A program made the position numbers and the translations under genes. From the NCBI RefSeq assembly GCF_001651855.1, contig NZ_LNQC01000056.1:62001-126000 (forward strand): a stretch of DNA of 64,000 nucleotides, written 5' to 3'. The notes below the pieces were generated by a model that did not search any database, had not been told where the DNA came from, and worked only from the letters and a program-made list of their open reading frames with translations. Below are positions 1-64,000 of the stretch, piece by piece (the first letter of the stretch is position 1; each line of letters starts with the position of its first letter). Source of the DNA: Sinorhizobium americanum. GTDB taxonomy: Bacteria > Pseudomonadota > Alphaproteobacteria > Rhizobiales > Rhizobiaceae.

Positions 1-717
1 AGCAGTGGCGCTGCAAGCAATCAAGGGACATCGGTGGGAAGTGGTGTGGCGAGTGGCGGGAGTGGCGGCTCGCCAGGGACGAGTGCCGGAGGCGGAACGA
101 AGGCCGGAGCCTCGGCCAGCGTAAAGGCTGGGAAAAACAGTGGGACCAGCGGCAATGTCGGCCATAAGAGTGGCGGCAAACTGACGGGTGCCGGCAGACG
201 AGCCGCGGTGCCGAAAGGCAAGGGAGCGCCTCCTGCTTCGAGCGGTGCTTTGGCTGGTCCGGTCGTAGGCGCTGGAACTCCAAAGAAGAGCAGGACGCCA
301 AACAGTGTCCGTGCACGAGCGATTGCTGGCATTGCTCCCGCGACGGGCGCGTCGCCATCCGTCGGACTGCCTTCTGCCCTTTGGCCCGTAAAGATTCGGC
401 TCGGCGAGCGCGGTGAATACGAGCAAGGTATTTTTGGCAATCCCGTGACGGACCCGATGATAACGGGAGCGATTTCGGATGGGGCGGGCGGCGTGGTTCG
501 TGCCTGCCTCCAGGCGATCACCTCGGCTGCGCTGCCGCTTGGCGCCGTGCGTATACGCGCGGCCAGCGCCGGCCCTCTCGTCCGCCAACGCGACGGCGCG
601 CTCATGGCTCCAATTACTGTGCGGATTGAATATGCAGCAGGGGGCCTCGTCGAGGTCCGTCAGGCGCGCGTCAGATGCCATCTCGACTCGAACGGCTTGG
701 TCGTTGCCGTGACCTAA
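1..717 (+). CDS. Low-complexity Gly/Ser/Ala/Lys-rich protein, 5' end outside window
   Basis: The reading frame is open from base 1 to a TAA at 715, so the protein begins before the window; a GTG at 34 is only the first start-like codon inside it. The N-terminal ~80 visible residues are almost entirely Gly, Ser, Ala, Thr and Lys. The C-terminal ~110 residues are ordinary globular sequence with a DPMITGAISDGAGG segment and one Cys near the end. I do not recognise the family. The low-complexity part could be a linker or a secreted surface region. No partner gene is visible on the left. Confidence 0.6.
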   Translation, partial: SSGAASNQGTSVGSGVASGGSGGSPGTSAGGGTKAGASASVKAGKNSGTSGNVGHKSGGKLTGAGRRAAVPKGKGAPPASSGALAGPVVGAGTPKKSRTPNSVRARAIAGIAPATGASPSVGLPSALWPVKIRLGERGEYEQGIFGNPVTDPMITGAISDGAGGVVRACLQAITSAALPLGAVRIRAASAGPLVRQRDGALMAPITVRIEYAAGGLVEVRQARVRCHLDSNGLVVAVT

Positions 718-879
718 GCGTAGCGGAGCCAGGGGGGCGCCGTCGTGCTTAGCTGCGCATTGCGAGTCGAGGCCGTGAATGGCGTTGGGCCTCCTTCCAC
801 CATCAAAAGGCGTACTGCGGTTTTGACAGCCAGACAGGCTAGAATGCCTGGTCCATGCACCAGGAAAGGACCACAGGCC

Positions 880-1239
880 ATGCACATGATCAGAATGCTC
901 AGCGCCGCCGTGCTCTTTCTCGCCGGTCCAGCCTTCGCGGCCGACTTGCTGCCAGAACCGGTGTCGCCGGTCAGCCACGGCGTTTCGCCGGCCGATCAGC
1001 CGACCGTCGACCGCTGCAACGAGGCAATCGCCCAGTGGGCCGCGCCGTACAATCCGGCTGCCATCGACACAAGTCTGACCGAGCCTGTGCGCGCAGGCGC
1101 TGCCGGCGAGCGGATAGCCACGCTCGACGTCAAGATCGACTACGAGCGCGAGGGCGCCATCGAGCCGCGCTCGGCGACCATCGCCTGCACGGTGGCGTCG
1201 GACGGAGAGGTCAGTGTCGCGGTCGTGAAGCAAGGATAA
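880..1239 (+). CDS. Small exported hypothetical protein
   Basis: This 119-residue protein starts at an ATG preceded by AGGAAAGGA about ten bases upstream. Residues 1-20 look like a Sec signal peptide (Met-rich start, hydrophobic core, AFA-A cleavage site), so it is probably periplasmic. The mature part has two Cys residues, one in DRCNEA and one in IACTVAS, which could form a disulfide. Its C-terminal half alternates in a beta-like pattern. No enzyme motif is visible and I do not assign a function. An in-frame start at 745 is open but lacks a ribosome binding site and would bury the signal peptide. Confidence 0.7.
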   Translation: MHMIRMLSAAVLFLAGPAFAADLLPEPVSPVSHGVSPADQPTVDRCNEAIAQWAAPYNPAAIDTSLTEPVRAGAAGERIATLDVKIDYEREGAIEPRSATIACTVASDGEVSVAVVKQG

Positions 1240-1330
1240 GACGCGATCAAGCCGAGGCGACGTGCGCCTGCGGCTCGCCGGTCGTCGGTGTCGGTTCAGC
1301 GACGCACGCGGGAGGCAGTGACCGATAACG

Positions 1331-1390
1331 CAACTCGAATCCGCATTACCGCCGTGAAGGGCGGCGTCCTGACCGCTGGACAATGGGCGC
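1331..1390 (-). pseudogene. Decayed tRNA-Glu copy
   Basis: These 60 bases align with the two intact tRNA-Glu genes at 2620 and 2870, in the same orientation. The acceptor 5' strand, D arm and anticodon stem are recognisable. One base is missing from the anticodon loop run, one from the D arm, and the T arm is degraded with no 3' acceptor strand. It cannot fold as a normal tRNA. It lies just upstream of the lactate dehydrogenase gene. Confidence 0.75.
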
Positions 1391-1427
1391 CTGTGCCGAA
1401 AACCCACCCCAAAAGGAGGGACGTGGC

Positions 1428-2360
1428 ATGAAAGTCGGTATTGTTGGAACAGGCATGGTTGGCAGTGCGGCTGCTTACGCCCTGGGATTGCGAGGGGTCG
1501 CGAGCGAGGTTGTACTGGTAGATCTCGATTCGGCTCTGGCCGAAGCACACGCCCTGGACATCGCACATGCGATGCCCTTTGCCTCAGGAACCTCAATCGC
1601 TCATGGAGGCTACGACCGCCTTCGAGATGCGGGTGTCGTCATCATAGCCGCGGGGGTCGCGCAGCGATCCGGGGAAACACGGACCGATCTGTTAAGCCGG
1701 AACGCCGCTGTCTTCCGCGTCGTTGTGGGAGACATCATGCGTGTCTGCCCCGATGCAATTCTGATCATCGCGTCGAATCCAGTCGATATCATGACCCAGG
1801 TCGCCAGTGCCTATTCGGGACTGCCAAACCATCGGGTGATCGGCTCGGGTACGATTCTCGACACTGCGCGGTTCCGCAGCCTGCTAGGGGCGCACCTTCG
1901 GGTGTCGCCGCGATCCGTTCATGCCTACGTGCTAGGCGAACACGGCGACAGCCAGGTGCTGGCCTGGTCTGGTGCCAGGGCGGGCACAGTTCCTATCGAT
2001 CGCCTAGGTGCACAGATTGGCGCGCCCATCACCGAATCTATCCGGGCAGAGATCGACAGCAAGACCCGCAACGCGGCCTATACCATCATCAAGGGCAAAG
2101 GCTCGACCTACTACGGAATTGGAGCTGGACTTGCCCGGATCGTCGCCGCGATAAGACAGAATGAACAAGCGGTGCTCTCGGTTTCGAGTGTCACCGCGCT
2201 GGTCGAAGGAGTGAGGAATGTAGCTTTGTCGGTTCCCCGCGTCGTGGGTCGCGAAGGCATTTCCACCGAGCTGCTTCCTGATCTTGACGCAAAGGAACGC
2301 GCTGGACTTCAACGAAGCGCTTCTCTGCTTCGAGGTCTGTTCGAGTCGGTGTCGCTCTGA
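1428..2360 (+). CDS. ldh: L-lactate dehydrogenase
   Basis: NAD-dependent L-lactate dehydrogenase of about 310 residues, interconverting pyruvate and lactate in the cytoplasm. The Rossmann motif GTGMVGSA is at residues 7-14. The loop AQRSGETR has Gln at the substrate-specificity position, as in lactate rather than malate dehydrogenases. GSGTILDTARFR and the catalytic-His motif GEHGDS are both present. The start was chosen at the ATG after a strong AAAAGGAGGGA. A frame open from 1383 would add 15 unlikely residues that overlap the tRNA remnant. The gene stands alone between a decayed tRNA-Glu and two intact tRNA-Glu genes, which hints at acquisition. Confidence 0.88.
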   Translation: MKVGIVGTGMVGSAAAYALGLRGVASEVVLVDLDSALAEAHALDIAHAMPFASGTSIAHGGYDRLRDAGVVIIAAGVAQRSGETRTDLLSRNAAVFRVVVGDIMRVCPDAILIIASNPVDIMTQVASAYSGLPNHRVIGSGTILDTARFRSLLGAHLRVSPRSVHAYVLGEHGDSQVLAWSGARAGTVPIDRLGAQIGAPITESIRAEIDSKTRNAAYTIIKGKGSTYYGIGAGLARIVAAIRQNEQAVLSVSSVTALVEGVRNVALSVPRVVGREGISTELLPDLDAKERAGLQRSASLLRGLFESVSL

Positions 2361-2619
2361 AATGAAGCGATGCTGCGCCCGTGCACAGGCCGACCCACCG
2401 CACGGGCGGCAACGATCACTGTGAAGCTCATACGCCGCGGCATCCTCAGTCGTTGAATTTCAGCCGCCGGATCGGTCGGGGATGCGGAGGAGAAGACATG
2501 GGGGAGGGCGCTTCCGGCTGCGGCAAGAGGATACTGCGTGGGGCTTGCGCGACAGAGGCCGAGCGCAGCTCATGACAAGCACTTGGGGAACTGTATCAGT
2601 ATCTCAAATCTCTAGAGAG

Positions 2620-2695
2620 TGGCACGCCCAACGGGACTCGAACCCGTGTTTCCGCCGTGAAAGGGCGGCGTCCTAGACCGCTAGACGATGGGCGC
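2620..2695 (-). tRNA. tRNA-Glu (anticodon TTC), copy 1
   Basis: A 76-base cloverleaf on the minus strand with encoded CCA. The anticodon stem CCGCC/GGCGG encloses the loop CTTTCAC, giving TTC. The T loop is TTCGAGT. The acceptor arms GCGCCCA and TGGGCGT pair with one G-T. It differs from copy 2 by a single base in the T loop. Confidence 0.95.
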
Positions 2696-2869
2696 CCAAG
2701 ACAGGGCGGCTTATAGAAGGCGCTTGGGATTCCTGCAAGTCGTCTGAAACAATATTTTTTATTTTTCTGCCGAGATTGAAAAGCATCGGTGCAGAGGCTT
2801 GTCACACACAAACACAGATGCGTGACGAATGAAAATGTCAAAGTATCCGCAAGTATTGGAAAAGAAGAA

Positions 2870-2945
2870 TGGCACGCCCAACGGGAATCGAACCCGTGTT
2901 TCCGCCGTGAAAGGGCGGCGTCCTAGACCGCTAGACGATGGGCGC
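2870..2945 (-). tRNA. tRNA-Glu (anticodon TTC), copy 2
   Basis: A 76-base cloverleaf on the minus strand with encoded CCA and anticodon TTC. It is nearly identical to copy 1, differing in the T loop (TTCGATT here, TTCGAGT in copy 1). It is the upstream member of the pair. Confidence 0.95.
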
Positions 2946-3040
2946 CCAAGACGAAGTGGCTTATAGAGAGCACTTCGGATTCCCGCAAGCGGCAAATCTC
3001 ACTTTTTCTCAAAAATTTACATCGCGGTGGCAGCCATTCC

Positions 3041-4366
3041 TCAGCCGTTGCGACGGCGGCAGCGCCAATTCCAATCGCGCTGCCGGCCGATGTCGATATG
3101 CACGGATTCGGTGTGGCAATAGGTGCCGACGCCGCCGCGGCCGGGCAGGCTTCTGAGATATTCGGCGAGATCCCACTTGCTGACGCCTTTGACCTGGATG
3201 TCAGCCGCTTCGCAGCGCGTGTGAAGCGATTGGCGTTTCCGGTTGACCTTGATCGGCCGAAGCCCCGAGGTGACCATCACCTTTTGACCGTAATGCCGCT
3301 CGACGCTCTTCAGCATCTGGAGAAGCGCCGGCTTGAAGCAGCCGGTTTCGACGCTCTCCGTCTGCAGGATGAGGCCGCTTGGCGCCAGACGGGCGAGACC
3401 GGAGAGATTGGCAACCTCGACCGGCGCGTCGTCCTCTTCACCCGCGTGGTCGGCATGGTCCATGTTGAACAGCGGATTGAGCTTGACGCCGGGAAGCGCG
3501 GTATAGGCGAGCGATGCGACCTGAGGTTCAGCCGCGTTCGCGGCAGTGATCGTCCGCTTCTCGGCGGCGCCGACGTTGCTCTCGCCGCTCATCCGCAGCT
3601 TCGGCTTGCGTTTGGCGGCAAAGAGACTTGCGAGCGTCCAGCTCTTGCCCGTGCGCTGCTGGTCCTTCCCGTCGTCCTCGGGGGAGGTGGGCTGAGTGGC
3701 GGCCGCCACGGGCGGCGTCACCTGTCCGGCGGATGCGACTTCAACCGCCTGTAGAGGACCGGATGTTTGATCGCGGCGCGCCGCCTGCGCGCTCGTGGGC
3801 AAGGGGACGGCGGCGGGAAGATCTGCAGCGCTGGCAGTGCTTTCCGTATCGGGCTGGGCTTTTGCCGGAATTGCGTTGCTCGCGCCTTCCTGGTCCGGCA
3901 AGACAGGCGCTGCCGCCGGCTGAGCGCCGGTGAAGAGACTGTTGTTCGTCGCATTGACGCCGGGCTGGGCATCGCCGCCCGATGTTTCCGAGGTTTGGGC
4001 GGCGCTTGCAGGCGCGGTCCCCGCGGCGGGCGACTGCCGGTAAATGCTCGACGCGGTGGCATTGAGGCCGGTGCTTTGCATCGTCAGGCCCCGGCGCAGG
4101 GCGGCTGAATCCGCCTGGGCGGCCGGATCGTCTGTTTGCTGTTGAGCGCCGACGCCGGATGCGGCGGCCTGGTCATCTGGGCGACCGTCTTCCGCGTTCG
4201 GTGTCGTCATGCTCGCTGGAGCTGCGGCTTGCGGCGATTCGACCGAATTGGCGCCCTCGCTCTCCGCAACCGCCGAGACGCAACCGGCGAGCGTAAGGAG
4301 TGATACGGAGAACGCCGCGGCGCGTCCGATCGAAAGGAGCGCGCGTTTTGAATCCAGCTGTTGCAA
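3041..4366 (-). CDS. Lipoprotein with C-terminal M15-type (YcbK/DUF882-like) peptidase domain
   Basis: A protein of about 441 residues. Its N-terminal hydrophobic stretch ends in a lipobox, LAGC, around residues 26-29, so it is likely a lipoprotein. Residues 30-320 are low-complexity and rich in Ala, Pro, Ser, Thr and Gln, probably a disordered linker. The last ~110 residues resemble the YcbK/M15_3 peptidoglycan peptidases: SGLRP, then SLHTRCEAADI (HxxxxAxD zinc motif) and ESVHIDIG (second His). Such domains cleave cell-wall peptides. Whether this one does so is inferred from family membership. The start is a TTG with a weak ribosome binding site, so the exact N terminus is uncertain. Confidence 0.75.
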   Translation of the reverse strand: MQQLDSKRALLSIGRAAAFSVSLLTLAGCVSAVAESEGANSVESPQAAAPASMTTPNAEDGRPDDQAAASGVGAQQQTDDPAAQADSAALRRGLTMQSTGLNATASSIYRQSPAAGTAPASAAQTSETSGGDAQPGVNATNNSLFTGAQPAAAPVLPDQEGASNAIPAKAQPDTESTASAADLPAAVPLPTSAQAARRDQTSGPLQAVEVASAGQVTPPVAAATQPTSPEDDGKDQQRTGKSWTLASLFAAKRKPKLRMSGESNVGAAEKRTITAANAAEPQVASLAYTALPGVKLNPLFNMDHADHAGEEDDAPVEVANLSGLARLAPSGLILQTESVETGCFKPALLQMLKSVERHYGQKVMVTSGLRPIKVNRKRQSLHTRCEAADIQVKGVSKWDLAEYLRSLPGRGGVGTYCHTESVHIDIGRQRDWNWRCRRRNG

Positions 4367-4717
4367 CGTCTTATCCCCGCTCTCCGTGCATATCCCCGGT
4401 TATCGTGGATCATGCGCAAGTCTCGGCTCCGAAACATTGTTCGGAACAGACAACTTTTCTCTCGCGGCGAGAAGTTCTCCCGCCACGGGAAGGTCAGGCC
4501 AAGTAAGGGCGCCGCAAATGATTGCGAAGCATAGCCCCGTTTCAACTATGGCGCGGAAATTAGTGGATACCGCGCAATTTGTAAACTGGCGCTAACCTTC
4601 CGCCCACGATCACATGCGAAAGCCCGGCGCGTTGGCCGGGCTTTGATCGTCAGTCGACTCTGTTGATCTTCGCATTCGGTCCTGTGCCGACCTTGGGCGC
4701 TCGGGATTGTGCGAGGC
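4367..4717. other. Gene-free interval between two leftward genes
   Basis: I see no gene here. It holds the upstream region of the M15-type lipoprotein gene, an imperfect hairpin near 4451-4475 (AACTTTTCTC and GAGAAGTT), and the transcription stop behind gloA. Confidence 0.5.
4619..4644 (-). terminator. Rho-independent terminator behind gloA
   Basis: Perfect ten-base arms AAAGCCCGGC and GCCGGGCTTT surround a six-base loop. The T run on the minus strand is short, so termination may be weak. Confidence 0.55.
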
Positions 4718-5158
4718 TTACCAGGTGCCGGTGTTGGCCATGGAGGCCCAGGGCTCCTCAGCGGAGAGGTGTTCTCCCTTCTGCAGAATCTCGATCGAAA
4801 TACCGTCGGGCGAGCGGACGAAGGCCATGTGACCGTCGCGGGGCGGTCGATTGATCGTCACGCCATTATCCATCAGGTGCTTGCAAAAGGCGTAGATGTC
4901 ATCGACCTCATAGGCGAGGTGACCAAAGTTGCGTCCGCCGGTATAGTCCTCGGTGTCCCAGTTGTAGGTCAGTTCCAGGCAGGGCGATACCTCTGCCTTG
5001 GCGCGGTCGAGGTCGCCGGGTGCGGCGAGGAAGACGAGGGTGAAGCGGCCTTTCTCGTTCTCGTATCGGCGAATTTCCTGGAGTCCGAATAATGTGCAGT
5101 AGAAATGGAGAGCCTTGTCGAGGTCCCTTACACGAACCATCGTGTGCAGATAGCGCAT
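4718..5158 (-). CDS. gloA: Lactoylglutathione lyase (glyoxalase I)
   Basis: A 146-residue vicinal-oxygen-chelate protein. It isomerises the hemithioacetal of methylglyoxal and glutathione to lactoylglutathione. It has the typical opening [10 protein letters not shown] (metal-binding His), the Glu-containing CLELTYN strand, [10 protein letters not shown] (second His) and the C-terminal GISIEIL (second Glu), which together form the metal site. The start MRYLHT was chosen because AGGGA lies just upstream; the frame is open for another 30 codons that do not match the family. It is a single gene followed by a hairpin terminator. Confidence 0.92.
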
Positions 5159-5351
5159 TGGATTGTCCCTGTTTTGCAGAAGATGGCGTATACTTAAGGG
5201 ACAGCAAGCCAGAGGCAAGCCTGCGGCCCCATAAATGACCTCGGCCAATTTATGTCGAGGGACTTGCGCATGCGCAGCGGGACGATGTTATTCTGGTCCA
5301 TAAGAATCAGTTAACCGTATCGAGAGTTGCGCGTAACGAGGGGCTGGGAGA

Positions 5352-5930
5352 ATGGCGGACAGAACATCTTCAAAAGGCGTCATCGAGAATGACGGCCTTG
5401 GTAATGACGCTCTCGATCTCATCGAGATCACCGGCGTCATCAAGTGGTTCGACGTCGCCAAGGGTTTCGGCTTCATCGTCCCCGACAACGGCATGCAGGA
5501 TGTCCTGCTGCACGTCACTTGTCTCCGGCGCGACGGCTACCAGACGGTGCTTGAGGGCGCTCGCGTCGTGGCACTCGTGCAAAAGCGTGAGCGCGGCTAC
5601 CAGGCCTTCCGTATCCTTTCCATGGACCAGTCGACCGCGGTTCACCCCTCGCAACTCCCGCCGGTACGCACCCATGTCCAGGTCACTCCGACGAGCGGAC
5701 TGGAACGGGTGCTGGTGAAGTGGTTCAACCGCACCAAGGGTTTCGGCTTCCTGACGCGCGGCGAGGGCACCGAGGACATCTTCGTGCATATGGAAACGTT
5801 GCGCCGCTTCGGCTTGACGGAACTGCGCCCCGGCCAGGTGGTGCTGTGCCGCTTCGGTGACGGAGAGAAGGGCTTGATGGCTGCGGAGATTCATCCGGAC
5901 GGCCCGACACCGACGAATCGGTCGCATTGA
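5352..5930 (+). CDS. Double cold-shock-domain protein
   Basis: A 192-residue protein with two cold-shock (OB-fold) domains, at about residues 26-90 and 118-185, separated by a linker with Pro. Each carries the RNP1-like motif KGFGF (residues 37-41 and 129-133) preceded by VIKWF or LVKWF. Such proteins bind single-stranded RNA or DNA. Two-domain forms are common in alphaproteobacteria. GGGAG precedes the ATG. The next gene's ATG overlaps the stop codon, so the two are probably translated from one message. Confidence 0.9.
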   Translation: MADRTSSKGVIENDGLGNDALDLIEITGVIKWFDVAKGFGFIVPDNGMQDVLLHVTCLRRDGYQTVLEGARVVALVQKRERGYQAFRILSMDQSTAVHPSQLPPVRTHVQVTPTSGLERVLVKWFNRTKGFGFLTRGEGTEDIFVHMETLRRFGLTELRPGQVVLCRFGDGEKGLMAAEIHPDGPTPTNRSH

Positions 5931-6415
5931 TGCGCATGCTTCACGGCCGCCTTGCGAGAAGCGCCATTGCGGCGCTTTTTTCGTTGTCGCTGTTCCTCGC
6001 GTCGCACGCTGCGGCCATCACCTTCGAGAAGGACAGAATCCGGCTCCTCACCAGCGGGGGGAAGGCCCATGACCTGACCGTGGAACTGGCGATCGAACCG
6101 GAGCAGCGCGAACAGGGGCTGATGCACCGCCGCCAGATGGCGCCGGACCACGGCATGCTGTTCGATTTCGGCGAGACGCGGCGGGTGATGATGTGGATGC
6201 GGAACACCTATCTGCCGCTCGACATGCTCTTCATCGCCGCGGATGGCACCGTCGAAACCATTCATGAGAACGCCGTCCCGCTGTCCGAAGCGATCATCGA
6301 TTCGAAAGAACCGGTCGCCTTCGTGCTCGAGCTCAACGCCGGAACCGTGCAACGCCTCGGGATAAAGCCTGGCGCCCGGATCACCGGCGCCCGCATCCCG
6401 GCCGGAGCGCGCTGA
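5930..6415 (+). CDS. Exported DUF192 family protein
   Basis: A 161-residue protein of the DUF192 family, which is of unknown biochemical function and usually exported. A signal peptide spans about residues 1-28 and ends near SHAAA. Family hallmarks are EQREQGLMHR, the GMLFDF turn, MMWMRNTYLPLDMLF and the C-terminal FVLELNAG...GIKPG. The ATG overlaps the stop of the cold-shock gene (TGATG), which suggests translational coupling. An alternative TTG start one codon earlier changes little. Confidence 0.88.
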   Translation: MRMLHGRLARSAIAALFSLSLFLASHAAAITFEKDRIRLLTSGGKAHDLTVELAIEPEQREQGLMHRRQMAPDHGMLFDFGETRRVMMWMRNTYLPLDMLFIAADGTVETIHENAVPLSEAIIDSKEPVAFVLELNAGTVQRLGIKPGARITGARIPAGAR

Positions 6416-6492
6416 GCCCGCCCTGTGGTCGGTACAGCCAAATTTGCTGTTGCAGGTAAAAGGCGAAGCGTGTATCTCCGCCTTCGTCGGCT

Positions 6493-6569
<77 letters not shown>

Positions 6570-6889
6570 TTTAAGTCCTTGATCCTGTATCCTATTGAGA
6601 CCGCGGGCAGTCGATGACGACTCGGGCGGCGACTGCGGGAAAAACTTGCCATCTCGACACGGCCGGCGCGGGCTTGAAAAAGCTATATTTCCGTGTCGCA
6701 AGTCATTCCGTTTTAAATCATTCTGCGCTAAGGGAAGACGGAGCATGGAGCAGAACGGCTCGCAGGCACGGTTTTGGCTTGTCAGTGATCCTCGAAAGGC
6801 CATGCTCAGAGTTCGAGAGACGACAGCGACTTGGCGCATCGGATGATGCGCCGGTGTCGAGATGGAGAGACGGGAGCCGTTTGAAAGCA
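6570..6889. other. Gene-free interval upstream of the complex I subunit gene
   Basis: Several frames are open here but none has a good start or recognisable protein sequence. It probably holds the leader and promoter of the next gene. I see no clear motif. Confidence 0.4.
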
Positions 6890-7195
6890 ATGTCCGCGAA
6901 GATTTATCGTCCCGCGAAGACAGCCATGCAATCCGGCAAGGCCAAGACGCATCTGTGGGTGCTGGAGTTCGATCAGGAGAAGCCGCGCACCATCGACCCG
7001 ATCATGGGCTATACGAGCTCGGGCGACATGCGGCAGCAGTTGCGGCTGACCTTCGAGACCGCCGAGCAGGCGATCGCCTATGCCGAACGCAACGGCATCG
7101 AATACCGCGTCATCGCGCCGAAGGACTCGACGCGCAAGAATGTGTCCTATTCGGACAATTTCCGTTTCAACCGGATGCAGCCCTGGACCCATTGA
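6890..7195 (+). CDS. NDUFS4-like NADH dehydrogenase (complex I) accessory subunit
   Basis: A 101-residue protein of the ETC complex I subunit family (18-kDa/NDUFS4 type), an accessory subunit of respiratory NADH:ubiquinone oxidoreductase in alphaproteobacteria and mitochondria. The family pattern is clear: MSAKIYRPAKTAMQSG, then W-x-LEF, GYTSSGDM, LTFETAEQAIAYAERNG and the C-terminal DNFRFNRMQPWTH. The start MSAKIY is chosen by family length; a frame open from 6614 has no family match. It stands apart from any nuo operon, lying between tRNA-Pro and tRNA-Arg. Confidence 0.9.
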   Translation: MSAKIYRPAKTAMQSGKAKTHLWVLEFDQEKPRTIDPIMGYTSSGDMRQQLRLTFETAEQAIAYAERNGIEYRVIAPKDSTRKNVSYSDNFRFNRMQPWTH

Positions 7196-7217
7196 AGGCC
7201 CGGCAAACCGGCCCGAC

Positions 7218-7294
<77 letters not shown>

Positions 7295-7374
7295 AAATTC
7301 AAATTTTTGAATTACTTAGTTCTTGCGCAGATTGTACGGGACCTGCTGCTGCAATTCATGTGGTCTTCCTCGTC

Positions 7375-7557
7375 CTAAACCGCTCCGCCAGTCACCGGAT
7401 TGACCTTCGGCTTTTCGCTGGTGTCCTTCGCACCGGGCGGTTGAACCAGCGGCGGTGCGATTGAATTCTCGTCGACATGCTTTTGCCGCTCCACAGGCGG
7501 TTGCACGTCTTTTGGCTTTTTCTGCTCGGCTTCGGAGTTCGTATTTTTGATGGCCAT
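7375..7557 (-). CDS. Small hydrophilic protein under a stress-type promoter
   Basis: A 60-residue protein rich in Lys, Glu, Pro, Gln and Asn with no hydrophobic segment, so it is probably soluble and disordered. The second ATG is used as the start because AAGGAG lies eight bases before it; the first ATG, two codons earlier, would sit almost on the ribosome binding site. A promoter of the RpoE2 type lies at 7581-7605, which suggests induction in stress or stationary phase. The function is unknown. Its length and composition fit the small stress-response proteins often seen in rhizobia, but that is only a guess. Confidence 0.7.
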   Translation of the reverse strand: MAIKNTNSEAEQKKPKDVQPPVERQKHVDENSIAPPLVQPPGAKDTSEKPKVNPVTGGAV

Positions 7558-7580
7558 TGGCATTCTCCTTCAGAATTCAG

Positions 7581-7605
7581 AACGAAGAGAACTCATCGAG
7601 GTTCC
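7581..7605 (-). promoter_or_regulatory. RpoE2-type (ECF general stress) promoter
   Basis: On the minus strand the sequence reads GGAAC, 16 bases, CGTT. This matches the GGAAC-N16/17-CGTT pattern known for Sinorhizobium RpoE2 and other alphaproteobacterial general stress sigma factors. The -10 element ends 24 bases before the chosen ATG at 7557. Confidence 0.75.
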
Positions 7606-7613
7606 GTGCCGCT

Positions 7614-7889
7614 CTAAGTGTTGCCAGGCTCCTTCTTCGCCGGGGCTCGCCGCTCGATGAGTTGCTGAAAGATCTCCGCCTGTCGCTCGGTCGCTGCGCG
7701 GATCGCAACGAGATGATCGAGCATCCCGCCAAAGGCCACCAGCACCAGCCCGCCGGCAATCGTCGCAAAGGTCCAGGGAAGAACGGCGAGCAAGGTTCTG
7801 ACATCGGGCGAGGGCAGCAGCATCGTGGCGAGCACGACGAGCGTGCCGATGACGATCGCGCCGCCGAGGAATTCGAGAAACTTTCCCAT
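7614..7889 (-). CDS. Small two-helix membrane protein
   Basis: A 91-residue hypothetical protein with two predicted membrane helices, at about residues 7-25 (GGAIVIGTLVVLATMLL) and 34-55 (LLAVLPWTFATIAGGLVLVAF). A charged, helical tail (RAATERQAEIFQQLIERR) follows, probably cytoplasmic. The start MGKFLEF is preferred over a frame open to 7979 because the extra 30 residues are Cys/Pro-rich and unlike a membrane leader. The function is unknown. Confidence 0.65.
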   Translation of the reverse strand: MGKFLEFLGGAIVIGTLVVLATMLLPSPDVRTLLAVLPWTFATIAGGLVLVAFGGMLDHLVAIRAATERQAEIFQQLIERRAPAKKEPGNT

Positions 7890-8063
7890 CCGTGGATCCC
7901 CTATCTCGTTGCCCAGTCCGACTCGCTGCGGCCTAATGCTGCATCCGCTGCATGATTCCTCAATCGGACAACAATTCAAAGTGCTACGGCCGCGGGTTTC
8001 GATGCCGATTGGACGGGTGGATATTTAAGGGCGGAGCCGGCTGGCTCCTTTGTCGTGTTCTTC

Positions 8064-8088
8064 AGAAAAAACCCGGCGCGGCGCCGGG
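8064..8088 (-). terminator. Rho-independent terminator of the outer membrane protein gene
   Basis: Arms CCCGGCGC and GCGCCGGG with a one-base loop, followed on the minus strand by six Ts. It lies 30 bases past the stop codon at 8119. Confidence 0.85.
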
Positions 8089-8118
8089 GAGGGTGAAACC
8101 GGGAATCAATAAGAGAAC

Positions 8119-8769
8119 TCAGAATTTTACGCCGACGCCCACCGTGAACTGGTGTTGGTCGAGATCGACATTGACGCCGCCGACGTCCTTGTCATCGAAA
8201 TCATTGTAGCGATACTCGGCGCGGCCGAACATGCTGTTGGTAAAGGCGTAGTCGATGCCGCCGCCGATCGTCCAGCCGTTGAACGTCTCCTTCTCTTTCG
8301 GCGCCCCGGCCACGTCGACGAAGCCGCGGGTAACCGCCCAGCCGCCGGTGCCGTAGAGAAGTGCCTTCTCGCCAAGTGTATAGCCGACCCGGCCGCGAAC
8401 GGATCCAGAGACATCCGTTCCCACCTCCGTGCTCGCTCCGAAGACCGTGAAGCTCTTGTCGTTCCAGTTGTAGCTGACGTCTCCCTCTACGCCGACCACC
8501 CAGTCGCCCATCTGGTAATTGTAGCCGGCGAAGGCGCCGAAAAGGCCGCCGTTGAAATCCTCCGAGGCGCTGGCGCCCGGAACGCTGAGGTCGCTGTTCA
8601 GCCAGCCACCTCCGCCCTGCAGACCGACATAACCGCCGGTCCAAACGAAGGTGGGGGTCGTTTCAATGGCGGCCGGGGCAGGTTCCGGAGCTTCGGTGAT
8701 GTCTGCTGCGTAGGCTGGAGCGGCGGCTAGGGCGGCGCCGAGCATTGCAACAAGCACGTCTCTGATCAT
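8119..8769 (-). CDS. Omp25/RopB-like outer membrane beta-barrel protein
   Basis: A protein of about 216 residues with a cleavable signal peptide (residues 1-22, ending AYAAD). An eight-stranded beta-barrel of the Omp25/Omp31 type follows. Evidence is the opening WTGGYVGLQGG, repeated aromatic/Gly-alternating strands (FAGYNYQMGDWVVGVEGDVSY, YTLGEKALLYGTGGWAV) and the C-terminal HQFTVGVGVKF with terminal Phe for BAM-dependent insertion. AGGAGG lies eight bases before the ATG. A GTG one codon upstream is the alternative. It is a single gene with its own terminator. Confidence 0.9.
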   Translation of the reverse strand: MIRDVLVAMLGAALAAAPAYAADITEAPEPAPAAIETTPTFVWTGGYVGLQGGGGWLNSDLSVPGASASEDFNGGLFGAFAGYNYQMGDWVVGVEGDVSYNWNDKSFTVFGASTEVGTDVSGSVRGRVGYTLGEKALLYGTGGWAVTRGFVDVAGAPKEKETFNGWTIGGGIDYAFTNSMFGRAEYRYNDFDDKDVGGVNVDLDQHQFTVGVGVKF

Positions 8770-9009
8770 CACAGATGCCTCCTGTTGTCCGAGAACGAGA
8801 TTAGCAACTAATCGGGAACAAGTCTGCGAAAAATGGCGCTTTTTGGATTCCCTCCGCCTCGGACGAAAAAACGGGCCAGTGGATTTAACTCCAGCCGGCC
8901 CGCCCGGAATAGTCGCGGAAAGGGGAACGTCTCTTCGCTTGGCGACAAGGCCGCGCGGAAGAGACCGATTGCCACCTGATAATGCCTGAACGCGCTTTTA
9001 CGCGTTGAC

Positions 9010-10035
9010 ATGGTCCGCATGAAATTTGACATTATGCGCATGGCTGCAACCATTGAAAAGACCGTTCCGATCGAGGTGATCGTGGTGGTCCTGCCCGAAT
9101 CCTCGATCATGTCGCTCGCCTCGGTGCTCGACCCGATGCGGGCAGCAAATCGCGTCGCCGGCCGGGCCGTCTTTCGCTGGCGCCTGCTCTCGGCCGATGG
9201 ACAGGCCGTGAAGTTGACCTGCGACATCCCGATTCCCGTCGACGGCCGGTTCTCGCTGCCGCTTGCCGGCGACCTTCTCCTCGTCATCGGCGGCTTCAAC
9301 CTCGACCGGCACGTCGGCAAGCGATTTCTCGCCGCCCTGCAGGAGTGCGCCCGTCATTTCGACATCGTGGCCGGCATCGAATCGGGTTGCTGGCTGCTTG
9401 GCCGATCGGGACTGCTCAACGAGCGCAAGGCGACCGCCCATTGGGAAGAGCTCGAAGACTTCAGCCAAGCGTTTCCCGCTCTGACGGTGATCGGCGACCG
9501 TTTCGTGACGGACGGCAAATACTGGACCTCGGGCGGCGCGTCTCCGACCTTCGACATGATGCTGCACCTGATCACCGAGCGGCTTGGCCCGGCCCTGGCT
9601 CTCGATGTCGCGAGCATCTTCGTCTACGACCAGATGCACAGCCCGACCGATATTCAGCCCTTCGTCTCACTCGGCCGCATCGAAGCGCGCGATCCCGAGC
9701 TTGCCGGTGCGATAAGGCTGATGGAGCGCACGCTGGAACGGCCGATGACGGTGGCGGCCCTGGCGCGGCGGCTCGCCATTTCGCAGCGCAAGCTCGAATT
9801 GCTTTTTGCAAGGGGCCTGTCGATCAGCCCTGGCGCCTATTATCTGCGCCTGAGGTTGCAGGTCGCCCATCGACTCGTCCGCGACTCCGGCGTTCCGATG
9901 CGCGATATCGCGCTGCGCTGCGGCTTCGACAGCCTGTCGGCCTTCTCGCGCGCCTATCGGCGGGAATACGGGGCGAGCCCATTGAAGATGCGTGGCGCCA
10001 ACCGCCCGGCGAGCGGTCGAGCAGAAAGCGGCTAG
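9010..10035 (+). CDS. GlxA-family transcriptional regulator (DJ-1/PfpI-like domain plus AraC HTH)
   Basis: A protein of up to 341 residues. Residues ~20-200 form a class I glutamine-amidotransferase-like sensor domain (VVVLPESSIMSLASVLDP; the pseudo-nucleophile elbow GIESGCWLLGRSGLL). Residues ~235-330 are a paired AraC helix-turn-helix (MTVAALARRLAISQRKLELLF and DIALRCGFDSLSAFSRAYRR). Such proteins often activate amino-acid or betaine catabolism, but the ligand is unknown and no target operon is adjacent. None of the possible starts (9010, 9019, 9034, 9040) has a clear ribosome binding site, and a TTGACA at 9005 may be a -35 box. The true start could be the later ATG. Confidence 0.85.
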   Translation: MVRMKFDIMRMAATIEKTVPIEVIVVVLPESSIMSLASVLDPMRAANRVAGRAVFRWRLLSADGQAVKLTCDIPIPVDGRFSLPLAGDLLLVIGGFNLDRHVGKRFLAALQECARHFDIVAGIESGCWLLGRSGLLNERKATAHWEELEDFSQAFPALTVIGDRFVTDGKYWTSGGASPTFDMMLHLITERLGPALALDVASIFVYDQMHSPTDIQPFVSLGRIEARDPELAGAIRLMERTLERPMTVAALARRLAISQRKLELLFARGLSISPGAYYLRLRLQVAHRLVRDSGVPMRDIALRCGFDSLSAFSRAYRREYGASPLKMRGANRPASGRAESG

Positions 10036-10334
10036 TTTCGGGCGTGCGGGCCGCCGGATCCGGAGAGGGCGCAGGCCTCTTCGAACTCCTTGACTGTTTC
10101 CGGCGTATTGTCCTCGGGCAGTACCGCGTCGGCAACTTCCTCGACTGTCGCCTCGCCCTCGTAAACAAAGGACTGGATGTAATAGGCGATTTCGCCCTTC
10201 CATACCTTGCGACCGTCAATCTGCTTGCAGGCAACCGCCGTCTCGAAATCGGTCTGCAGATCATCCACGCTGGCCGGGGCGGAAGCGCCACCGGAAGGTG
10301 CCACGAGCGAGGCAATCAGCAAGGCTGTGAACAT
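10032..10334 (-). CDS. Small exported hypothetical protein
   Basis: A 100-residue protein with a short signal-like leader (MFTALLIASLVAPSGGASA). A globular remainder has two Cys (VACKQIDG and EEACALSG) and the segment VWKGEIAYYIQSFVYEGE. GGAGG lies nine bases before the ATG, and this decides the start. It converges on the GlxA-type regulator gene with a four-base overlap of the two 3' ends. I do not recognise the family. Confidence 0.7.
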   Translation of the reverse strand: MFTALLIASLVAPSGGASAPASVDDLQTDFETAVACKQIDGRKVWKGEIAYYIQSFVYEGEATVEEVADAVLPEDNTPETVKEFEEACALSGSGGPHARN

Positions 10335-10560
10335 GGCGGCAGGCCTCCGGATGGGTCGACGAGGAAACTGCCGGTTCGTTTCCTCGATCTCACTTGGTAG
10401 AGGGCGAATCTGCTCCGAACGAAAGAGGAATTTTTGCGCTGATGATTTTTGTTGGGCGATCGATGTGTATAAGCCACAGTCCCCCTCGACGGCATCAAAC
10501 TCACCGCGGGCGCGCTGAAGGAGGAGCCCCTCCCTCGATTGAGTGAAGGGCTCCGGGTCG

Positions 10561-10968
10561 TTATTGCACGACCTGAACGACCGTGTAGGTCTTCGGATCG
10601 ACAATGACGCGCTGCTGGTTGACGACAGCGTAAGCATAGGCCGGGTTCTCCGGAACGGGCGTCAGGACAACAGTGCGCGGCAACGGTCTACCGACGGCGA
10701 TCTGTTCCTTGATCATGACCGTGTTGGCCGGGGCGGGCTGCTGCTGCACGTAGGTCGTTACCTGCCGCGGCGGCGGCGCGATGACCGCGCCGGCCACCAG
10801 CCCGACGGCGCCGCCGATGGCTGCACCCACCGGGCCGCCAACAATCGCGCCAGTAACAGCGCCGCCCGCGGCACCAGTCACTGCACCTTGATTGCTGTCA
10901 TTTGCAATAGCGGGCGCGGCAAAGATGCCCGTCGCGATCGCGGTAGCAATGATGATCTTGGCATTCAT
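10561..10968 (-). CDS. DUF1236 family exported protein
   Basis: A 135-residue protein. A signal peptide ends near AAPAIAND. A Gly/Ala-rich hydrophobic stretch follows (AGGAVTGAIVGGPVGAAIGGAVG, glycine-zipper-like). The C-terminal domain is DUF1236-like: GRPLPRTVVLTPVPENPAYAYAVVN, then RVIVDPKTYTVVQVV. The family is common in rhizobial periplasms and of unknown function. GGGAG precedes the ATG. A typical RpoE2-type promoter ends about 30 bases upstream, so the gene is likely part of the general stress response. Confidence 0.85.
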   Translation of the reverse strand: MNAKIIIATAIATGIFAAPAIANDSNQGAVTGAAGGAVTGAIVGGPVGAAIGGAVGLVAGAVIAPPPRQVTTYVQQQPAPANTVMIKEQIAVGRPLPRTVVLTPVPENPAYAYAVVNQQRVIVDPKTYTVVQVVQ

Positions 10969-10999
10969 CTGTCGTACTCCCTTGCTATACGTGGGGTAC

Positions 11000-11024
11000 A
11001 ACGCCGTGTAATTTGATTTGTTCC
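11000..11024 (-). promoter_or_regulatory. RpoE2-type (ECF general stress) promoter
   Basis: On the minus strand the sequence is GGAAC, 16 bases, CGTT. It is the same pattern and spacing as the promoter at 7581-7605. It drives the DUF1236 gene with a short leader of about 25 bases. Confidence 0.78.
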
Positions 11025-11126
11025 TGAACGTGACTTTCAAAGTCCACTCGTGTTCTGGTAGTAACGCAGTGTTACATACATGAAATCTTGTGAATACTAA
11101 CTGAGGCTGGCAGTCATACAGCGAGT

Positions 11127-11297
11127 CTAACGGGGAGTTGCGGGCGTTCGAGCGAATTCGGTCGCCGGAGCTCCGTTTGCCGCCCATTCAGCGACCGCAA
11201 TCGCCGAGCCGAGCATGAGGACCGGCAGAGCCAACACCCCGAAGAACCTGAGCACTTGCAGGCGCCGCGTGCGCCTCCCTTTGCGATCGTTCACCAT
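11127..11297 (-). CDS. Small single-helix membrane protein
   Basis: A 56-residue protein with a very basic N terminus (MVNDRKGRRTRRLQ). One hydrophobic helix (VLRFFGVLALPVLMLGSAIAVAEW) and a short polar tail follow. It is probably a signal-anchored inner membrane protein. The start is chosen at the ATG preceded by GGCGG; another ATG eight codons upstream is possible. The function is unknown and the call rests mainly on the coherent membrane-protein pattern. Confidence 0.5.
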   Translation of the reverse strand: MVNDRKGRRTRRLQVLRFFGVLALPVLMLGSAIAVAEWAANGAPATEFARTPATPR

Positions 11298-11584
11298 CTC
11301 AATTCCGCCGAACCGCATTTCGAAGGACCGGAGAAGATGGAAGCAGACAAGCTCCGATCGGTCAGTCCCCTTGGGAACACGCTGGGCGTGACAGCGCGAC
11401 GAGTCGAGGGGAGGCATATGACAGACCCCACAGGCCAGACAAGGCAAACGTGCGCGTGCTAGCCACGCCGATGAACTTCTCAAACAGCGCCTTGTCGAAG
11501 GATGCATCCCTGCGGTCGCCAGCGGGAATATTTAGGGCCCCGCCGATGTCATAGCGATGTCGCGCCTACGCAGGAAGATGCGCC

Positions 11585-11803
11585 ATGCAAATTGAAACTC
11601 CCATCGCCCTTCACGATGTCGACATGCTCAGCATGGTGTTCGAAGAGTTGTTGCAGGACCATCAAACGTCTCGCGACAGCACTGCAGCAGAGGGCATCCT
11701 CGCACGCCTGATCTTCACCTACGATCTCGGCGTTCGCGATCCCGTGCTGCTGAAGATGCTTGCGGTGCCATTTCTGCGACAGCGTTTGTCAGGAACGCAG
11801 TGA
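11585..11803 (+). CDS. Small conserved-looking hypothetical protein
   Basis: A 72-residue soluble protein, mostly helical, with acidic N-terminal and basic C-terminal halves. AGGAAG lies before the ATG. There is no signal peptide or membrane segment, and I do not recognise the family. It is a single gene, followed eleven bases later by a GC-rich hairpin. Confidence 0.6.
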   Translation: MQIETPIALHDVDMLSMVFEELLQDHQTSRDSTAAEGILARLIFTYDLGVRDPVLLKMLAVPFLRQRLSGTQ

Positions 11804-11814
11804 CGAGCACTACG

Positions 11815-11839
11815 AAAAAGCCCCGCACGAGGGCGGGGC
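11815..11839 (-). terminator. GC-rich hairpin, terminator-like on the minus strand
   Basis: Arms GCCCCGC and GCGGGGC around a six-base loop, with five Ts following on the minus strand. It would stop a leftward transcript from the interval to the right. On the plus strand there is no T run. Confidence 0.5.
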
Positions 11840-12025
11840 AAGTCCGCATCCCGTTGCCTTCAGCGGATGCGGAGATGTAGCCCAGAGATGCGAGCTACGC
11901 AGAGACGCTATCTACGGTTTGATCCGAGAGGAAGATCTGATTCCGTGATTCCGGTACGCCTCTTCAAAAAAGCTGTGGGCGAGGTTGACGCTTGTTCACC
12001 TTGATGCTTCGAAATTGAGCTTTCT

Positions 12026-12241
12026 CTAAACGTCGAACGGGGATTGTAGGCGCTGAGGTTTCTCAATAATGGCGCGTCCGAGAACCAGCCGACCGCGGGA
12101 ATTCAGCCCGGATGTCGGCTCTCCATCAAGCACAAACTTCAACGTCTCGATCACATCGACGGCATTGGCCACAGCATGCCTGATCTGTTCTCCGTAAAGC
12201 CTCGAGTGCGTTCGAACGCTTGGTGCAGGTGGGTCGAGCAC
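12026..12241 (-). CDS. Possible small protein, weakly supported
   Basis: A 71-codon frame with a GTG start and no strong ribosome binding site. Its central part (IRHAVANAVDVIETLKFVLDGEPT) reads like a real helix. A minus-strand terminator-like hairpin lies downstream. Those are the only reasons to list it; it could be a chance frame. Confidence 0.3.
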   Translation of the reverse strand: MLDPPAPSVRTHSRLYGEQIRHAVANAVDVIETLKFVLDGEPTSGLNSRGRLVLGRAIIEKPQRLQSPFDV

Positions 12242-12316
12242 GGCATGGCCGCGTAGATTGGCGCTAGTTGCCCTGACAGAAAATAGAACGAAGCCATTGG
12301 ATTTATTATTTTTCTG

Positions 12317-12392
12317 GTGGTGAGCGCGCAGGGATTCGAACCCTGGACCTACTGATTAAAAGTCAGTTGCTCTACCGGCTGAGCTACGCGCT
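12317..12392 (-). tRNA. tRNA-Lys (anticodon TTT)
   Basis: A 76-base cloverleaf on the minus strand with encoded CCA. Acceptor arms are GAGCGCG and CGCGCTC. The anticodon arm CTGAC-TTTTAAT gives TTT, and the T loop is TTCGAAT. Confidence 0.95.
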
Positions 12393-12588
12393 CCCAGGCC
12401 CGGCCTTTAAGCCCGGCGGAAGTGGGCGGACATATGCACGCGAGATTCGCGCGGGTCAACCGAAAAATTGCGCAGGACCAGGATTATAGCCGACGACGCG
12501 GTGCGGCAAAATGATCGCCGAAAGGTGATTGGTGTCGCCGTATACATGCGGGTAAGAAAACCACCAGCCGAGTGCCGGAGTTCCGAAT

Positions 12589-13335
12589 TTGTCGATTGCC
12601 GATGTCTCCATCTGGACCGCCGTTCTTGCCGGCGCCCTGTCCTTCCTTTCGCCCTGCGTCCTGCCGCTCGTCCCGCCCTATCTCTGCTACATGGCCGGCG
12701 TCTCGGTCGATCAGTTCCGCGGCGGCGATGGCGCGACGGTCGGGAACACGCGACGGGCGGTCCTGTCGGCGGCATTGTTCTTCACGCTCGGCTTTGCGAC
12801 AGTCTTCGTGGCGCTCGGGGCAGGGGCGTCGTCGATCGGCCTCCTGCTCAGGCAATATATCGATCTCCTGTCGCGCATTGGCGGCATCATCATCATCGTC
12901 ATGGGGCTGCATTTCCTCGGGGTCTTGCGCATCGGGCTGCTTGCCCGCGAGGCGCGCTTTCACGGCGGCGGCAAGCCGGCGACGCTGTCGGGAGCCTATA
13001 TCATGGGGCTCGCCTTCGCTTTCGGCTGGACGCCCTGCATCGGCCCGGTGCTCGGCACCATCCTCGGTGTCGCCGCAGCGCGTGAAACCGTCGGCGACGG
13101 GGCGATGCTGCTCGCCATCTATTCGCTCGGACTTGCCGTGCCGTTCTGGATCGCCGCCGGCTTTTCCGGCGCCTTCATGCGCTTCCTCATGCGTTTCCGC
13201 CGGCACCTCGGCCTCGTTGAGAAGCTGATGGGCGCGCTTCTCGTCCTCGCCGGCCTTGCCTTCCTGTTCGGCTTCATCAGCTCTGTTGCGATCTGGTTCC
13301 AGCAGACCTTTCCGATCCTGTCGCAAATCGGCTAA
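12589..13335 (+). CDS. ccdA: Cytochrome c biogenesis protein CcdA
   Basis: A 248-residue polytopic inner membrane protein with six predicted helices. It passes electrons from cytoplasmic thioredoxin to periplasmic thiol oxidoreductases used in cytochrome c maturation. The redox Cys pair is visible in SFLSPCVLPLVPP (helix 1) and GWTPCIGPVLG (helix 4). The start is a TTG preceded by CGGAG ten bases upstream; no better ATG exists near the conserved N terminus. The AEC transporter gene follows 29 bases later, possibly co-transcribed. Confidence 0.9.
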   Translation: MSIADVSIWTAVLAGALSFLSPCVLPLVPPYLCYMAGVSVDQFRGGDGATVGNTRRAVLSAALFFTLGFATVFVALGAGASSIGLLLRQYIDLLSRIGGIIIIVMGLHFLGVLRIGLLAREARFHGGGKPATLSGAYIMGLAFAFGWTPCIGPVLGTILGVAAARETVGDGAMLLAIYSLGLAVPFWIAAGFSGAFMRFLMRFRRHLGLVEKLMGALLVLAGLAFLFGFISSVAIWFQQTFPILSQIG

Positions 13336-13364
13336 GCAAGGCCGGAGCCGGATCGGAGGGAAGA

Positions 13365-14327
13365 ATGGCTGACATTGCGGGCCTGGTGCTGCCGTTCTTC
13401 GGGCTCATCTTTCTCGGCTATCTGACGGCGCGCTTCGTCGAGCACCGCGGCGAGGCGATGGGCTGGCTGAACACCTTCATCGTCTATCTGGCGCTGCCGG
13501 CCCTCTTCTTCAAACTTGTGTCGCGCACGCCCGTGGAAGAACTGACGCGCGCCGACTTCATTCTCACCAGCGTCGGGACGACCTATGTCGTCTTCGTGCT
13601 GATCTTCGCGATCGGAGTGTTCCTGCGCCGAAGCACGATCGCCGAGGCGACCATCCAAGGGTTTGCCGGGGCCTATGGCAATATCGGCTACATGGGGCCC
13701 GGTCTGGCGCTGCTCGCCTTCGGGGAAGCGGCCGCTGTCCCGGTGGCGCTGATCTTCTGCTTCGAAAACGCGGCGCATTTCACCGTCGCTCCGGCGATGA
13801 TGGCGGTTGCCGGCGGACGCCGGCAGAAGCCGGTATCGCTCGTCCTCGGCATCGCCCGCCGGATCGTTCTTCACCCGTTCATCCTGTCGACCTTCGCCGG
13901 GGTGGCGGCCGCCTTCCTGGCGATCGAGCCGTCGGCACCGCTGCAGCGATTGATCGATTACCTTGCGCAGGCGGCCGCTCCATGTGCGCTGTTCGCGATG
14001 GGCGTGACGCTGGCGCTTCGACCGCTGAAGCGCATTCCCGTCGAGATCGGCTACATCGTTCCGGCGAAGCTCGTGCTTCACCCGGTGCTCATGTATCTGG
14101 CGCTGAGTCTTGCCGGCAGCTACGACCCCGTGTGGATGCAGACGGCGGTGCTGCTCGCCGCCCTGCCGACGGCCACCAACGTCTTCGTGATCGGCCATCA
14201 ATACGGGATCTGGCAGGAGCGGGCCTCCGCGACCATCCTGATCACCACGCTGTTTTCCGTCGCGACCGTGACCGGATTGCTCTACCTCATCCGATCAGGC
14301 GCGCTGCCGGCCGACCCTTTCCCATAA
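13365..14327 (+). CDS. AEC (auxin efflux carrier) family transporter
   Basis: A 320-residue membrane protein with about ten helices. Family marks are FFGLIFLGYLTAR, NTFIVYLALPALFF, the mid-protein AYGNIGYMGPGLAL (the conserved GN of the AEC family) and a second repeat, PCALFAMGVTLALRP. Bacterial AEC proteins export small organic acids; the substrate here is unknown. AGGGAAGA precedes the ATG. Its 3' end overlaps the convergent monooxygenase gene by 33 bases. Confidence 0.87.
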   Translation: MADIAGLVLPFFGLIFLGYLTARFVEHRGEAMGWLNTFIVYLALPALFFKLVSRTPVEELTRADFILTSVGTTYVVFVLIFAIGVFLRRSTIAEATIQGFAGAYGNIGYMGPGLALLAFGEAAAVPVALIFCFENAAHFTVAPAMMAVAGGRRQKPVSLVLGIARRIVLHPFILSTFAGVAAAFLAIEPSAPLQRLIDYLAQAAAPCALFAMGVTLALRPLKRIPVEIGYIVPAKLVLHPVLMYLALSLAGSYDPVWMQTAVLLAALPTATNVFVIGHQYGIWQERASATILITTLFSVATVTGLLYLIRSGALPADPFP

Positions 14328-15506
14328 GCTTTCCTTGAGCGAGCGCAGCGCGCTGCCCGGATGGATGCCTTCGCGCATCAAGAGGCCGCGAAGCGGACCG
14401 GCCGAGGCGATGAATTGCAGGCCCACCGCCCTGAGCGCCTGGATGGGCAGGAAATCCGAGAGCAGCGATCGGTTGAGCAGGTCGACGCTTGCGGTTCGGC
14501 TGACGATGTCCATGCGCCGGCGGCCGTCGAATCGGTCTCCGATATCAGCCGCCAGTTCCCTGCCGGTTGCCCGGCCGACGAGTTCGACAAACGTCATCAC
14601 GTCGCGGAGACTGAGATTGAGCCCCTGCGCGCCGATCGGCGGGAAAGCATGTGCGGCTTCGCCGACAAGTGCGGCACGTCCCTTGCCGAAGCGGCGGGCG
14701 GTCATGCCGGAGAGCGGAAAGGATTGCGGCACGCCTTCGGCCGTCACCTTCCCGAGGATCGATTCCATACGGTCCTCGATGGTGCGGGACAGGACATCCA
14801 ACGGAAGTTTCAGGGCCTCCTCCGCGTCGCGTGGCCTCTGCACCCAGACAAGGCTCGAGCGGTTGCCCGGTAGCGGCACCTGCGTGAATGGGCCGCTCTC
14901 AGTGTGGAACTCCGTCGAAACCTCCTGATGCGAAAGCTCGTGGCTGAAGTTCAGCACCACCGCCGTTTGCGGATAGGACCAGGTGAAGGTCTCTATGCCC
15001 GCTGCCTCGCGAACCGCAGAGCGCCGGCCATCGGCGCCGACGACAATATCCGCGGTGATCGTTCGCCCGTCCTCCAGACCGATCCGCGCTTCGACTTCCC
15101 CGATGTCGAAGGTCATGGCCGAGGCGGTTATCCGCTCGAGCGTCGCCAGGCTCGCTTCGTGCCCTTCCAGGATTTCGAGGAAGGGGGCATTCGGAATGTT
15201 GTAGCCGAAGGCGTCGAGCCCGACCTCTGCAGCACGGAAATTGACGGGTGGTGCGCGCAGGAGCCGCTTGGTCCCGTCGATGATGTGAATGGCGACGAGC
15301 GGCGCCGTCAGCGGTTCGACCTCGTCCCACAGGCCAAGTCCCTTGAGGTACTCGATCGATTGGTCCATGAGCGCTGTGGTGCGTCCGTCGGCAATGACCG
15401 GCCTCGGCCCGACAAGCACGACGCGATGGCCGTCGCGGGCGAGGGCGATCGCCGCCAGCGAGCCGGCAAGTCCCGCGCCGATGATGGCGATGTCGTAATG
15501 TTGCAT
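14295..15506 (-). CDS. UbiH/COQ6-family FAD-dependent monooxygenase
   Basis: A 403-residue flavoprotein, probably a ring hydroxylase of ubiquinone biosynthesis. The N-terminal dinucleotide fold is IIGAGLAGSLAAIALARDGH (residues 9-28). The DG motif is VVGADGRRSAVRE (about 160). The third FAD motif reads GEAAHAFPPIGAQGLN (about 285), with Glu where Asp is usual. Which ring position it hydroxylates (UbiH, UbiF or UbiL type) cannot be told from sequence alone. It is a single leftward gene, divergent from pcs. Confidence 0.87.
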   Translation of the reverse strand: MQHYDIAIIGAGLAGSLAAIALARDGHRVVLVGPRPVIADGRTTALMDQSIEYLKGLGLWDEVEPLTAPLVAIHIIDGTKRLLRAPPVNFRAAEVGLDAFGYNIPNAPFLEILEGHEASLATLERITASAMTFDIGEVEARIGLEDGRTITADIVVGADGRRSAVREAAGIETFTWSYPQTAVVLNFSHELSHQEVSTEFHTESGPFTQVPLPGNRSSLVWVQRPRDAEEALKLPLDVLSRTIEDRMESILGKVTAEGVPQSFPLSGMTARRFGKGRAALVGEAAHAFPPIGAQGLNLSLRDVMTFVELVGRATGRELAADIGDRFDGRRRMDIVSRTASVDLLNRSLLSDFLPIQALRAVGLQFIASAGPLRGLLMREGIHPGSALRSLKESLWERVGRQRA

Positions 15507-15781
15507 GGCCGTCGCTTTCCCGGGCGGTTGTCCGCCTCCATGTCGATATCGTGATCTTCTTGTAGCCCCTTAGTCCATTGAAATAAATGGGATGAAACGG
15601 CGCAGGCGCGTTTGCCGCGTGTCCACAGGACAATGCCGCTTGAGGGGTTGACGAAGGTGAATTTTGCTGGCGATGCCCCGTAAAGGGTGCATATTAGCCG
15701 CCGAGTGCCGTCGATCGCGGGTCAGGGCGGTTTGGCGATGGCGCGAAAAGACGAACCGAAGGGAATGGGCGGCAGTCGCAG

Positions 15782-16507
15782 ATGAAATTCTTCAACTACA
15801 GACGCGTTCCCTACGCTGAAATCCGCGCGTTTTCCGTGCATATCCTCACGGCGTCCGGCTCCTTCCTGGCCTTTCTGGGCGTCGTGGCTGCTGCCGAGCA
15901 TCGTTTCGTCGACATGTTCTGGTGGCTCGGGCTGGCGCTGCTCGTCGACGGTATCGACGGCCCGATCGCGCGCAAGGTGCAGGTCAAGGAAGTGCTGCCG
16001 AACTGGTCGGGCGATACTCTCGACAACGTCATCGACTACGTCACCTATGTGCTGCTTCCCGCTTTCGCGCTTTACCAGAGCGGCATGATCGGCGAACCCT
16101 GGTCCTTCGTGGCGGCCGGCGCCATCGTCGTGTCGAGCGCCATCTACTATGCGGACATGGGCATGAAGACGGATGAGTATTTCTTCTCCGGGTTCCCCGT
16201 CGTCTGGAACATGGTCGTCTTCACGTTGTTTGTCATCCAGGCAAGCGAAGTGGCTGCATCGATTGTCGTTTTCCTTTCCGTCGTGCTGACTTTCCTGCCG
16301 ATCAACTTCCTGCATCCGGTGCGGGTGAAAAGGTTGCGGCCGCTCAATCTCGGCGTCTTCCTCATCTGGTCGGTTCTCGGCATGTACGCCTTGCTGCTGC
16401 ATTTCGAGACACCGCCCTGGGTGGTCCTTGGCGTGGTGGCGACGGGGATCTATCTCTACGTCATCGGATTCGTTCTGCAGATTTTTCCCAATCTCGGCCG
16501 CGTATAG
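15782..16507 (+). CDS. pcs: Phosphatidylcholine synthase
   Basis: A 241-residue membrane enzyme that condenses choline with CDP-diacylglycerol to give phosphatidylcholine, the choline-dependent route found in rhizobia and relatives. The CDP-alcohol phosphotransferase motif is present as DGIDGPIAR, 11 residues, then GDTLDNVIDY (about residues 57-90). About eight hydrophobic helices are visible. The N terminus MKFFNYRRVPYAEIRAFSVH closely resembles the S. meliloti enzyme as I recall it. The quinone oxidoreductase gene follows after nine bases. Confidence 0.95.
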   Translation: MKFFNYRRVPYAEIRAFSVHILTASGSFLAFLGVVAAAEHRFVDMFWWLGLALLVDGIDGPIARKVQVKEVLPNWSGDTLDNVIDYVTYVLLPAFALYQSGMIGEPWSFVAAGAIVVSSAIYYADMGMKTDEYFFSGFPVVWNMVVFTLFVIQASEVAASIVVFLSVVLTFLPINFLHPVRVKRLRPLNLGVFLIWSVLGMYALLLHFETPPWVVLGVVATGIYLYVIGFVLQIFPNLGRV

Positions 16508-16516
16508 GAGTTGCTC

Positions 16517-17494
16517 ATGCCACAGGCGATCGTTGTCCGCGAACTCGGCGGACCGGAAGTGCTGAAGATGGAAGGCGTCACGCTTGCGGCGCCCGGACCC
16601 GGCGAAGTGCAGATCCGGCAGGTCGCCATAGGCCTCAACTTCATCGACGTCTATTTCCGGACCGGCCTCTACAAGTCGGCAACCGGCCTGCCGTTCATTC
16701 CGGGCAAGGAGGGCGCCGGCCTCGTGACCGCCGTCGGAGATGGTGTCAGCATGTTTTCCGTCGGTGACCGCGTCGCCTATGCGTCGGCCGACGGCGCCTA
16801 TGCAAGCGAACGCAATGTCGACGCCTCGCAGCTCGTCAAAGTTCCGGACGGAATCAGCCTCGAGACCGCAGCGGCGATGATGCTGAAGGGCATGACCGCG
16901 CAATACCTGCTCAATCAGACCTTCAAGGTTGGGCCGGAAACGACCTTGCTCTTTCACGCGGCTGCCGGCGGTGTCGGGCTGATCGCCGGGCAGTGGGCGA
17001 AGGCGCTTGGCGCGACCGTCATCGGCACGGCGGGATCGCAGGACAAGATCGATCTGGCGCTCGCCCATGGCTACGACCATGTCATCAACTACCGAACGGA
17101 GAATTTCGTCTCACGCGTGAGGGAACTGACCGGCGGCAAGGGCGTCGACGTCGTCTACGACTCGGTTGGCCGCGACACCTATCCGGCCTCGCTCGACTGC
17201 CTGAAGCCGCGCGGCCTGTGGGTCAGTTTCGGCAATTCCTCCGGGCCGGTGGACGCCTTCAATATCGGCATCCTGGCGCAGAAAGGGGCGCTTTACGCGA
17301 CCCGTCCGACCCTTTTCACCTATGTCGCGGCCCGGCCGGCGCTGGAGGCATGTGCAAACTCCTTGTTTGATGTTGTGCAAAGCAACAAAGTGCGTATCAA
17401 TATCAATCAAACCTATCCGCTCGCCGACGCCGGCCGAGCGCATACGGATCTCGAAACAAGAAAAACGAGTGGAACGACATTGCTGATTCCCTGA
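16517..17494 (+). CDS. Zinc-independent quinone oxidoreductase (Qor-like, MDR family)
   Basis: A 325-residue NADPH-dependent medium-chain reductase. It has the family opening RELGGPEVLKMEGV, the GLNFIDVYFRTGLY segment, the GKEGAGLVTAVGDGV loop and the NADP-binding AAAGGVGLIAGQWAKALGA (about residues 145-163). The catalytic-zinc Cys/His set of alcohol dehydrogenases is absent. The likely reaction is one-electron or two-electron reduction of quinones. The ATG after AGGAG is chosen over a TTG two codons earlier. It sits directly behind pcs and is probably co-transcribed. Confidence 0.9.
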   Translation: MPQAIVVRELGGPEVLKMEGVTLAAPGPGEVQIRQVAIGLNFIDVYFRTGLYKSATGLPFIPGKEGAGLVTAVGDGVSMFSVGDRVAYASADGAYASERNVDASQLVKVPDGISLETAAAMMLKGMTAQYLLNQTFKVGPETTLLFHAAAGGVGLIAGQWAKALGATVIGTAGSQDKIDLALAHGYDHVINYRTENFVSRVRELTGGKGVDVVYDSVGRDTYPASLDCLKPRGLWVSFGNSSGPVDAFNIGILAQKGALYATRPTLFTYVAARPALEACANSLFDVVQSNKVRININQTYPLADAGRAHTDLETRKTSGTTLLIP

Positions 17495-17540
17495 CCTGTT
17501 TGAGCAGCAGGGGATTCGAAAGAGGGGAAAAGAGGGCAGC

Positions 17541-19115
17541 GTGCCTGTTAAGGGACAAATTGCGAGCGGCCCGCTGCTGGCCGTGCGCGACCTGACGAAA
17601 TTGTTCGGCTCCTTCGCAGCCTGCAATACGATCAATCTGCACATAGAACCCGGAGAAATTCACGCGCTCCTCGGCGAAAACGGGGCGGGGAAATCCACCC
17701 TGGTGAAGATGCTGTTCGGCGTCCTTGCGCCGACCGCCGGCGAGATCTCCTGGATGGGCGACAATGTCCGGATCACCAGCCCCGGTGACGCGCGCAAGCT
17801 CGGCATAGCAATGGTCTTTCAGCATTTCTCACTGTTCGAGGCGCTGACGGTTGCGGAAAACATCGCACTTTCGATGGATCGCAGCATTTCGCTTGCACGG
17901 GTTGCCGAAGAGGCGGCGCGGCTGTCGCGCCTCTATGGGCTGCCGCTCGATCCGAGCGCGCATGTCGCCGATCTTTCGGTCGGTGAACGGCAGCGCATCG
18001 AGATCGTCCGCGCCCTGCTTCAGAACCCGCAGCTGATCATCCTCGACGAGCCGACCTCGGTGCTGACCCCGCAGGAGGCGGACCGGCTGTTCGAGACTCT
18101 GCTAAAGCTGAAGGCGGAAGGCCGCTCGGTGCTCTATATCTCCCACCGCCTCGAGGAGGTGCAGCGCATTTGCGACCGTGCCACCGTGTTGCGGCACGGC
18201 AAGGTCACCGGCGCCTGCGATCCGCGCGCCGAGACGCCGGCTTCGCTCGCCCGCATGATGGTCGGCAACGATGTGGCCGTGGTGACGCCCGAGGGCACGA
18301 GCACCAAGGGCGACGTGCAACTCGAAGCCCGCGGCCTTTCCGTCGCGGCGCGCACGCCTTTCGCGGTTTCGCTCAAGAATGTCTCGCTGAAGGTCAGGGC
18401 AGGCGAGGTTCTGGCGATCGCCGGCGTTGCCGGCAACGGCCAGAGCGAGCTTTTCGACGCGCTTTCGGGCGAGTACCCGGTGACCGACGACAATGCCGTG
18501 CAAATTCGCCAGAGGCCGGTCGGAGCGAAGAACATCAATGCGCGACGCCTGATGGGCGCCGGCTTCGTGCCGGAGGAGCGGCATGGGCATGCGGCTGTCT
18601 CGTCGCTCTCGCTTTCCGACAATCTCGTGCTGGCGCGCAATCAGTCCGACAAGCGCGCCTTTCTCGGCGGCGGCTTCCTGAAGATCATCCGCCAGGGCGC
18701 GGTGAAAGCCGCAGCCAAGCGCATTTCCGAGGCGATGGACGTCCGCAAGAGCGGCGAGGACCCGCCGGCCGGCTCGCTTTCGGGCGGCAACCTGCAGAAG
18801 TTCATCGTCGGCCGCGAACTCGACCGGCAGCCGGCCGTGCTCGTCGTCAACCAGCCCACTTGGGGCGTCGACGCCGGGGCGGCCAGCCGGATCCGCCAGG
18901 CGCTCGTCGATCTCGCCAAAGCGGGCTCCGCCGTGCTGGTGATCAGCCAGGATCTCGACGAGATCTTCGAGGTGGCAACCGAAATAGCCGTGATCAGCGA
19001 GGGAAGGCTCTCCGATCCCTATCCGGCCCGCGAACTCTCGCGTGAGAAGATCGGCCTCCTGATGGGCGGCATGCATGGCAAGATGGAAGGCGCGGGAGCG
19101 GCACATGCGCATTGA
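17541..19115 (+). CDS. ABC transporter ATPase of a BMP-type uptake system (two fused ABC domains)
   Basis: A 524-residue protein with two ABC cassettes. The first has Walker A LGENGAGKST (about residue 40), Walker B LIILDEPTSV and signature LSVGERQR. The second has the altered P-loop GVAGNGQSEL usual in this family and signature LSGGNLQK. It powers the two permeases encoded next. The organisation ATPase-permease-permease-BMP binding protein is that of nucleoside or simple-sugar importers (YufO/RbsA-like). GTG start. Its end overlaps the next start by 11 bases. Confidence 0.92.
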   Translation: MPVKGQIASGPLLAVRDLTKLFGSFAACNTINLHIEPGEIHALLGENGAGKSTLVKMLFGVLAPTAGEISWMGDNVRITSPGDARKLGIAMVFQHFSLFEALTVAENIALSMDRSISLARVAEEAARLSRLYGLPLDPSAHVADLSVGERQRIEIVRALLQNPQLIILDEPTSVLTPQEADRLFETLLKLKAEGRSVLYISHRLEEVQRICDRATVLRHGKVTGACDPRAETPASLARMMVGNDVAVVTPEGTSTKGDVQLEARGLSVAARTPFAVSLKNVSLKVRAGEVLAIAGVAGNGQSELFDALSGEYPVTDDNAVQIRQRPVGAKNINARRLMGAGFVPEERHGHAAVSSLSLSDNLVLARNQSDKRAFLGGGFLKIIRQGAVKAAAKRISEAMDVRKSGEDPPAGSLSGGNLQKFIVGRELDRQPAVLVVNQPTWGVDAGAASRIRQALVDLAKAGSAVLVISQDLDEIFEVATEIAVISEGRLSDPYPARELSREKIGLLMGGMHGKMEGAGAAHAH

Positions 19116-20199
19116 GCTCGAAAAGCGTCCCAAGGTCTCGGCGCTCTATTCCATCCTGTCGCCCTTCATCGCCTTTGCGCTGACGATCGTCTTCGGCGGC
19201 ATCATGTTCGCGCTGCTCGGCAAGAACCCGGTGGCTGCGCTTTACAGCTTTTTCGTTGAGCCGCTGAGCGAGGTCTGGTCGCTGCATGAACTGGCGATCA
19301 AGGCTGCGCCGCTGATTCTGATCGGCGTCGGCCTCTCCGTCTGCTTCCGCTCCAACAACTGGAATATCGGCGCGGAAGGCCAGTTCATCATGGGGGCGAT
19401 CGCCGGATCCATCTTTCCGGTGGTCTTCTACGAATGGCAGTCGCCGCTCATGCTGCCGCTGATGCTGCTGCTCGGCATGGTTGGTGGCGCGCTCTTCGCG
19501 GCGATCCCGGCCTTTCTCAAGGCCCATATGAACACCAACGAGATCTTGACGAGCTTGATGCTGGTCTATGTCGCCCAGCTCTTTCTCGACTGGCTCGTGC
19601 GCGGCCCCTGGCGCAACCCGCAGGGCATGAACTTTCCGGAAACCCGAAGCTTCGGGGTGGATGCGATCCTTCCCGAGATGCTCGCTTCCGGCCGCACGCA
19701 TTGGGGATTTGCCTTTGCGATCCTTGCGGCGCTGGCGGTCTGGTTCATGATGCGCTACACGCTGCGCGGCTTCGAGATCACCGTCCTCGGCCAGTCGGAG
19801 CGGGCAGGGCGCTTCGCCGGCTTTTCGTCGCGGAAGATGATCTGGTTCTCAATGCTCTTCTCCGGTGCGCTTGCCGGTCTTGCCGGCATTTCGGAGGTGA
19901 GCGGCGCGATCCAGCAGCTGAGGCCGGTCATCTCGCCCGGCTACGGCTTCACGGCGATCATCGTCGCATTCCTCGGGCGGCTCAATCCGCTTGGCATCAT
20001 CGCTGCCGGCCTTGTGCTCGCTCTTACCTATCTCGGCGGCGAGGCGGCGCAGCTTTCGATCGGCGTCTCCGACAAGGTGACGCGCGTGTTCCAGGGATTG
20101 CTCCTGTTCTTCGTGCTGTCCTGCGACACGCTCATTCATTACCGGATCCGGCTTGTCCGAGAGAGGTTTGCGGCGCTCAAGACGGATGAGGCGCACTGA
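19105..20199 (+). CDS. ABC transporter permease 1 of the BMP-type system
   Basis: A 364-residue membrane protein with about nine to ten helices, of the BPD_transp_2 family. Conserved marks are NIGAEGQFIMGAIAG (about residues 86-100), AHMNTNEILTSLML and the loop AGRFAGFSSRKMIWFSML, with the C-terminal GFTAIIVAFLGRLNPLG. The ATG after GGGAGCG is chosen; it overlaps the ATPase gene. It pairs with the following permease as a heterodimer. Confidence 0.92.
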   Translation: MRIELEKRPKVSALYSILSPFIAFALTIVFGGIMFALLGKNPVAALYSFFVEPLSEVWSLHELAIKAAPLILIGVGLSVCFRSNNWNIGAEGQFIMGAIAGSIFPVVFYEWQSPLMLPLMLLLGMVGGALFAAIPAFLKAHMNTNEILTSLMLVYVAQLFLDWLVRGPWRNPQGMNFPETRSFGVDAILPEMLASGRTHWGFAFAILAALAVWFMMRYTLRGFEITVLGQSERAGRFAGFSSRKMIWFSMLFSGALAGLAGISEVSGAIQQLRPVISPGYGFTAIIVAFLGRLNPLGIIAAGLVLALTYLGGEAAQLSIGVSDKVTRVFQGLLLFFVLSCDTLIHYRIRLVRERFAALKTDEAH

Positions 20200-21119
20200 T
20201 GGGTATCGTCGAAGCAATTCTCTTGAGCGTCATTACCGCGGCGACGCCGCTCGTCCTTGCCGCAGCCGGCGAACTGGTCGCCGAACGGTCGGGCGTCCTC
20301 AACCTCGGCGTCGAGGGCATGATGATCATGGGCGCGGTCTGCGCCTTCGCCGCCACGCAGCTCAGCGGCTCGCCCTATGTTGGCGTGCTTGCCGGTGTCG
20401 GTGCCGGCGCGTTGTTTTCGCTGCTCTTCGGCTTCCTGACGCTGACGCTCGTCGCCAATCAGGTGGCGACCGGCCTTGCCCTGACGCTGTTGGGTCTCGG
20501 CGTCTCCGGGATGCTGGGCGAGAGTTTCCTCGGCATGCAGGGCATCAAGCTGCAGCCGATCGCCGTTCCGCTGCTCTCGCGGGTGCCGTTCATCGGGCCC
20601 CTCCTCTTCCGGCAGGACGCAATCTTTTATCTCTCGATCGCGATCGTCGCCGGCATCCACTGGTTCCTCTTCAGGACGCGTTCGGGACTGAAGCTGCGCG
20701 CTGTCGGCGACAGCCACGGTTCGGCACACGCCCTGGGCGTCGACGTCATCCGCACCCGCTACCTGGCCGTGCTTTTCGGCGGTGCCTGCGCCGGGCTTGC
20801 CGGCGCGCAGCTTTCGCTGGTCTATACGCCGCAATGGGTCGAGAACATGTCTGCCGGCCGCGGCTGGATCGCGCTTGCGCTGGTGGTCTTCGCCTCCTGG
20901 CGTCCCTGGCGGGTGGTTGCCGGCGGCTATCTGTTCGGCGCCGTGTCGATCAGCCAGTTGCATGCCCAGGCCTTCGGGATCGGCATTCCCTCACAGTTCC
21001 TTTCCTCGCTTCCCTATGTGGCGACAATTGTCGTACTCATTCTCATATCGCATAACCGGCGCATGACCCTGATCAATACGCCAGCATCGCTCGGCAAACC
21101 GTTTGTGCCGGACCGGTGA
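20199..21119 (+). CDS. ABC transporter permease 2 of the BMP-type system
   Basis: A 306-residue membrane protein, the shorter partner permease. Marks are GELVAERSGVLNLGVEGMMIMGAV near the N terminus, the LTLVANQVATGLALTLLG segment, and the coupling region GDSHGSAHALGVDV. About eight helices. Its ATG overlaps the previous stop (TGATG), so the two permeases are translationally coupled. Confidence 0.92.
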   Translation: MGIVEAILLSVITAATPLVLAAAGELVAERSGVLNLGVEGMMIMGAVCAFAATQLSGSPYVGVLAGVGAGALFSLLFGFLTLTLVANQVATGLALTLLGLGVSGMLGESFLGMQGIKLQPIAVPLLSRVPFIGPLLFRQDAIFYLSIAIVAGIHWFLFRTRSGLKLRAVGDSHGSAHALGVDVIRTRYLAVLFGGACAGLAGAQLSLVYTPQWVENMSAGRGWIALALVVFASWRPWRVVAGGYLFGAVSISQLHAQAFGIGIPSQFLSSLPYVATIVVLILISHNRRMTLINTPASLGKPFVPDR

Positions 21120-21163
21120 ACAACAACAACAGACGGAATTCTCAAACCGACAGAGGTCAAAAA

Positions 21164-22234
21164 ATGAAAAAACTACTCCTCGCCCTCGCAACCACCACTG
21201 CGGTGCTCGGCTTCGCTTCAGCCGCTAGCGCCCAGGAAAAGGCCAAGATCTGCTTCGTCTACGTGGGCTCGAAGACCGATGGCGGCTGGACGCAGGCGCA
21301 CGACATCGGCCGCCAGCAGGTCGAAAAGGAACTGGGAGACAAGGTCGAAACACAGTTCCTGGAAAACGTTCCGGAAGGGCCGGATGCGGAACGCGCGATC
21401 GAGCGCCTGGCGCGGTCCGGCTGCGGGCTGATCTACACCACGTCCTTCGGCTTCATGGACGCGACCATCAAGATTGCCCAGAAGTTCCCGGACGTGAAGT
21501 TCGAGCATGCGACCGGCTACAAGACCGCCCCGAACGTCGCGACCTATAACAGCCGTTTCTATGAGGGCCGCTACATCCAGGGCCAGATCGCCGCCAAGAT
21601 GTCTCAAAAGGGCGTTGCCGGCTACATCGCCTCCTTCCCGATTCCGGAAGTGGTGATGGGCATCAACGCCTTCGTCATCGGCGCCCGCTCGGTCAATCCG
21701 GAGTTCAAGATCAAGGTCGTGTGGGCGAACACGTGGTTCGACCCGGGCAAGGAAGCGGATGCCGCCAAGGCGCTCATCGACCAGGGCGTCGACATCCTCA
21801 CCCAGCACACAGACACCACCGCTCCGATGCAGGTTGCGGCCGAACGCGGTATCAAGGCCTTCGGCCAGGCCTCCGACATGATCGCCGCCGGCCCGAAGAC
21901 GCAGCTGACGGCGATCGTCGATACCTGGGGCGCCTATTACGTCAAACGCACCCAGGCCTTCCTCGACGGCAAGTGGGAAACGACCTCGAGCTGGGACGGC
22001 CTGAAGGACGGCATCCTGACGATGGCGCCCTACACCAACATGCCCGATGACGTGAAGGCGATGGCGGAAGCGACGGAAGCCAAGATCAAGTCCGGCGAAC
22101 TGAAGCCATTCACCGGCCCGCTCAACAAGCAGGACGGCACCGCTTGGCTCAAGGAAGGCGAATCCTCCGATGACGCCACGCTCCTCGGCATGAACTTCTA
22201 TGTCGAAGGAGTGGACGACAAGCTGCCGCAGTAA
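21164..22234 (+). CDS. BMP-family periplasmic substrate-binding protein
   Basis: A 356-residue periplasmic binding protein with a signal peptide (residues 1-23, ending SAASAQE) and no lipobox Cys. BMP/PnrA-like features include ICFVYVGSKTDGGWTQAHD, RLARSGCGLIYTTSFGFMD, YNSRFYEGRYIQGQIAAKMS and GVDILTQHTDTTAPMQVAAERG. Relatives bind purine nucleosides or other small ribose-containing ligands; the ligand here is not determined. AGAGGT precedes the ATG. It is the last gene of the transporter operon and has a strong terminator. Confidence 0.92.
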   Translation: MKKLLLALATTTAVLGFASAASAQEKAKICFVYVGSKTDGGWTQAHDIGRQQVEKELGDKVETQFLENVPEGPDAERAIERLARSGCGLIYTTSFGFMDATIKIAQKFPDVKFEHATGYKTAPNVATYNSRFYEGRYIQGQIAAKMSQKGVAGYIASFPIPEVVMGINAFVIGARSVNPEFKIKVVWANTWFDPGKEADAAKALIDQGVDILTQHTDTTAPMQVAAERGIKAFGQASDMIAAGPKTQLTAIVDTWGAYYVKRTQAFLDGKWETTSSWDGLKDGILTMAPYTNMPDDVKAMAEATEAKIKSGELKPFTGPLNKQDGTAWLKEGESSDDATLLGMNFYVEGVDDKLPQ

Positions 22235-22268
22235 GGGCGGGAGGGCGGCCGCCTTTTGAATCATCTGC

Positions 22269-22298
22269 AAACCCCGCGCCCAGGCGCGGGGTTTGTTC
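22269..22298 (+). terminator. Rho-independent terminator of the BMP transporter operon
   Basis: Arms AACCCCGCGCC and GGCGCGGGGTT around a two-base loop, followed by TTTGTTCTT. It lies about 35 bases after the binding-protein stop. Confidence 0.85.
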
Positions 22299-22490
22299 TT
22301 GTGGGGCGTATCGACATTGGGGCACCGGATTCGCGCCGGCCGCCGCCCGCGGGCTCATCGTCGCACTTTCGGGAATCGTATATTCGATCTACTGTTATAC
22401 AAAGCTTCTCCTGTCGGAATGAGAAGCGGCGATGATACGAAAAGAATGGCGCCTGCCCGCAGCAGGAGGGCACTCTGGAGGGGGACGGGG

Positions 22491-23243
22491 TTGAAGAGCC
22501 TGCTTGATACGGTGATATCCAAGACGCCCAAACGGACGAGCCATGCACAGGTCGTGGATCAACTTGGCAAGGCGATCGTTTCGGGCGAGTTTCCGGTCGG
22601 CAGCATTCTGCCCGGCGACCCTGAACTGGCACTCCGCTTCCGTGTGTCGCGCACTGTCTTGCGCGAGGCGATGAAGACGCTTGCGGCGAAGGGCATGGTC
22701 GTTCCGCGTGCCCGTATCGGGACTCGCGTGACACCCAGGAAAGACTGGAATCTTTTCGATGCCGATATCCTGACCTGGCATTTCGCCTGCGGAGTTGACG
22801 AGGATTTCCTCTATCATCTGAGTGAGGTGCGGCTCGCTTTCGAGACGCACGCCGCCGCCCTGGCCGCGCGCAACGCCAGCGACGCCGAAATCGCCACGAT
22901 GATGCGGCTGGCAGTCGCCATGGGTGACGCGAGTCACACGGCAGAAACGCTTGCCGTTGCCGACCTGAAGTTCCATCTCGCCGTTCTCGAGGCGTCTGGC
23001 AATCCGTTCCTCAGAACGGTCGGCGGCCTGATCGAAGCGGCTCTCGTCGGCGTCTTCAAATTGAGTTCGCCGACGGACGAGAAGGGTGGCATAGACGAGG
23101 TGGCCCGCAACCACATCCGCATTGTCGAGGAGATCGGCAGAAGGGACGAGCTCGGCGCGCGGCAGGCGATGGAATACGTCATCACATATGGTCGCAATCG
23201 AATCCAGAAGGCCTTCAATCCGGACAAGAGCGCCAAAAACTGA
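22491..23243 (+). CDS. GntR/FCD-family transcriptional regulator
   Basis: A 250-residue regulator. The N-terminal winged helix is GntR-type (VVDQLGKAIVSGEFPVGSIL, then FRVSRTVLREAMKTLAAKGMV, residues ~20-70). The C-terminal FCD ligand domain has the metal-binding pattern DLKFHLAVLEASGN and RNHIRIVEEI. Relatives control sugar-acid catabolism. The start is a TTG after GGAGG nine bases upstream; a longer frame to 22293 has no such signal and runs through the preceding terminator. It may regulate the upstream transporter operon, but that is only positional inference. Confidence 0.88.
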   Translation: MKSLLDTVISKTPKRTSHAQVVDQLGKAIVSGEFPVGSILPGDPELALRFRVSRTVLREAMKTLAAKGMVVPRARIGTRVTPRKDWNLFDADILTWHFACGVDEDFLYHLSEVRLAFETHAAALAARNASDAEIATMMRLAVAMGDASHTAETLAVADLKFHLAVLEASGNPFLRTVGGLIEAALVGVFKLSSPTDEKGGIDEVARNHIRIVEEIGRRDELGARQAMEYVITYGRNRIQKAFNPDKSAKN

Positions 23244-23388
23244 AAGAGCCCGGCGGCTCCGCAACCGCTACTACGAGCTCCGACGGCCCAGATCGCCGGA
23301 CTGGCCTTGCCCGCACAGTTTCCCTGGCCTATCTGAGACGGCAGTCGTTCCACATCTGACGACCTACCTTGAGCGGTGAACGGAGCCT

Positions 23389-24684
23389 ATGTCCGAGCTT
23401 TTTGTCATTTTTCTTCTGCTTCTGATCAACGCCTTCTTCGCGCTCTCGGAAATGGCAATCGTCTCGGCAAGCAAACCCTTGCTGCGTCAGATGGTGAAGC
23501 AGGGAAACCATGGCGCGGAAGCCGCCCTGCGGCTGGCCGAGGAGCCTGGAAAGTTCCTCTCCACCGTTCAGGTCGGCATCACTCTCGTCGGCATTCTGGC
23601 CGGCGCCTATGGCGGCGCGACCATCGCGGCGAAGCTCGCGCCGACCCTGGACCAGATCGCCTGGATCCACCCCTATGGCAACACCGTTGCCGTCGCGCTC
23701 GTCGTCACGCTCATCACGTTCCTCTCGGTAGTAATCGGCGAACTGATCCCGAAGCAGCTCGCGCTCAGGAATTCGGAAGGCTTGGCGATCTTCGTCGCGC
23801 GGCCGATGACCTTGCTTTCGCGAATAGCCGCGCCGGTCGTTTATCTTTTCGAAACGGCCGCTCGCCTGGCGATGCGGCTGATGGGCATGAAGGCGGAGGA
23901 CCCCGATCACGTCACGGAAGAGGAAGTGCATGCGATCATGGCCGAAGGCGTGGAGAGCGGCGCGATCGAGAAGAGCGAACACGAAATGCTGCGGCGCATC
24001 ATCCGTCTCGGCGACAGGAACGTCAAATCGATCATGACGCATCGCACCGAGGTCAGCTTCATCGACGTCAATGACAGCATGGAGACGATCGGCCGCAAGA
24101 TTCGCCAGTTCGGCCATTCGCGCTACCCGGTTATCGATGGTCCGGCGGGCGACGTGATCGGAGCGGTGCTGGCCAAGGAGATACTGAACGCCGCGGTCGC
24201 GGCACCCTTCGATATCCGCAATTATGTCCGCGAGATTCTGACCCTTCCGGAGACGGCTTCCTGCCTGAAGGCGCTCGAAGCTTTCAAGGCCTCCAGCGTC
24301 AACATGGCGATGATCGTCGACGAGTACGGCAGCACGGAAGGCATCATCACCACCGCCGACATCCTGGAGGCGATCGTCGGCGTCATCCCGTCGAATTACG
24401 ACGATATCGAGCACGCCCATATCCGCGCACGCGAGGACGGCAGCTATCTTGTCGACGGCCGAACGCCGATCGACGAGATCCACCTGCAGATCGGCATTGA
24501 AGGGATAGACAGCGACGGCGATTTCGAAACCATTGCCGGTTTTCTGGTGCAGCAGTTGCGCAAGACACCGGAGGAGGGCGACTGCGCCGAGGCGCACGGA
24601 TACCGCTTCGAGGTGCTGGACATGGACGGCCGCCGCATCGACAAGATCCTCGTCAGCCGCCGCGCCGAGGAACATTCAGCCTGA
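23389..24684 (+). CDS. CNNM/CorC-type membrane protein (DUF21 plus CBS pair)
   Basis: A 431-residue inner membrane protein often annotated as a hemolysin-family or magnesium/cobalt efflux protein. The N-terminal DUF21 domain has three to four helices (FVIFLLLLINAFFALSEMA, VGITLVGILAGAYGG, VVTLITFLSVVIGEL). Two CBS domains follow (around MTHRTEVSFIDVNDS and MIVDEYGSTEGIITTADILEAIVG, residues ~205-330). A C-terminal CorC/HlyC domain ends the protein. The substrate is not proven; ion transport or regulation is inferred from the family. CGGAG precedes the ATG. Confidence 0.9.
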   Translation: MSELFVIFLLLLINAFFALSEMAIVSASKPLLRQMVKQGNHGAEAALRLAEEPGKFLSTVQVGITLVGILAGAYGGATIAAKLAPTLDQIAWIHPYGNTVAVALVVTLITFLSVVIGELIPKQLALRNSEGLAIFVARPMTLLSRIAAPVVYLFETAARLAMRLMGMKAEDPDHVTEEEVHAIMAEGVESGAIEKSEHEMLRRIIRLGDRNVKSIMTHRTEVSFIDVNDSMETIGRKIRQFGHSRYPVIDGPAGDVIGAVLAKEILNAAVAAPFDIRNYVREILTLPETASCLKALEAFKASSVNMAMIVDEYGSTEGIITTADILEAIVGVIPSNYDDIEHAHIRAREDGSYLVDGRTPIDEIHLQIGIEGIDSDGDFETIAGFLVQQLRKTPEEGDCAEAHGYRFEVLDMDGRRIDKILVSRRAEEHSA

Positions 24685-24738
24685 TGGCGAGCAAGTGGCC
24701 GGGGTGACGCTTCACCGCGCGTCTTGTGAGATCGGAAG

Positions 24739-25199
24739 TCAAGCTCCTATCAGCAAATGCCGAACAGGCGCCCGTTGAACGAATTCGGCTTCGACGTGCC
24801 GCAACACATGGCGCTGGCCGGCGAACGGTACCATGCCGACCGCAGCTTCGAACGGGACCCAGCAAAATTCGCTGTGCTCGTGATTGATGACCACCTTTGC
24901 TCCAGGATCCACGAAACCTACGAAGACAGGCAGTATGCTGATCGCATCCCTGTCGGTCTCATAGAATTGTTCACAGATGTCCGCCGAGTAAAGGCGATCG
25001 CAGGTCAGGCCGGTTTCCTCCTTCACCTCGCGCAGCGCCGCCTGCCAGCCTTCTCACCTTCCTCGATGCCGCCGGCAATCTGGCACCATTCTCCGACCAG
25101 CGTGTGATTTCGGCGAAGCAGCAACACCTCGGCTTCACCATCGATAACACGCAAAAGGACAGCGGATACGGCAAAGCACCGGATCGGAATGTCAACCAT
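24739..25199 (-). pseudogene. Nudix hydrolase gene with a single-base frameshift
   Basis: The N-terminal part (MVDIPIRCFAVSAVLLRV to GGIEEGEKA) and the C-terminal part (REVKEETGL onward) lie in different frames. Together they give a normal Nudix protein of about 153 residues. The break is at about 25046-25051, inside the Nudix box GX5EX7REUXEEXGU: restoring one base after GAGAAGGC gives A-W-Q-A-A-L-R-E-V-K-E-E-T. The corrected length is a whole number of codons. The ATG at 25199 overlaps the stop of the upstream phosphatase gene (ATGGTTGA), so they form a two-gene operon. It may be a true pseudogene or a sequence error. Confidence 0.8.
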
Positions 25200-25830
25200 G
25201 TGGGCTCGCGTCCTCCAGGTGCGAAACATCTGCCAGCCGAACCACTGCACGGCTACGCCAATAGTCATCCTGCCGCAATTGGGTGATGCTTCCGGGCAGT
25301 GCCGGAAAATTCACATATCCGGCGGCGGCGATTGGCATCTTGATCCATGCGGCAATGACGAAGGTCAGAGCAAACCCGTGCGTGACGATGATTTGCGTTT
25401 CGCAGGTGCGGCCCACGATGGCATCGACGCATCGATAGACGCGCTGGGCAATTTCACGGCGCGTTTCGCCATCGGAAATTCCGCCACGATGGTCCATCCG
25501 GTTATCATCGGGAGCCGGGGTTTGGCGCGCGTTCAGCCACTCCTGCGCCTTTCCGCCCGCCGAACCGTAGCTCATCTCCCGCAGGTCGCTGGTCTCCTCG
25601 AAAGTCCGCCCAAGGCGGTCTGCGATGATCGCAGCGGTCTGGGAGGCGCGCAGAAGATCAGAACTGAAAATCTCAACCGGACCATCACCGATCAGCGTGG
25701 CAAGCCGCTCTGCGGTAGCCCTCGCATCGGCTACGCCGCTCGCCGTCAGGTCCGTGTCATGCCAACCACCGACTTTTTTCTCGATGTGATGGACGGATTG
25801 GGCATGGGTGACGACAAAGAGATTTTTCAT
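25192..25830 (-). CDS. Histidine phosphatase superfamily protein with altered RHG motif
   Basis: A 212-residue protein of the phosphoglycerate-mutase-like (histidine phosphatase) fold. The catalytic His is present in VVTHAQS (residues 7-13), but the usual R-H-G triplet reads T-H-A. Other core residues are there: LLRASQTA, the acid residue region LREMSYG, and the second His in VTHGF. Substrates in this superfamily range from sugar phosphates to nucleotides. Coupling to a Nudix gene suggests nucleotide or phosphate-ester clean-up, which is inference. The loss of the Arg may lower activity or mark a subfamily. Confidence 0.82.
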   Translation of the reverse strand: MKNLFVVTHAQSVHHIEKKVGGWHDTDLTASGVADARATAERLATLIGDGPVEIFSSDLLRASQTAAIIADRLGRTFEETSDLREMSYGSAGGKAQEWLNARQTPAPDDNRMDHRGGISDGETRREIAQRVYRCVDAIVGRTCETQIIVTHGFALTFVIAAWIKMPIAAAGYVNFPALPGSITQLRQDDYWRSRAVVRLADVSHLEDASPHG

Positions 25831-25961
25831 GCCAGATTACTCTAGAGAGCGCCGGTCGAGAGTATGCAGTTGCATTTAGCAAATGCCGCAAAATAGGCAT
25901 CCGGCCTAGGTCAGTCGAGTACCTTTGGTCCCGTCGTTTTGCACGCCCGTTGCCGTCAGCC

Positions 25962-27182
25962 TCAGGCGGGATCCCGGAGCTTGAGGACGGTGCAGGGGTC
26001 ACCCGGCGCCGCGGCCGGTGTTTGCGGTGGGCGAACGATGAGGCCGTCCGACTGTGCGAAGACCCCGGTCATCGACGAGTCCTGGCGTTGGAAGGGGTGC
26101 GCCATGAGCGACCCATCCGGCTCGCGGGAGAGGCGGGCGCGAACGTAGTCCTGGCGGCGATCATTGGCGGGCAGCGGTTGAGCGAGCTTCGCCGCGATGA
26201 GCCGTGAGCGGTCGGGAAGATGTGCGAGCTTGCGCGTCAGGGGTTCCAGGAAAAGCAGGGCGCAGACGAGGCTCGAGACCGGATTGCCCGGCAGGCCGAG
26301 CACCGGCATGCCGGCGAGGTCTCCGACCATCAGCGGCTTTCCCGGCCGCATCGCGATGCGCCAGAAATCGAGCGTCATGCCACAGGCGAGGAGCGTCGAC
26401 TGGACGAGATCATGGTCTCCGACCGAAGCGCCACCGAGCGTGACAAGCACGTCGGCTTGCGCGCCTCGCGCCCTTTCGACGGCAGCGGCAATCGCCGCCC
26501 GATCGTCGCGGGCTATGCCGAGATCCAGTATATTCGCGCCATTTTCGCGAGCGATCGCCGCGACGCCAAAGCTGTTCGAGGCGATGATCTGGTCGGCCCC
26601 GGGCGTGCTGCCGGGCGGCAGCAACTCGTCGCCCGTGGCAAGAATTGCGATCTTCGGACGCAGGAACACCGGTAGGCTCGGGTGGTTCATGCTCGCCGCA
26701 AGCGTCAAGCGGCCGGCGTCGAGCACGCTTCCGGCAGAAAGCGTAATTTCGCCCTTCTCGAAATCCTGGCCTGCGAGACGGATATGGCGGCCCTTCGCCG
26801 GCGCGAACAGGGTACGGATCCGATTGCCCTCAAGGCGCTCGGTGTCTTCCTGCAGGATGACTGTGTCGGCGCCGGCCGCGAGCGGCGCACCGGTGAAGAT
26901 GCGCACTGCCTCGCCTGGTCCAACCCGGCCCTGAAATCCACGGCCCGCCGCCGATTGCCCTATGACGGACAGTTCGGCGCCGATAGCGGCGATGTCCTCA
27001 TGGCGGACGGCGTAGCCATCCATGGCGGAATTGTCGAAGGGAGGATGGGTGAGCAGCGCTCCCGTATCTTCGGCAAGCACACGGCCGAAGCAATCGTGCA
27101 GCGCAAGCCGCTCGGTCTCCGGACGGGGTTGGGCCTGGGCGAGAACTCTTCCGAGCGCCTCTTCGACCGGGAGCAGCGACAT
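25962..27182 (-). CDS. moeA: Molybdopterin molybdenumtransferase MoeA
   Basis: A 406-residue enzyme that inserts molybdate into adenylylated molybdopterin in molybdenum cofactor synthesis. The MoeA hallmark PPFDNSAMDGYAV is at residues 47-59. The MoCF domain has GDELLPPG and VTLGGASVGDHDLVQ, and the C-terminal domain includes GLPGNPVSSLV. The ATG overlaps the moaC stop (TGATG). It is the last gene of the ppiD-trpD-trpC-moaC-moeA run. Confidence 0.95.
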   Translation of the reverse strand: MSLLPVEEALGRVLAQAQPRPETERLALHDCFGRVLAEDTGALLTHPPFDNSAMDGYAVRHEDIAAIGAELSVIGQSAAGRGFQGRVGPGEAVRIFTGAPLAAGADTVILQEDTERLEGNRIRTLFAPAKGRHIRLAGQDFEKGEITLSAGSVLDAGRLTLAASMNHPSLPVFLRPKIAILATGDELLPPGSTPGADQIIASNSFGVAAIARENGANILDLGIARDDRAAIAAAVERARGAQADVLVTLGGASVGDHDLVQSTLLACGMTLDFWRIAMRPGKPLMVGDLAGMPVLGLPGNPVSSLVCALLFLEPLTRKLAHLPDRSRLIAAKLAQPLPANDRRQDYVRARLSREPDGSLMAHPFQRQDSSMTGVFAQSDGLIVRPPQTPAAAPGDPCTVLKLRDPA

Positions 27183-27676
27183 CAGCCCAGGTCTCCATCC
27201 CGGCGATAGTCGCCGGATCGCCCGCCCGATTTGCTGACGAGGCGAATGCCGCCGATCTCCATTTCGCGGTCCGCAGCCTTTGCCATGTCGTAGATCGTCA
27301 GGCAGGCAATGCTGACCGCCGTCAGTGCCTCCATCTCGACGCCCGTCCGCCCCTTGAGCTTCGCCATTGCCTCGATGCGCAAGCCGGGCAGGGCGTTGTC
27401 GGGCACGATATCGACCGAGACATTGGTCAGCATCAGCGGGTGGCAGAGCGGAATGAGGTTGGACGTCTGCTTGGCAGCCATGATCCCCGCGAGCCGGGCG
27501 GTGCCGATGACGTCTCCCTTCTTGGCGTTGCCTTCGAGGATCAGTGCCAGAGTCTCGGCTTGCATCCGGACGAAGCCTTCGGCGACGGCGACACGCACCG
27601 TCTCCGCCTTGTCGCCGACATCGACCATATGAGCTTCGCCGGCGCTGCCGATATGGGTGAGGCGCGGGCCGTTCAT
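27182..27676 (-). CDS. moaC: Cyclic pyranopterin monophosphate synthase MoaC
   Basis: A 164-residue enzyme that converts the 3',8-cyclo-GTP product of MoaA into cyclic pyranopterin monophosphate. It has the opening [18 protein letters not shown], the active-site motifs LIPLCHPL and [22 protein letters not shown], and the conserved Lys-rich end KSGGRSGDY. Length is typical. The ATG shares its A with the trpC stop (TAATG), and the moeA start overlaps its own stop. Confidence 0.96.
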
Positions 27677-28491
27677 TACTCTGCCGCCACGGCGCTTGCC
27701 GAACCGGTCAACAGCGTCCGCGTCGCGGCCTCCACGTCTTCCTTTCGCATCAGGCTTTCGCCGACGAGGAAGGTGGTGATACCGCTCTTTTCCAGGCGCC
27801 TGCAGTCCTCATGCGTGAATATGCCGCTTTCGCCGACCAGCAGCCGATCGGCCGGCACCATCGGCGCCAGCTGTTCGGAAACGGCAAGATCGACCTCGAA
27901 CGTCCTCAGGTTGCGATTGTTGATGCCGATGAGAGGAGACGAGAGACGCAGGGCGCGCTCCATTTCCTCCGCATCATGCACCTCGACGAGCACGTCCATA
28001 CCCAGCGCCGCTGCGGCGTCCTCCAGACGATGGGCGTCCTCGTCGGTGAGCGATGCCATGATCAAGAGGATGCAGTCCGCCCCCCAGGCGCGGGCTTCGA
28101 AGACTTGGTAGGTATCGAACATGAAGTCCTTGCGCAGTGCCGGCAGCGAGCAGGCGGTTCGCGCGGCGGTCAGAAACTCGGGGGCGCCCTGAAAACTCGG
28201 TGTATCCGTGAGCACCGAGAGGCAGGCGGCACCGCCGGCGGCATAGGCCTCCGCCAGCGCCGGCGGATCGAAGTCCGGACGGATCAAGCCCTTCGACGGG
28301 CTGGACTTCTTGATCTCGGCGATCAGTCCGAACTCGCCTTTCTGGCGGCGCGCCGCAAGCGCGGCGTGAAAGCCGCGCGGCGAGGACTGGTCGGCGATCC
28401 GCGCCCTCAGCTCGTCGAGCGGCACCCGCGCCTTCGCGGCGGCGATCTCGTCACGCTTGTAGGCCTCGATCTTGCGCAGAATATCCGTCAT
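27676..28491 (-). CDS. trpC: Indole-3-glycerol phosphate synthase
   Basis: A 271-residue TIM-barrel enzyme of tryptophan synthesis that closes the indole ring from carboxyphenylamino-deoxyribulose phosphate. Catalytic motifs are visible: [12 protein letters not shown] (Glu and Lys), LRKDFMFD (Lys), LLIMASL, VEVHD, INNRNL and the phosphate-binding VGESG and LVGESLM. It follows trpD after nine bases and overlaps moaC by one base. Confidence 0.96.
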
Positions 28492-28500
28492 GTCCTCTCC

Positions 28501-29514
28501 TCAAGCGGCATTGGAGACGGTGATCAGCCGCTGCAGGGCAGTCTTGGCGGCGCCGCTCGTAAGGGCGTTGCGGGCGATCGCCATGCCGTCGGCGAGATCC
28601 TTGGCGCGCCCCGCTATCATCAACGAAGCGGCGGCGTTCGCAAGGGAAATGTCCCGGTAGGCATTCTCTTCGCCATCGAGCACCGCCTGCAATGCCGCCG
28701 CGTTATGGGCTCCGTCGCCGCCCTTCAAGGCATCGAGAGTGGTGCGCGTCAGACCGAAGTCGTCCGGCGTCAGCTCGAAGCTGCGAATGTGGCCGTCCTT
28801 CAGTTCCGCAACCTTGGTGACCCCGGTCGTGGTGATCTCGTCCAGTCCCTCGCCGTGCACGACCCAGACGCTCTCGGATCCGAGGTCGCGCAGCACTTCC
28901 GCCAGCGGATCAACCCATTGCGGCGCATAGACTCCGACAAGCTGGTGTTTGACGCCGGCCGGGTTGGAGAGCGGGCCTAAGAGATTGAAGATCGTTCTCG
29001 TGCCGAGCTCGACGCGGGTCGGTCCCACATGGCGCATCGCCGAATGGTGCTGCTGGGCGAACATGAAGCCGACGCCCGCTTCGCGAATGCAGCGGGCAAT
29101 CGCTTCCGGGCCGATGTCGAGCTTGACGCCGAGACAGGAGAGCGCGTCGGCCGTTCCGGATTTCGAACTCAGGGCCCGATTGCCGTGCTTGGCGACCGGC
29201 ACGCCGGCACCGGCGACGATCAGCGACGCCAGCGTCGAGATGTTGTAGGTGCCGGCACCGTCGCCGCCGGTTCCGACGATGTCGATGGCGTCCTCAGGCG
29301 CCTCGACCGGGAGCATGCGTGCCCTCATTGCACCGACAGCGCCGACGATCTCGTCGACTGTCTCGCCGCGTACCCTGAGCGCCATGAGGAAGCCGCCGAT
29401 CTGGGATGGCGTGGCCGCTCCGGACATGATGATCTCGAAGGCCGCTCGAGCGTCTTCGCGGCTGAGGGCTTCGCGCGCTGCGACTTTTGCGACGAACGGC
29501 TTCAAATCACTCAT
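28501..29514 (-). CDS. trpD: Anthranilate phosphoribosyltransferase
   Basis: A 337-residue enzyme that joins anthranilate to phosphoribosyl pyrophosphate, the second step of the tryptophan branch. The glycine-rich PRPP loop [14 protein letters not shown] is at about residues 79-92. [15 protein letters not shown] and the anthranilate-contact segment [31 protein letters not shown] also match. The gene lies 18 bases behind ppiD and ahead of trpC. Confidence 0.96.
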
Positions 29515-29532
29515 GCTTCGTTACCTCGTCCG

Positions 29533-31425
29533 TCAGCGCTGCGCCAATGCCTGCTCGGCAAGCGTCTGGTTGATCGATACGCCATAGACCGACTGCAGTG
29601 TCGCGACCATCTGATCGAGTATGTCGTCGCCGCTCGCGCGGGCGATCGCTTCGATCTGGCGGCTGTCATTATCGAGCGCGTTGGCGGGAGCTCTGTCGTC
29701 AACGGCCGTCACCTGCATCAGGATCTGGCCTTCGCCGCCCATGCCGGCTGCATTGGCGACATGTCCGTTCGGCCCGGCAAAGGCCGCGGCAATGGCGGCC
29801 TGGCTCAGAGCGGCGTCCTGAGTGGAGCGGCTCAATCCGGTCTTCGTTTCGACGACAATGCCGAGTTCGCTTGCGATGTCCGCGAGCTTCGCGCCCTTCT
29901 TGATCCGATCCTTCAATTCTGTTGCCTTGGCGGCGAGCGCCACCCGTTGCTGCTCGGCCGTCCAGTCGGCAGCCACCTCGTCGCGAACTTCGTCGAGCGT
30001 GCGGTCGCGGGCCGGGATCACCTCTTCGAGGTCGAACCAGGCGTAGCCGTCGCGGCCGATATGGACGGCGAGCGTCTCGAGGCCAACTTCAGCCTTGAAC
30101 ACTTCCTGAAGAAGGGTGCGCTGCTCCGGCAACCCGGTCACCTCGTCGCCATTCTGGTCCTTGCCGGTGGCATCGATTGCGTCGACGGTTGCGAGCTTGA
30201 GCTTCAGCTGGTCTGCGACCTCCTTGACGGTTGCGCCGGCTGCCCTTTCGTCCTCGACCTTGTCATGCAGGCCGACGAGCTGATCGCGCGCCACCGAAAG
30301 GGCGATCTCTTTGCGCAACTCCTCCTTGACTTCATCGAAGCTGCGAACGGCTTCCTGGCGCATATTGGTGACGCGCAGGATGACGTGGCCGAAGGCGCCT
30401 TCGACGACGGGCGTCACGCCGCCGTCCGTGGCGACAGCAAAGGCTGCTTCGGCGACTTTCTGGTCGGGCATCTGCTCCTTGGTGAAGTCACCGAGGAGGA
30501 CGTCCGCCGCACTCTTGCCTTCGGCCTTGACGAGATCGTCGAAGGAAGTGCCGGAGGCGAGCTTGGCGGCACCCGCGTCAGCGGCCTCGCGAGACGGGAA
30601 GGCCAGTTGCTCGATTGTTCGCGTGGCCGGTGTGCGGAAGCTTTCCTTGCGCTTTTCGTAGTCGGCGCGCAGCTCTTCCTCGGTGACCGCGTCGGCGGCA
30701 ATGAGATCCTCGGGTTCGAGCTTGATGTAGCTGAACTTCCGGTATTCCGGAGCGCGATAGTTCGCCTTGTGGCTTTCGAACCAGGGGGCCAGCACATCGT
30801 CGCCCGGCGCCTTGACCGGATCGATATTGGCGTTCGAGAGCAGCAGATAGTCGACGGTGCGCGTTTCATGCCGATATTTGCCGACGGCATCGAGCAGGAC
30901 CGCGGGCGCCGCGTATCCGTCCGAGAGTGCATCGACGATCTGAGAGCGGACCGCTACCTGGCTGCGGTTGTTGATGTAGTCGTGCTCGGTCAGCCCAGCA
31001 TTTCGCAGTATAGTCGAGAAGGTAAGCCGATCGAACTGGCCGTTGGCGCCGTGAAAGGCGGGGTCCTCGCCGATCAATCTGGCGAGCCGGTCTTCGGAGA
31101 GGCCGAGGTTCATGTCTTCGGCCAGCTGATCGAGAGCGGCGCCCGCGACGAGCTGCGAGTAGACCTGCGCCTCCACGCCGAAAGCGCGGGCCTGCTGCCG
31201 CGTGAGCGGCGTTCCAAGCTGCCGCGAAAGCAGGCTCAACTGGCGCTCATAGGCAAGCCGATAGTCGCTGGCGGAAACTTTGACGTCGCCGACCGTTACC
31301 ACCGCATCGGACGTACCGGTCACCATCAAGGTCTGACCGCCCCACACCATGAATGAGAGGATGAGAATGGCCAGGAGGCCTTTGACGATCCGCGTCTGGG
31401 CGGCGTTTCTCAGAGAATCGAGCAT
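29533..31425 (-). CDS. PpiD-like peptidyl-prolyl cis-trans isomerase / periplasmic chaperone
   Basis: A 630-residue envelope folding factor. One N-terminal membrane helix (KGLLAILILSFMVWGG, residues ~14-30) anchors a large periplasmic part. A SurA/PpiD N-terminal region follows (ISASDYRLAYERQ-like KVSASDYRLAYERQL). The centre has a parvulin-type domain with FDDLVKAEGKSAADVLLGDF and VTPVVEGAFGHVILRV. Parvulin domains in PpiD relatives are often weak isomerases, so chaperone work is the safer role. It heads a leftward operon with trpD, trpC, moaC and moeA. Confidence 0.9.
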   Translation of the reverse strand: MLDSLRNAAQTRIVKGLLAILILSFMVWGGQTLMVTGTSDAVVTVGDVKVSASDYRLAYERQLSLLSRQLGTPLTRQQARAFGVEAQVYSQLVAGAALDQLAEDMNLGLSEDRLARLIGEDPAFHGANGQFDRLTFSTILRNAGLTEHDYINNRSQVAVRSQIVDALSDGYAAPAVLLDAVGKYRHETRTVDYLLLSNANIDPVKAPGDDVLAPWFESHKANYRAPEYRKFSYIKLEPEDLIAADAVTEEELRADYEKRKESFRTPATRTIEQLAFPSREAADAGAAKLASGTSFDDLVKAEGKSAADVLLGDFTKEQMPDQKVAEAAFAVATDGGVTPVVEGAFGHVILRVTNMRQEAVRSFDEVKEELRKEIALSVARDQLVGLHDKVEDERAAGATVKEVADQLKLKLATVDAIDATGKDQNGDEVTGLPEQRTLLQEVFKAEVGLETLAVHIGRDGYAWFDLEEVIPARDRTLDEVRDEVAADWTAEQQRVALAAKATELKDRIKKGAKLADIASELGIVVETKTGLSRSTQDAALSQAAIAAAFAGPNGHVANAAGMGGEGQILMQVTAVDDRAPANALDNDSRQIEAIARASGDDILDQMVATLQSVYGVSINQTLAEQALAQR

Positions 31426-31791
31426 GGGGGGCAGAAACCTCGTTCAGTGCAGCGGCATGACGCCGAATGAATTCGTTCCTTAGAACAAACCCAATGGGAA
31501 TTGAAGGCCGATCAGTCGTAAATCGCGATGCTTTAGAGAGTGGACCGACAGACCCGCAGCTCGGCAGATTCCGAGGCACTGTCAGGCGCTTTCGCAGGGG
31601 CATCGCTGTACCAACTGATTGGGGATCGACGCGAACGAGAAAGCCGATGTCGGATTCGTTAGCCGGCAAGTGAATTCATTCTGCAAAATTGTCGGTTTCA
31701 GGCTGGTCTCTCTATGGTCAACGAGAGAGATTCGTGTCTTCGATAGTGTCAGAAACTTGATGCCGGGCGGCGGCTGCGGAATTTCCATGCC
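31426..31791. other. Divergent intergenic region
   Basis: This separates the ppiD operon (leftward) from the Na/Pi transporter gene (rightward) and must carry both promoters. I can see one small inverted repeat, TCTCTC...GAGAGA near 31706-31729. No gene or clear sigma-factor motif is visible. Confidence 0.45.
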
Positions 31792-33438
31792 ATGCAATCC
31801 ACTATCGTAATGGTCAATCTCTTCGGTGCCGTCGCACTGCTTCTCTTCGGTCTTTCACTGGTGAAGGAGGGTGTGACGCGCGCCTTCGGATCACGTCTGC
31901 GCGCCGGCCTCGCTCGAGGAACGAATGGCTCCCTGCGCGCATTCGTGACTGGCCTGATTGCCACGCTCGCACTGCAAAGCTCCACGGCCACGGCACTGAT
32001 GACGGCATCCTTCGTGGAGAAGGGCCTCGTGCGGTCGCGGATGGCGCAGATCGTGCTGCTCGGTGCCAATATCGGCACGGCCATGACGGCCTGGATCGTT
32101 GCGATCGGTATCGGATGGCTGTCCCCCTTGTTCATTCTCGCCGGTGTCATGATGCACCGGATGAGCCGCTCGAGCGCACGCCAGGGTGCAGGCTTTGCGC
32201 TGGTCGGTATCGGCCTGATGCTTCTGTCGCTCGAACTGCTCGGCACGGCCACGGAGCCGATGCGGGAGTCACAGGCTTTGGCCGCCTTTCTGGGCATGCT
32301 CGACAATGCCTGGCCGGTCGCCCTGCTCTTTTCGGCCGGTCTTGCCTTCGCTTCGTCTTCGAGTCTCGCCATGGTCATGCTGGTCCTGTCGCTGTCGTCC
32401 GCAGGCGTGCTTTCACCAGGTTTGACCGTGGCGCTGGTGCTGGGAGCCAATCTGGGCGGCGCAATCCCACCGGTGATCGCGACGCTCCCCGCGGCGCCGG
32501 GTGCTCGTCGGGTCACAATCGGCAACCTGATCGTGCGCGGCATCGGATGTCTGATCGCACTCCCGCTGGCCGGTCTCAACGCCGACATTCTGCAGGGTCT
32601 GCCTTTGCCGCGACAGAACCTGCCGGTCGATGTCCACCTGCTTTTCAACCTCGTCGTCGCGCTGATCGCCTGGCCCTTTGCGGGCTTGCTGTCGCGGATG
32701 ATGAGCCGTCTGGTCCCGGACGAAGAGGTGAGCGAGACGGGCCCACGCTATCTTGACGACGCGGCGCTCGATACGCCTGTGATGGCCCTCTCCGGCGCGA
32801 CGCGGGAGGTGCTCAGGGTCGGAGACGTCATCGAGGGCATGCTGCTGCGCGCGTCGGCCGCGTTCAACAAGAACGATATGAGTGAACTCGGCGACATCGG
32901 AACGATGGAGAAGCAGGTCGATCTGCTGCAGCAGGAGGTGAAGATCTTCCTTTCGCGGCTGGGCCGGCACGGGCTGAATGAAGAAGACGGGCGTCGCTCG
33001 ATCGTGATCATCGACTACGCGATCAACCTCGAGCACATGGGCGACATCATCGAGAAGGGCCTTTGCGAGCAGATCCGCAAGAAAGTCACCAATGGTCTGA
33101 AATTCTCCGACGACGGCTACCAGGAACTGAAGAACCTGTTCGACCTGACGCTCGACAACTTGCGCATCGCCCAGACGATCTTCGTCTCGCGCAATGCGGA
33201 CCTCGCCCGTCACCTTATCGAGGTAAAGGTCGATGTGCGCCACATGGAAAAACGCTCCGCCGAACGGCATCTAGAGCGCCTTCGCGACGGGCTGCTTGAA
33301 AGCCTGCAGACGAGTTCGCTGCATCTCGACATGCTGCGAGACCTGAAACGCGTCAATGCGCACATCGCCTCTGTCGCTTATCCGATCGTCGAAGAAAGCG
33401 GGCTATTGACGGAGAGCCGGCTGCGGCCGCAGGCATGA
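31792..33438 (+). CDS. Na/Pi cotransporter family protein with PhoU-like domain
   Basis: A 548-residue membrane protein. It has two Na/Pi-cotransporter repeats: the first with LQSSTATALM (about residues 61-70), the second with FASSSSLAMVMLVLS (about 184-198). About eight to nine helices fill the first 310 residues. The C-terminal 200 residues are helical and PhoU-like (RVGDVIEGMLLRASAAF, HMGDIIEKGL). It probably moves phosphate with sodium. The start is uncertain between 31792 and 31810 because neither has a strong ribosome binding site. Confidence 0.87.
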   Translation: MQSTIVMVNLFGAVALLLFGLSLVKEGVTRAFGSRLRAGLARGTNGSLRAFVTGLIATLALQSSTATALMTASFVEKGLVRSRMAQIVLLGANIGTAMTAWIVAIGIGWLSPLFILAGVMMHRMSRSSARQGAGFALVGIGLMLLSLELLGTATEPMRESQALAAFLGMLDNAWPVALLFSAGLAFASSSSLAMVMLVLSLSSAGVLSPGLTVALVLGANLGGAIPPVIATLPAAPGARRVTIGNLIVRGIGCLIALPLAGLNADILQGLPLPRQNLPVDVHLLFNLVVALIAWPFAGLLSRMMSRLVPDEEVSETGPRYLDDAALDTPVMALSGATREVLRVGDVIEGMLLRASAAFNKNDMSELGDIGTMEKQVDLLQQEVKIFLSRLGRHGLNEEDGRRSIVIIDYAINLEHMGDIIEKGLCEQIRKKVTNGLKFSDDGYQELKNLFDLTLDNLRIAQTIFVSRNADLARHLIEVKVDVRHMEKRSAERHLERLRDGLLESLQTSSLHLDMLRDLKRVNAHIASVAYPIVEESGLLTESRLRPQA

Positions 33439-33628
33439 TGTCGCTGCCCGGCGCCCAGCGGACTGCGCCGAGGAATTTTCCCGAGACGGAGAAGCATCTC
33501 CCTAAACCGGGGTTAACGCGACGTGATTGTGCGATATATGCATTTCGCAATATCTTGCTGACAGCACGCGCAGAATCGGGCGACCGGCAAGCCCAGGAAT
33601 ACCCGAAGGATACCAAGGAGATCAGAGA

Positions 33629-34999
33629 ATGGAACGGACTTGCCTGGCGATCATCCTGGCGGCGGGCGAAAGCACGCGGATGAAATCGGCCCTGTCGAAG
33701 GTGCTGCATCCGGTCGCCGGCCGGCCGATGATTGCCCATGTCGTCGACGCGCTGGCAAGCGCATCCATTTCCGACGTCGCCCTGGTCGTCGGCCGCGACG
33801 CGGATGCGGTTTCGGCTGCCGCGAGCACCGGCACGGCCAAGGTCTCCTCCTTCCTGCAGAAGGAACGGCTCGGTACGGCGCATGCCGTTCTTGCGGCGCG
33901 TGAGGCGATCGAAAAGGGCTATGACGACGTCCTGGTCGTCTTCGGCGATACGCCGCTCATCACTGCCGCACCGCTCAAGGCGGCGCGCGAACGGTTGGCG
34001 GAAGGCAATGACGTGGTCGTCATCGGCTTTGAAGCCGCGGATCCGACCGGCTATGGACGTCTCATCGTCGAGAACGGGGAACTGCTCGCCATCCGGGAAC
34101 ACAAGGATGCCTCCGAAGAGGAGCGTCGCATCACCTGTTGCAACGGCGGCCTGATGGCGATCAGCGGCGGCAAGGCGCTCGACCTGCTCGGCCGCATCGG
34201 CAATGCCAATGTAAAGGGCGAATACTACCTGACCGACCTTGTCGAGATCGTCCGCGGCCTCGGCGGCCGGGCGATCGCCGTCGAGGCGCCGGAGGAGGAA
34301 CTCACCGGCTGCAACACAAGGGCTGAACTCGCCTCTATCGAGCGTCTTTGGCAGCAACGCCGGCGCCAGGAGCTGATGCTTGCCGGGGTTTCGATGATCG
34401 CGCCGGAGACCGTCTTCCTCGCTTGGGACACAGAACTGGCGCAGGACGTCCTGGTAGAGCCGAATGTGGTCTTCGGCCCCGGGGTGCGGGTCGAAAGCGG
34501 CGCCGTGATCCATGCTTTTTCGCACGTTGAAGGTGCCCATGTCCGCGCGGGCGCGACGGTCGGGCCCTTCGCCCGTCTTCGTCCGGGCGCCGATCTCGGT
34601 CCCAAATCGAAGGTCGGCAATTTCTGCGAGGTGAAGAAGGCGGAAATCGGCGCCGGCGCCAAGGTGAACCACCTCACTTATATCGGCGATGCCTTCGTCG
34701 GCGCTGGATCAAACATCGGTGCGGGCACCATCACATGCAACTATGATGGCGTGAACAAACACCTCACGCGGATCGGCGAAAATACCTTCATCGGCTCCAA
34801 TTCGTCGCTCGTGGCTCCGGTGGCGATCGGCGATGGCGCGCTTGTCGCCTCCGGCAGCGTGATAACCGAGAACGTTCCGGCCGGTGCCGTTGCTTTTGGC
34901 CGGGCGCGGCAGGAAATCAAGCCGGGTCGGGCTCCCATATTGCGGGAGCGCTATGAGGCGGAAAAAGCGGCCAGGAAGAAGGTCAAGGCTGCCGAATAG
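33629..34999 (+). CDS. glmU: Bifunctional UDP-GlcNAc pyrophosphorylase / glucosamine-1-phosphate acetyltransferase
   Basis: A 456-residue bifunctional enzyme that makes UDP-N-acetylglucosamine for peptidoglycan and lipopolysaccharide. The N-terminal nucleotidyltransferase begins [22 protein letters not shown] (residues ~9-30, P-loop-like with the catalytic Arg and Lys). The C-terminal left-handed beta-helix acetyltransferase has the hexapeptide-repeat region [12 protein letters not shown] through [11 protein letters not shown] and [17 protein letters not shown] lies eight bases before the ATG. glmS follows 146 bases later, and it makes the upstream precursor. Confidence 0.96.
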
Positions 35000-35145
35000 T
35001 CTCGTTAATCATTGAAACTGAAAGTGAAATCGCAGCGGATTGTTTCCCGCGATAATTTCGCTACCAAGGCTGCTACATTGGCGACGGGGTCGCCGCATTT
35101 GAGCTGACACGCCCGACTGGCGTGCGAGGGAACGCGGAGAGCAAT

Positions 35146-36972
35146 ATGTGCGGGATTGTGGGTATCGTCGGGCAGCAACCGGTCTCGGAGCGACTGGTCG
35201 ATGCGTTGAAACGCCTTGAATACCGGGGATACGATTCGGCCGGGGTTGCGACAATCGAGGGTGGAGCGCTGGATCGCCGGCGCGCCGAGGGGAAGCTCGT
35301 CAACCTCGAGGCGAGGCTGAAAGAGGAGCCGCTCGCCGGTAGCATCGGCATCGCCCATACGCGCTGGGCAACCCACGGGGCGCCGACCGAACGCAATGCC
35401 CATCCGCATTTCACCGATGGCGTCGCTGTCGTGCACAACGGCATCATCGAGAATTTTTCCGAGCTGAAGGACGAGCTGTCCGAGGCGGGTGCCGAATTCC
35501 AGACCGAGACCGACACGGAAGTCGTCGCGCAGCTGCTGGCAAGATTTCGCCGCGACGGCCTGGGACGGCGCGAGGCGATGCATGCGATGCTGAAACGGGT
35601 GAGGGGCGCCTATGCCCTTGCCGTTCTCTTCCAGGACGACCCGTCGACGATCATGGCGGCCCGCAACGGCCCGCCGCTGGCGATCGGCCATGGCGAGGGC
35701 GAGATGTTCCTGGGCTCCGATGCCATCGCGCTCGCGCCCTTCACCAATGAAATCACCTATCTTATCGACGGAGACTGGGCGGTGATCGGCAGGACCAACG
35801 TCCATATCTTCGACATGGATGGCAACGTCGTCACCCGCCCGCGCCAGGTATCCTCGGCTGCGGCCTATATGGTCGACAAGGGCAACCATCGCCATTTCAT
35901 GGAGAAGGAAATCTACGAGCAGCCGGAGGTCATCTCCCACGCGCTCAGCCACTATATCAACTTCATCGACCATCGGGTGCTGCCGGTTTCGGACAATATC
36001 GACTTCGCCAAGGTGCCGAGCCTGGCGATCTCCGCCTGCGGCACCGCTTACCTGGCCGGGCTGATCGGCAAATACTGGTTCGAGCGCTATGCACGCCTGC
36101 CGGTCGAAATCGATGTCGCTTCGGAGTTCCGCTACCGCGAAATTCCGCTTTCGCCGCAGTCGGCCGCTCTCTTCATCTCGCAATCGGGCGAGACCGCCGA
36201 TACGCTTGCTTCGCTGCGCTACTGCAAGGAACACGGCCTGAAGATCGGCGCGGTCGTCAATACGCGCGAATCGACGATCGCGCGCGAGTCCGACGCCGTC
36301 TTCCCGATCCTCGCGGGGCCGGAGATCGGCGTAGCGTCGACCAAGGCCTTCACCTGCCAGCTTGCGGTCCTGGCTGCGCTCGCCGTCGCTGCCGGCAGGG
36401 CGCGCGGCACTGTCAGCGAGCAGGAGGAGCAGGCGCTGGTGAGGAGCCTTGCCGAGATGCCGCGCCTCATGGGGCAGGTGCTCAACAGCATTCAGCCGAA
36501 GATCGAGTTCCTGTCGCGCGAATTGTCGAAGTGCCGAGATGTGCTTTATCTCGGTCGCGGCACAAGCTTCCCGCTCGCCATGGAAGGTGCCCTGAAGCTC
36601 AAGGAGATCTCCTATATCCACGCGGAAGGCTATGCCGCCGGCGAGCTGAAACATGGTCCGATCGCTCTGATCGACGAGAACATGCCGGTGATCGTGATTG
36701 CGCCGCATGACCGCTTCTTCGACAAGACCGTCTCCAACATGCAGGAAGTGGCGGCGCGTGGCGGACGGATCATTCTGATTACCGACGGGAAGGGGGCTGC
36801 CGCTTCGAAGCTCGACACGATGCATACGATCGTGCTTCCAAACGTCGACGAAATCATCGCGCCGATGATCTTCTCGCTGCCGGTCCAACTGCTCGCCTAT
36901 CACACGGCGGTCTTCATGGGCACCGATGTCGATCAGCCGCGCAACCTCGCCAAATCGGTCACCGTCGAATGA
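35146..36972 (+). CDS. glmS: Glutamine--fructose-6-phosphate aminotransferase (isomerizing)
   Basis: A 608-residue enzyme that makes glucosamine-6-phosphate from fructose-6-phosphate and glutamine, the entry step to amino sugars. The Ntn-type nucleophile Cys follows the initiator Met (MCGIVGIVG). YRGYDSAG and HTRWATHG belong to the glutaminase. Two SIS domains follow, with SACGTAYLAG, ISQSGETADTLA and LGRGTSFPLAMEGALKLKE. GGAGAG precedes the ATG; a frame open eight codons upstream would hide the Cys. Its stop overlaps the next start. Confidence 0.96.
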   Translation: MCGIVGIVGQQPVSERLVDALKRLEYRGYDSAGVATIEGGALDRRRAEGKLVNLEARLKEEPLAGSIGIAHTRWATHGAPTERNAHPHFTDGVAVVHNGIIENFSELKDELSEAGAEFQTETDTEVVAQLLARFRRDGLGRREAMHAMLKRVRGAYALAVLFQDDPSTIMAARNGPPLAIGHGEGEMFLGSDAIALAPFTNEITYLIDGDWAVIGRTNVHIFDMDGNVVTRPRQVSSAAAYMVDKGNHRHFMEKEIYEQPEVISHALSHYINFIDHRVLPVSDNIDFAKVPSLAISACGTAYLAGLIGKYWFERYARLPVEIDVASEFRYREIPLSPQSAALFISQSGETADTLASLRYCKEHGLKIGAVVNTRESTIARESDAVFPILAGPEIGVASTKAFTCQLAVLAALAVAAGRARGTVSEQEEQALVRSLAEMPRLMGQVLNSIQPKIEFLSRELSKCRDVLYLGRGTSFPLAMEGALKLKEISYIHAEGYAAGELKHGPIALIDENMPVIVIAPHDRFFDKTVSNMQEVAARGGRIILITDGKGAAASKLDTMHTIVLPNVDEIIAPMIFSLPVQLLAYHTAVFMGTDVDQPRNLAKSVTVE

Positions 36973-37466
36973 TCATCCGGCCGGAGACGCAAGGGGACAT
37001 CGAGTCGATCCGGCACGTGACGGAGGCGGCCTTTGCCGGTCAGCCCTATAGCGACCAGACCGAGGCGCGGATCATCGAACGTCTCCGCGCCGAGGGTGCC
37101 CTGACGCTGTCGCTGGTCGCCGAGGACGATGGTGAGGTGATTGGCCACATCGCTTTCTCGCCGGTGACGATCATGCCCTTTGCGGCGGATTGGTATGGAC
37201 TCGGTCCCCTGTCCGTGCGGCCGGACCGGCAGGGTCGCGGCACGGGCAGTGCGCTCGTCCGGCAAGGGCTTGATAGAATGCGGAATTTGGGCGCTTCCGG
37301 CTGTGTCTTGGCGGGCAATCCGGCTTTTTACGGCAGGTTCGGGTTCCGCAACGATCCGGCTCTTGTCTTTCCCGGTTGTGCGCCGCAATATTTCATGGTT
37401 CTACCCTTGGCGGAAACACGGGTTTCCGGCACGGTCAGTTATCATCCGGCCTTCGGGGCGGTTTGA
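36969..37466 (+). CDS. GNAT-family N-acetyltransferase (YhbS-like)
   Basis: A 165-residue acetyltransferase. GNAT motif A is LGPLSVRPDRQGRGTGSALV (residues ~77-96), containing the R-Q-G-R-G-T-G acetyl-CoA loop. AFYGRFGF near the C terminus fits the YhbS subgroup. The substrate is unknown. The ATG overlaps the glmS stop (ATGA), so it is translationally coupled to glmS. Confidence 0.88.
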   Translation: MIIRPETQGDIESIRHVTEAAFAGQPYSDQTEARIIERLRAEGALTLSLVAEDDGEVIGHIAFSPVTIMPFAADWYGLGPLSVRPDRQGRGTGSALVRQGLDRMRNLGASGCVLAGNPAFYGRFGFRNDPALVFPGCAPQYFMVLPLAETRVSGTVSYHPAFGAV

Positions 37467-37485
37467 CGAGATCGATGGCAACGGC

Positions 37486-38178
37486 ATGACGGACGGTTCA
37501 AAAAGCGGCATCATCGCAGCCCGACTGCGCAACTATTTTCTCACGGGCCTTATCATCTGCGCGCCCGTGGCCATCACCGTTTGGCTGGTGCGCTCGTTCA
37601 TCGAATGGGCGGACAGCTGGGTGAAACCCTATTTGCCGAGCTTCTACAATCCGGACACCTATTCTCCGGTGGCAATCCCGGGTTTCGGCCTGCTCGTCGC
37701 GATGGTCGTTATCACCCTCGTCGGTTTCCTGACGGCGAACATCATAGGGCGCTCGATCATCCATTTCGGCGAGTCGCTGCTCAACCGCACGCCGCTCGTC
37801 CGGACGATCTACAAGTCGCTGAAGCAGATTTTCCAGACGGTGCTGCAGGACCAATCCTCCTCCTTCAAGAAGGCCGGGCTGATCGAATATCCAAGCCCCG
37901 GGCTTTGGTCGCTGGTGTTCATCGCGACCGACGTGAAGGGCGAGATCGCTTCCAAGTTTGACGAGCGCGGCATGGATATGGTGGCCGTTTTCCTGCCGCC
38001 GACGCCGCTGCCGACCGCCGGCTTCCTGTTGTTCGTGCCGCGCGATAAGATCGTGCCGCTGGAGATGAGTGCCGAGGACGCGGCCAAGCTGTTGATTTCA
38101 GGCGGCCTCGTGACGCCGGATCACAAGCCGCTCGCCAACGCGCCGCCGCGGACGATCACGCAACAGAAAAGGGCGTAA
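37486..38178 (+). CDS. DUF502 family membrane protein
   Basis: A 230-residue inner membrane protein with two helices (YFLTGLIICAPVAITVWLV, residues ~16-34; GFGLLVAMVVITLVGFLTANIIG, ~64-86). A conserved cytoplasmic or periplasmic domain follows (RTPLVRTIYKSLKQIFQTV, GLWSLVFIATD, VFLPPTPLPTAGFLLFVPR). The family is widespread but its role is not established. It follows the acetyltransferase gene after 19 bases and is probably the last gene of the glmS transcript. Confidence 0.88.
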   Translation: MTDGSKSGIIAARLRNYFLTGLIICAPVAITVWLVRSFIEWADSWVKPYLPSFYNPDTYSPVAIPGFGLLVAMVVITLVGFLTANIIGRSIIHFGESLLNRTPLVRTIYKSLKQIFQTVLQDQSSSFKKAGLIEYPSPGLWSLVFIATDVKGEIASKFDERGMDMVAVFLPPTPLPTAGFLLFVPRDKIVPLEMSAEDAAKLLISGGLVTPDHKPLANAPPRTITQQKRA

Positions 38179-38214
38179 CATCACTCCCAGACCCAGCGCG
38201 TCGAAGCGCCGTAT

Positions 38215-40320
38215 TTAACCGGCGCGCAGGAAGCGGATCGCTTCGTCTCGCCGGTGCAGATAAAGCAGTGTCCGCAACGCCTGGCCGCGCTCCGTCGTCA
38301 GTTCCGGGTCGCGCTCGATCAAGTAGGCAGCGTCCTTCCGGGCAATCTCCAGAAGATCCGCATGCGCCTCGAGGCTGGCGATGCGAAATCCTGGTGTGCC
38401 GGATTGCCGCGTGCCGAGCAGTTCGCCTTCGCCACGCAGCTTCAGGTCCTCTTCCGCAATCACGAAACCGTCTTCGGTGTCGCGCAGGATCGACAGGCGG
38501 GCGTGGCCGGCTTCGCTCAGCGGTCCCTTGTAAAGCAGAATGCAAGTCGAGGCCTCGTCGCCGCGCCCGACGCGGCCGCGCAACTGGTGCAGTTGCGCGA
38601 GCCCGAAGCGCTCCGCATGCTCGATCACCATGATCGTCGCGTCTGGCACATCGACGCCGACCTCGACCACCGTCGTCGCCACCAGTACGCGAATCTCGCC
38701 GTTCTTGAAGGCGAGCATGACGGCATCCTTGTCCGGCCCGGCCATGCGGCCATGGACGAGCCCGACGTCTTTTCCGAAACGCTGCGCAAGGCTTTGGTAG
38801 CGCTCGTCGGCGGACATGGTATCGGTTTCTTCGGATTCCTCCACCAGCGGGCAGATCCAGTAGGCCTTCTTGCCCTGGCGAAGCGCCGAATCGAGCCGCT
38901 CGACTATTTCGTCGGTGCGCTCGGTCGGGATGGTGACGGTCTGGATCGGTTTTCGTCCCGCGGGCTTCTCCGTTAGTTTCGAGACGTCCATGTCGCCGAA
39001 GGCCGCCAGCACCAGCGTGCGCGGGATCGGTGTCGCCGTCATGACCAGCATATGCGGGGAGATGCCCTTGGCAGTGAGCTGCAGCCGCTGGTGGACGCCG
39101 AAGCGATGCTGCTCGTCGACGACGGCGAGCACCAGCTGCCGATAGTTCACTGCATCCTGGAACAGCGCATGCGTGCCGATGACCATCTGCGTCTCGCCGG
39201 AGGCGATGCGCTCGAGGATCGCGTCGCGCTCCTTGCCCTTCGTCCTGCCGGTCAGGACGTCGATCGTGATGCCCGCCGGCTCGGCCATCTTCTGGAGCGT
39301 TGCATGGTGCTGGCGGGCGAGGATTTCTGTCGGGGCCATCAGCACCGCCTGGCCGCCGGATTCGACAGCGGCAAGCATCGCCATCAGTGCGACGGCGGTC
39401 TTGCCGGAGCCGACATCGCCCTGCAGCAGACGCAGCATGCGCTCGGCTCCGGACATGTCGGCAAGGATATCAGCGACAGCAGCCGACTGGCTGGCCGTCA
39501 AGGAAAAGGGAAGGGCGGCAATGACCGGTCCGCTCAGCTTGCCCGTTGCATGCACCGGCGTTCCGACAACCTTGCGTAAGCGTTGGCGCACCAAGGAGAG
39601 CGACAGCTGTCCGGCGAGAAACTCGTCATAGGCAAGCCGGCGGCGGGCGGATGCCTGCGGGGCGATGTCGGTTTCGTCGCGCGGTTCGTGCAGGTGATGG
39701 AAGCAATCCCTTGCGCTCGCAAAGCCTTGCTGGCGCAGCAGCGTTTCGTCCAGCCACTCGGGAAGGTCGGGAACGCGCGCCACCGCCGCCTCGATCGATT
39801 TTCGCAACGGCCGCGGCGTGAGGCCGGCAGTCAGGCCGTAGACGGGTTCGACGAGCGGCAGGCTTTCGGCTTCGGCCGAGCGGACCATATAATCCGGATG
39901 CACCATCGAGGCGCGTCCGTTGAACCAGTCCACCTTGCCGCTGACGATCACGGTCTCGTCGATCGGCAGGGCTTTTTCCAGCCAGTTTCCCTTGACCCGG
40001 AAGAAGGTGAGAGCCAGTTCGCCCGTATCGTCGTGCAGGAAGACGCGATAGGGCACGTTCGGCCGGCCGCGCGGGGACGGCTGGTGCCGATCCACGCGGC
40101 CGGTGATGGTGACGATCGATCCCTGCGGCGCATAGGCGATGCCGGGCTGCCGGCGCCGGTCGATGAGCGAGTGGGGCGCGTGAAAAAGGAGATCGATGAC
40201 ACGGCAGTCTTCGATCGACTCGCGTCCGAGCAGGCGCGCATAGAGCTCGCCGGTCCTGGGGCCGATGCCGGGCAGGCTATCGAGCGGCGAGAACAGGGGA
40301 TCGAGCAGGGCAGGGCGCAT
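38215..40320 (-). CDS. recG: ATP-dependent DNA helicase RecG
   Basis: A 701-residue branch-migration helicase that reverses stalled forks. The wedge OB-fold occupies the first ~200 residues. The helicase has Walker A GDVGSGKT at residues 301-308, the Walker B region VVDEQHRFG, MTATPIPRTL and the C-terminal motifs VEVGVDVPDATIMVIEHAERFG and QLRGRVGRG. The start MRPALLD matches the known length; an ATG two codons earlier is possible. The frame is open further upstream without family similarity. It is divergent from sdhE-mfd. Confidence 0.95.
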   Translation of the reverse strand: MRPALLDPLFSPLDSLPGIGPRTGELYARLLGRESIEDCRVIDLLFHAPHSLIDRRRQPGIAYAPQGSIVTITGRVDRHQPSPRGRPNVPYRVFLHDDTGELALTFFRVKGNWLEKALPIDETVIVSGKVDWFNGRASMVHPDYMVRSAEAESLPLVEPVYGLTAGLTPRPLRKSIEAAVARVPDLPEWLDETLLRQQGFASARDCFHHLHEPRDETDIAPQASARRRLAYDEFLAGQLSLSLVRQRLRKVVGTPVHATGKLSGPVIAALPFSLTASQSAAVADILADMSGAERMLRLLQGDVGSGKTAVALMAMLAAVESGGQAVLMAPTEILARQHHATLQKMAEPAGITIDVLTGRTKGKERDAILERIASGETQMVIGTHALFQDAVNYRQLVLAVVDEQHRFGVHQRLQLTAKGISPHMLVMTATPIPRTLVLAAFGDMDVSKLTEKPAGRKPIQTVTIPTERTDEIVERLDSALRQGKKAYWICPLVEESEETDTMSADERYQSLAQRFGKDVGLVHGRMAGPDKDAVMLAFKNGEIRVLVATTVVEVGVDVPDATIMVIEHAERFGLAQLHQLRGRVGRGDEASTCILLYKGPLSEAGHARLSILRDTEDGFVIAEEDLKLRGEGELLGTRQSGTPGFRIASLEAHADLLEIARKDAAYLIERDPELTTERGQALRTLLYLHRRDEAIRFLRAG

Positions 40321-40436
40321 GGCCATGAAATTGCGACAAGAAATCCGGCCTTGGCAAGGCTGACAAGCCGCTTTCCAGCGTTTATAGAGCCCGTGAACAG
40401 GATCCGCCGCGGCGGCGGTGGCAGGAAGGACGTTCC

Positions 40437-40742
40437 ATGACCGGCATTTCGCGCACAAGCGCCGATCTTGATCCGCGTCGGCGCAGGATCCTCTTCCGCG
40501 CCTGGCATCGTGGCATTCGCGAGATGGACCTGATTCTCGGGCAATTCGCGGAGGCGGAACTCGCCACGCTCTCCGATGCGGAGCTGGATGAGTTCGAAAC
40601 GATCATGCGCGAGGAAGACAACGATCTCGTTCGCTGGATCACTGGGGAAAAGGCGCTGCCCGAACGCTTCGCAACGGAGCTGTTTTCGCGCATAGCCGCC
40701 TACCGGCCGGATTTCGACCCCGTTCAGCAAGAGGCGGAATGA
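40437..40742 (+). CDS. sdhE: Succinate dehydrogenase assembly factor (FAD assembly, SdhE/SDHAF2)
   Basis: A 101-residue protein of the SdhE/YgfY family that promotes covalent FAD attachment to the SdhA flavoprotein. The diagnostic RGxxE motif is present in WHRGIREMDLILG (residues ~23-35), followed by the helix EFETIMREEDNDLVRWITG. AAGGA precedes the ATG. Its stop overlaps the mfd start (ATGA), a linkage often seen in rhizobia. Confidence 0.93.
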   Translation: MTGISRTSADLDPRRRRILFRAWHRGIREMDLILGQFAEAELATLSDAELDEFETIMREEDNDLVRWITGEKALPERFATELFSRIAAYRPDFDPVQQEAE

Positions 40743-43700
40743 GTTCGACGATGATCCCTGGTCTTGACGCGAAAAGAATTCTTGCTGCCGCGCGGGAAGT
40801 GACGATCGGGCCCGTTCCCTCCGGCGCCGAAGCGTTGATCCTCGCCGATCTGGCGCGGTCCGGCGCGCCGGTCGCCTATTTTCTGTCCGACGGCCAGCGG
40901 ATCGGTGATCTCGAGCAGGTGCTCGGTTTCGTGGCGCCCGACATCCCAGTCCTCACCTTGCCTGGCTGGGACTGTCTGCCCTATGACCGTGTTTCCCCGA
41001 GCGCCGACACTTCGGCGCGAAGGCTCGCCGCACTCAGCGCCCTGATTGCGCATCGCCACAAGCCGCACCCGGCAATCGTGCTGGTGACCGTCAACGCCGC
41101 CCTGCAAAAGATCTCGCCCCACGATGTGATCGAGAGTCTCGCCTTTTCGGCGCGGCCGGGCAATCAGGTGCAGATGGACGATCTCGCCGCGCGGCTGGAG
41201 CGAAACGGTTTCGAGCGCGTACCGACCGTGCGCGAGGTGGGGGAGTTTGCCGTGCGCGGCGGTATCCTCGATGTCTACGTGCCGGGGAGCGGCGAGCCGC
41301 TCAGGCTGGATTTCTTCGGTGATACGCTGGAAACGATCCGCTCCTTCGATCCGGCGAGCCAGCGAACCACCGGGCAGGTGCGGTCGCTCACTCTCAATCC
41401 GATGAGCGAAGTGTCGCTGACGCCGGAGACGATCAGCCATTTCCGCACGGGGTATCTGTCGCTTTTCGGCGCCGCGACGCGCGACGATGCGCTTTATCAG
41501 GCGGTCTCCGAAGGACGCCGCTATGCCGGCATGGAGCATTGGTTGCCGCTCTTCTACGATCGCCTGGAAACGATCTTCGACTATCTCGAAGGTTTCCGCA
41601 TCGTCACGGATCACCTAGCGCGCGAAGCCGCGGCGGAACGCTCGAAACTCATTGTCGACTATTACGAGGCGCGCCAAGCCTCCGCATCTCCCGGCAAGTC
41701 GCAGATATCCCATGGCACGCCCTACAAGCCGGTGCCGCCGGACCTGCTTTATCTGAGTGCGAAAGGTTTCGGCGCCGGCCTGGCCGAGCGCAATGCCGTC
41801 CGCCTGTCGCCGTTTTCCGAACATGAGGGCGAAGCCCGCCAGGTCGTCACCATCGAGGCTCGGCAAGGGGTGCGCTGGGCGAAGGCGGCAGGGGAAGCCG
41901 AGGAGAGTGACGGCGTTCGCGCCAATGTCTTCGATCAGGCCGTGAAACACATAGCCGAGAAGCGGGCGAAGGGCTCAAAGGTGGTAATTTCCGGCTGGTC
42001 TGAGGGTTCGCTCGACCGGCTGCTTCAGGTGCTTGCCGAGCACGGCCTGGGCAACATCCGTCCGGTGAAGGCGCTCGCCGATCTTCGCGCGCTGAAGCCG
42101 GGCGAGGCAGCCTCCGCTGTCTTGAGCCTCGAATCCGGATTCGAGACCGGCGATCTGGTCGTCATCGGCGAGCAGGACATTCTCGGCGACCGCATGGTGC
42201 GCCGCTCGAAGCGCCGCAAGCGCGGCGCCGATTTCATCGCCGAAGTGACGGGCCTCGACGAGGGCAGCTACGTCGTCCATGCCGAACACGGCATCGGACG
42301 CTTCGTCGGCCTGCGCACGATCGAGGCCGCCGGCGCACCGCATGATTGCTTGGAGCTCGTCTATGCCGACGATGCGAAGCTGTTTCTGCCGGTGGAAAAC
42401 ATCGAGCTCCTGTCGCGCTACGGCTCCGAGGGGACCGATGCGATCCTCGACAAGCTCGGCGGCGTCGCCTGGCAGGCACGCAAGGCGAAACTCAAGAAGC
42501 GGCTGCTCGACATGGCGGGCGGCCTTATTCGAATCGCTGCCGAGCGGCACACGCGGCACGCCCCGGTTCTCGTTGCGCAGGACGGCGTCTATGACGAGTT
42601 CGCAGCCCGCTTCCCCTATGACGAGACCGAGGATCAGCTGAACTCGATCGAGGCTGTCCGCGACGATCTCGGCGGCGGCCGGCCGATGGATCGCCTCGTC
42701 TGCGGCGACGTCGGCTTCGGCAAGACCGAGGTGGCGTTGCGTGCCGCCTTCATCGCCGCGATGAACGGCGTGCAGGTTGCCGTCGTCGTGCCGACGACCC
42801 TGCTGGCGCGGCAGCATTTCAAGACCTTTTCGGATCGTTTCCGCGGGCTGCCGATCCGCATCCAGCAAGCCTCCCGCCTCGTCGGTTCGAAGGACCTGGC
42901 GCTGACGAAGAAGGAAGTCGCCGACGGCAAGACGGATATCGTCGTCGGCACCCACGCGCTTCTCGGTTCCTCGATCAACTTCGCCAATCTTGGCCTGCTG
43001 ATCATCGACGAGGAGCAGCATTTCGGCGTCAAGCACAAGGAGCGTCTGAAGGAGCTGAAGACCGATGTCCATGTCCTGACGCTCTCGGCGACGCCCATTC
43101 CGCGCACGCTGCAGCTTGCGCTGACCGGCGTCCGCGAATTGTCGCTGATCACCACGCCGCCGGTCGACCGCATGGCGGTCAGAACCTTCATCTCGCCTTT
43201 CGACGCGCTGGTGATCCGCGAGACGCTGATGCGCGAGCACTATCGGGGCGGCCAAAGCTTCTATGTCTGCCCGCGGCTGAGCGACCTTTCCGAGATCCAC
43301 GACTTCCTGAAATCCGACGTGCCGGAATTGAAGGTCGCGGTGGCGCACGGCCAGATGCCGGCAACCGAGCTCGAAGACATCATGAATGCCTTCTACGAAG
43401 GCCGCTTTGACGTGCTTCTGTCGACGACGATCGTCGAGTCGGGGCTCGACGTGCCGACGGCCAACACGCTGATCGTGCACCGCGCCGACATGTTCGGCCT
43501 GGCGCAGCTCTATCAGCTTCGCGGGCGGGTCGGGCGCTCCAAGGTGCGCGCCTTCGCGCTCTTCACGCTTCCGGTCAACAAGACGCTGACCGGCCCGGCG
43601 GAACGCCGTCTTAAGGTGCTGCAGTCACTCGACACGCTCGGCGCCGGTTTCCAGCTTGCCAGTCACGACCTCGACATTCGCGGCGCCGGCAACCTGCTCG

Positions 43701-44263
43701 GCGAGGAGCAGTCCGGTCACATCAAGGAGGTCGGTTTCGAGCTCTACCAGCAGATGCTGGAGGAGGCGGTCGCCGAGCTCAAGGGCGAAGAGGAAATCCA
43801 CGACACCGGCTGGTCGCCGCAGATTTCAGTCGGCACGCCGGTGATGATCCCGGAGGAGTATGTTCCCGATCTCAATTTGCGGCTCGGACTCTATCGCCGT
43901 CTCGGCGAACTGACGGACCTCAAGGAGATCGACGGCTTCGGCGCCGAAATGATCGACCGCTTTGGCCCGCTGCCGGTCGAAGTTCAGCACCTCTTGAAGA
44001 TCGTCTACATCAAGGCGCTCTGCCGCACGGCGAATGTCGAGAAGCTCGATGCCGGGCCGAAGGGCGTCGTCGTCCAGTTCCGGAACAAGGAGTTTCCGAA
44101 TCCGGCCGCCCTTGTCGGCCACATCGCCAAGCAGGGAACGCTCGCCAAGATCAGGCCCGACCAGAGCATCTTCTTCCAGCGCGAACTCGTCACGCCGGAT
44201 AAGCGCCTCTCGGGCGCGGCCATGGTGATGACCCAGCTCGCGACGCTCGCGAAGCCAGCGTGA
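40739..44263 (+). CDS. mfd: Transcription-repair coupling factor
   Basis: A 1174-residue translocase that removes RNA polymerase stalled at DNA damage and recruits UvrA. The UvrB-like N-terminal region includes LPGWDCLPYDRVSPS. The polymerase-binding domain is marked by DEGSYVVHAEHGIGRFVG. The RecG-like motor has Walker A GDVGFGKTEVAL near residue 655, DEEQHFGVKHKERLK, TLSATPIPRTL and QLRGRVGRSKVRAFALF. The C-terminal domain starts near GTPVMIPEEYVPDLNLRL. It is coupled to sdhE by a four-base overlap. Confidence 0.97.
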   Translation: MSSTMIPGLDAKRILAAAREVTIGPVPSGAEALILADLARSGAPVAYFLSDGQRIGDLEQVLGFVAPDIPVLTLPGWDCLPYDRVSPSADTSARRLAALSALIAHRHKPHPAIVLVTVNAALQKISPHDVIESLAFSARPGNQVQMDDLAARLERNGFERVPTVREVGEFAVRGGILDVYVPGSGEPLRLDFFGDTLETIRSFDPASQRTTGQVRSLTLNPMSEVSLTPETISHFRTGYLSLFGAATRDDALYQAVSEGRRYAGMEHWLPLFYDRLETIFDYLEGFRIVTDHLAREAAAERSKLIVDYYEARQASASPGKSQISHGTPYKPVPPDLLYLSAKGFGAGLAERNAVRLSPFSEHEGEARQVVTIEARQGVRWAKAAGEAEESDGVRANVFDQAVKHIAEKRAKGSKVVISGWSEGSLDRLLQVLAEHGLGNIRPVKALADLRALKPGEAASAVLSLESGFETGDLVVIGEQDILGDRMVRRSKRRKRGADFIAEVTGLDEGSYVVHAEHGIGRFVGLRTIEAAGAPHDCLELVYADDAKLFLPVENIELLSRYGSEGTDAILDKLGGVAWQARKAKLKKRLLDMAGGLIRIAAERHTRHAPVLVAQDGVYDEFAARFPYDETEDQLNSIEAVRDDLGGGRPMDRLVCGDVGFGKTEVALRAAFIAAMNGVQVAVVVPTTLLARQHFKTFSDRFRGLPIRIQQASRLVGSKDLALTKKEVADGKTDIVVGTHALLGSSINFANLGLLIIDEEQHFGVKHKERLKELKTDVHVLTLSATPIPRTLQLALTGVRELSLITTPPVDRMAVRTFISPFDALVIRETLMREHYRGGQSFYVCPRLSDLSEIHDFLKSDVPELKVAVAHGQMPATELEDIMNAFYEGRFDVLLSTTIVESGLDVPTANTLIVHRADMFGLAQLYQLRGRVGRSKVRAFALFTLPVNKTLTGPAERRLKVLQSLDTLGAGFQLASHDLDIRGAGNLLGEEQSGHIKEVGFELYQQMLEEAVAELKGEEEIHDTGWSPQISVGTPVMIPEEYVPDLNLRLGLYRRLGELTDLKEIDGFGAEMIDRFGPLPVEVQHLLKIVYIKALCRTANVEKLDAGPKGVVVQFRNKEFPNPAALVGHIAKQGTLAKIRPDQSIFFQRELVTPDKRLSGAAMVMTQLATLAKPA

Positions 44264-44272
44264 AACGAAGAT

Positions 44273-44291
44273 GGCGCCGGATCCCGGCGCC
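44273..44291. terminator. GC-rich hairpin between convergent mfd and the DsbA-family gene
   Basis: Arms GGCGCCGG and CCGGCGCC with a short loop, between two converging genes. There is no long T run on either strand, so it is a possible bidirectional terminator. Confidence 0.5.
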
Positions 44292-44302
44292 GTTATTGAG
44301 GA

Positions 44303-44968
44303 TCAGTTGGGCGGGCGAGACGCCTTCATCTGGGCGATTTCGCGAAGCGCATTTGTCAGCACTTCGACGGATTGTGCCCCCATCACCGCATATTGCTGCT
44401 CGATGATGAAACAGGGAACACCGGTTACGCCGATCTCCCGCGCCATGTCGATTTCCTGCTTGACGGCATCCTTATCGGCATCGGAGGAGAAAAGCGCGGC
44501 GATGACCGGCCGGTCCAACCCCGCCTCTTCGGCAATGTCGAGCAGAACGGCGTGGTCGCCGACATTCTTGCCTTCCTCGAAATTCGCCTTGAAAAGCAGC
44601 CGCACGGTCTCGGCCTGGGCAGCAGTGCCGCTGGTGGACGCCCAGCGGATGAGGCGATGGGCATCGAGCGTGTTGGGGCTGATCTTCACGGCATCGAAAT
44701 CAAAGGCGATTCCGGCTTCCCGCCCCAAGCCGTCGAGCATCTGATGCGCCCGGTCGACGGCGTCCTGGCCGCCGAGCTTTGCCGCAAGATGGCGCTTGTG
44801 ATCGACCCCTTCCGGGGGAAGGTCTGGGTTGAGCTGATAGGGTCGCCACTGGATCGCGACATCGATTTCGCCTGCGACATTGGCGATCGCTTGGTCCAGG
44901 CGGTTCTTGCCGAGATAGCACCACGGGCAGACGACGTCCGAGACGATATCGATATTGACGGTTTCCAT
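44303..44968 (-). CDS. DsbA-family (FrnE-like) oxidoreductase
   Basis: A 221-residue cytoplasmic protein with a thioredoxin fold and a helical insert, of the FrnE/DsbA group. The redox motif CPWC is at residues 13-16 (DIVSDVVCPWCYLGK). The cis-Pro loop VTGVPCFIIEQQYAVMGAQ is near residue 180. There is no signal peptide. Relatives act on disulfides or isomerise aromatic compounds; the substrate here is unknown. The start METVNID is chosen because AGAAAGG precedes it; a frame open 12 codons longer exists. Confidence 0.87.
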   Translation of the reverse strand: METVNIDIVSDVVCPWCYLGKNRLDQAIANVAGEIDVAIQWRPYQLNPDLPPEGVDHKRHLAAKLGGQDAVDRAHQMLDGLGREAGIAFDFDAVKISPNTLDAHRLIRWASTSGTAAQAETVRLLFKANFEEGKNVGDHAVLLDIAEEAGLDRPVIAALFSSDADKDAVKQEIDMAREIGVTGVPCFIIEQQYAVMGAQSVEVLTNALREIAQMKASRPPN

Positions 44969-45152
44969 GGTGGCGGCCTTTCTGTTTGGCGGATCGGCAT
45001 GCACTCACATCCGTTCGTGCCGCCCCCTGCTTGTTTTCTGCCGCATTCGTGCGACGTCAGGTGATGCCACCTGATTGCAAAATGCCCTGAAGCAGCGACA
45101 TAGGCCGACCGGCCACGTCTTTCAATGCGTTACCAAAAGGGAACCAGGGTAC

Positions 45153-46967
45153 CTATTGCACCCGCTCGTCCCACCAGGTCGGCAGTTGATAGCCGTAGAG
45201 CGGCACCGCGGAGGGACGGCCGATGTGCTTCCAGCGGGCAATCCATTGTTCATCCAGATGGTATAGCGGCACGAGATAAGCGTTGTTGACCAGCAGCCGG
45301 TCATGCGCGCGGACGGCGGCGGTGAAATCCTCCGGTGTGCGCGCCTGCAGGATGTTGTTGATCAGCTTGTCGACGTCCTTGTCGGCAACGCCTGCGAAGT
45401 TGGAACTCCCTTGGCGTTCCCGCGAGACCGATCCCCAATAGGATATCTGCTCGGATCCGGGAGACAGAGACGAGGGATAGGACTTGATGATCACGTCGTA
45501 GTCGAAGGATTGGCTGCGCAGCTGGTATTGGGAATCATCAACCGTGCGGACCGTTGCCACAATGCCGAGCGGCGCGAGGAAGCGCTGGTAGGCGAGCGCG
45601 ATCTTCTCCTGGCCGGCATTCTGGCTCATGATCTCGAAGGCAAGCGGCGTGCCCTTGGCGTCGACCATCTTGCCGTCCTTGATCGAGTAACCCGCCTCGC
45701 GAAGCAGCGTCACCGCTTCGCGCAACACGTTGCGGTCGCGGCCAGAGCCGTCGGTGACCGGCAGCCGATAGGTGCCGTCGAGGATGGCCGGGTTGATCTT
45801 CTCCCTGACGTCTCCCATCAGGCCGAGTTCACGGTCGTCGGCCGCGACGCCAAGGAAGGAGAGCGACGAATTCTGCCAGTAGCTCTGGGTCCGCGTATAG
45901 GCGCCGTCGAACAGGTTCTTGTTGACCCATTCGAAGTCGAATACCAGGGCAAGGCCCTGCCTGAGCTTGATGTTGCCGAACATTGGCCGGCGGGTGTTGA
46001 AGACGAAGCCGAGCATGCCGGAGGGCGTTTTCGGCTTGAAGCTTTCCTTGATCACGTCGCCGGAGCGAACGGCAGGGAAATCATAGGCACGCGCCCATTT
46101 GGTGGCGCTGCCTTCCGGATAGAGATCGACCTCGCCCTTCTTGAAGGCTTCGAACAGCGTGTTTTCCTGGAGGAAATATTCGACGGATATCTCATCATAA
46201 TTGTCGACGCCGATCTTCGAAGGCAGGTCCTTGCCCCAATACTCCGGATTGCGGCGATAGACGATCCGCTCGCCCGGCCGTACCTCGGCAACGCGGTAGG
46301 GCCCGGAACCGAGCGGCGGCTCGAGCGTCGTCCTGTCGAAGGCTTCGACATTGATGGCATGCTTCGGCAGCACCGGCGAAAGCGCCAGCAACAGCGGGAA
46401 CTCGCGGTCGGCATCTTCCTTCAGGGCGAAGCGCACGCTGCGCTCGCCGACCTTCTCCATCTTCTCGACTTTCGCTAGCCGGTTGCTAAAGGGCGCGCGT
46501 CCCTTGTCGCGCAGCAACTCGAAGGTGAAGATCACGTCCTCGACGGTCACCGGCTGGCCGTCGGCCCAGCGCGCCTTGGGATTGAGATTGAACTGGATGA
46601 AGGTGCGGTCGCCGTCCCACTCGACCGATTCCGCGAGCAGCCCGTACATGGTGAAAGGCTCGTCCTGGGATCGCTGCATCAGCGATTCGTAGACCAGGTT
46701 TCCGAACCCCGGATCCCACATTCCCCGCGCGGTCGTGCGCATGCTCTTCAGGATGAAGGGGTTGAGGCTGTCGAAAGTGCCGACGACGCCGTAGGAAATC
46801 CTTCCGCCCTTCTTGACGTCCGGATTGACGTAGGGGAAGTGCTTGAAATCAGCCGGCAGGGCCGGCTCGCCGTGCATGGAGATGGCGTGCACCGGTGCGG
46901 CGGCGGCTTCATTGGCCGATATGCTGGTCGCCAGAAGCATGACCAGGCCGGATAGAACTGCGCGCAA
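45153..46967 (-). CDS. Oligopeptide-type ABC transporter substrate-binding protein (YejA-like), orphan
   Basis: A periplasmic binding protein of about 604 residues, SBP_bac_5 (extracellular solute-binding family 5). A signal peptide is followed by HAISMHGEPALPADFKHFPYVNPDVKKGG, the YejA-type opening. VTVEDVIFTFELL, GSGPYRV, YRRNPEYWG and QLRSQSFDYDVII are family blocks. GGGAGG lies five bases before the TTG chosen as start; a GTG at 46973 is the alternative. No permease or ATPase gene is adjacent, so it must work with a transporter encoded elsewhere. Confidence 0.88.
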   Translation of the reverse strand: MRAVLSGLVMLLATSISANEAAAAPVHAISMHGEPALPADFKHFPYVNPDVKKGGRISYGVVGTFDSLNPFILKSMRTTARGMWDPGFGNLVYESLMQRSQDEPFTMYGLLAESVEWDGDRTFIQFNLNPKARWADGQPVTVEDVIFTFELLRDKGRAPFSNRLAKVEKMEKVGERSVRFALKEDADREFPLLLALSPVLPKHAINVEAFDRTTLEPPLGSGPYRVAEVRPGERIVYRRNPEYWGKDLPSKIGVDNYDEISVEYFLQENTLFEAFKKGEVDLYPEGSATKWARAYDFPAVRSGDVIKESFKPKTPSGMLGFVFNTRRPMFGNIKLRQGLALVFDFEWVNKNLFDGAYTRTQSYWQNSSLSFLGVAADDRELGLMGDVREKINPAILDGTYRLPVTDGSGRDRNVLREAVTLLREAGYSIKDGKMVDAKGTPLAFEIMSQNAGQEKIALAYQRFLAPLGIVATVRTVDDSQYQLRSQSFDYDVIIKSYPSSLSPGSEQISYWGSVSRERQGSSNFAGVADKDVDKLINNILQARTPEDFTAAVRAHDRLLVNNAYLVPLYHLDEQWIARWKHIGRPSAVPLYGYQLPTWWDERVQ

Positions 46968-47300
46968 CTTCACCTCCCGTAGGAATAGACGGTCCGATTC
47001 CCGGCACGTTACCAATGCGCAGGAATATTTCCAACACGGCAGCGGGAAGACATCCGCGCAGCGGCGCCATGGCTTCCGCATGGACTGACGATGCTTTTGA
47101 GCGCCCAGCAGGCGGTATCCGCTGTCGCCGAGTTGCAAAAAATGCAACGAAACACTGGATAAACGGCACGAGCCAATGTAACAGGTGTTTCCGGAATCGG
47201 GGCCATTCAAAAGCCTCATTTGGCCAACAGGACGGCGGGCCGACGATACTCACCAGCGGAACGATTGTTCCGTGGCCGGTTTTCAGGAGACGGAATCACA
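46968..47300. other. Divergent intergenic region
   Basis: It lies between the leftward binding-protein gene and the rightward ialB-type gene and should carry both promoters. I see no gene in it. The frames open here lack starts with ribosome binding sites. Confidence 0.4.
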
Positions 47301-47924
47301 ATGATCTTCAAGTCGAACTTCACCAAACGTGCGGGCATGGCAGCACTGGCGCTCTCCGTAGCAGCAGCCGGCGCGCCGGGCATCGCCTCTGCACAGCAGG
47401 GCAAGCCGCCGCAGGGTTGGTTCAAGGTTTGCACGAAGCAGGAGGACAACGACGTTTGCATCGTTCAGAACCTGCTCACCGCCAACAATGGCCAGCTTAT
47501 CACCGCCGTCGGCCTCATCACCGTCTCCGGCAAGGTGAACCGCAAGGTCGTGCAGGTTTCCGTCCCTTCCGCGCGCATGATCCCGCCGGGTGTCCAAATG
47601 CAGATCGACGGTGGCAAGGGCGTCAAGCTCGACTACGCCATCTGCATGCCCGACAAGTGCGTTGCCGAGGCGCCGCTCTCCGATGCACTGATTGCCCAAT
47701 TGAAGAAGGGTAACGAGGTCATCTTCACCTCGGTCAATTTCCAGCGCGCTCCGAACCCGATCAAGATGACGCTGGAAGGCTTCACCGGCGTCTTCGACGG
47801 TGAGCCGATCGAGCAGTCGCAACTCGAAGAGCGTCAACGCCTGCTGCAGGAAGAAATGCAGAAGAAGGCTGAAGATGCCCGCAAGAAGCTGGAAGAGGCG
47901 CAGAAGGCTGCCAAGCAGCAGTAA
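47301..47924 (+). CDS. Invasion-associated locus B (IalB) family protein
   Basis: A 207-residue periplasmic protein. The signal peptide ends GIASAQQ. The IalB domain has GWFKVCTKQEDNDVCIVQNLL, LDYAICMPDKCVAEAPLS and two Cys pairs likely to form disulfides. A charged coiled-coil tail of about 35 residues (ERQRLLQEEMQKKAEDARKK) follows. The family was named from Bartonella, but homologues are common in rhizobia and their role is unclear. CAGGAGA precedes the ATG. It is followed by a strong terminator. Confidence 0.9.
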   Translation: MIFKSNFTKRAGMAALALSVAAAGAPGIASAQQGKPPQGWFKVCTKQEDNDVCIVQNLLTANNGQLITAVGLITVSGKVNRKVVQVSVPSARMIPPGVQMQIDGGKGVKLDYAICMPDKCVAEAPLSDALIAQLKKGNEVIFTSVNFQRAPNPIKMTLEGFTGVFDGEPIEQSQLEERQRLLQEEMQKKAEDARKKLEEAQKAAKQQ

Positions 47925-47945
47925 TCTTCGCTTCCGAAATTGAAG

Positions 47946-47974
47946 AGCGCCCGGTCATCAGCCGGGCGTTTTTT
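47946..47974 (+). terminator. Rho-independent terminator of the ialB-type gene
   Basis: Arms CGCCCGG and CCGGGCG around a seven-base loop, followed by six Ts. Confidence 0.9.
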
Positions 47975-48066
47975 GTTGGATCAACCGAGGCGGATCAAAA
48001 AAGGTGCAAAGGGTTTCCCGCCCGCACCTCGCGTATCACTGGCCGCTTATTCTGACCTGCGATCCG

Positions 48067-48396
48067 TCAGTGTCGATAATCGGACCTCGGCCTGTAGTGC
48101 CCCACATCCGCCTTCTCGAACAGGGCGTCTACCTGGGTGTGGCGGATCGGCTGGTCGCTTTCGTCCGACACCAGGTTCTGTTCCGAGACATAGGCGACGT
48201 ATTCGCTTTCATCATTCTCGGCGAACAGATGATAGAAGGGCTGGTCCTTGCTCGGGCGGATCTCCTGGGGAATGGAGTTCCACCATTCCTCGGTGTTGGC
48301 ATATTCCGGATCGACGTCGAAGATGACGCCGCGAAACGGAAAGAACCGGTGGCGGACGATCTGGCCGATCTCAAATTTCGCGTTTCTTTGTTTCAT
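48067..48396 (-). CDS. hspQ: Heat shock protein HspQ (YccV family)
   Basis: A 109-residue protein of the HspQ/hemimethylated-DNA-binding-like family. In enterobacteria HspQ modulates Lon-dependent proteolysis. The family core is clear: KFEIGQIVRHRFFPFRGVIFDVDPEYANTEEWW, then QPFYHLFAEN and YVAYVSEQNL. The start MKQRNAKF is chosen because AAAGGA lies upstream. It is a single leftward gene between the ialB-type gene and glnA. Confidence 0.9.
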   Translation of the reverse strand: MKQRNAKFEIGQIVRHRFFPFRGVIFDVDPEYANTEEWWNSIPQEIRPSKDQPFYHLFAENDESEYVAYVSEQNLVSDESDQPIRHTQVDALFEKADVGHYRPRSDYRH

Positions 48397-48497
48397 GACG
48401 CAACACATCCTTTCAGACGATTATTTGGGGTGTCGCATGTGGAACATCAATAGGCGCACCAACCTCTAGGAAATGCATCGCTTCTGTCGCAATTGAG

Positions 48498-48529
48498 AAA
48501 AGGCGGGCTTCGATCGAAACCCGCCTTTC
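48498..48529 (-). terminator. Rho-independent terminator of glnBA
   Basis: Perfect arms AAAGGCGGG and CCCGCCTTT around a twelve-base region that can extend the stem. TTTT follows on the minus strand, about 50 bases after the glnA stop. Confidence 0.85.
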
Positions 48530-48580
48530 GCTTTCATCTCGATTGGATCAGCTGCATCTGATGCGCCGATGGCCCCGTCA

Positions 48581-49990
48581 TCAGACGGAATAGTACATGT
48601 CGTATTCGACCGGGTGCGGGGTCATCTCGAAGCGCATGACTTCCTGCATCTTGAGCTCGATGAACGAGTCGATCTGGTCGTCGTCGAAGACGCCGCCGGC
48701 GGTCAGGAACTTGCGGTCCTTGTCGAGGCTTTCCAGCGCTTCGCGCAGGCTGCCGCAGACCGTCGGGATCTTCTTGAGTTCCTTCGGCGGCAGGTCATAG
48801 AGGTCCTTGTCCATCGCCTTGCCGGGGTGCAGCTTGTTCTTGATGCCATCGAGGCCAGCCATCAGCATGGCGGCGAAGGCGAGGTAGGGGTTGGCGGCCG
48901 GATCCGGGAAGCGGACTTCAACGCGCTTTGCCTTCGGGTTGCTGCCGAACGGAATGCGGCAGGAGGCCGAGCGGTTGCGGGCCGAATAGGCCAGCAGGAC
49001 CGGCGCCTCATAGCCCGGGACGAGACGCTTGTAGGAGTTCGTCGATGGGTTGGTGAAGGCGTTCAGCGCCTTGGCATGCTTGATGATGCCGCCGATGAAG
49101 TAGAGGCAGGTTTCGGACAGACCGGCATATTCGTCGCCGGCGAAGGTCGGCTTGCCGTCCTTCCAGATGGAAAGATGCACGTGCATGCCCGAGCCGTTGT
49201 CGCCGAAAACCGGCTTCGGCATGAAGGTCGCGGTCTTGCCATAGGCGTTGGCAACCTGATGCACGACGTATTTGTAGATCTGCATCTTGTCGGCGTTGCG
49301 GACGAGCGCATCGAACTTGACGCCGAGCTCGTGCTGGGCGGCGGCCACTTCGTGATGATGCTTTTCGACCGTGACGCCCATTTCGGCGAGCACCGTCAGC
49401 ATTTCCGAGCGCATGTCCTGGCAACTGTCGACCGGCGGAACCGGGAAGTAGCCGCCCTTGATGCGCGGACGGTGACCGAGGTTGCCGGTCTCATAGTCCG
49501 TGTCGTCGTTTGAGGGCAGTTCGGAGCTGTCGAGTTTGAAGCCGGTGTTGTACGGATCGGCCTTGTACTTGACGTCGTCGAAGACGAAGAACTCGGCCTC
49601 AGGGCCGACGAAGACGGTGTCGCCGATGCCGGATGCCTTGAGGTAGGCCTCGGCCTTCTTCGCCGTACCGCGCGGATCGCGGTTGTAGGCTTCGCCGGAA
49701 ACCGGATCGAGAATATCGCAGACGATGACCATGGTGGACTGGGCGAAGAACGGGTCCATATGGGCCGTTTCCGGATCGGGCATCAGCACCATGTCGGATT
49801 CGTTGATCGCCTTCCAACCGGCAATCGAGGAGCCGTCGAACATCACGCCGTCGGCGAACATATCCTCGTCGACCACGGCAACGTCCATCGTCACATGCTG
49901 CAGCTTGCCCTTCGGGTCGGTAAAGCGCAGGTCGACGAACTTGATGTCGTTGTCCTTGATCTGCTTCAGAATTTCACTGGCAGTCGTCAT
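48581..49990 (-). CDS. glnA: Glutamine synthetase type I
   Basis: A 469-residue enzyme that makes glutamine from glutamate, ammonia and ATP, forming a dodecamer. [23 protein letters not shown], the [14 protein letters not shown]/metal region and [11 protein letters not shown] are all present. The adenylylation-site loop DLYDLPP carries the regulatory Tyr near residue 398. GAGGAA lies before the ATG. It sits 92 bases behind glnB, and the two share an upstream sigma-54-type promoter. The arrangement fits PII-controlled nitrogen assimilation. Confidence 0.97.
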
Positions 49991-50082
49991 GGTTTGCAAT
50001 TCCTCGTGTGAGATGACGCAGTTGGAAAATCGGGGCCGGGCGGCCCCCAGGATCGGATGGGGGTATTTGGACGGTCAGTCAA

Positions 50083-50764
<682 letters not shown>

Positions 50765-52240
50765 ATGGGTGACGCGCTCGAAGATATGCTGGTGACGCCG
50801 GTTGAAATGGCGGCGATCGACAAGGACGCAGCCGATTCCGGCATCGACAGTTTCTCGCTGATGCGCTCGGCGGGGCTGGCGGTGTCTGCTGCCGCGCTCC
50901 GGCTGTTCCCGGCCGGCTTGCGCTTTGTCGTACTCTGCGGCCCAGGCAACAATGGCGGCGATGGCTATGTCGCCGCAGAAGCCTTGGCGGAGAGCGGTGC
51001 GCAGGTCGCCTTATATATCCTGGGCGACGCCGATAAGCTGCGAGGCGACGCAGCCAGGGCGTGCAAGGGCTGCCGACTCGCGGGACTGCCCGTCGAGGCC
51101 TACGAGCCGCAGGCGGGCGATATCGTTGTCGACGCGCTGTTCGGGGCGGGGCTCGCCCGCGACCTGCCGGGTGTGGCGCAGACGATTATCAAACGGGTCA
51201 GTGCGAGCCGGATACCGGTCCTGGCGGTCGATCTGCCTTCCGGAATCGACGGACGCAGCGGCGAAGTGCGCGGCGCAAGTTTCACGGCCACCCACACGGT
51301 CACGTTCATGGCGGCGAAGCCGGGGCATGTGCTGATGCCGGGGCGTCAATCATGCGGGACGCTCGAAGTCTTCGATATCGGCATTCCCACTCGGCTTGTA
51401 GCCGCAAGGGCGAGCGACCTGCGGATCAATGGCCCGGCCGACTGGAGACACTATTCCCGCGGTCTCGACGCCGGCACGCATAAATACAAGCGCGGCCATC
51501 TTGCCGTCCTTTCCGGCGGACCGACGTCAACCGGTGCGGCGCGGCTCTCCGCCGCAGCGGGCCTCGTCGCCGGAGCGGGGCTGGTGACGCTCGGCTCGCC
51601 GCCGGAGGCGCTTGCCGCCAACGCTTCGCACCTGACCGCCATCATGCTCAAGGAAGTTGGCAGCGCCGCCGATCTTGCCGAATGGCTGCGCGACAAACGG
51701 CTCAACACGTTCGTGCTTGGTCCGGGTTTTGGCGTCGGCAAGAAGGCGAGGGACTTCGCCCTGATGCTCTGTGACCGCGCCCTGGTCCTCGATGCCGATG
51801 GCATGAGTTCCTTTCAGCAGGGAAGGGAAGAGCTGTTTGACAAGATCGCCGGAAACGGCGGCCAGGTGGTGATGACGCCGCACGAAGGTGAGTTTGCCCG
51901 CCTGTTCCCCGAGATTGCCGCCGATGCCGCACTATCGAAGATCGAAAAGGCACAAGCCGCGGCAAGGCTCAGCCATGCAGTGATCATCTACAAGGGTCCG
52001 GACACTGTCGTGGCGGCGCCGTCCGGCCGAGCGGTGGTGAACGTGAATGCGCCGCCCTGGCTTGCCACTGCCGGATCGGGCGATGTGCTGGCCGGGATCA
52101 TCGGCGCCCATCTGGCGCAGGGTTTTCCCGCCTTCGAAGCGGCCGCCGCCGCGGTTTGGCGCCACGGCGAGGCGGGCATCTGCGCCGGCCGCGCCTTGAC
52201 GGCCGAGAGGCTCGTCGAAAACATTCCGCCGCTTGCCTAG
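50765..52240 (+). CDS. nnr: Bifunctional NAD(P)H-hydrate epimerase / ADP-dependent dehydratase
   Basis: A 491-residue repair enzyme for hydrated NAD(P)H. The N-terminal YjeF epimerase domain has LCGPGNNGGDGYVAA (about residues 57-71) and LPSGIDGRSGEV. The C-terminal ribokinase-like dehydratase has LDADGMSSF, VMTPHEGEFARL, IYKGPDTVV and TAGSGDVLAGIIGA (about 437-450). The ATG at 50765 has no strong ribosome binding site but fits the family length. Its end is 11 bases from the convergent gpt gene. Confidence 0.93.
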   Translation: MGDALEDMLVTPVEMAAIDKDAADSGIDSFSLMRSAGLAVSAAALRLFPAGLRFVVLCGPGNNGGDGYVAAEALAESGAQVALYILGDADKLRGDAARACKGCRLAGLPVEAYEPQAGDIVVDALFGAGLARDLPGVAQTIIKRVSASRIPVLAVDLPSGIDGRSGEVRGASFTATHTVTFMAAKPGHVLMPGRQSCGTLEVFDIGIPTRLVAARASDLRINGPADWRHYSRGLDAGTHKYKRGHLAVLSGGPTSTGAARLSAAAGLVAGAGLVTLGSPPEALAANASHLTAIMLKEVGSAADLAEWLRDKRLNTFVLGPGFGVGKKARDFALMLCDRALVLDADGMSSFQQGREELFDKIAGNGGQVVMTPHEGEFARLFPEIAADAALSKIEKAQAAARLSHAVIIYKGPDTVVAAPSGRAVVNVNAPPWLATAGSGDVLAGIIGAHLAQGFPAFEAAAAAVWRHGEAGICAGRALTAERLVENIPPLA

Positions 52241-52251
52241 ATGGCGGCGGG

Positions 52252-52749
52252 TTAGCCGCGCGTGCCCTTGGCGATCGGCTCCTGATAGGTGAAGCCCATA
52301 TCCCAGGGGAAGTAGATCCAGGTATCCTGGCTCACCTCGGTGACGAAGGTATCGACCAGCGGCCGGCCCTTCGGCTTGGCATAGACCGCGGCGAAATGCG
52401 CCTTGGGCAGCATGGCGCGCACTTCGGCGGCGGTCTTTCCCGTATCGGTCAGGTCGTCGACGATGAGAACGCCGTCGCCGCCATCCTTGGCGATTTCCGG
52501 TGAAATGCCCTTGAGCACCTTCATCTGCCCCTGCGTGTCATAATCGTGATAGGAGGCGATGCAGACGGTTTCGATCATGCGGATATTGAGTTCCCGGGAG
52601 ATGATCGCCGCCGGCACGAGACCGCCGCGGGTGATGCAGACCATGGCCCGCCATTCCTGCCCGTTATCGGCCAACCGCCAGGCGAGCGCACGCGCGTCGC
52701 GGTGAAACTGATCCCAGGATACGGGAAAGGCTTTTTCGGGAAGGGACAT
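52252..52749 (-). CDS. gpt: Xanthine phosphoribosyltransferase
   Basis: A 165-residue purine-salvage enzyme that joins xanthine (also guanine) to PRPP. The PRPP-binding motif [13 protein letters not shown] is at residues ~94-106. [16 protein letters not shown] (about 39-54) and the C-terminal [10 protein letters not shown] base-binding region match the gamma-type Gpt family. It is a single leftward gene, 138 bases downstream of the CinA-type gene. Confidence 0.92.
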
Positions 52750-52887
52750 ATGAGGCGCTCCGATATCTGATCGAATAGGTTGGGAGGCGCTCCTGCGGCG
52801 CTTCCCGTTGGCGAATGCAATACCGGCAAGGAAGCCCGCAGCGCAAGGGCTTGTATGGGCAGGATTTGGCCGCGGTGAGGGGCGAGC

Positions 52888-53643
52888 CTAGCCGCCTTGG
52901 CGCGAGCGTGAGATCGCCTCGATCATCGCGGCCACATCGGCTTCTGCTTCCGCAATCGCCGACTCGTCTCGCCCGCGGATGACGATGTCGGTCGAGAAGC
53001 TCTTGCCGTCGAATTTCGGATAGGAACCGATGCTCGTTTCGGGATGGTGCTTCTGCACCTCCGTCAAAGGAGTGCCGATATCTCCTTCGCCGAAGGGCGA
53101 CCGCACCGTTCGCGACAGAACCGGCGTACCGGTCGGAAGGCTGGGGAGCAGGCTATCGAGCATCGCCTGAAACACCTGCGGCACCCCGGCCATGACATAG
53201 ACATTGCCGATCTTGAAGCCGGGAGCGGTCGATACCGGATTGGCGATGTGGTCTGCGCCGAGCGGCATGCGCGCCATCCGCTTGCGCGCCTCGGTGAAAT
53301 CCATGCCGCGCCGCTCATACATCGCTCCGAGCAGTTCCATCGCCTTCGGATCGTGGACGCATTCAACCCCGAACGCCTTCGAGATCGCGTCGGCGGTGAT
53401 GTCGTCATGGGTCGGTCCGATGCCGCCGGAGGTGAAGACATGGTCGTAGCGTCCGCGCAGCGCATTGACGGCCTCGACGATCGCCTCCTCGTCATCGGCG
53501 ACGATACGAACTTCGCGCAGATCGATCCCGACCATCGTCAGCATGTCGGCAAGGTGGCCGATGTTCTTGTCCTTGGTCCGGCCGGAGAGGAGCTCGTCGC
53601 CAATGGCGAGCATGGCAGCGGTGACAATACTGGCACTGGTCAT
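52888..53643 (-). CDS. CinA/MoaB-like molybdopterin-binding domain protein
   Basis: A 251-residue protein made of the MoCF (MoaB/Mog-like) domain of CinA. Marks are AMLAIGDELLSGRTKDKNIGHLA near the N terminus, VFTSGGIGPTHDDITADAIS (about residues 70-90) and VYVMAGVPQVFQAM. The C-terminal nicotinamide-nucleotide amidase part of full CinA is missing, which is usual for this shorter family. Its exact role is unclear. The start MTSASIV is chosen because CGGAG lies upstream; a long open frame continues further left in transcription direction without similarity. Confidence 0.88.
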   Translation of the reverse strand: MTSASIVTAAMLAIGDELLSGRTKDKNIGHLADMLTMVGIDLREVRIVADDEEAIVEAVNALRGRYDHVFTSGGIGPTHDDITADAISKAFGVECVHDPKAMELLGAMYERRGMDFTEARKRMARMPLGADHIANPVSTAPGFKIGNVYVMAGVPQVFQAMLDSLLPSLPTGTPVLSRTVRSPFGEGDIGTPLTEVQKHHPETSIGSYPKFDGKSFSTDIVIRGRDESAIAEAEADVAAMIEAISRSRQGG

Positions 53644-54111
53644 TTGCGCTCCGGAATGCTTGGGATCGTTCGACACGATCTTACTGCTAGCCCGTTCTGA
53701 TAGCAGCATGCGCGTTGATAAATCTTGCCGGCGGCGGCGATCAAGCGGAATTGCCGGACATCCAAGGCGTTCTTCTTCGGTTACCCGCAACGAGGGTAAA
53801 TTGGTCGGCAAGCAGGGCGCTCATGTGGCGAGCATGCTCGCCATGCGCGCGGACTGATCAAAGTAGAATTAGCCACGTCTGAGCGAGCGCTGCCGCATCA
53901 AGTGGCCGCGCTTGTCGTTGATATCGCTGTCTAATTCTAAAATGGTAGGAGGTGGGCGCACCCTCCCTCAAAAAAGGCACAACTCTAGCCAATTTGTGTT
54001 AACATCGCCCCGTCCGAGGTGGACTGCCACAGGCAAGGAGGAGCAGTGCGGCCGTGCGGCAACGGTCCAATCGGGGGCAGGAATGTCCCTGGACATCCAT
54101 GGGAGTGAAGA
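53644..54111. other. Gene-free interval
   Basis: Open frames here are short or lack starts with ribosome binding sites. It holds the upstream regions of the CinA-type gene (leftward) and of the DUF2188 gene (rightward). I see no repeat or clear promoter. Confidence 0.4.
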
Positions 54112-54354
54112 ATGGCGCGGATCATCTATTCGATCGTTCAACACGACGGAGGCTGGGCCTACAAGGCCGCCGAAGCATATTCAGAGCCCTTTCCCAGTCG
54201 CGAGCTGGCGCTGGCGGCCGCAAAAGCTGCCGCGGCGGAACAGCAAGTTGGCGGCGATGATGAGGAAATCAGCTTCCAGGATGAGCAGGGAAACTGGCAT
54301 TTCGAACACGCTGATGGAGGAGATCGACCTGAAGCAACCGTCGAGGACGGCTGA
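54112..54354 (+). CDS. DUF2188 family small protein
   Basis: An 80-residue protein. Its first 60 residues fit DUF2188, a small alpha/beta domain of unknown function: IVQHDGGWAYKAAEAYSEPFPSRELALAAAKAAAAEQ and then FQDEQGNWHFEH. The tail is acidic. GGGAG lies a few bases before the ATG. The next small gene follows 76 bases later in the same direction. Confidence 0.78.
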   Translation: MARIIYSIVQHDGGWAYKAAEAYSEPFPSRELALAAAKAAAAEQQVGGDDEEISFQDEQGNWHFEHADGGDRPEATVEDG

Positions 54355-54430
54355 GATAGGGGCCTTTGCCTGCTGACCCCTAAAATCCTGCCCGCCCATG
54401 GCGCGAGCGACAGCGCGACGGAGGATATCT

Positions 54431-54649
54431 ATGCACTACAGCGTTCAGATCTTCACCTGGACCGCTCGGGAGGGCGTTCACCAGGTCGGATCGGTCATCG
54501 AAGTCGATGCACCCAACCCGAAGGCAGCCGCAGTGTCGCTGCTCGGGTTACGGCTCGAGGATAACGGCGAGTCGTCGAAACTGGCAGTCCGGGTCTGGCG
54601 CGGCGAAGACGCCCAGAAGGCCGATTGCGACTGTTTCTTCTATCACTGA
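54431..54649 (+). CDS. Small hypothetical protein
   Basis: A 72-residue soluble protein with a beta-rich start (HYSVQIFTWTAREGVHQVGSVIEVDA), an Ala-rich helix and a Cys-containing end (CDCFFYH). GGAGG lies just before the ATG, which decides the start against an in-frame ATG at 54398. I do not recognise the family. Confidence 0.65.
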   Translation: MHYSVQIFTWTAREGVHQVGSVIEVDAPNPKAAAVSLLGLRLEDNGESSKLAVRVWRGEDAQKADCDCFFYH

Positions 54650-54845
54650 GGCGGCGGCCTAAGCATCGGCCCGAAAATCGGAGTCGATTTTCGGAGAGTG
54701 CGATGCGTCGGTTCAAAGACTTGCCGCTTCTTTTGTACGTCCTGATGGATGCACTGCGCTCCGGCTTTTAAAAGGTCGGCTTTGGCATGCTGCGCGAATC
54801 CAAGGAGGCCGCGCGTCGCCGTTTGACGCCGTCACAGGACGCGTC

Positions 54846-55022
54846 TCAGCGCGGTTTTCGCACAAGCATGCCAATCCAGCCCGTCCGGTGTCCGGGCAGG
54901 TCGCGAGCGCGCAGTTCCGCCTGCCGCGCCTCGATGGCGCTGGCGAAGTCGTCCTTCATCGCGTCGATGGCGCGGCGCTTTTCGGCGAGATCCTCGCTGT
55001 CGACCGAAATGTGCTGCGTCAT
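54846..55022 (-). CDS. Small hypothetical protein
   Basis: A 58-residue protein with a charged helix (SEDLAEKRRAIDAMKDDFASAIEARQAELRARD) and a basic end. Its ATG overlaps the stop of the upstream gene (ATGA), so the pair is translationally coupled. That coupling is the best evidence that it is real. The function is unknown. Confidence 0.6.
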   Translation of the reverse strand: MTQHISVDSEDLAEKRRAIDAMKDDFASAIEARQAELRARDLPGHRTGWIGMLVRKPR

Positions 55023-55318
55023 GCCGGCCTCTTCTGGACGAGGGAGCTTTCGATAGACGCGCGGCCTGCCGCCAGCAGCAGGTACTCGTCCCTGGTGCCG
55101 GCCTGATATTCCTCGATCAGCATCCGGCCATATCGCTGCGCCTGGGCGCTCTTGCGCGGCCACCGATACTCGCTACACAGCCGGTCGAAGACGCGCTGAA
55201 GCGCATCGAGGTCTTCCGGCCACAAAGGTGTGCTGCTGGACGCTCGCAACGGACGCACGCCGATCCCCTCTGCCATCGGTGCCAGGACAGTCTTTGGATC
55301 GAATATTGCCAGCAACAC
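55019..55318 (-). CDS. Small hypothetical protein, upstream partner
   Basis: A protein of up to 99 residues, soluble and helical (WPEDLDALQRVFDRLCSEY, AQRYGRMLIEEYQAGTRDEYLLLAAG). The start is a GTG at 55318 with AGGGG 14 bases upstream. An ATG at 55276 is the alternative, with no ribosome binding site. It overlaps the next gene by four bases. I do not recognise the family. Confidence 0.55.
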   Translation of the reverse strand: MLLAIFDPKTVLAPMAEGIGVRPLRASSSTPLWPEDLDALQRVFDRLCSEYRWPRKSAQAQRYGRMLIEEYQAGTRDEYLLLAAGRASIESSLVQKRPA

Positions 55319-55328
55319 GCAAAGATTG

Positions 55329-55350
55329 AACCCCTGGCGAATCAGGGGTT
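55329..55350. repeat. Perfect 8-bp inverted repeat
   Basis: Arms AACCCCTG and CAGGGGTT around a six-base loop, just upstream of the two-gene pair. It has no T run and may be an operator or a transcript hairpin. Confidence 0.45.
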
Positions 55351-55475
55351 AGTGCGAATTTTTGCGCGACTCTCGGTGTAAGATTCGGCTTGAGCATGTT
55401 CGCAGGGACGCACATCAAAAAACGCGCCGACAGCCCTTCCAATCGCTGTTATCGCAAAGTATGCAAACACAGTAT

Positions 55476-55560
55476 GCGGACGTGGCGAAACTGGTAGACG
55501 CAAGGGACTTAAAATCCCTCGCCGCAAGGCTTACGGGTTCGATCCCCGTCGTCCGCACCA
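55476..55560 (+). tRNA. tRNA-Leu (anticodon TAA)
   Basis: An 85-base class II tRNA with long variable arm and encoded CCA. Acceptor arms are GCGGACG and CGTCCGC. The anticodon arm AGGGA-CTTAAAA-TCCCT gives TAA. Phage-type genes begin directly after it, so its 3' end is a plausible attachment site. Confidence 0.95.
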
Positions 55561-55777
55561 AATTGAAATCATTAGACAATTAGCGAAGAGGCGAGGGCGG
55601 CGATACGATCGACGAAGATGGCTTGGCCCTACCTGCGGCCCTACCGGCCCCGGCTTGGCCCACTTAACTATTTTTTCTGCTATCCTTCCGCGTGCCTCGG
55701 TTCGAGGCCGGGGCGTCACGGATCGATCGGGAGAAACGATCCACGGACGCCCTTTGAGTTTTATCGGGAGCACGCCC

Positions 55778-56002
55778 ATGGATGACCTTGCCGAGATCGC
55801 CAAAATGATTCGCCGCCTCGAAGAGACCGGCATGTCGCGCCGAGCCATTGCCGAGGGTGCGAACGTCGGCGCATCCGCTATCAATCCGAGTCTCAGGCTG
55901 GTCAACTCGCTCAAGCGATTTTGCAGGGAATGCCTCGATGCCGATCCGCCTCGGCGGGACGAGCGCTTCGCCCCCGGTTGCCAGCCACGGGCGGGACGCT
56001 GA
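55778..56002 (+). CDS. Small HTH-like protein
   Basis: A 74-residue protein whose first 40 residues read like a helix-turn-helix (IRRLEETGMSRRAIAEGANVGASAIN). The rest is basic and Cys-containing with no family match, which may reflect a shifted or decayed 3' part. GGGAG lies seven bases before the ATG. It may be a regulator of the island. Confidence 0.5.
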   Translation: MDDLAEIAKMIRRLEETGMSRRAIAEGANVGASAINPSLRLVNSLKRFCRECLDADPPRRDERFAPGCQPRAGR

Positions 56003-56053
56003 AACCTCTCCCGAATTCGGGAATGGTCCGAAATGTTTGCGGACTCCGCAAAC

Positions 56054-58416
56054 TTACGACGGCACCCGTCTTAGCAGTCCGCCCGGTCTCGACTCCTTCA
56101 CCAGAACCGACTGCACCGCCGCATCGATCCGCTGCCCGAGCGTCCGCGCGTCGTCGTTGTTAGCGGTCACCATGCCCGTTTGGACATCGACCCGGACGTC
56201 GCCGAGATAGACATTCCCCGAGTTCACCGAGCGCGCCGACGAGGCCCGCCCCATCGCCCTCGGAATGACGACCTCACCCTTCTGCAGGATCGCCGGGAAT
56301 TCGTCCGGCATCAGCCCGCCATGCAGCCTCGGCGCATTGGCAAAGACCGCAGGCGAGACCCGGCGCTTCGGTGCAGTCGATCGGACGTCACCGCCGCCGT
56401 GGTAGAGGCCGCCCGGTACATCCGGGAACAGTCCGCCACCGCCGCCGAAGAGACCGCCGAAGACGCCGCCGAGGGCGTTCTTCGCGAACATCGCTTCGAT
56501 TGCCATGTTGACCATGCCGTCGATGATCCGGTCGAGCACGTTGCGGAAGGCTTCGCCAGCATCGACACCATTGCGAAGGTCGTTGACGAGGCCAGAGACC
56601 GCCGTCTGCGCGATCCGGGCGTAAGCCTGCCCCATCTGCTCGGCCTGCCGCTTGTGCTCTTCTGCCGCCTGCGCTGCGTCTCTCTGCCGGTCCGCAAGGC
56701 CGGTCGCCGCCAGACCCGCCCGCGCCATCGCCTCGGCCTGTTGGTCGATCTTCGCCCGCAATGCGTCGTTGACGGTCAGGCCCTGCTGCTGCGCTGCGTC
56801 GAGAAGTTCACTCGCGATGCGCTGCCGTTCGATGGCGAGCGTCTGCTGATCGACAGAGAGAGTCGCATCCGCCCGGACGGCATTTTCCCGCTGCTGCTGC
56901 TCGAGCCGCTTCTGATTGGCGGCATAGAGCGTGTCGAACTGCGTCTTTTCCGCCTCGGCGCGCCGCCTAGTCGCTTCCTCGCGGGCCAGTTCGATGTGCC
57001 AGTCCTCGTTCTTGAGCCGGAAGACGAGGCCGTAAGCCTCGGCATTGGCATGCGCCCATCGCTTCACCGCCTCGCTTTCGAAGGACAGGTCGGCCGCTTC
57101 GCCCCGGACATGCGGCGCATTCATCGACGGTCGGGCAACCCACTTCGCCGCCGCCGCCTCGGACCCGTATTTCCTGACCGCGTCGTTCCACAGTTGCATC
57201 TGCCGCTCAATCGTCCGCCGTCCGGACGTGATGGTGATCTGTCCAGCCTGCGAGGCAGCTGCCTCGAGGAAGGCGCGTAGCCGCTCCTGAAAGTCCGGGG
57301 CCATGTCGGCGACATGCGACAGCGGCTTGTCGGCCGCGAGATACCGCCGCAGCCCGGAACTGTACGCCTTCGCCGATTCCTCGCCCGCCCGTTCCATTTC
57401 GGTCTGCGACGGGAAGAACTTGCCGCCCGCCGCCGTGATCGGTGCCAGCGTGCCGAGTTCCGGCAGGTTGAGGTCGCCGAAAATCTGCCGGACCTTCAAC
57501 ACGTCCTCGCCGGCCCCCCGGACCGCCGGTCGCAGCTTCGTCTCGATCGCCTTGGCGAGGTCCTCGGTCGCGGCAATGCCGAGATTGCGCAGGTCGTCGA
57601 ACACCCGCTGGAATTCCTGCAGTTCCTTCGTGCCTTCGCGGCCCGCCTCGATTTCCGCCCGCCACGCCTTGTAGGCGTCACGCAATTTCGCCGCGTGCGC
57701 CCGCGCCGCTTCGTTGCCGCGGTCCAGTTCCTTGAAAAAGGCGCTTCACGTCCTCCTCGATGTCGGGAACGACCTCCTGCACCGGTTTCAGCGCCTCGGC
57801 GACGAGGCGGTTTCGGTCGGCGATCTTCTGTGCCGTGCGGTCGGCCTCTTCGAGCTTGTCGATATAGGCGTCGATGCCGGGCAAGGTATCGCCCCAGCGC
57901 TGTCGGAATCGCCTTCAACTCCTCGGCATGCTGCTTGAGCGCCTTGGACGCTTCCTCGGCACCCTCCTCGGTTTCGGTGAAATAGCTCCGCGCGGCGTCG
58001 AAGAGCGCGCCGAAGCCGATGATCGCCGCCGTGACGCCGATTGCCTGCGGAGACAGGACGGAAGCGAGCGCCCCGCCGATGCCCCTGAGAAGCCCGCCCG
58101 AGCGCCCGAGTTCCTTGATCGCATCGCCCGCTTGGCTCGCCTGCTGAAACGCGACGGTGAAGGGCGATTGCCCGGACAGAAGTTGCGTCGCCACGTCCTG
58201 GAACTGGAAGGACAGATTGCGGGTGGCGTTCTGCATCGACGCGCTGATCTGCCGCGCCGTCCGGTCGACCGTCGGCCCGACCTTGCGGAAATTGTCGTTA
58301 ACGTGGTCGGTGGTGCGCTTGACCGTAAGGTCGGCATCCTTCATCGCCCGCTTCAAGGCGGCGATGTCGGCCGAGATTGAGAGGATGAGTTTGGTATCTT
58401 CTGTCGCGGCTGCCAT
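56054..58416 (-). pseudogene. Phage tail tape measure protein with embedded M15 peptidase domain, two frameshifts
   Basis: The first ~175 codons (LILSISADIAALKRAMKDADLTVKRTTDHV, a lambda-type tape measure start, with a hydrophobic stretch SVLSPQAIGVTAAIIGFGALF) lie in one frame, a ~50-codon piece in a second, and the remaining ~560 in a third. Removing one G from the run at 57892-57895 and one T from the run at 57735-57739 gives exactly 787 codons. Inside the long part is an M15 zinc peptidase domain (ITSGRRTIERQMQLW, HVRGEAADLSF, EDWHIEL). The end has Gly-rich and DVRVDVQTG sequences. It would set tail length and cut peptidoglycan. Confidence 0.82.
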
Positions 58417-58506
58417 GTTTCACCTTTCGAAAAAGGCGGCCCGGCATCGCCAGAAACCGGACCGCCCCGGCAGATGCGCCGCCCACCCGATTAAAGGCGG
58501 CGCAAT

Positions 58507-58722
58507 TCAGTTCGTCCTAAATGCCGAAGGTCCGAATAGCTCGATCAGCTTCTCGATCATCTCGTCGCGGCTCAATCGCTCGGCGTCCATGGACTCGCCT
58601 GCCGGGACGCAATGGAAGCCGGTTCCATCGGGCATGATGACGACGGCGAAGAGATCGCCGCCGAAAAAGCGCTTGCTGTCGCGTGCGAGGGCGTCGGCAA
58701 GGTCTTCGGGTTGGTGTCTCAT
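58507..58722 (-). CDS. Small phage-type hypothetical protein
   Basis: A 71-residue acidic protein between the coiled-coil gene and the tape measure gene. Its ATG overlaps the preceding stop (ATGA). By position it could be a tail assembly or connector protein, but no motif supports that. It has a beta-like middle (GDLFAVVIMPDGTGFHCVPAG) and a helical end (RDEMIEKLIELFG). Confidence 0.65.
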   Translation of the reverse strand: MRHQPEDLADALARDSKRFFGGDLFAVVIMPDGTGFHCVPAGESMDAERLSRDEMIEKLIELFGPSAFRTN

Positions 58723-59204
58723 CTTACAGCCCTCAAACCCTTGCCGCGCTCGTCGGCAAGTTCCTGCCGCAGCTTTTCGACCTCGAGCGCCAGCCGTTCA
58801 TAGTCGCGCTTGACGGCGGCCAGTTGAGTGCGCCGCTCGCTGGCCTCGGACTGCAACTGCCGCAGCATTGCGCGAGCGTCCTTGAGAAAGTCGCTGAAAT
58901 CGCTCTGCGCATCGCGGAAAAGTTCGTCCACTTCGCCGCGCAAATCGCCGATGCCAAGCTCCGTTGCTTCGGTGAGTTCCGCGATCCGGGCGTCTGTGCT
59001 TTCCCGCGCTTTAGTGAACAGGCGTCTGCTCGCCTCGACGACATCCGCAACATGCACTTCGAGCGCCGCAAGCCGCTGCTCGAGTCCGGCTTCACGCTTG
59101 CGGGCGGCCGCCTCGCTCTGTCGCCGCGCGGCGCATTCGTCGAAGGTCTCATATTCGCCATTGGGACCGGTCGGCGACCGGTAGCTGCCCGGCTCGGCTA
59201 CCAT
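58719..59204 (-). CDS. Coiled-coil phage protein, possible structural or scaffold role
   Basis: A 161-residue protein that is almost all alpha-helix with heptad-like charge patterns (AARKREAGLEQRLAALEVHVADVVEASRRLF, then LRQLQSEASERRTQLAAVKRDYERLALEVEKLRQEL). GGAGGG lies seven bases before the ATG. It overlaps both neighbours by a few bases, so capsid, coiled-coil and the next small gene are one translation unit. A scaffold or tail-fibre-like role is only a guess from position. Confidence 0.65.
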   Translation of the reverse strand: MVAEPGSYRSPTGPNGEYETFDECAARRQSEAAARKREAGLEQRLAALEVHVADVVEASRRLFTKARESTDARIAELTEATELGIGDLRGEVDELFRDAQSDFSDFLKDARAMLRQLQSEASERRTQLAAVKRDYERLALEVEKLRQELADERGKGLRAVR

Positions 59205-60298
59205 GCGACGCCCTCCATCCACGCAGAGCGGCCCGCCGGGACAGCCCAGGCGGTCTCAATGATGGCGCGCACGGCAAGCATGTCGGTCTGCCAAAGCGAA
59301 CGAACCGGGGCTGCGACGGTCGGCGGCGTGCCAGCCGTGCCGATCGCCAGAGGCGTGGTGTCTTCATGCAGGACCGCATCCTTCGAGGCATCGACGACGG
59401 CACCGCCGGAACCGGAGATGAATGAAGGTCCATCGACGGCAAGGACGACTCCCCGCGGCACGGCCGGCGTATCGACGATCGGATAGGAGAAGGACGGCAC
59501 GAAGGCGAGGCTAATAGCCTGTTGCGGGTTGACGACGAAAACCGGCGACGAGCCGCCGCCTGCAACAATTTCACCGACGAGTTTTTGCAAATCGACGCGC
59601 ATCGCGACAAGCGGGTCGGTCGCGGTGGAAGCGGCGACCGCGGCGACGTTGTAGCGCAGGCCCGGCGGACGCAGCGCGCTTCCCGGTTGGTCATCGACGA
59701 GCGCACCGTCGATGATCGAAGCGAGATCGGCCCTCAAGGCGACGTCCAGCAGCGCCTCGATGTCCGTGACCGCGCGTTTCCGCAGTTCGGCGCTGAAGAC
59801 GCTGACCGCCGCCGCCTTTCGCGGCCATAGGCTGATAGTGCCGACGCTCAAATCATCGACGGGGATCGGCGAACCCTCGGCAATCCAGCCGCCGACCTCG
59901 GCAAGGGGTGGACGATACGGAATCCGCAACGTGCCAATCCCTGCGAGCGAGATGCTCCTGCCAAGCGCGGCCAAGCGCGACAGCGCCAGCGGCGCGGTGC
60001 CTTCGGCCAGGAATTCACCGACGTCGACCGGCGCAAGTTCGGTCGCCCAGTTCGGCGTCGTGATCATGGCGGGACCCGTCGCGGCGCGCTCTGCATAGCG
60101 TTCGCGCCAAACGTCCTCATAGGTAACGCCAGGACCTGTCGCCAATGCTCTGAGAACCGCGTGACGGACGAAGCGGTCGCGACCGGAAAGGCCGGACTTC
60201 GTGCCGCGTTTCAGATCGCGCAATGCACGCGAGGTATGGACAGCAAGCTCCTTCGCCTCAGTCGCCTGCCGCGCCACTCGTTCGAGCGTGTAAGTCAT
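59198..60298 (-). CDS. HK97-type phage major capsid protein
   Basis: A 366-residue protein with the HK97 capsid pattern. An N-terminal helical delta-like region is followed by IPYRPPLAEVGGWIAEGSPIPVDDLSVGTISLWPRKAAAVSVFSAEL, the classic core segment. Later come RADLASIIDGALVDD, PVFVVNPQQAISLAF, RGVVLAVDGPSF and VVDASKDAVLHED. AGGAGG lies eight bases before the ATG, which decides the start; the frame is open 37 codons further without support. It is the first gene of a leftward unit. No prohead protease or portal gene precedes it. Confidence 0.85.
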   Translation of the reverse strand: MTYTLERVARQATEAKELAVHTSRALRDLKRGTKSGLSGRDRFVRHAVLRALATGPGVTYEDVWRERYAERAATGPAMITTPNWATELAPVDVGEFLAEGTAPLALSRLAALGRSISLAGIGTLRIPYRPPLAEVGGWIAEGSPIPVDDLSVGTISLWPRKAAAVSVFSAELRKRAVTDIEALLDVALRADLASIIDGALVDDQPGSALRPPGLRYNVAAVAASTATDPLVAMRVDLQKLVGEIVAGGGSSPVFVVNPQQAISLAFVPSFSYPIVDTPAVPRGVVLAVDGPSFISGSGGAVVDASKDAVLHEDTTPLAIGTAGTPPTVAAPVRSLWQTDMLAVRAIIETAWAVPAGRSAWMEGVAW

Positions 60299-60494
60299 GA
60301 AAATACCTCCTCGCCAGTGGAAGGCGGGAGGTTCGAAAAACCTACTTTGCTGATGCCGATATTCCAGCGCTTCCACGGCAAGTCCCATGATAGCGAGCGG
60401 CTGTTTCATGGTTGAAACGGCGGCAAATTTATTTCGTCCGCAACGTTGAGATTAAGTGTTGACCCTCATCATCAGCGGCATAACCTCAACACTT
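60299..60494. promoter_or_regulatory. Divergent control region with nested inverted repeats
   Basis: It lies between the leftward capsid unit and a rightward small gene. TAAGTGTTGA (60453-60462) and TCAACACTTA (60486-60495) are perfect inverted copies. GTTGAGATTA (60445-60454) pairs with TAACCTCAAC (60481-60490) with one mismatch. The right arm ends on the A of the ATG at 60495, so a bound repressor would block that gene. Confidence 0.6.
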
Positions 60495-60845
60495 ATGAGC
60501 AAGGGTCATGGCAATGTCATGCGGCTTGTGCTTGCCGCTATCACGGACGAATGGCAACCCGTCGTCTATATCGCCGCAGCCATCCACGGCGAACCTGACG
60601 TCCGCGTTAATCGATCAGCCGAGGAGTCAACCCGCCGGGCATGCAAGCGACTGGCCGTTCAAGGGGTGGTCGAACTTGGCTATCAGATTATCGGCGGCGA
60701 CACTGTTTTCGACCGCCCGTCCAACTTTTTCCGAAAGCAATGGCTTGTCGTTCGCCGGACCGGTGACGGTGATCCCCCAGAGAATGCCGAGGATGTGCGG
60801 CGGCGAGGGCTTGAGAGGCTACGTCGCTCTGTTCAGGACGGTTAG
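60495..60845 (+). CDS. Small winged-helix-like protein
   Basis: A 116-residue protein. The middle reads like a winged helix: MRLVLAAITDEWQPVVYIAAAIHG, then SAEESTRRACKRLAVQGVVELGYQII and VVRRTG. It is probably a DNA-binding regulator of the island. The start MSKGHGN at 60495 abuts the inverted repeats; a frame open from 60456 would run through them. It is divergent from the capsid gene. Confidence 0.6.
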   Translation: MSKGHGNVMRLVLAAITDEWQPVVYIAAAIHGEPDVRVNRSAEESTRRACKRLAVQGVVELGYQIIGGDTVFDRPSNFFRKQWLVVRRTGDGDPPENAEDVRRRGLERLRRSVQDG

Positions 60846-60868
60846 GAAGCATTGGCGCGGAAACATCT

Positions 60869-61051
60869 TCAAGTTTCCCGGAGAAACTTGATTTTGCTTT
60901 CTCGCTTGCTGCGCCGAGCCTCGCGAATGTCGTCGATGGCGGTTGCGATCAGGGCAGGATCGCCGTCCTCGAGGGCGGCTTCGAGATAGCCGGCCTGTTG
61001 CTCGGTCCGAATGAAGTCCTGAATGTCGAAGCGAATTGTTTCCAGTGCCAT
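60869..61051 (-). pseudogene. Truncated addiction-module antidote (HigA/YddM-like) gene
   Basis: A 60-codon frame. Its first ~45 residues match the start of a common antidote family (MALETIRFDIQDFIRTEQQAGYLEAALEDGDPALIATAIDDI). It then ends in an unrelated basic tail instead of the helix-turn-helix that follows in intact members of about 100 residues. No matching toxin gene lies upstream. It looks like a remnant. Confidence 0.55.
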
Positions 61052-61113
61052 GCGGCGACGCTACACGATAGCGGCGGGTTGGGCGAGGTTCGAGGCGGGT
61101 TGCAGAGGCCGAA

Positions 61114-61155
61114 AAAGGGCCGTTTTGTATAGACAAAGGGCCATTTTATTTTTCC
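61114..61155. repeat. Two 21-bp direct repeats
   Basis: AAAGGGCCGTTTTGTAT at 61114 and AAAGGGCCATTTTATTT at 61135 repeat with a 21-base period, two turns of the helix. It could be a protein-binding site. Confidence 0.55.
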
Positions 61156-61252
61156 CGAAAACGCGCGCTCGACTGCGCCGCCGGTCCCCGAGGGGACGTC
61201 GAGGATTGGCGACCCCCCGCCCCCTGCCTGCCGCGTGCCCCCGATGCAATCC

Positions 61253-61378
61253 CCGATAGGTAGATGCCGACCGTGGCCTGCTTTTACCTACCAGAGGTAA
61301 GCAAATACGCAACTTTGGTGCGTATCTACCTACCAGAGGTAGGCAGATGCGACCGAGGTGTCGCTTTTACCAACCGTC
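61253..61378. repeat. Three iteron-like 42-bp repeats with palindromic cores
   Basis: Two perfect copies of TACCTACCAGAGGTA (TACCT/AGGTA arms) lie at 61285-61299 and 61327-61341, exactly 42 bases apart. Flanking sequence (AGGTAGATGC, AGGTAAGCAAATAC, AGGTAGGCAGATGC; GCTTTTACCTACCAG, GCTTTTACCAACCG) shows that three degenerate units repeat in tandem. Between the palindromes lies a further inverted repeat, ATACGC...GCGTAT (61305-61325). The layout resembles replication-origin iterons or multiple operators. Confidence 0.7.
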
Positions 61379-61447
61379 GATGGTTTTACCGGGCGCGGCG
61401 AGGTTGCGATGAAGGGGAACGGAACATTTAGTCGCGCTGAACATTCA

Positions 61448-61476
61448 TTGACTGTTAAGGTAGACCTATATAAAAG
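61448..61476 (+). promoter_or_regulatory. Probable sigma-70 promoter of the DUF4258/HTH pair
   Basis: TTGACT at 61448-61453 is followed after 15-17 bases by TATAAA/TAAAAG within CTATATAAAAG. The start codon at 61509 is about 33 bases further. Confidence 0.6.
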
Positions 61477-61508
61477 ATAGGTGTTCCTCCACGATAGAAG
61501 GCTTCGAA

Positions 61509-61832
61509 GTGAGCAACATCATTCCGATGAAGGCACCGCAACCGAAGAAGCTATCTCGGCAGGAATTCAAGAACCACGTGCTGAAACTGCTCGAAACTGG
61601 ACAGGTGAAGGTAACCGCGCATTTGCGACGGGACCACCCCGAACGTGCGATTTCGTTTCGTCAAATTGAAATGTGCCTTGAGAAGGGCACCGTGCAAACG
61701 GACCCTTTCTTGAACGCCTATGGAAACTGGCAAGGCGAAATCTACCGTCACATGGCCGGGCAAGAGCTAATCGTTGTAGCCGCATTAGAATGGGAAGAAC
61801 AGGTCATAGTCATTACGGCTTTTGAACCTTGA
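61509..61832 (+). CDS. DUF4258 domain protein (possible toxin of a TA-like pair)
   Basis: A 107-residue protein. Residues ~25-105 match the DUF4258 pattern: VKVTAHLRRDHPERAISFRQIEMCLEKGTV, then NWQGEIYRHMAGQELIVVAALEW and VIVITAFEP. Families of this type include RNase-like toxin folds, but activity here is unproven. The start is a GTG with AGAAGG nine bases upstream; an ATG six codons later is possible. An HTH gene follows after 12 bases. Confidence 0.72.
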   Translation: MSNIIPMKAPQPKKLSRQEFKNHVLKLLETGQVKVTAHLRRDHPERAISFRQIEMCLEKGTVQTDPFLNAYGNWQGEIYRHMAGQELIVVAALEWEEQVIVITAFEP

Positions 61833-61844
61833 AGGGCGATGGTG

Positions 61845-62300
61845 ATGAGCTATCACTACACAGACTCCGGGTTGGATAACATTTGGCTAGAAGACGGATA
61901 CACCGTCGAGGAGCATCCAAATTACGGCCAACTCATATCAGTTAAGAACGTCCGTGGCCTTCATGAGGCCATCGGCAGATGGCTGGTAGGGCAACCACGC
62001 ACACTCAACGGCGCGGAATTCCGTTTCCTGCGTCTGGAACTGGACCTTTCGCAGAAGTCGCTTGGCGTCATCCTCGGCGTCACCGAACAGGCCGTCGCCA
62101 AATGGGAGAAGGCGAAGGACAAGGCTGTTGCCAACAGGTCGGCAGAACGCCTCTTGAGGCTGGCGTATATCAACTATCTGGATGGCAAGCCGGAATTCTC
62201 GGCGGTCATCGACCGGATCACGCAACTCGACGCGGAGATCGCGGAACATGAATTGCGGCTCACCAGAGAGCAAAATGGCTGGCACAAGATAGCCGCATAA
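61845..62300 (+). CDS. HTH protein (possible antitoxin/regulator partner)
   Basis: A 151-residue protein. An N-terminal small domain (YHYTDSGLDNIWLEDGYTVEE) is followed by a Cro/C1-type helix-turn-helix, RFLRLELDLSQKSLGVILGVTEQAVAKWEKAK (about residues 60-92). A helical tail ends the protein. This layout is seen in MqsA/HigA-like antitoxins and in regulators paired with DUF4258 genes. The ATG at 61845 has GAAGGG at better spacing than the ATG two codons before. A terminator follows directly. Confidence 0.78.
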   Translation: MSYHYTDSGLDNIWLEDGYTVEEHPNYGQLISVKNVRGLHEAIGRWLVGQPRTLNGAEFRFLRLELDLSQKSLGVILGVTEQAVAKWEKAKDKAVANRSAERLLRLAYINYLDGKPEFSAVIDRITQLDAEIAEHELRLTREQNGWHKIAA

Positions 62301-62305
62301 GTGAG

Positions 62306-62337
62306 AAAAACCCCGAACACAATTCGGGGTTTCTTCT
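62306..62337 (+). terminator. Rho-independent terminator of the DUF4258/HTH pair
   Basis: Arms AAACCCCGAA and TTCGGGGTTT around a five-base loop, then CTTCTTTT. It begins six bases after the stop codon. Confidence 0.9.
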
Positions 62338-62416
62338 TTTGCGCTTTTCCTTTTTTCTTCTCGAAGCGCGCGACGCCTGCCCCAAAGGGCAAGCGCGCTT
62401 ATTACGTAGTAATAGG

Positions 62417-62501
62417 GGCGGGCGAACACACCCCTTAAATGATTGAAATCGCAGCGAAATCGCCAAGGCTGGAACAGGCCGGAAAAAGGCGGGCGAACAC
62501 A
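62417..62501. repeat. Two 14-bp direct repeats
   Basis: GGCGGGCGAACACA occurs at 62417-62430 and again at 62488-62501, 71 bases apart, just past the 3' end of the RepA-like gene. ATTAC-GTA-GTAAT, a small dyad, lies at 62401-62413. The role is unknown. Confidence 0.6.
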
Positions 62502-62504
62502 GTG

Positions 62505-63560
62505 CTAGAAGTTGCATTTCACAACCTCCAATCTGTATTGCCTTTTCGACGGCGGACCATGCGCAACATTGGCAATCCGCCCGTCATTCAACAGCGCATA
62601 CATGGCCGCCTTCAGCGATTTCAGCGACACGTTTTCGTTCTGCGGATCGCCGTAAAAAACCTTCGGCGCGAAGCTGTTGGATGAGGGACTAGCGGAAACA
62701 AAAAGGTTCTGGCTGTTGTGGATTTGCAGGAGTCTCAGGAACACCCGCTCGGCCTTGTCCGCCCTGCCGATGTCCGATCCCGCGCGTTCCTGCCTGTCGG
62801 TGCAGCGATAGCAGCCCATGTCCCACTTGACGTTGACGACGAGGCCCTGCGGACCGTAATTCGGCTTTTGGCTGACGAGTATCCGCCGCCCATCGTCCGG
62901 GCCATCTGCCTCGGCATCGTCCGGCTTCCGCATGTCGACTTGATTGCGGATGGTGTTCGTCCAGCCGGTCGAACCGGAATTGCCGGTCTTTTGGTTGAGG
63001 CCCGCGAGCGACGGATGCGCGAGCACAATCAGCGTCGTGCCGTATTTCTTGGCGAGCGCCCGGAGATAGTTGCTGACCTTCGTCGCTGCATTGCGGTTTA
63101 TTTCGTCGATGTCGGCGAGTTGCGCGCGGTTGTCGAGCACGACGAGTTCCGGTTTAAGATGTCCGATGGTGTTTTCCAGCAGCCGAAATAGCAGCGTCTT
63201 CTTGACGTAGCTCCTTTGCCCGACGAATAGCGCCTTGTCCTCAACATCGGACAGGTCGCAGATTTCGAGATTGTAGAGCAGCCGCGCCTCGAACATTTCC
63301 GCTGCGGCGATGTCGAGGACTCGTTGGTGGTTGACGTCTAGTTCGTCCTCTGCGCTGACATAGAGCACCTTGCCACGGCGGCGGACGGGACGCCCGAGCC
63401 AATGGGTCTCGGGATAGTCCCTTTCGGGAAGCGCGACGGCGCAGGCGAGTTGCAGCGAGGACAGGCTTTTGCCGATGGCCCCCGCGCCGGTCAGGTAACT
63501 GAGATCGTCGGCAAGGAACAATCCATGCCCGTCGAGGAACTCGATCGGCTTCAATTTCAT
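62505..63560 (-). CDS. RepA-like AAA/RecA-fold ATPase (replication protein)
   Basis: A 351-residue protein of the RepA/AAA_25 RecA-like hexameric helicase group. Walker A is TGAGAIGKSLSSLQLACAVA (residues ~25-45). The Walker B-like strand is PELVVLDNRAQLAD (about 137-150). Motif VLAHPS and GSTGWTNTIRNQVDMRKP match RepA helicases of plasmids and phages. The C-terminal ~80 residues look like a winged helix (LKSLKAAMYALLNDGRIANV). GAGG lies nine bases before the ATG. It probably drives replication of the excised element. The 216 bases between it and the integrase hold no gene. Confidence 0.83.
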   Translation of the reverse strand: MKLKPIEFLDGHGLFLADDLSYLTGAGAIGKSLSSLQLACAVALPERDYPETHWLGRPVRRRGKVLYVSAEDELDVNHQRVLDIAAAEMFEARLLYNLEICDLSDVEDKALFVGQRSYVKKTLLFRLLENTIGHLKPELVVLDNRAQLADIDEINRNAATKVSNYLRALAKKYGTTLIVLAHPSLAGLNQKTGNSGSTGWTNTIRNQVDMRKPDDAEADGPDDGRRILVSQKPNYGPQGLVVNVKWDMGCYRCTDRQERAGSDIGRADKAERVFLRLLQIHNSQNLFVSASPSSNSFAPKVFYGDPQNENVSLKSLKAAMYALLNDGRIANVAHGPPSKRQYRLEVVKCNF

Positions 63561-63776
63561 GGGTCATCCTCACCGTCGATCTCTGTTGCTACCATCGAAT
63601 AGTAGATGATCACGTTTGATGGATGAAGAGTGTAGAAACTTGACGTGTTCGTTAGCGTGACGATGAAACTATGTATAAAGTGCAGATTTGCATCTATTTG
63701 ACGCTAAGTAACTCAAACAAAAGAAAGGAAAGGGGGCGACGCGCCCCCTTGTGTTCATTGGATTAGGCTTTTCCCG

Positions 63777-64000
63777 TCAACCGTTCCGCGAAAGTTCCTT
63801 CACATCTGCTGTAGGTTTGTTGAAGACGTTGATAATCCCGGCTGTCCGCTCGACGCCCTTGCGCGCGAGACTTTCGGAGCGCTTCACGTACCGCATCGCC
63901 ATCGCTGGCGTCTTCCAGCCGAAGGTCTGCATCAGTTCGGAGACGTTGGCACCGTTCACAGCGGCATGCGTCGCGCACGTTGATCGCAGCCGGTGAGGGG
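63777..64000 (-). CDS. Tyrosine integrase, C-terminal part, 5' end outside window
   Basis: The frame runs from the window edge to a stop at 63777. It contains the catalytic C terminus of a phage-type tyrosine recombinase: HRLRSTCATHA (His-x-x-Arg box), 17 residues, GWKTPAMAMRYVKRS with Trp at the third His/Trp position and the Tyr nucleophile. A helical tail then ends in FNKPTADVKELSRNG. It would integrate or excise the island. The N-terminal DNA-binding part is not in the window. Confidence 0.85.
   Translation of the reverse strand, partial: PHRLRSTCATHAAVNGANVSELMQTFGWKTPAMAMRYVKRSESLARKGVERTAGIINVFNKPTADVKELSRNG

Follow-up and report, generated by a model that had tools for sequence, protein, structure and literature searches.

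A candidate PICI-like phage satellite with capsid and tape-measure genes in a tRNA-Leu gene of Sinorhizobium americanum

The right end of a 64,000-nucleotide stretch of the Sinorhizobium americanum genome (hereafter, the window) carries phage capsid and tape-measure genes in a compact setting that lacks recognizable packaging genes. The first-pass annotation left two readings open, namely a heavily reduced prophage or a satellite that borrows packaging functions from a helper phage. Which of the two applies depends on the limits of the element, its gene content, and its relatives in other genomes.

A mobile element in tRNA-Leu

The locus is a mobile element of 9,644 bp (about 9.6 kb), located at 55506-65204 in a tRNA-Leu gene. 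The initial limits needed correction, as the integrase gene runs past the window end and attR lies outside it (Table 1). A search to the right for a second copy of the tRNA-Leu 3' end had been proposed; attR is such a copy, an exact 55-bp repeat 1.2 kb past the window end and adjoined by the full integrase gene. Comparison with the same tRNA-Leu locus in the related genome G008 revealed an empty site, with flanks 91-94% identical. The proposed grouping of capsid, coiled-coil, small, and tape-measure genes in one leftward unit also holds (56054-60298), and the RepA-like ATPase, integrase, TA-like pair (DUF4258 and MqsA-like HTH proteins), and tRNA-Leu reported nearby are all present.

Table 1. 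Coordinates of the features recognized in the window
Feature	Position	Strand	Basis or remark
attL, last 55 bp of tRNA-Leu(taa) 55476-55560	55506..55560	+	identical attR copy 65150-65204
Small HTH-like ORF next to attL	55778..56002	+	related ORF kept in L021
Tape-measure gene, three broken frames in window copy	56054..58416	-	TMP_2 and VanY (M15 peptidase) domains
SM71, 71-aa conserved small protein between CC and tape measure	58507..58722	-	no family match
CC, coiled-coil protein gene directly after capsid gene	58719..59222	-	candidate capsid assembly factor
HK97-fold major capsid protein, ~366 aa, no fused protease	59198..60298	-	PF05065 and HK97-fold model
129-aa ORF, divergent from capsid gene	60456..60845	+	weakly conserved in L021
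p60, HI1420-like (addiction-module antidote) N-terminus	60869..61051	-	matches below curated cut-offs
Three repeats ~42 bp apart (GCTTTTACCTACC type), candidate replication origin	61280..61375	.	repeat spacing
DUF4258 protein, possible toxin of TA-like pair	61509..61832	+	family match
HTH protein, MqsA-antitoxin-like	61839..62300	+	below NCBIfam cut-off
RepA-like AAA_25 ATPase (replication)	62505..63560	-	family match
Tyrosine integrase, C-terminal part in window	63777..64000	-	full gene 63777-64991, 404 aa, beside attR

The capsid ORF, called from 60409, is better started at 60298, where an ATG follows a GAGGAGG ribosome site. In the one island measured, the helical N-terminal segment of the capsid protein comprises 106 residues versus 209-236 in seven phage proteins; it is about half the phage length, and the protease part is missing. 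PICIs are recognized by an integrase with specific att sites, which the element possesses, and by a capsid morphogenesis gene, which in some of them is a Ccm-like capsid homologue. Sequence and structure modeling point to a Ccm-like gene of this kind, with an HK97 fold, no protease, and a shortened N-terminal segment. Neither CC nor SM71 matched any family above curated cut-offs. The structure model of SM71 was of low confidence (pLDDT 66) and was left unused, and by its position the protein could be a chaperone.

Candidates for autonomous replication are the AAA_25 RepA-like ATPase, 59% identical in L023, and the three spaced repeats. p60 is 77-90% identical in L017 and L019-L021, and the L021 counterpart of the small HTH-like ORF (13395-13643) gave weak HTH matches. 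Together with the MqsA-like HTH protein, these two are the only regulator-like genes seen in the window copy. PICIs carry a master regulator of the AlpA/Stl type, and P4-like satellites carry Psu, Delta, and Sid genes; the latter three family names were absent from scans of the window ORFs with general profiles.

Packaging genes and related islands

The reported absence of terminase, portal, prohead protease, and tail-tube genes from the unit was confirmed, with no match to these families among the ten ORFs scanned. Reading 8 kb past attR revealed no terminase and portal set, which would have counted against the initial interpretation. The combination of terminase, portal, and tail genes that marks a complete prophage was likewise not found in the window element. 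A PHROG portal search of 24 genomes gave no portal at all in six, including G000, and the window's genome contains no resident HK97-type portal. Two weak TerL matches occur on other contigs of that genome (best E 3.3e-12).

Wider context was collected for 23 related islands in Rhizobiaceae. Profiles for protease, portal, and TerL matched in none of the 23, nor in 19 kb of locus L003. The same profiles gave at least one match in all 80 viral-contig relatives of the capsid examined (the best 80 of 189). In the family survey, where islands were chosen partly by their short capsid frame, at least one match occurred in 17 of 31 places, and the remaining 14 were island-type. In two islands, L027 and L112, a small terminase subunit was detected without TerL; few of the proteins were scanned for TerS.

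The islands recur at different tRNA genes within a narrow size range. When repeats were sought in the islands, tRNA-derived direct repeats were found in 18 of 23, spaced 8.8-11.2 kb apart in 17 of these 18. A control set of 1,800 random 60-nt stretches drawn from those 18 loci gave 40 repeats. Their genes show dN/dS values of 0.11-0.39 and are under purifying selection. The possibility that the capsid unit is a random remnant peculiar to one genome can be set aside, as it recurs elsewhere. The synteny comparison proposed at the outset recovered the order capsid, coiled coil, SM71, and tape measure in five islands, including that of the window. In L108, a prophage portal gene is interrupted by a related island, and the capsid listed as ph_L098 in the tree belongs to an island sitting inside a prophage portal gene.

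Single-sequence searches with the window capsid returned 12 stretches in viral contigs and 126 in genome contigs, none of them confirmed, and alignments had to be used instead. Comparison with phage records gave a single match, Moraxella phage Mcat9 (22.7% identity over 53%). Six plasmid-collection records were obtained, of which C101 and K101 were examined; the others are M103, a Cupriavidus record, and two from Bradyrhizobium. The main island group of the free capsid tree has phages nested inside it, and a single origin is therefore not demonstrated. A clade uniting the 18 main island capsids was not rejected by an AU test (p 0.249), a result that does not prove such a clade. A second tree omitted ph_L093 and ph_L155 as very long branches. 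The SM71 profile was found in six of 33 same-genus genomes and, with 15 candidates scored per genome, only as the window's own copy among 394 Rhizobiaceae genomes.

The tape-measure annotation needs revision, since the window copy is split into three frames. Of the five islands in which it follows the capsid, coiled-coil, and SM71 genes, it is intact in four (L019, L021, L022, and L148; 740-802 aa). In L022 and L148 it nearly touches or overlaps SM71. G007-type strains, which carry an intact island, possess two copies of the TMP gene. The island protein conserves SxHxxG..AD and WH(I/V)E residues, which we take to be peptidase signatures. The TMP profile detected no tape measure in 18 of 23 islands, and in at least L017 and L023 its position is occupied by different genes, which run on the opposite strand; the tape measure is thus not essential to the family. 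At E 1e-20, the profile matched 44 of 394 genomes, nearly whole only in G000 (in two pieces) and partially in the rest, some of which retain both ends minus the peptidase part. In viral contigs it matched 11 loci, at full length only L147 (the same island as L021) and L148. The tape measure of phage 16-3 is 27% identical over 70%. The window copy has probably lost its tail step, unless the frame breaks are assembly errors.

Known systems and alternative readings

SaPIbov5 (a cos-SaPI with Ccm), PmCI172, and EcCICFT073 resemble the element in being integrative satellites with their own capsid homologue. None of the three is known to carry TerL or portal. The rhizobial islands differ in host group, in a capsid related to a protease-fused lineage, and, in the window's group, in the coiled-coil and SM71 genes after the capsid gene, with a tape measure in some islands. 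Ccm is described as an HK97-fold protein with a helical, shortened N-terminal domain that works with the helper capsid protein (PMC5052747, PMC6893505, PMC6092414).

A satellite TMP is shared with PLE11, PLE1, and PLE4 of Vibrio cholerae, compared here by description. According to PMC12987554, the PLE-encoded TMP replaces that of the helper in chimeric tails, and this 2026 report for Vibrio PLEs was the first of a tail-ruler swap by satellites. PLEs additionally encode a tail assembly chaperone (TAC), joined in PLE11 by a hub protein, and their helper, ICP1, is a phage with a contractile tail. Neither a TAC nor a hub gene was recognized in the window element. TcaP is the PLE capsid size switcher (PMC12409344), whereas the rhizobial TMP comes after the island's own capsid gene.

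cf-PICIs likewise encode their own major capsid protein, and some have putative tmp genes (legend of Extended Data Fig. 10, PMC12987554). In PMC10690885 they are credited with protease, portal, connectors, TerS, and TerL; of this set, neither the window element nor any of the 23 islands yielded protease, portal, or TerL. The capsid core is also 32-41% identical, over the aligned part of 27 phage rows, to protease-fused HK97-type prophages and phages (L024, L025, L113-L116, and viral contigs). These phage relatives are usually fused to an S78 protease in frames of mostly ~630-830 aa, with a portal and often TerL nearby. The protease profile had no match in a few phage-type loci (L029, L080, L093, and L155). 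No earlier report of rhizobial islands of this type appeared in the open-access literature searched.

We consider it probable that the element is a PICI-like phage satellite that would contribute to the head and, in islands with an intact tape measure, to the tail, the remainder coming from a helper. In the absence of detected packaging genes, travel in particles partly built by a helper phage is most likely, and helper dependence is what we infer for the window element. An anti-phage island, compatible with satellite status, is an unlikely alternative, in which capsid and TMP would be dominant-negative poisons of head and tail assembly in infecting phages and mobility would be secondary. A paper on tail-assembly interference has been published (PMC11364771), and the presence of other genes in place of the TMP in L017 and L023 is in line with this account, as are defence-like genes in some islands (ShosA in L110, an OLD-like ATPase in L100). 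Ccm also strongly blocks its own helper (PMC5052747). Against this account stand the full length of the TMP, its conserved peptidase signatures, and its closeness to SM71 in L022 and L148.

Less probable still is a once-complete phage that is decaying after loss of its packaging and most tail genes. The broken TMP of the window, the phage origin of capsid and TMP, and the missing HK97-type portal in this genome fit such decay. Yet repeated random decay is not expected to preserve these genes and this size, and islands without detectable packaging genes occur at different tRNA genes within narrow size limits, under purifying selection, and with TMP intact in four. Of the two original readings, the satellite is therefore upheld by the exact att repeats, the empty site in a relative, the 23 islands without detected protease, portal, or TerL, their purifying selection, and the occurrence of TerS without TerL in two of them, and it is favoured over the reduced prophage. 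A host-used, encapsulin-like compartment, with an incidental link to mobile elements, is highly improbable: the HK97-type fold is common to phage capsids and encapsulins, but this protein matches phage family PF05065, groups among phage capsids, and adjoins TMP on att-bounded islands.

A possible division of labour

Under the satellite reading, a helper phage would induce the island, which would replicate itself. Its capsid protein may act like SaPIbov5 Ccm, co-assembling with or replacing the helper shell, and the shortened, delta-like helical segment, perhaps aided by CC, would yield small heads fitting ~10 kb. PICIs are induced by phages, interfere with them, and have genomes about one third the size of those of the helpers that package them. 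Portal, terminase, and tail tube would come from the helper. Where the satellite tape measure is intact, it would replace that of the helper, set tail length, and bring its own peptidoglycan hydrolase, so that head shell and tail ruler would both be satellite-made. That the four-gene operon reprogrammes both ends of a borrowed particle in this way, with a small head at one end and a ruler and hydrolase setting tail and entry at the other, is a tentative proposal to which we give slightly less than an even chance.

Satellites that change head size are already known. The new point is the presence of capsid and tape measure in one unit without portal or terminase found, which brings head-size-type and tail-ruler-type genes together on PICI-like rhizobial islands. 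If the unit works as proposed, this division of labour would predict which helper proteins must be compatible, would put the chimeric-tail idea to the test in an unrelated system, and would explain why rhizobial genomes contain orphan genes for capsids and tape measures. The model can be tested in G007-type strains, where the copies are intact.

Boundaries and gene content of the element

The element is framed by an exact direct repeat. The left copy (attL) is the 3'-terminal 55 bp of tRNA-Leu(taa), and the second copy (attR) lies 9,644 bp further right, adjoining the complete integrase. The first-pass annotation had suggested a rightward search for the tRNA 3' end and a comparison of the same locus in related genomes; both were fruitful. 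In genome G008, the tRNA runs straight into the sequence that here follows attR, leaving an empty site (identity to the window: left flank 91%, tRNA 94%, right flank 94%). The flank query matched 29 of 33 same-genus genomes, a count of flank matches and not of empty sites. The annotation had also proposed looking for packaging genes just outside the window. Packaging profiles matched nothing in the 8 kb beyond attR, and ORFs there appear chromosomal by eye.

ORF calls, Pfam, and PHROG agree with the annotated leftward unit of an HK97-type capsid gene, a coiled-coil gene (CC), a 71-aa small gene (SM71), and a tape measure gene (TMP). The capsid matches PF05065 (E 2.3e-9) and the PHROG major head protein; TMP has two domain matches, TMP_2 (E 3.4e-15) and VanY (E 1.6e-7). 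Rightward lie an HI1420-like short protein (p60), repeats about 42 bp apart, and a DUF4258/MqsA-like pair, followed by an AAA_25 RepA-like ATPase and the tyrosine integrase, in keeping with the annotated ATPase, integrase, and TA-like pair. p60 is 77-90% identical to copies in islands L017, L019, L020, and L021, whose capsids are 26-76% identical to that of the window. It is possibly a regulator under strong constraint.

Coordinates of features in the window element and in other loci
Locus	Feature	Position	Length or remark
Window	attL	55506-55560	55 bp
Window	capsid start	60298	best put here, downstream of GAGGAGG
Window	p60	60869-61051	
Window	integrase	63777-64991	404 aa
Window	attR	65150-65204	55 bp
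L108 (G378)	portal piece	1794-2774	
L108 (G378)	integrase	2888-4189	
L108 (G378)	HNH gene		
L108 (G378)	capsid	9440-10480	346 aa
L108 (G378)	portal piece	12368-12772	
L109 (G012)	CC and SM71 genes	8917-9755	
L110	ShosA-like	6609-7367	
L100	OLD/AriA-like ATPase	11690-12988	

Related islands and packaging genes

Capsid matches occurred in 11 of 33 same-genus genomes, at 13 places. Packaging-profile results on wider DNA fetched for all 13 separated nine island-type places (the window genome G000, G007 three times, G015, G023, G026, G029, and G030) from four phage-type places (G012, G021, G025, and G027). A plasmid-collection relative (73%) occurs in Sinorhizobium sp. C101 and K101 (taxid now S. 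prairiense). The family survey yielded 31 places in 25 of 394 genomes, comprising 14 island-type loci, with no protease, portal, or large terminase subunit (TerL) within the fetched locus, and 17 phage-type loci, with at least one. Viral contigs added L147, which is the L021 island, and L148. Wider context (11-25 kb) was available for 23 islands (L003, the window locus; L017/L018, counted once; L019-L023; L026-L028; L099-L107; L110-L112; and L148). The capsid-bearing island thus recurs in other rhizobia, as the annotation had proposed to check, and TMP follows SM71 in five of the 23 (the window, where it is broken, L019, L021, L022, and L148).

Family-survey places were picked partly for a short capsid frame, so the missing packaging genes there are partly a matter of choice; the independent signs are size and repeats. 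In 18 of 23 islands, an exact direct repeat (15 nt or longer) overlaps a tRNA gene (Leu, Lys, Met, Thr, Ser, Gln, Pro, or Arg) in its 3' part, at a spacing of 8,753-11,235 bp except in L105 (14,664 bp, with transposase-like ORFs by eye). The search returned none in L099, L100, L102, L103, and L019, the last being ambiguous, with tRNA-Glu paralogues. It covered island loci; as a control, such a repeat more than 6 kb away arose in 40 of 1,800 random 60-nt draws from the 18 loci with repeats.

Protease, portal, and TerL profiles, built from local phages and applied to all six-frame ORFs, matched in none of the 23 islands, and the annotated lack of terminase and portal in the element holds. Island capsid ORFs measure 312-490 aa. 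Among the best 80 of 189 viral-contig capsid relatives, from a collection selected for viral contigs that may under-represent islands, all 80 carry at least one of the three (protease 76, portal 75, TerL 48), and the four lacking protease start at a contig start. For the 17 phage-type loci of the family survey, the profiles missed protease in L080 and L093, portal in L077 and L089, and TerL in L080 and L093; several of these loci span just ~4 kb. PHROG searches of 24 genomes detected TerL in 18 and portal in 18, with no match inside an island except the split portal gene of G378, where the island interrupts a prophage portal gene. Within this set, no portal matched in G000, G007, G015, G030, G026, and G061; weak TerL matches occur outside the islands in the first two of these genomes. 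The small subunit TerS was present in L027 and L112, among the few proteins scanned for it. In L109, CC and SM71 genes occur without a recognised adjoining capsid gene, perhaps marking a decayed island.

Capsid, tape measure, and selection

In a 62-row capsid tree, 18 island capsids lie near protease-fused phage capsids, a smaller island group (L107, L110-L112, and L098) is placed elsewhere, and L106 forms a pair with the phage capsid L029. An AU test allows a single clade for the 18 (p 0.249); phages nest inside the group in the free tree, so the island capsids may have arisen more than once. The AlphaFold model of the window capsid (mean pLDDT 69.5; ~90 across residues 231-330) matches HK97-fold capsids in Foldseek (best E 1.6e-13), with HK97 1ohg at rank 6 (TM-score 0.47 by query, 0.65 by target). 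Its helical segment ahead of the capsid domain spans 106 residues from the likely start, and the phage counterpart, between protease and capsid domains, spans 209-236 (seven of nine phage proteins, both domains matched); lengths were computed by hand and domain ends vary slightly. By a crude heuristic, a coiled-coil-like gene follows the capsid gene in the window, L018-L023, L026-L028, L148, L110-L112, and L098, as in two of 15 phages, and not in L099-L107.

The window TMP is spread over three frames of an 82-contig assembly, and an intact relative aligns as three consecutive pieces, indicating a broken or misassembled gene. Intact versions, two of them in one genome (L019 and L021) and one each in L022 and L148, measure 740-802 aa, almost touch or overlap SM71 in L022 and L148, and retain the signature residues of the peptidase. 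No other full-length copy was found in the 394 family genomes and viral contigs; partial matches, including phage 16-3, show its phage origin. Other genes occupy the TMP place in L017 and L023. Defence-like cargo is found on L110 and L100. Among the three sister islands of G007 (L019, L020, and L021), the L021 capsid is 96-98% identical to the other two; two sisters carry TMP and the third a different SM71 type without it, which suggests module exchange. In plasmid records H28-H37, several M15 peptidases akin to the TMP VanY domain, from rhizobia and others, bear the label vanY glycopeptide resistance in the PLSDB table, which is probably over-annotation.

Pairwise Nei-Gojobori dN/dS, whose higher dS values approach saturation, was 0.18 (L019/L021), 0.17 (L020/L021), and 0.27 (window/L018) for the capsid; 0.11 (L019/L021), 0.39 (L022/L021), and 0.33 and 0.36 (window pieces) for TMP; 0.23-0.32 for CC; 0.20 for SM71 (window/L021; identical between L019 and L021); and 0.37 for RepA (window/L023). 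None of the genes compared is a neutral remnant.

Relation to known satellites

Anatomy, att boundaries, recurrence, selection, and the finding of no packaging gene support the satellite-type element that the annotation offered as an option. SaPIbov5 Ccm is described as a capsid homologue that has the HK97 fold and whose helical N-terminal domain is shorter, and small heads require Ccm together with helper capsid protein (PMC5052747, PMC6893505). The chimeric tails made by PLEs, satellites of Vibrio cholerae, contain a satellite-encoded TMP; the authors regard PLEs as the first such family and note that some cf-PICIs have putative tmp genes (PMC12987554). The island unites a capsid gene, as SaPIbov5 has, with a TMP gene, as PLEs have. 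A helper phage would induce the island, which would make small heads and may take part in chimeric tails; the window copy by itself could at best perform the head step. The element falls outside the definition of cf-PICIs, which have their own capsid and packaging genes; it adds a new variant to the PICI-like satellites and does not open a category of its own.
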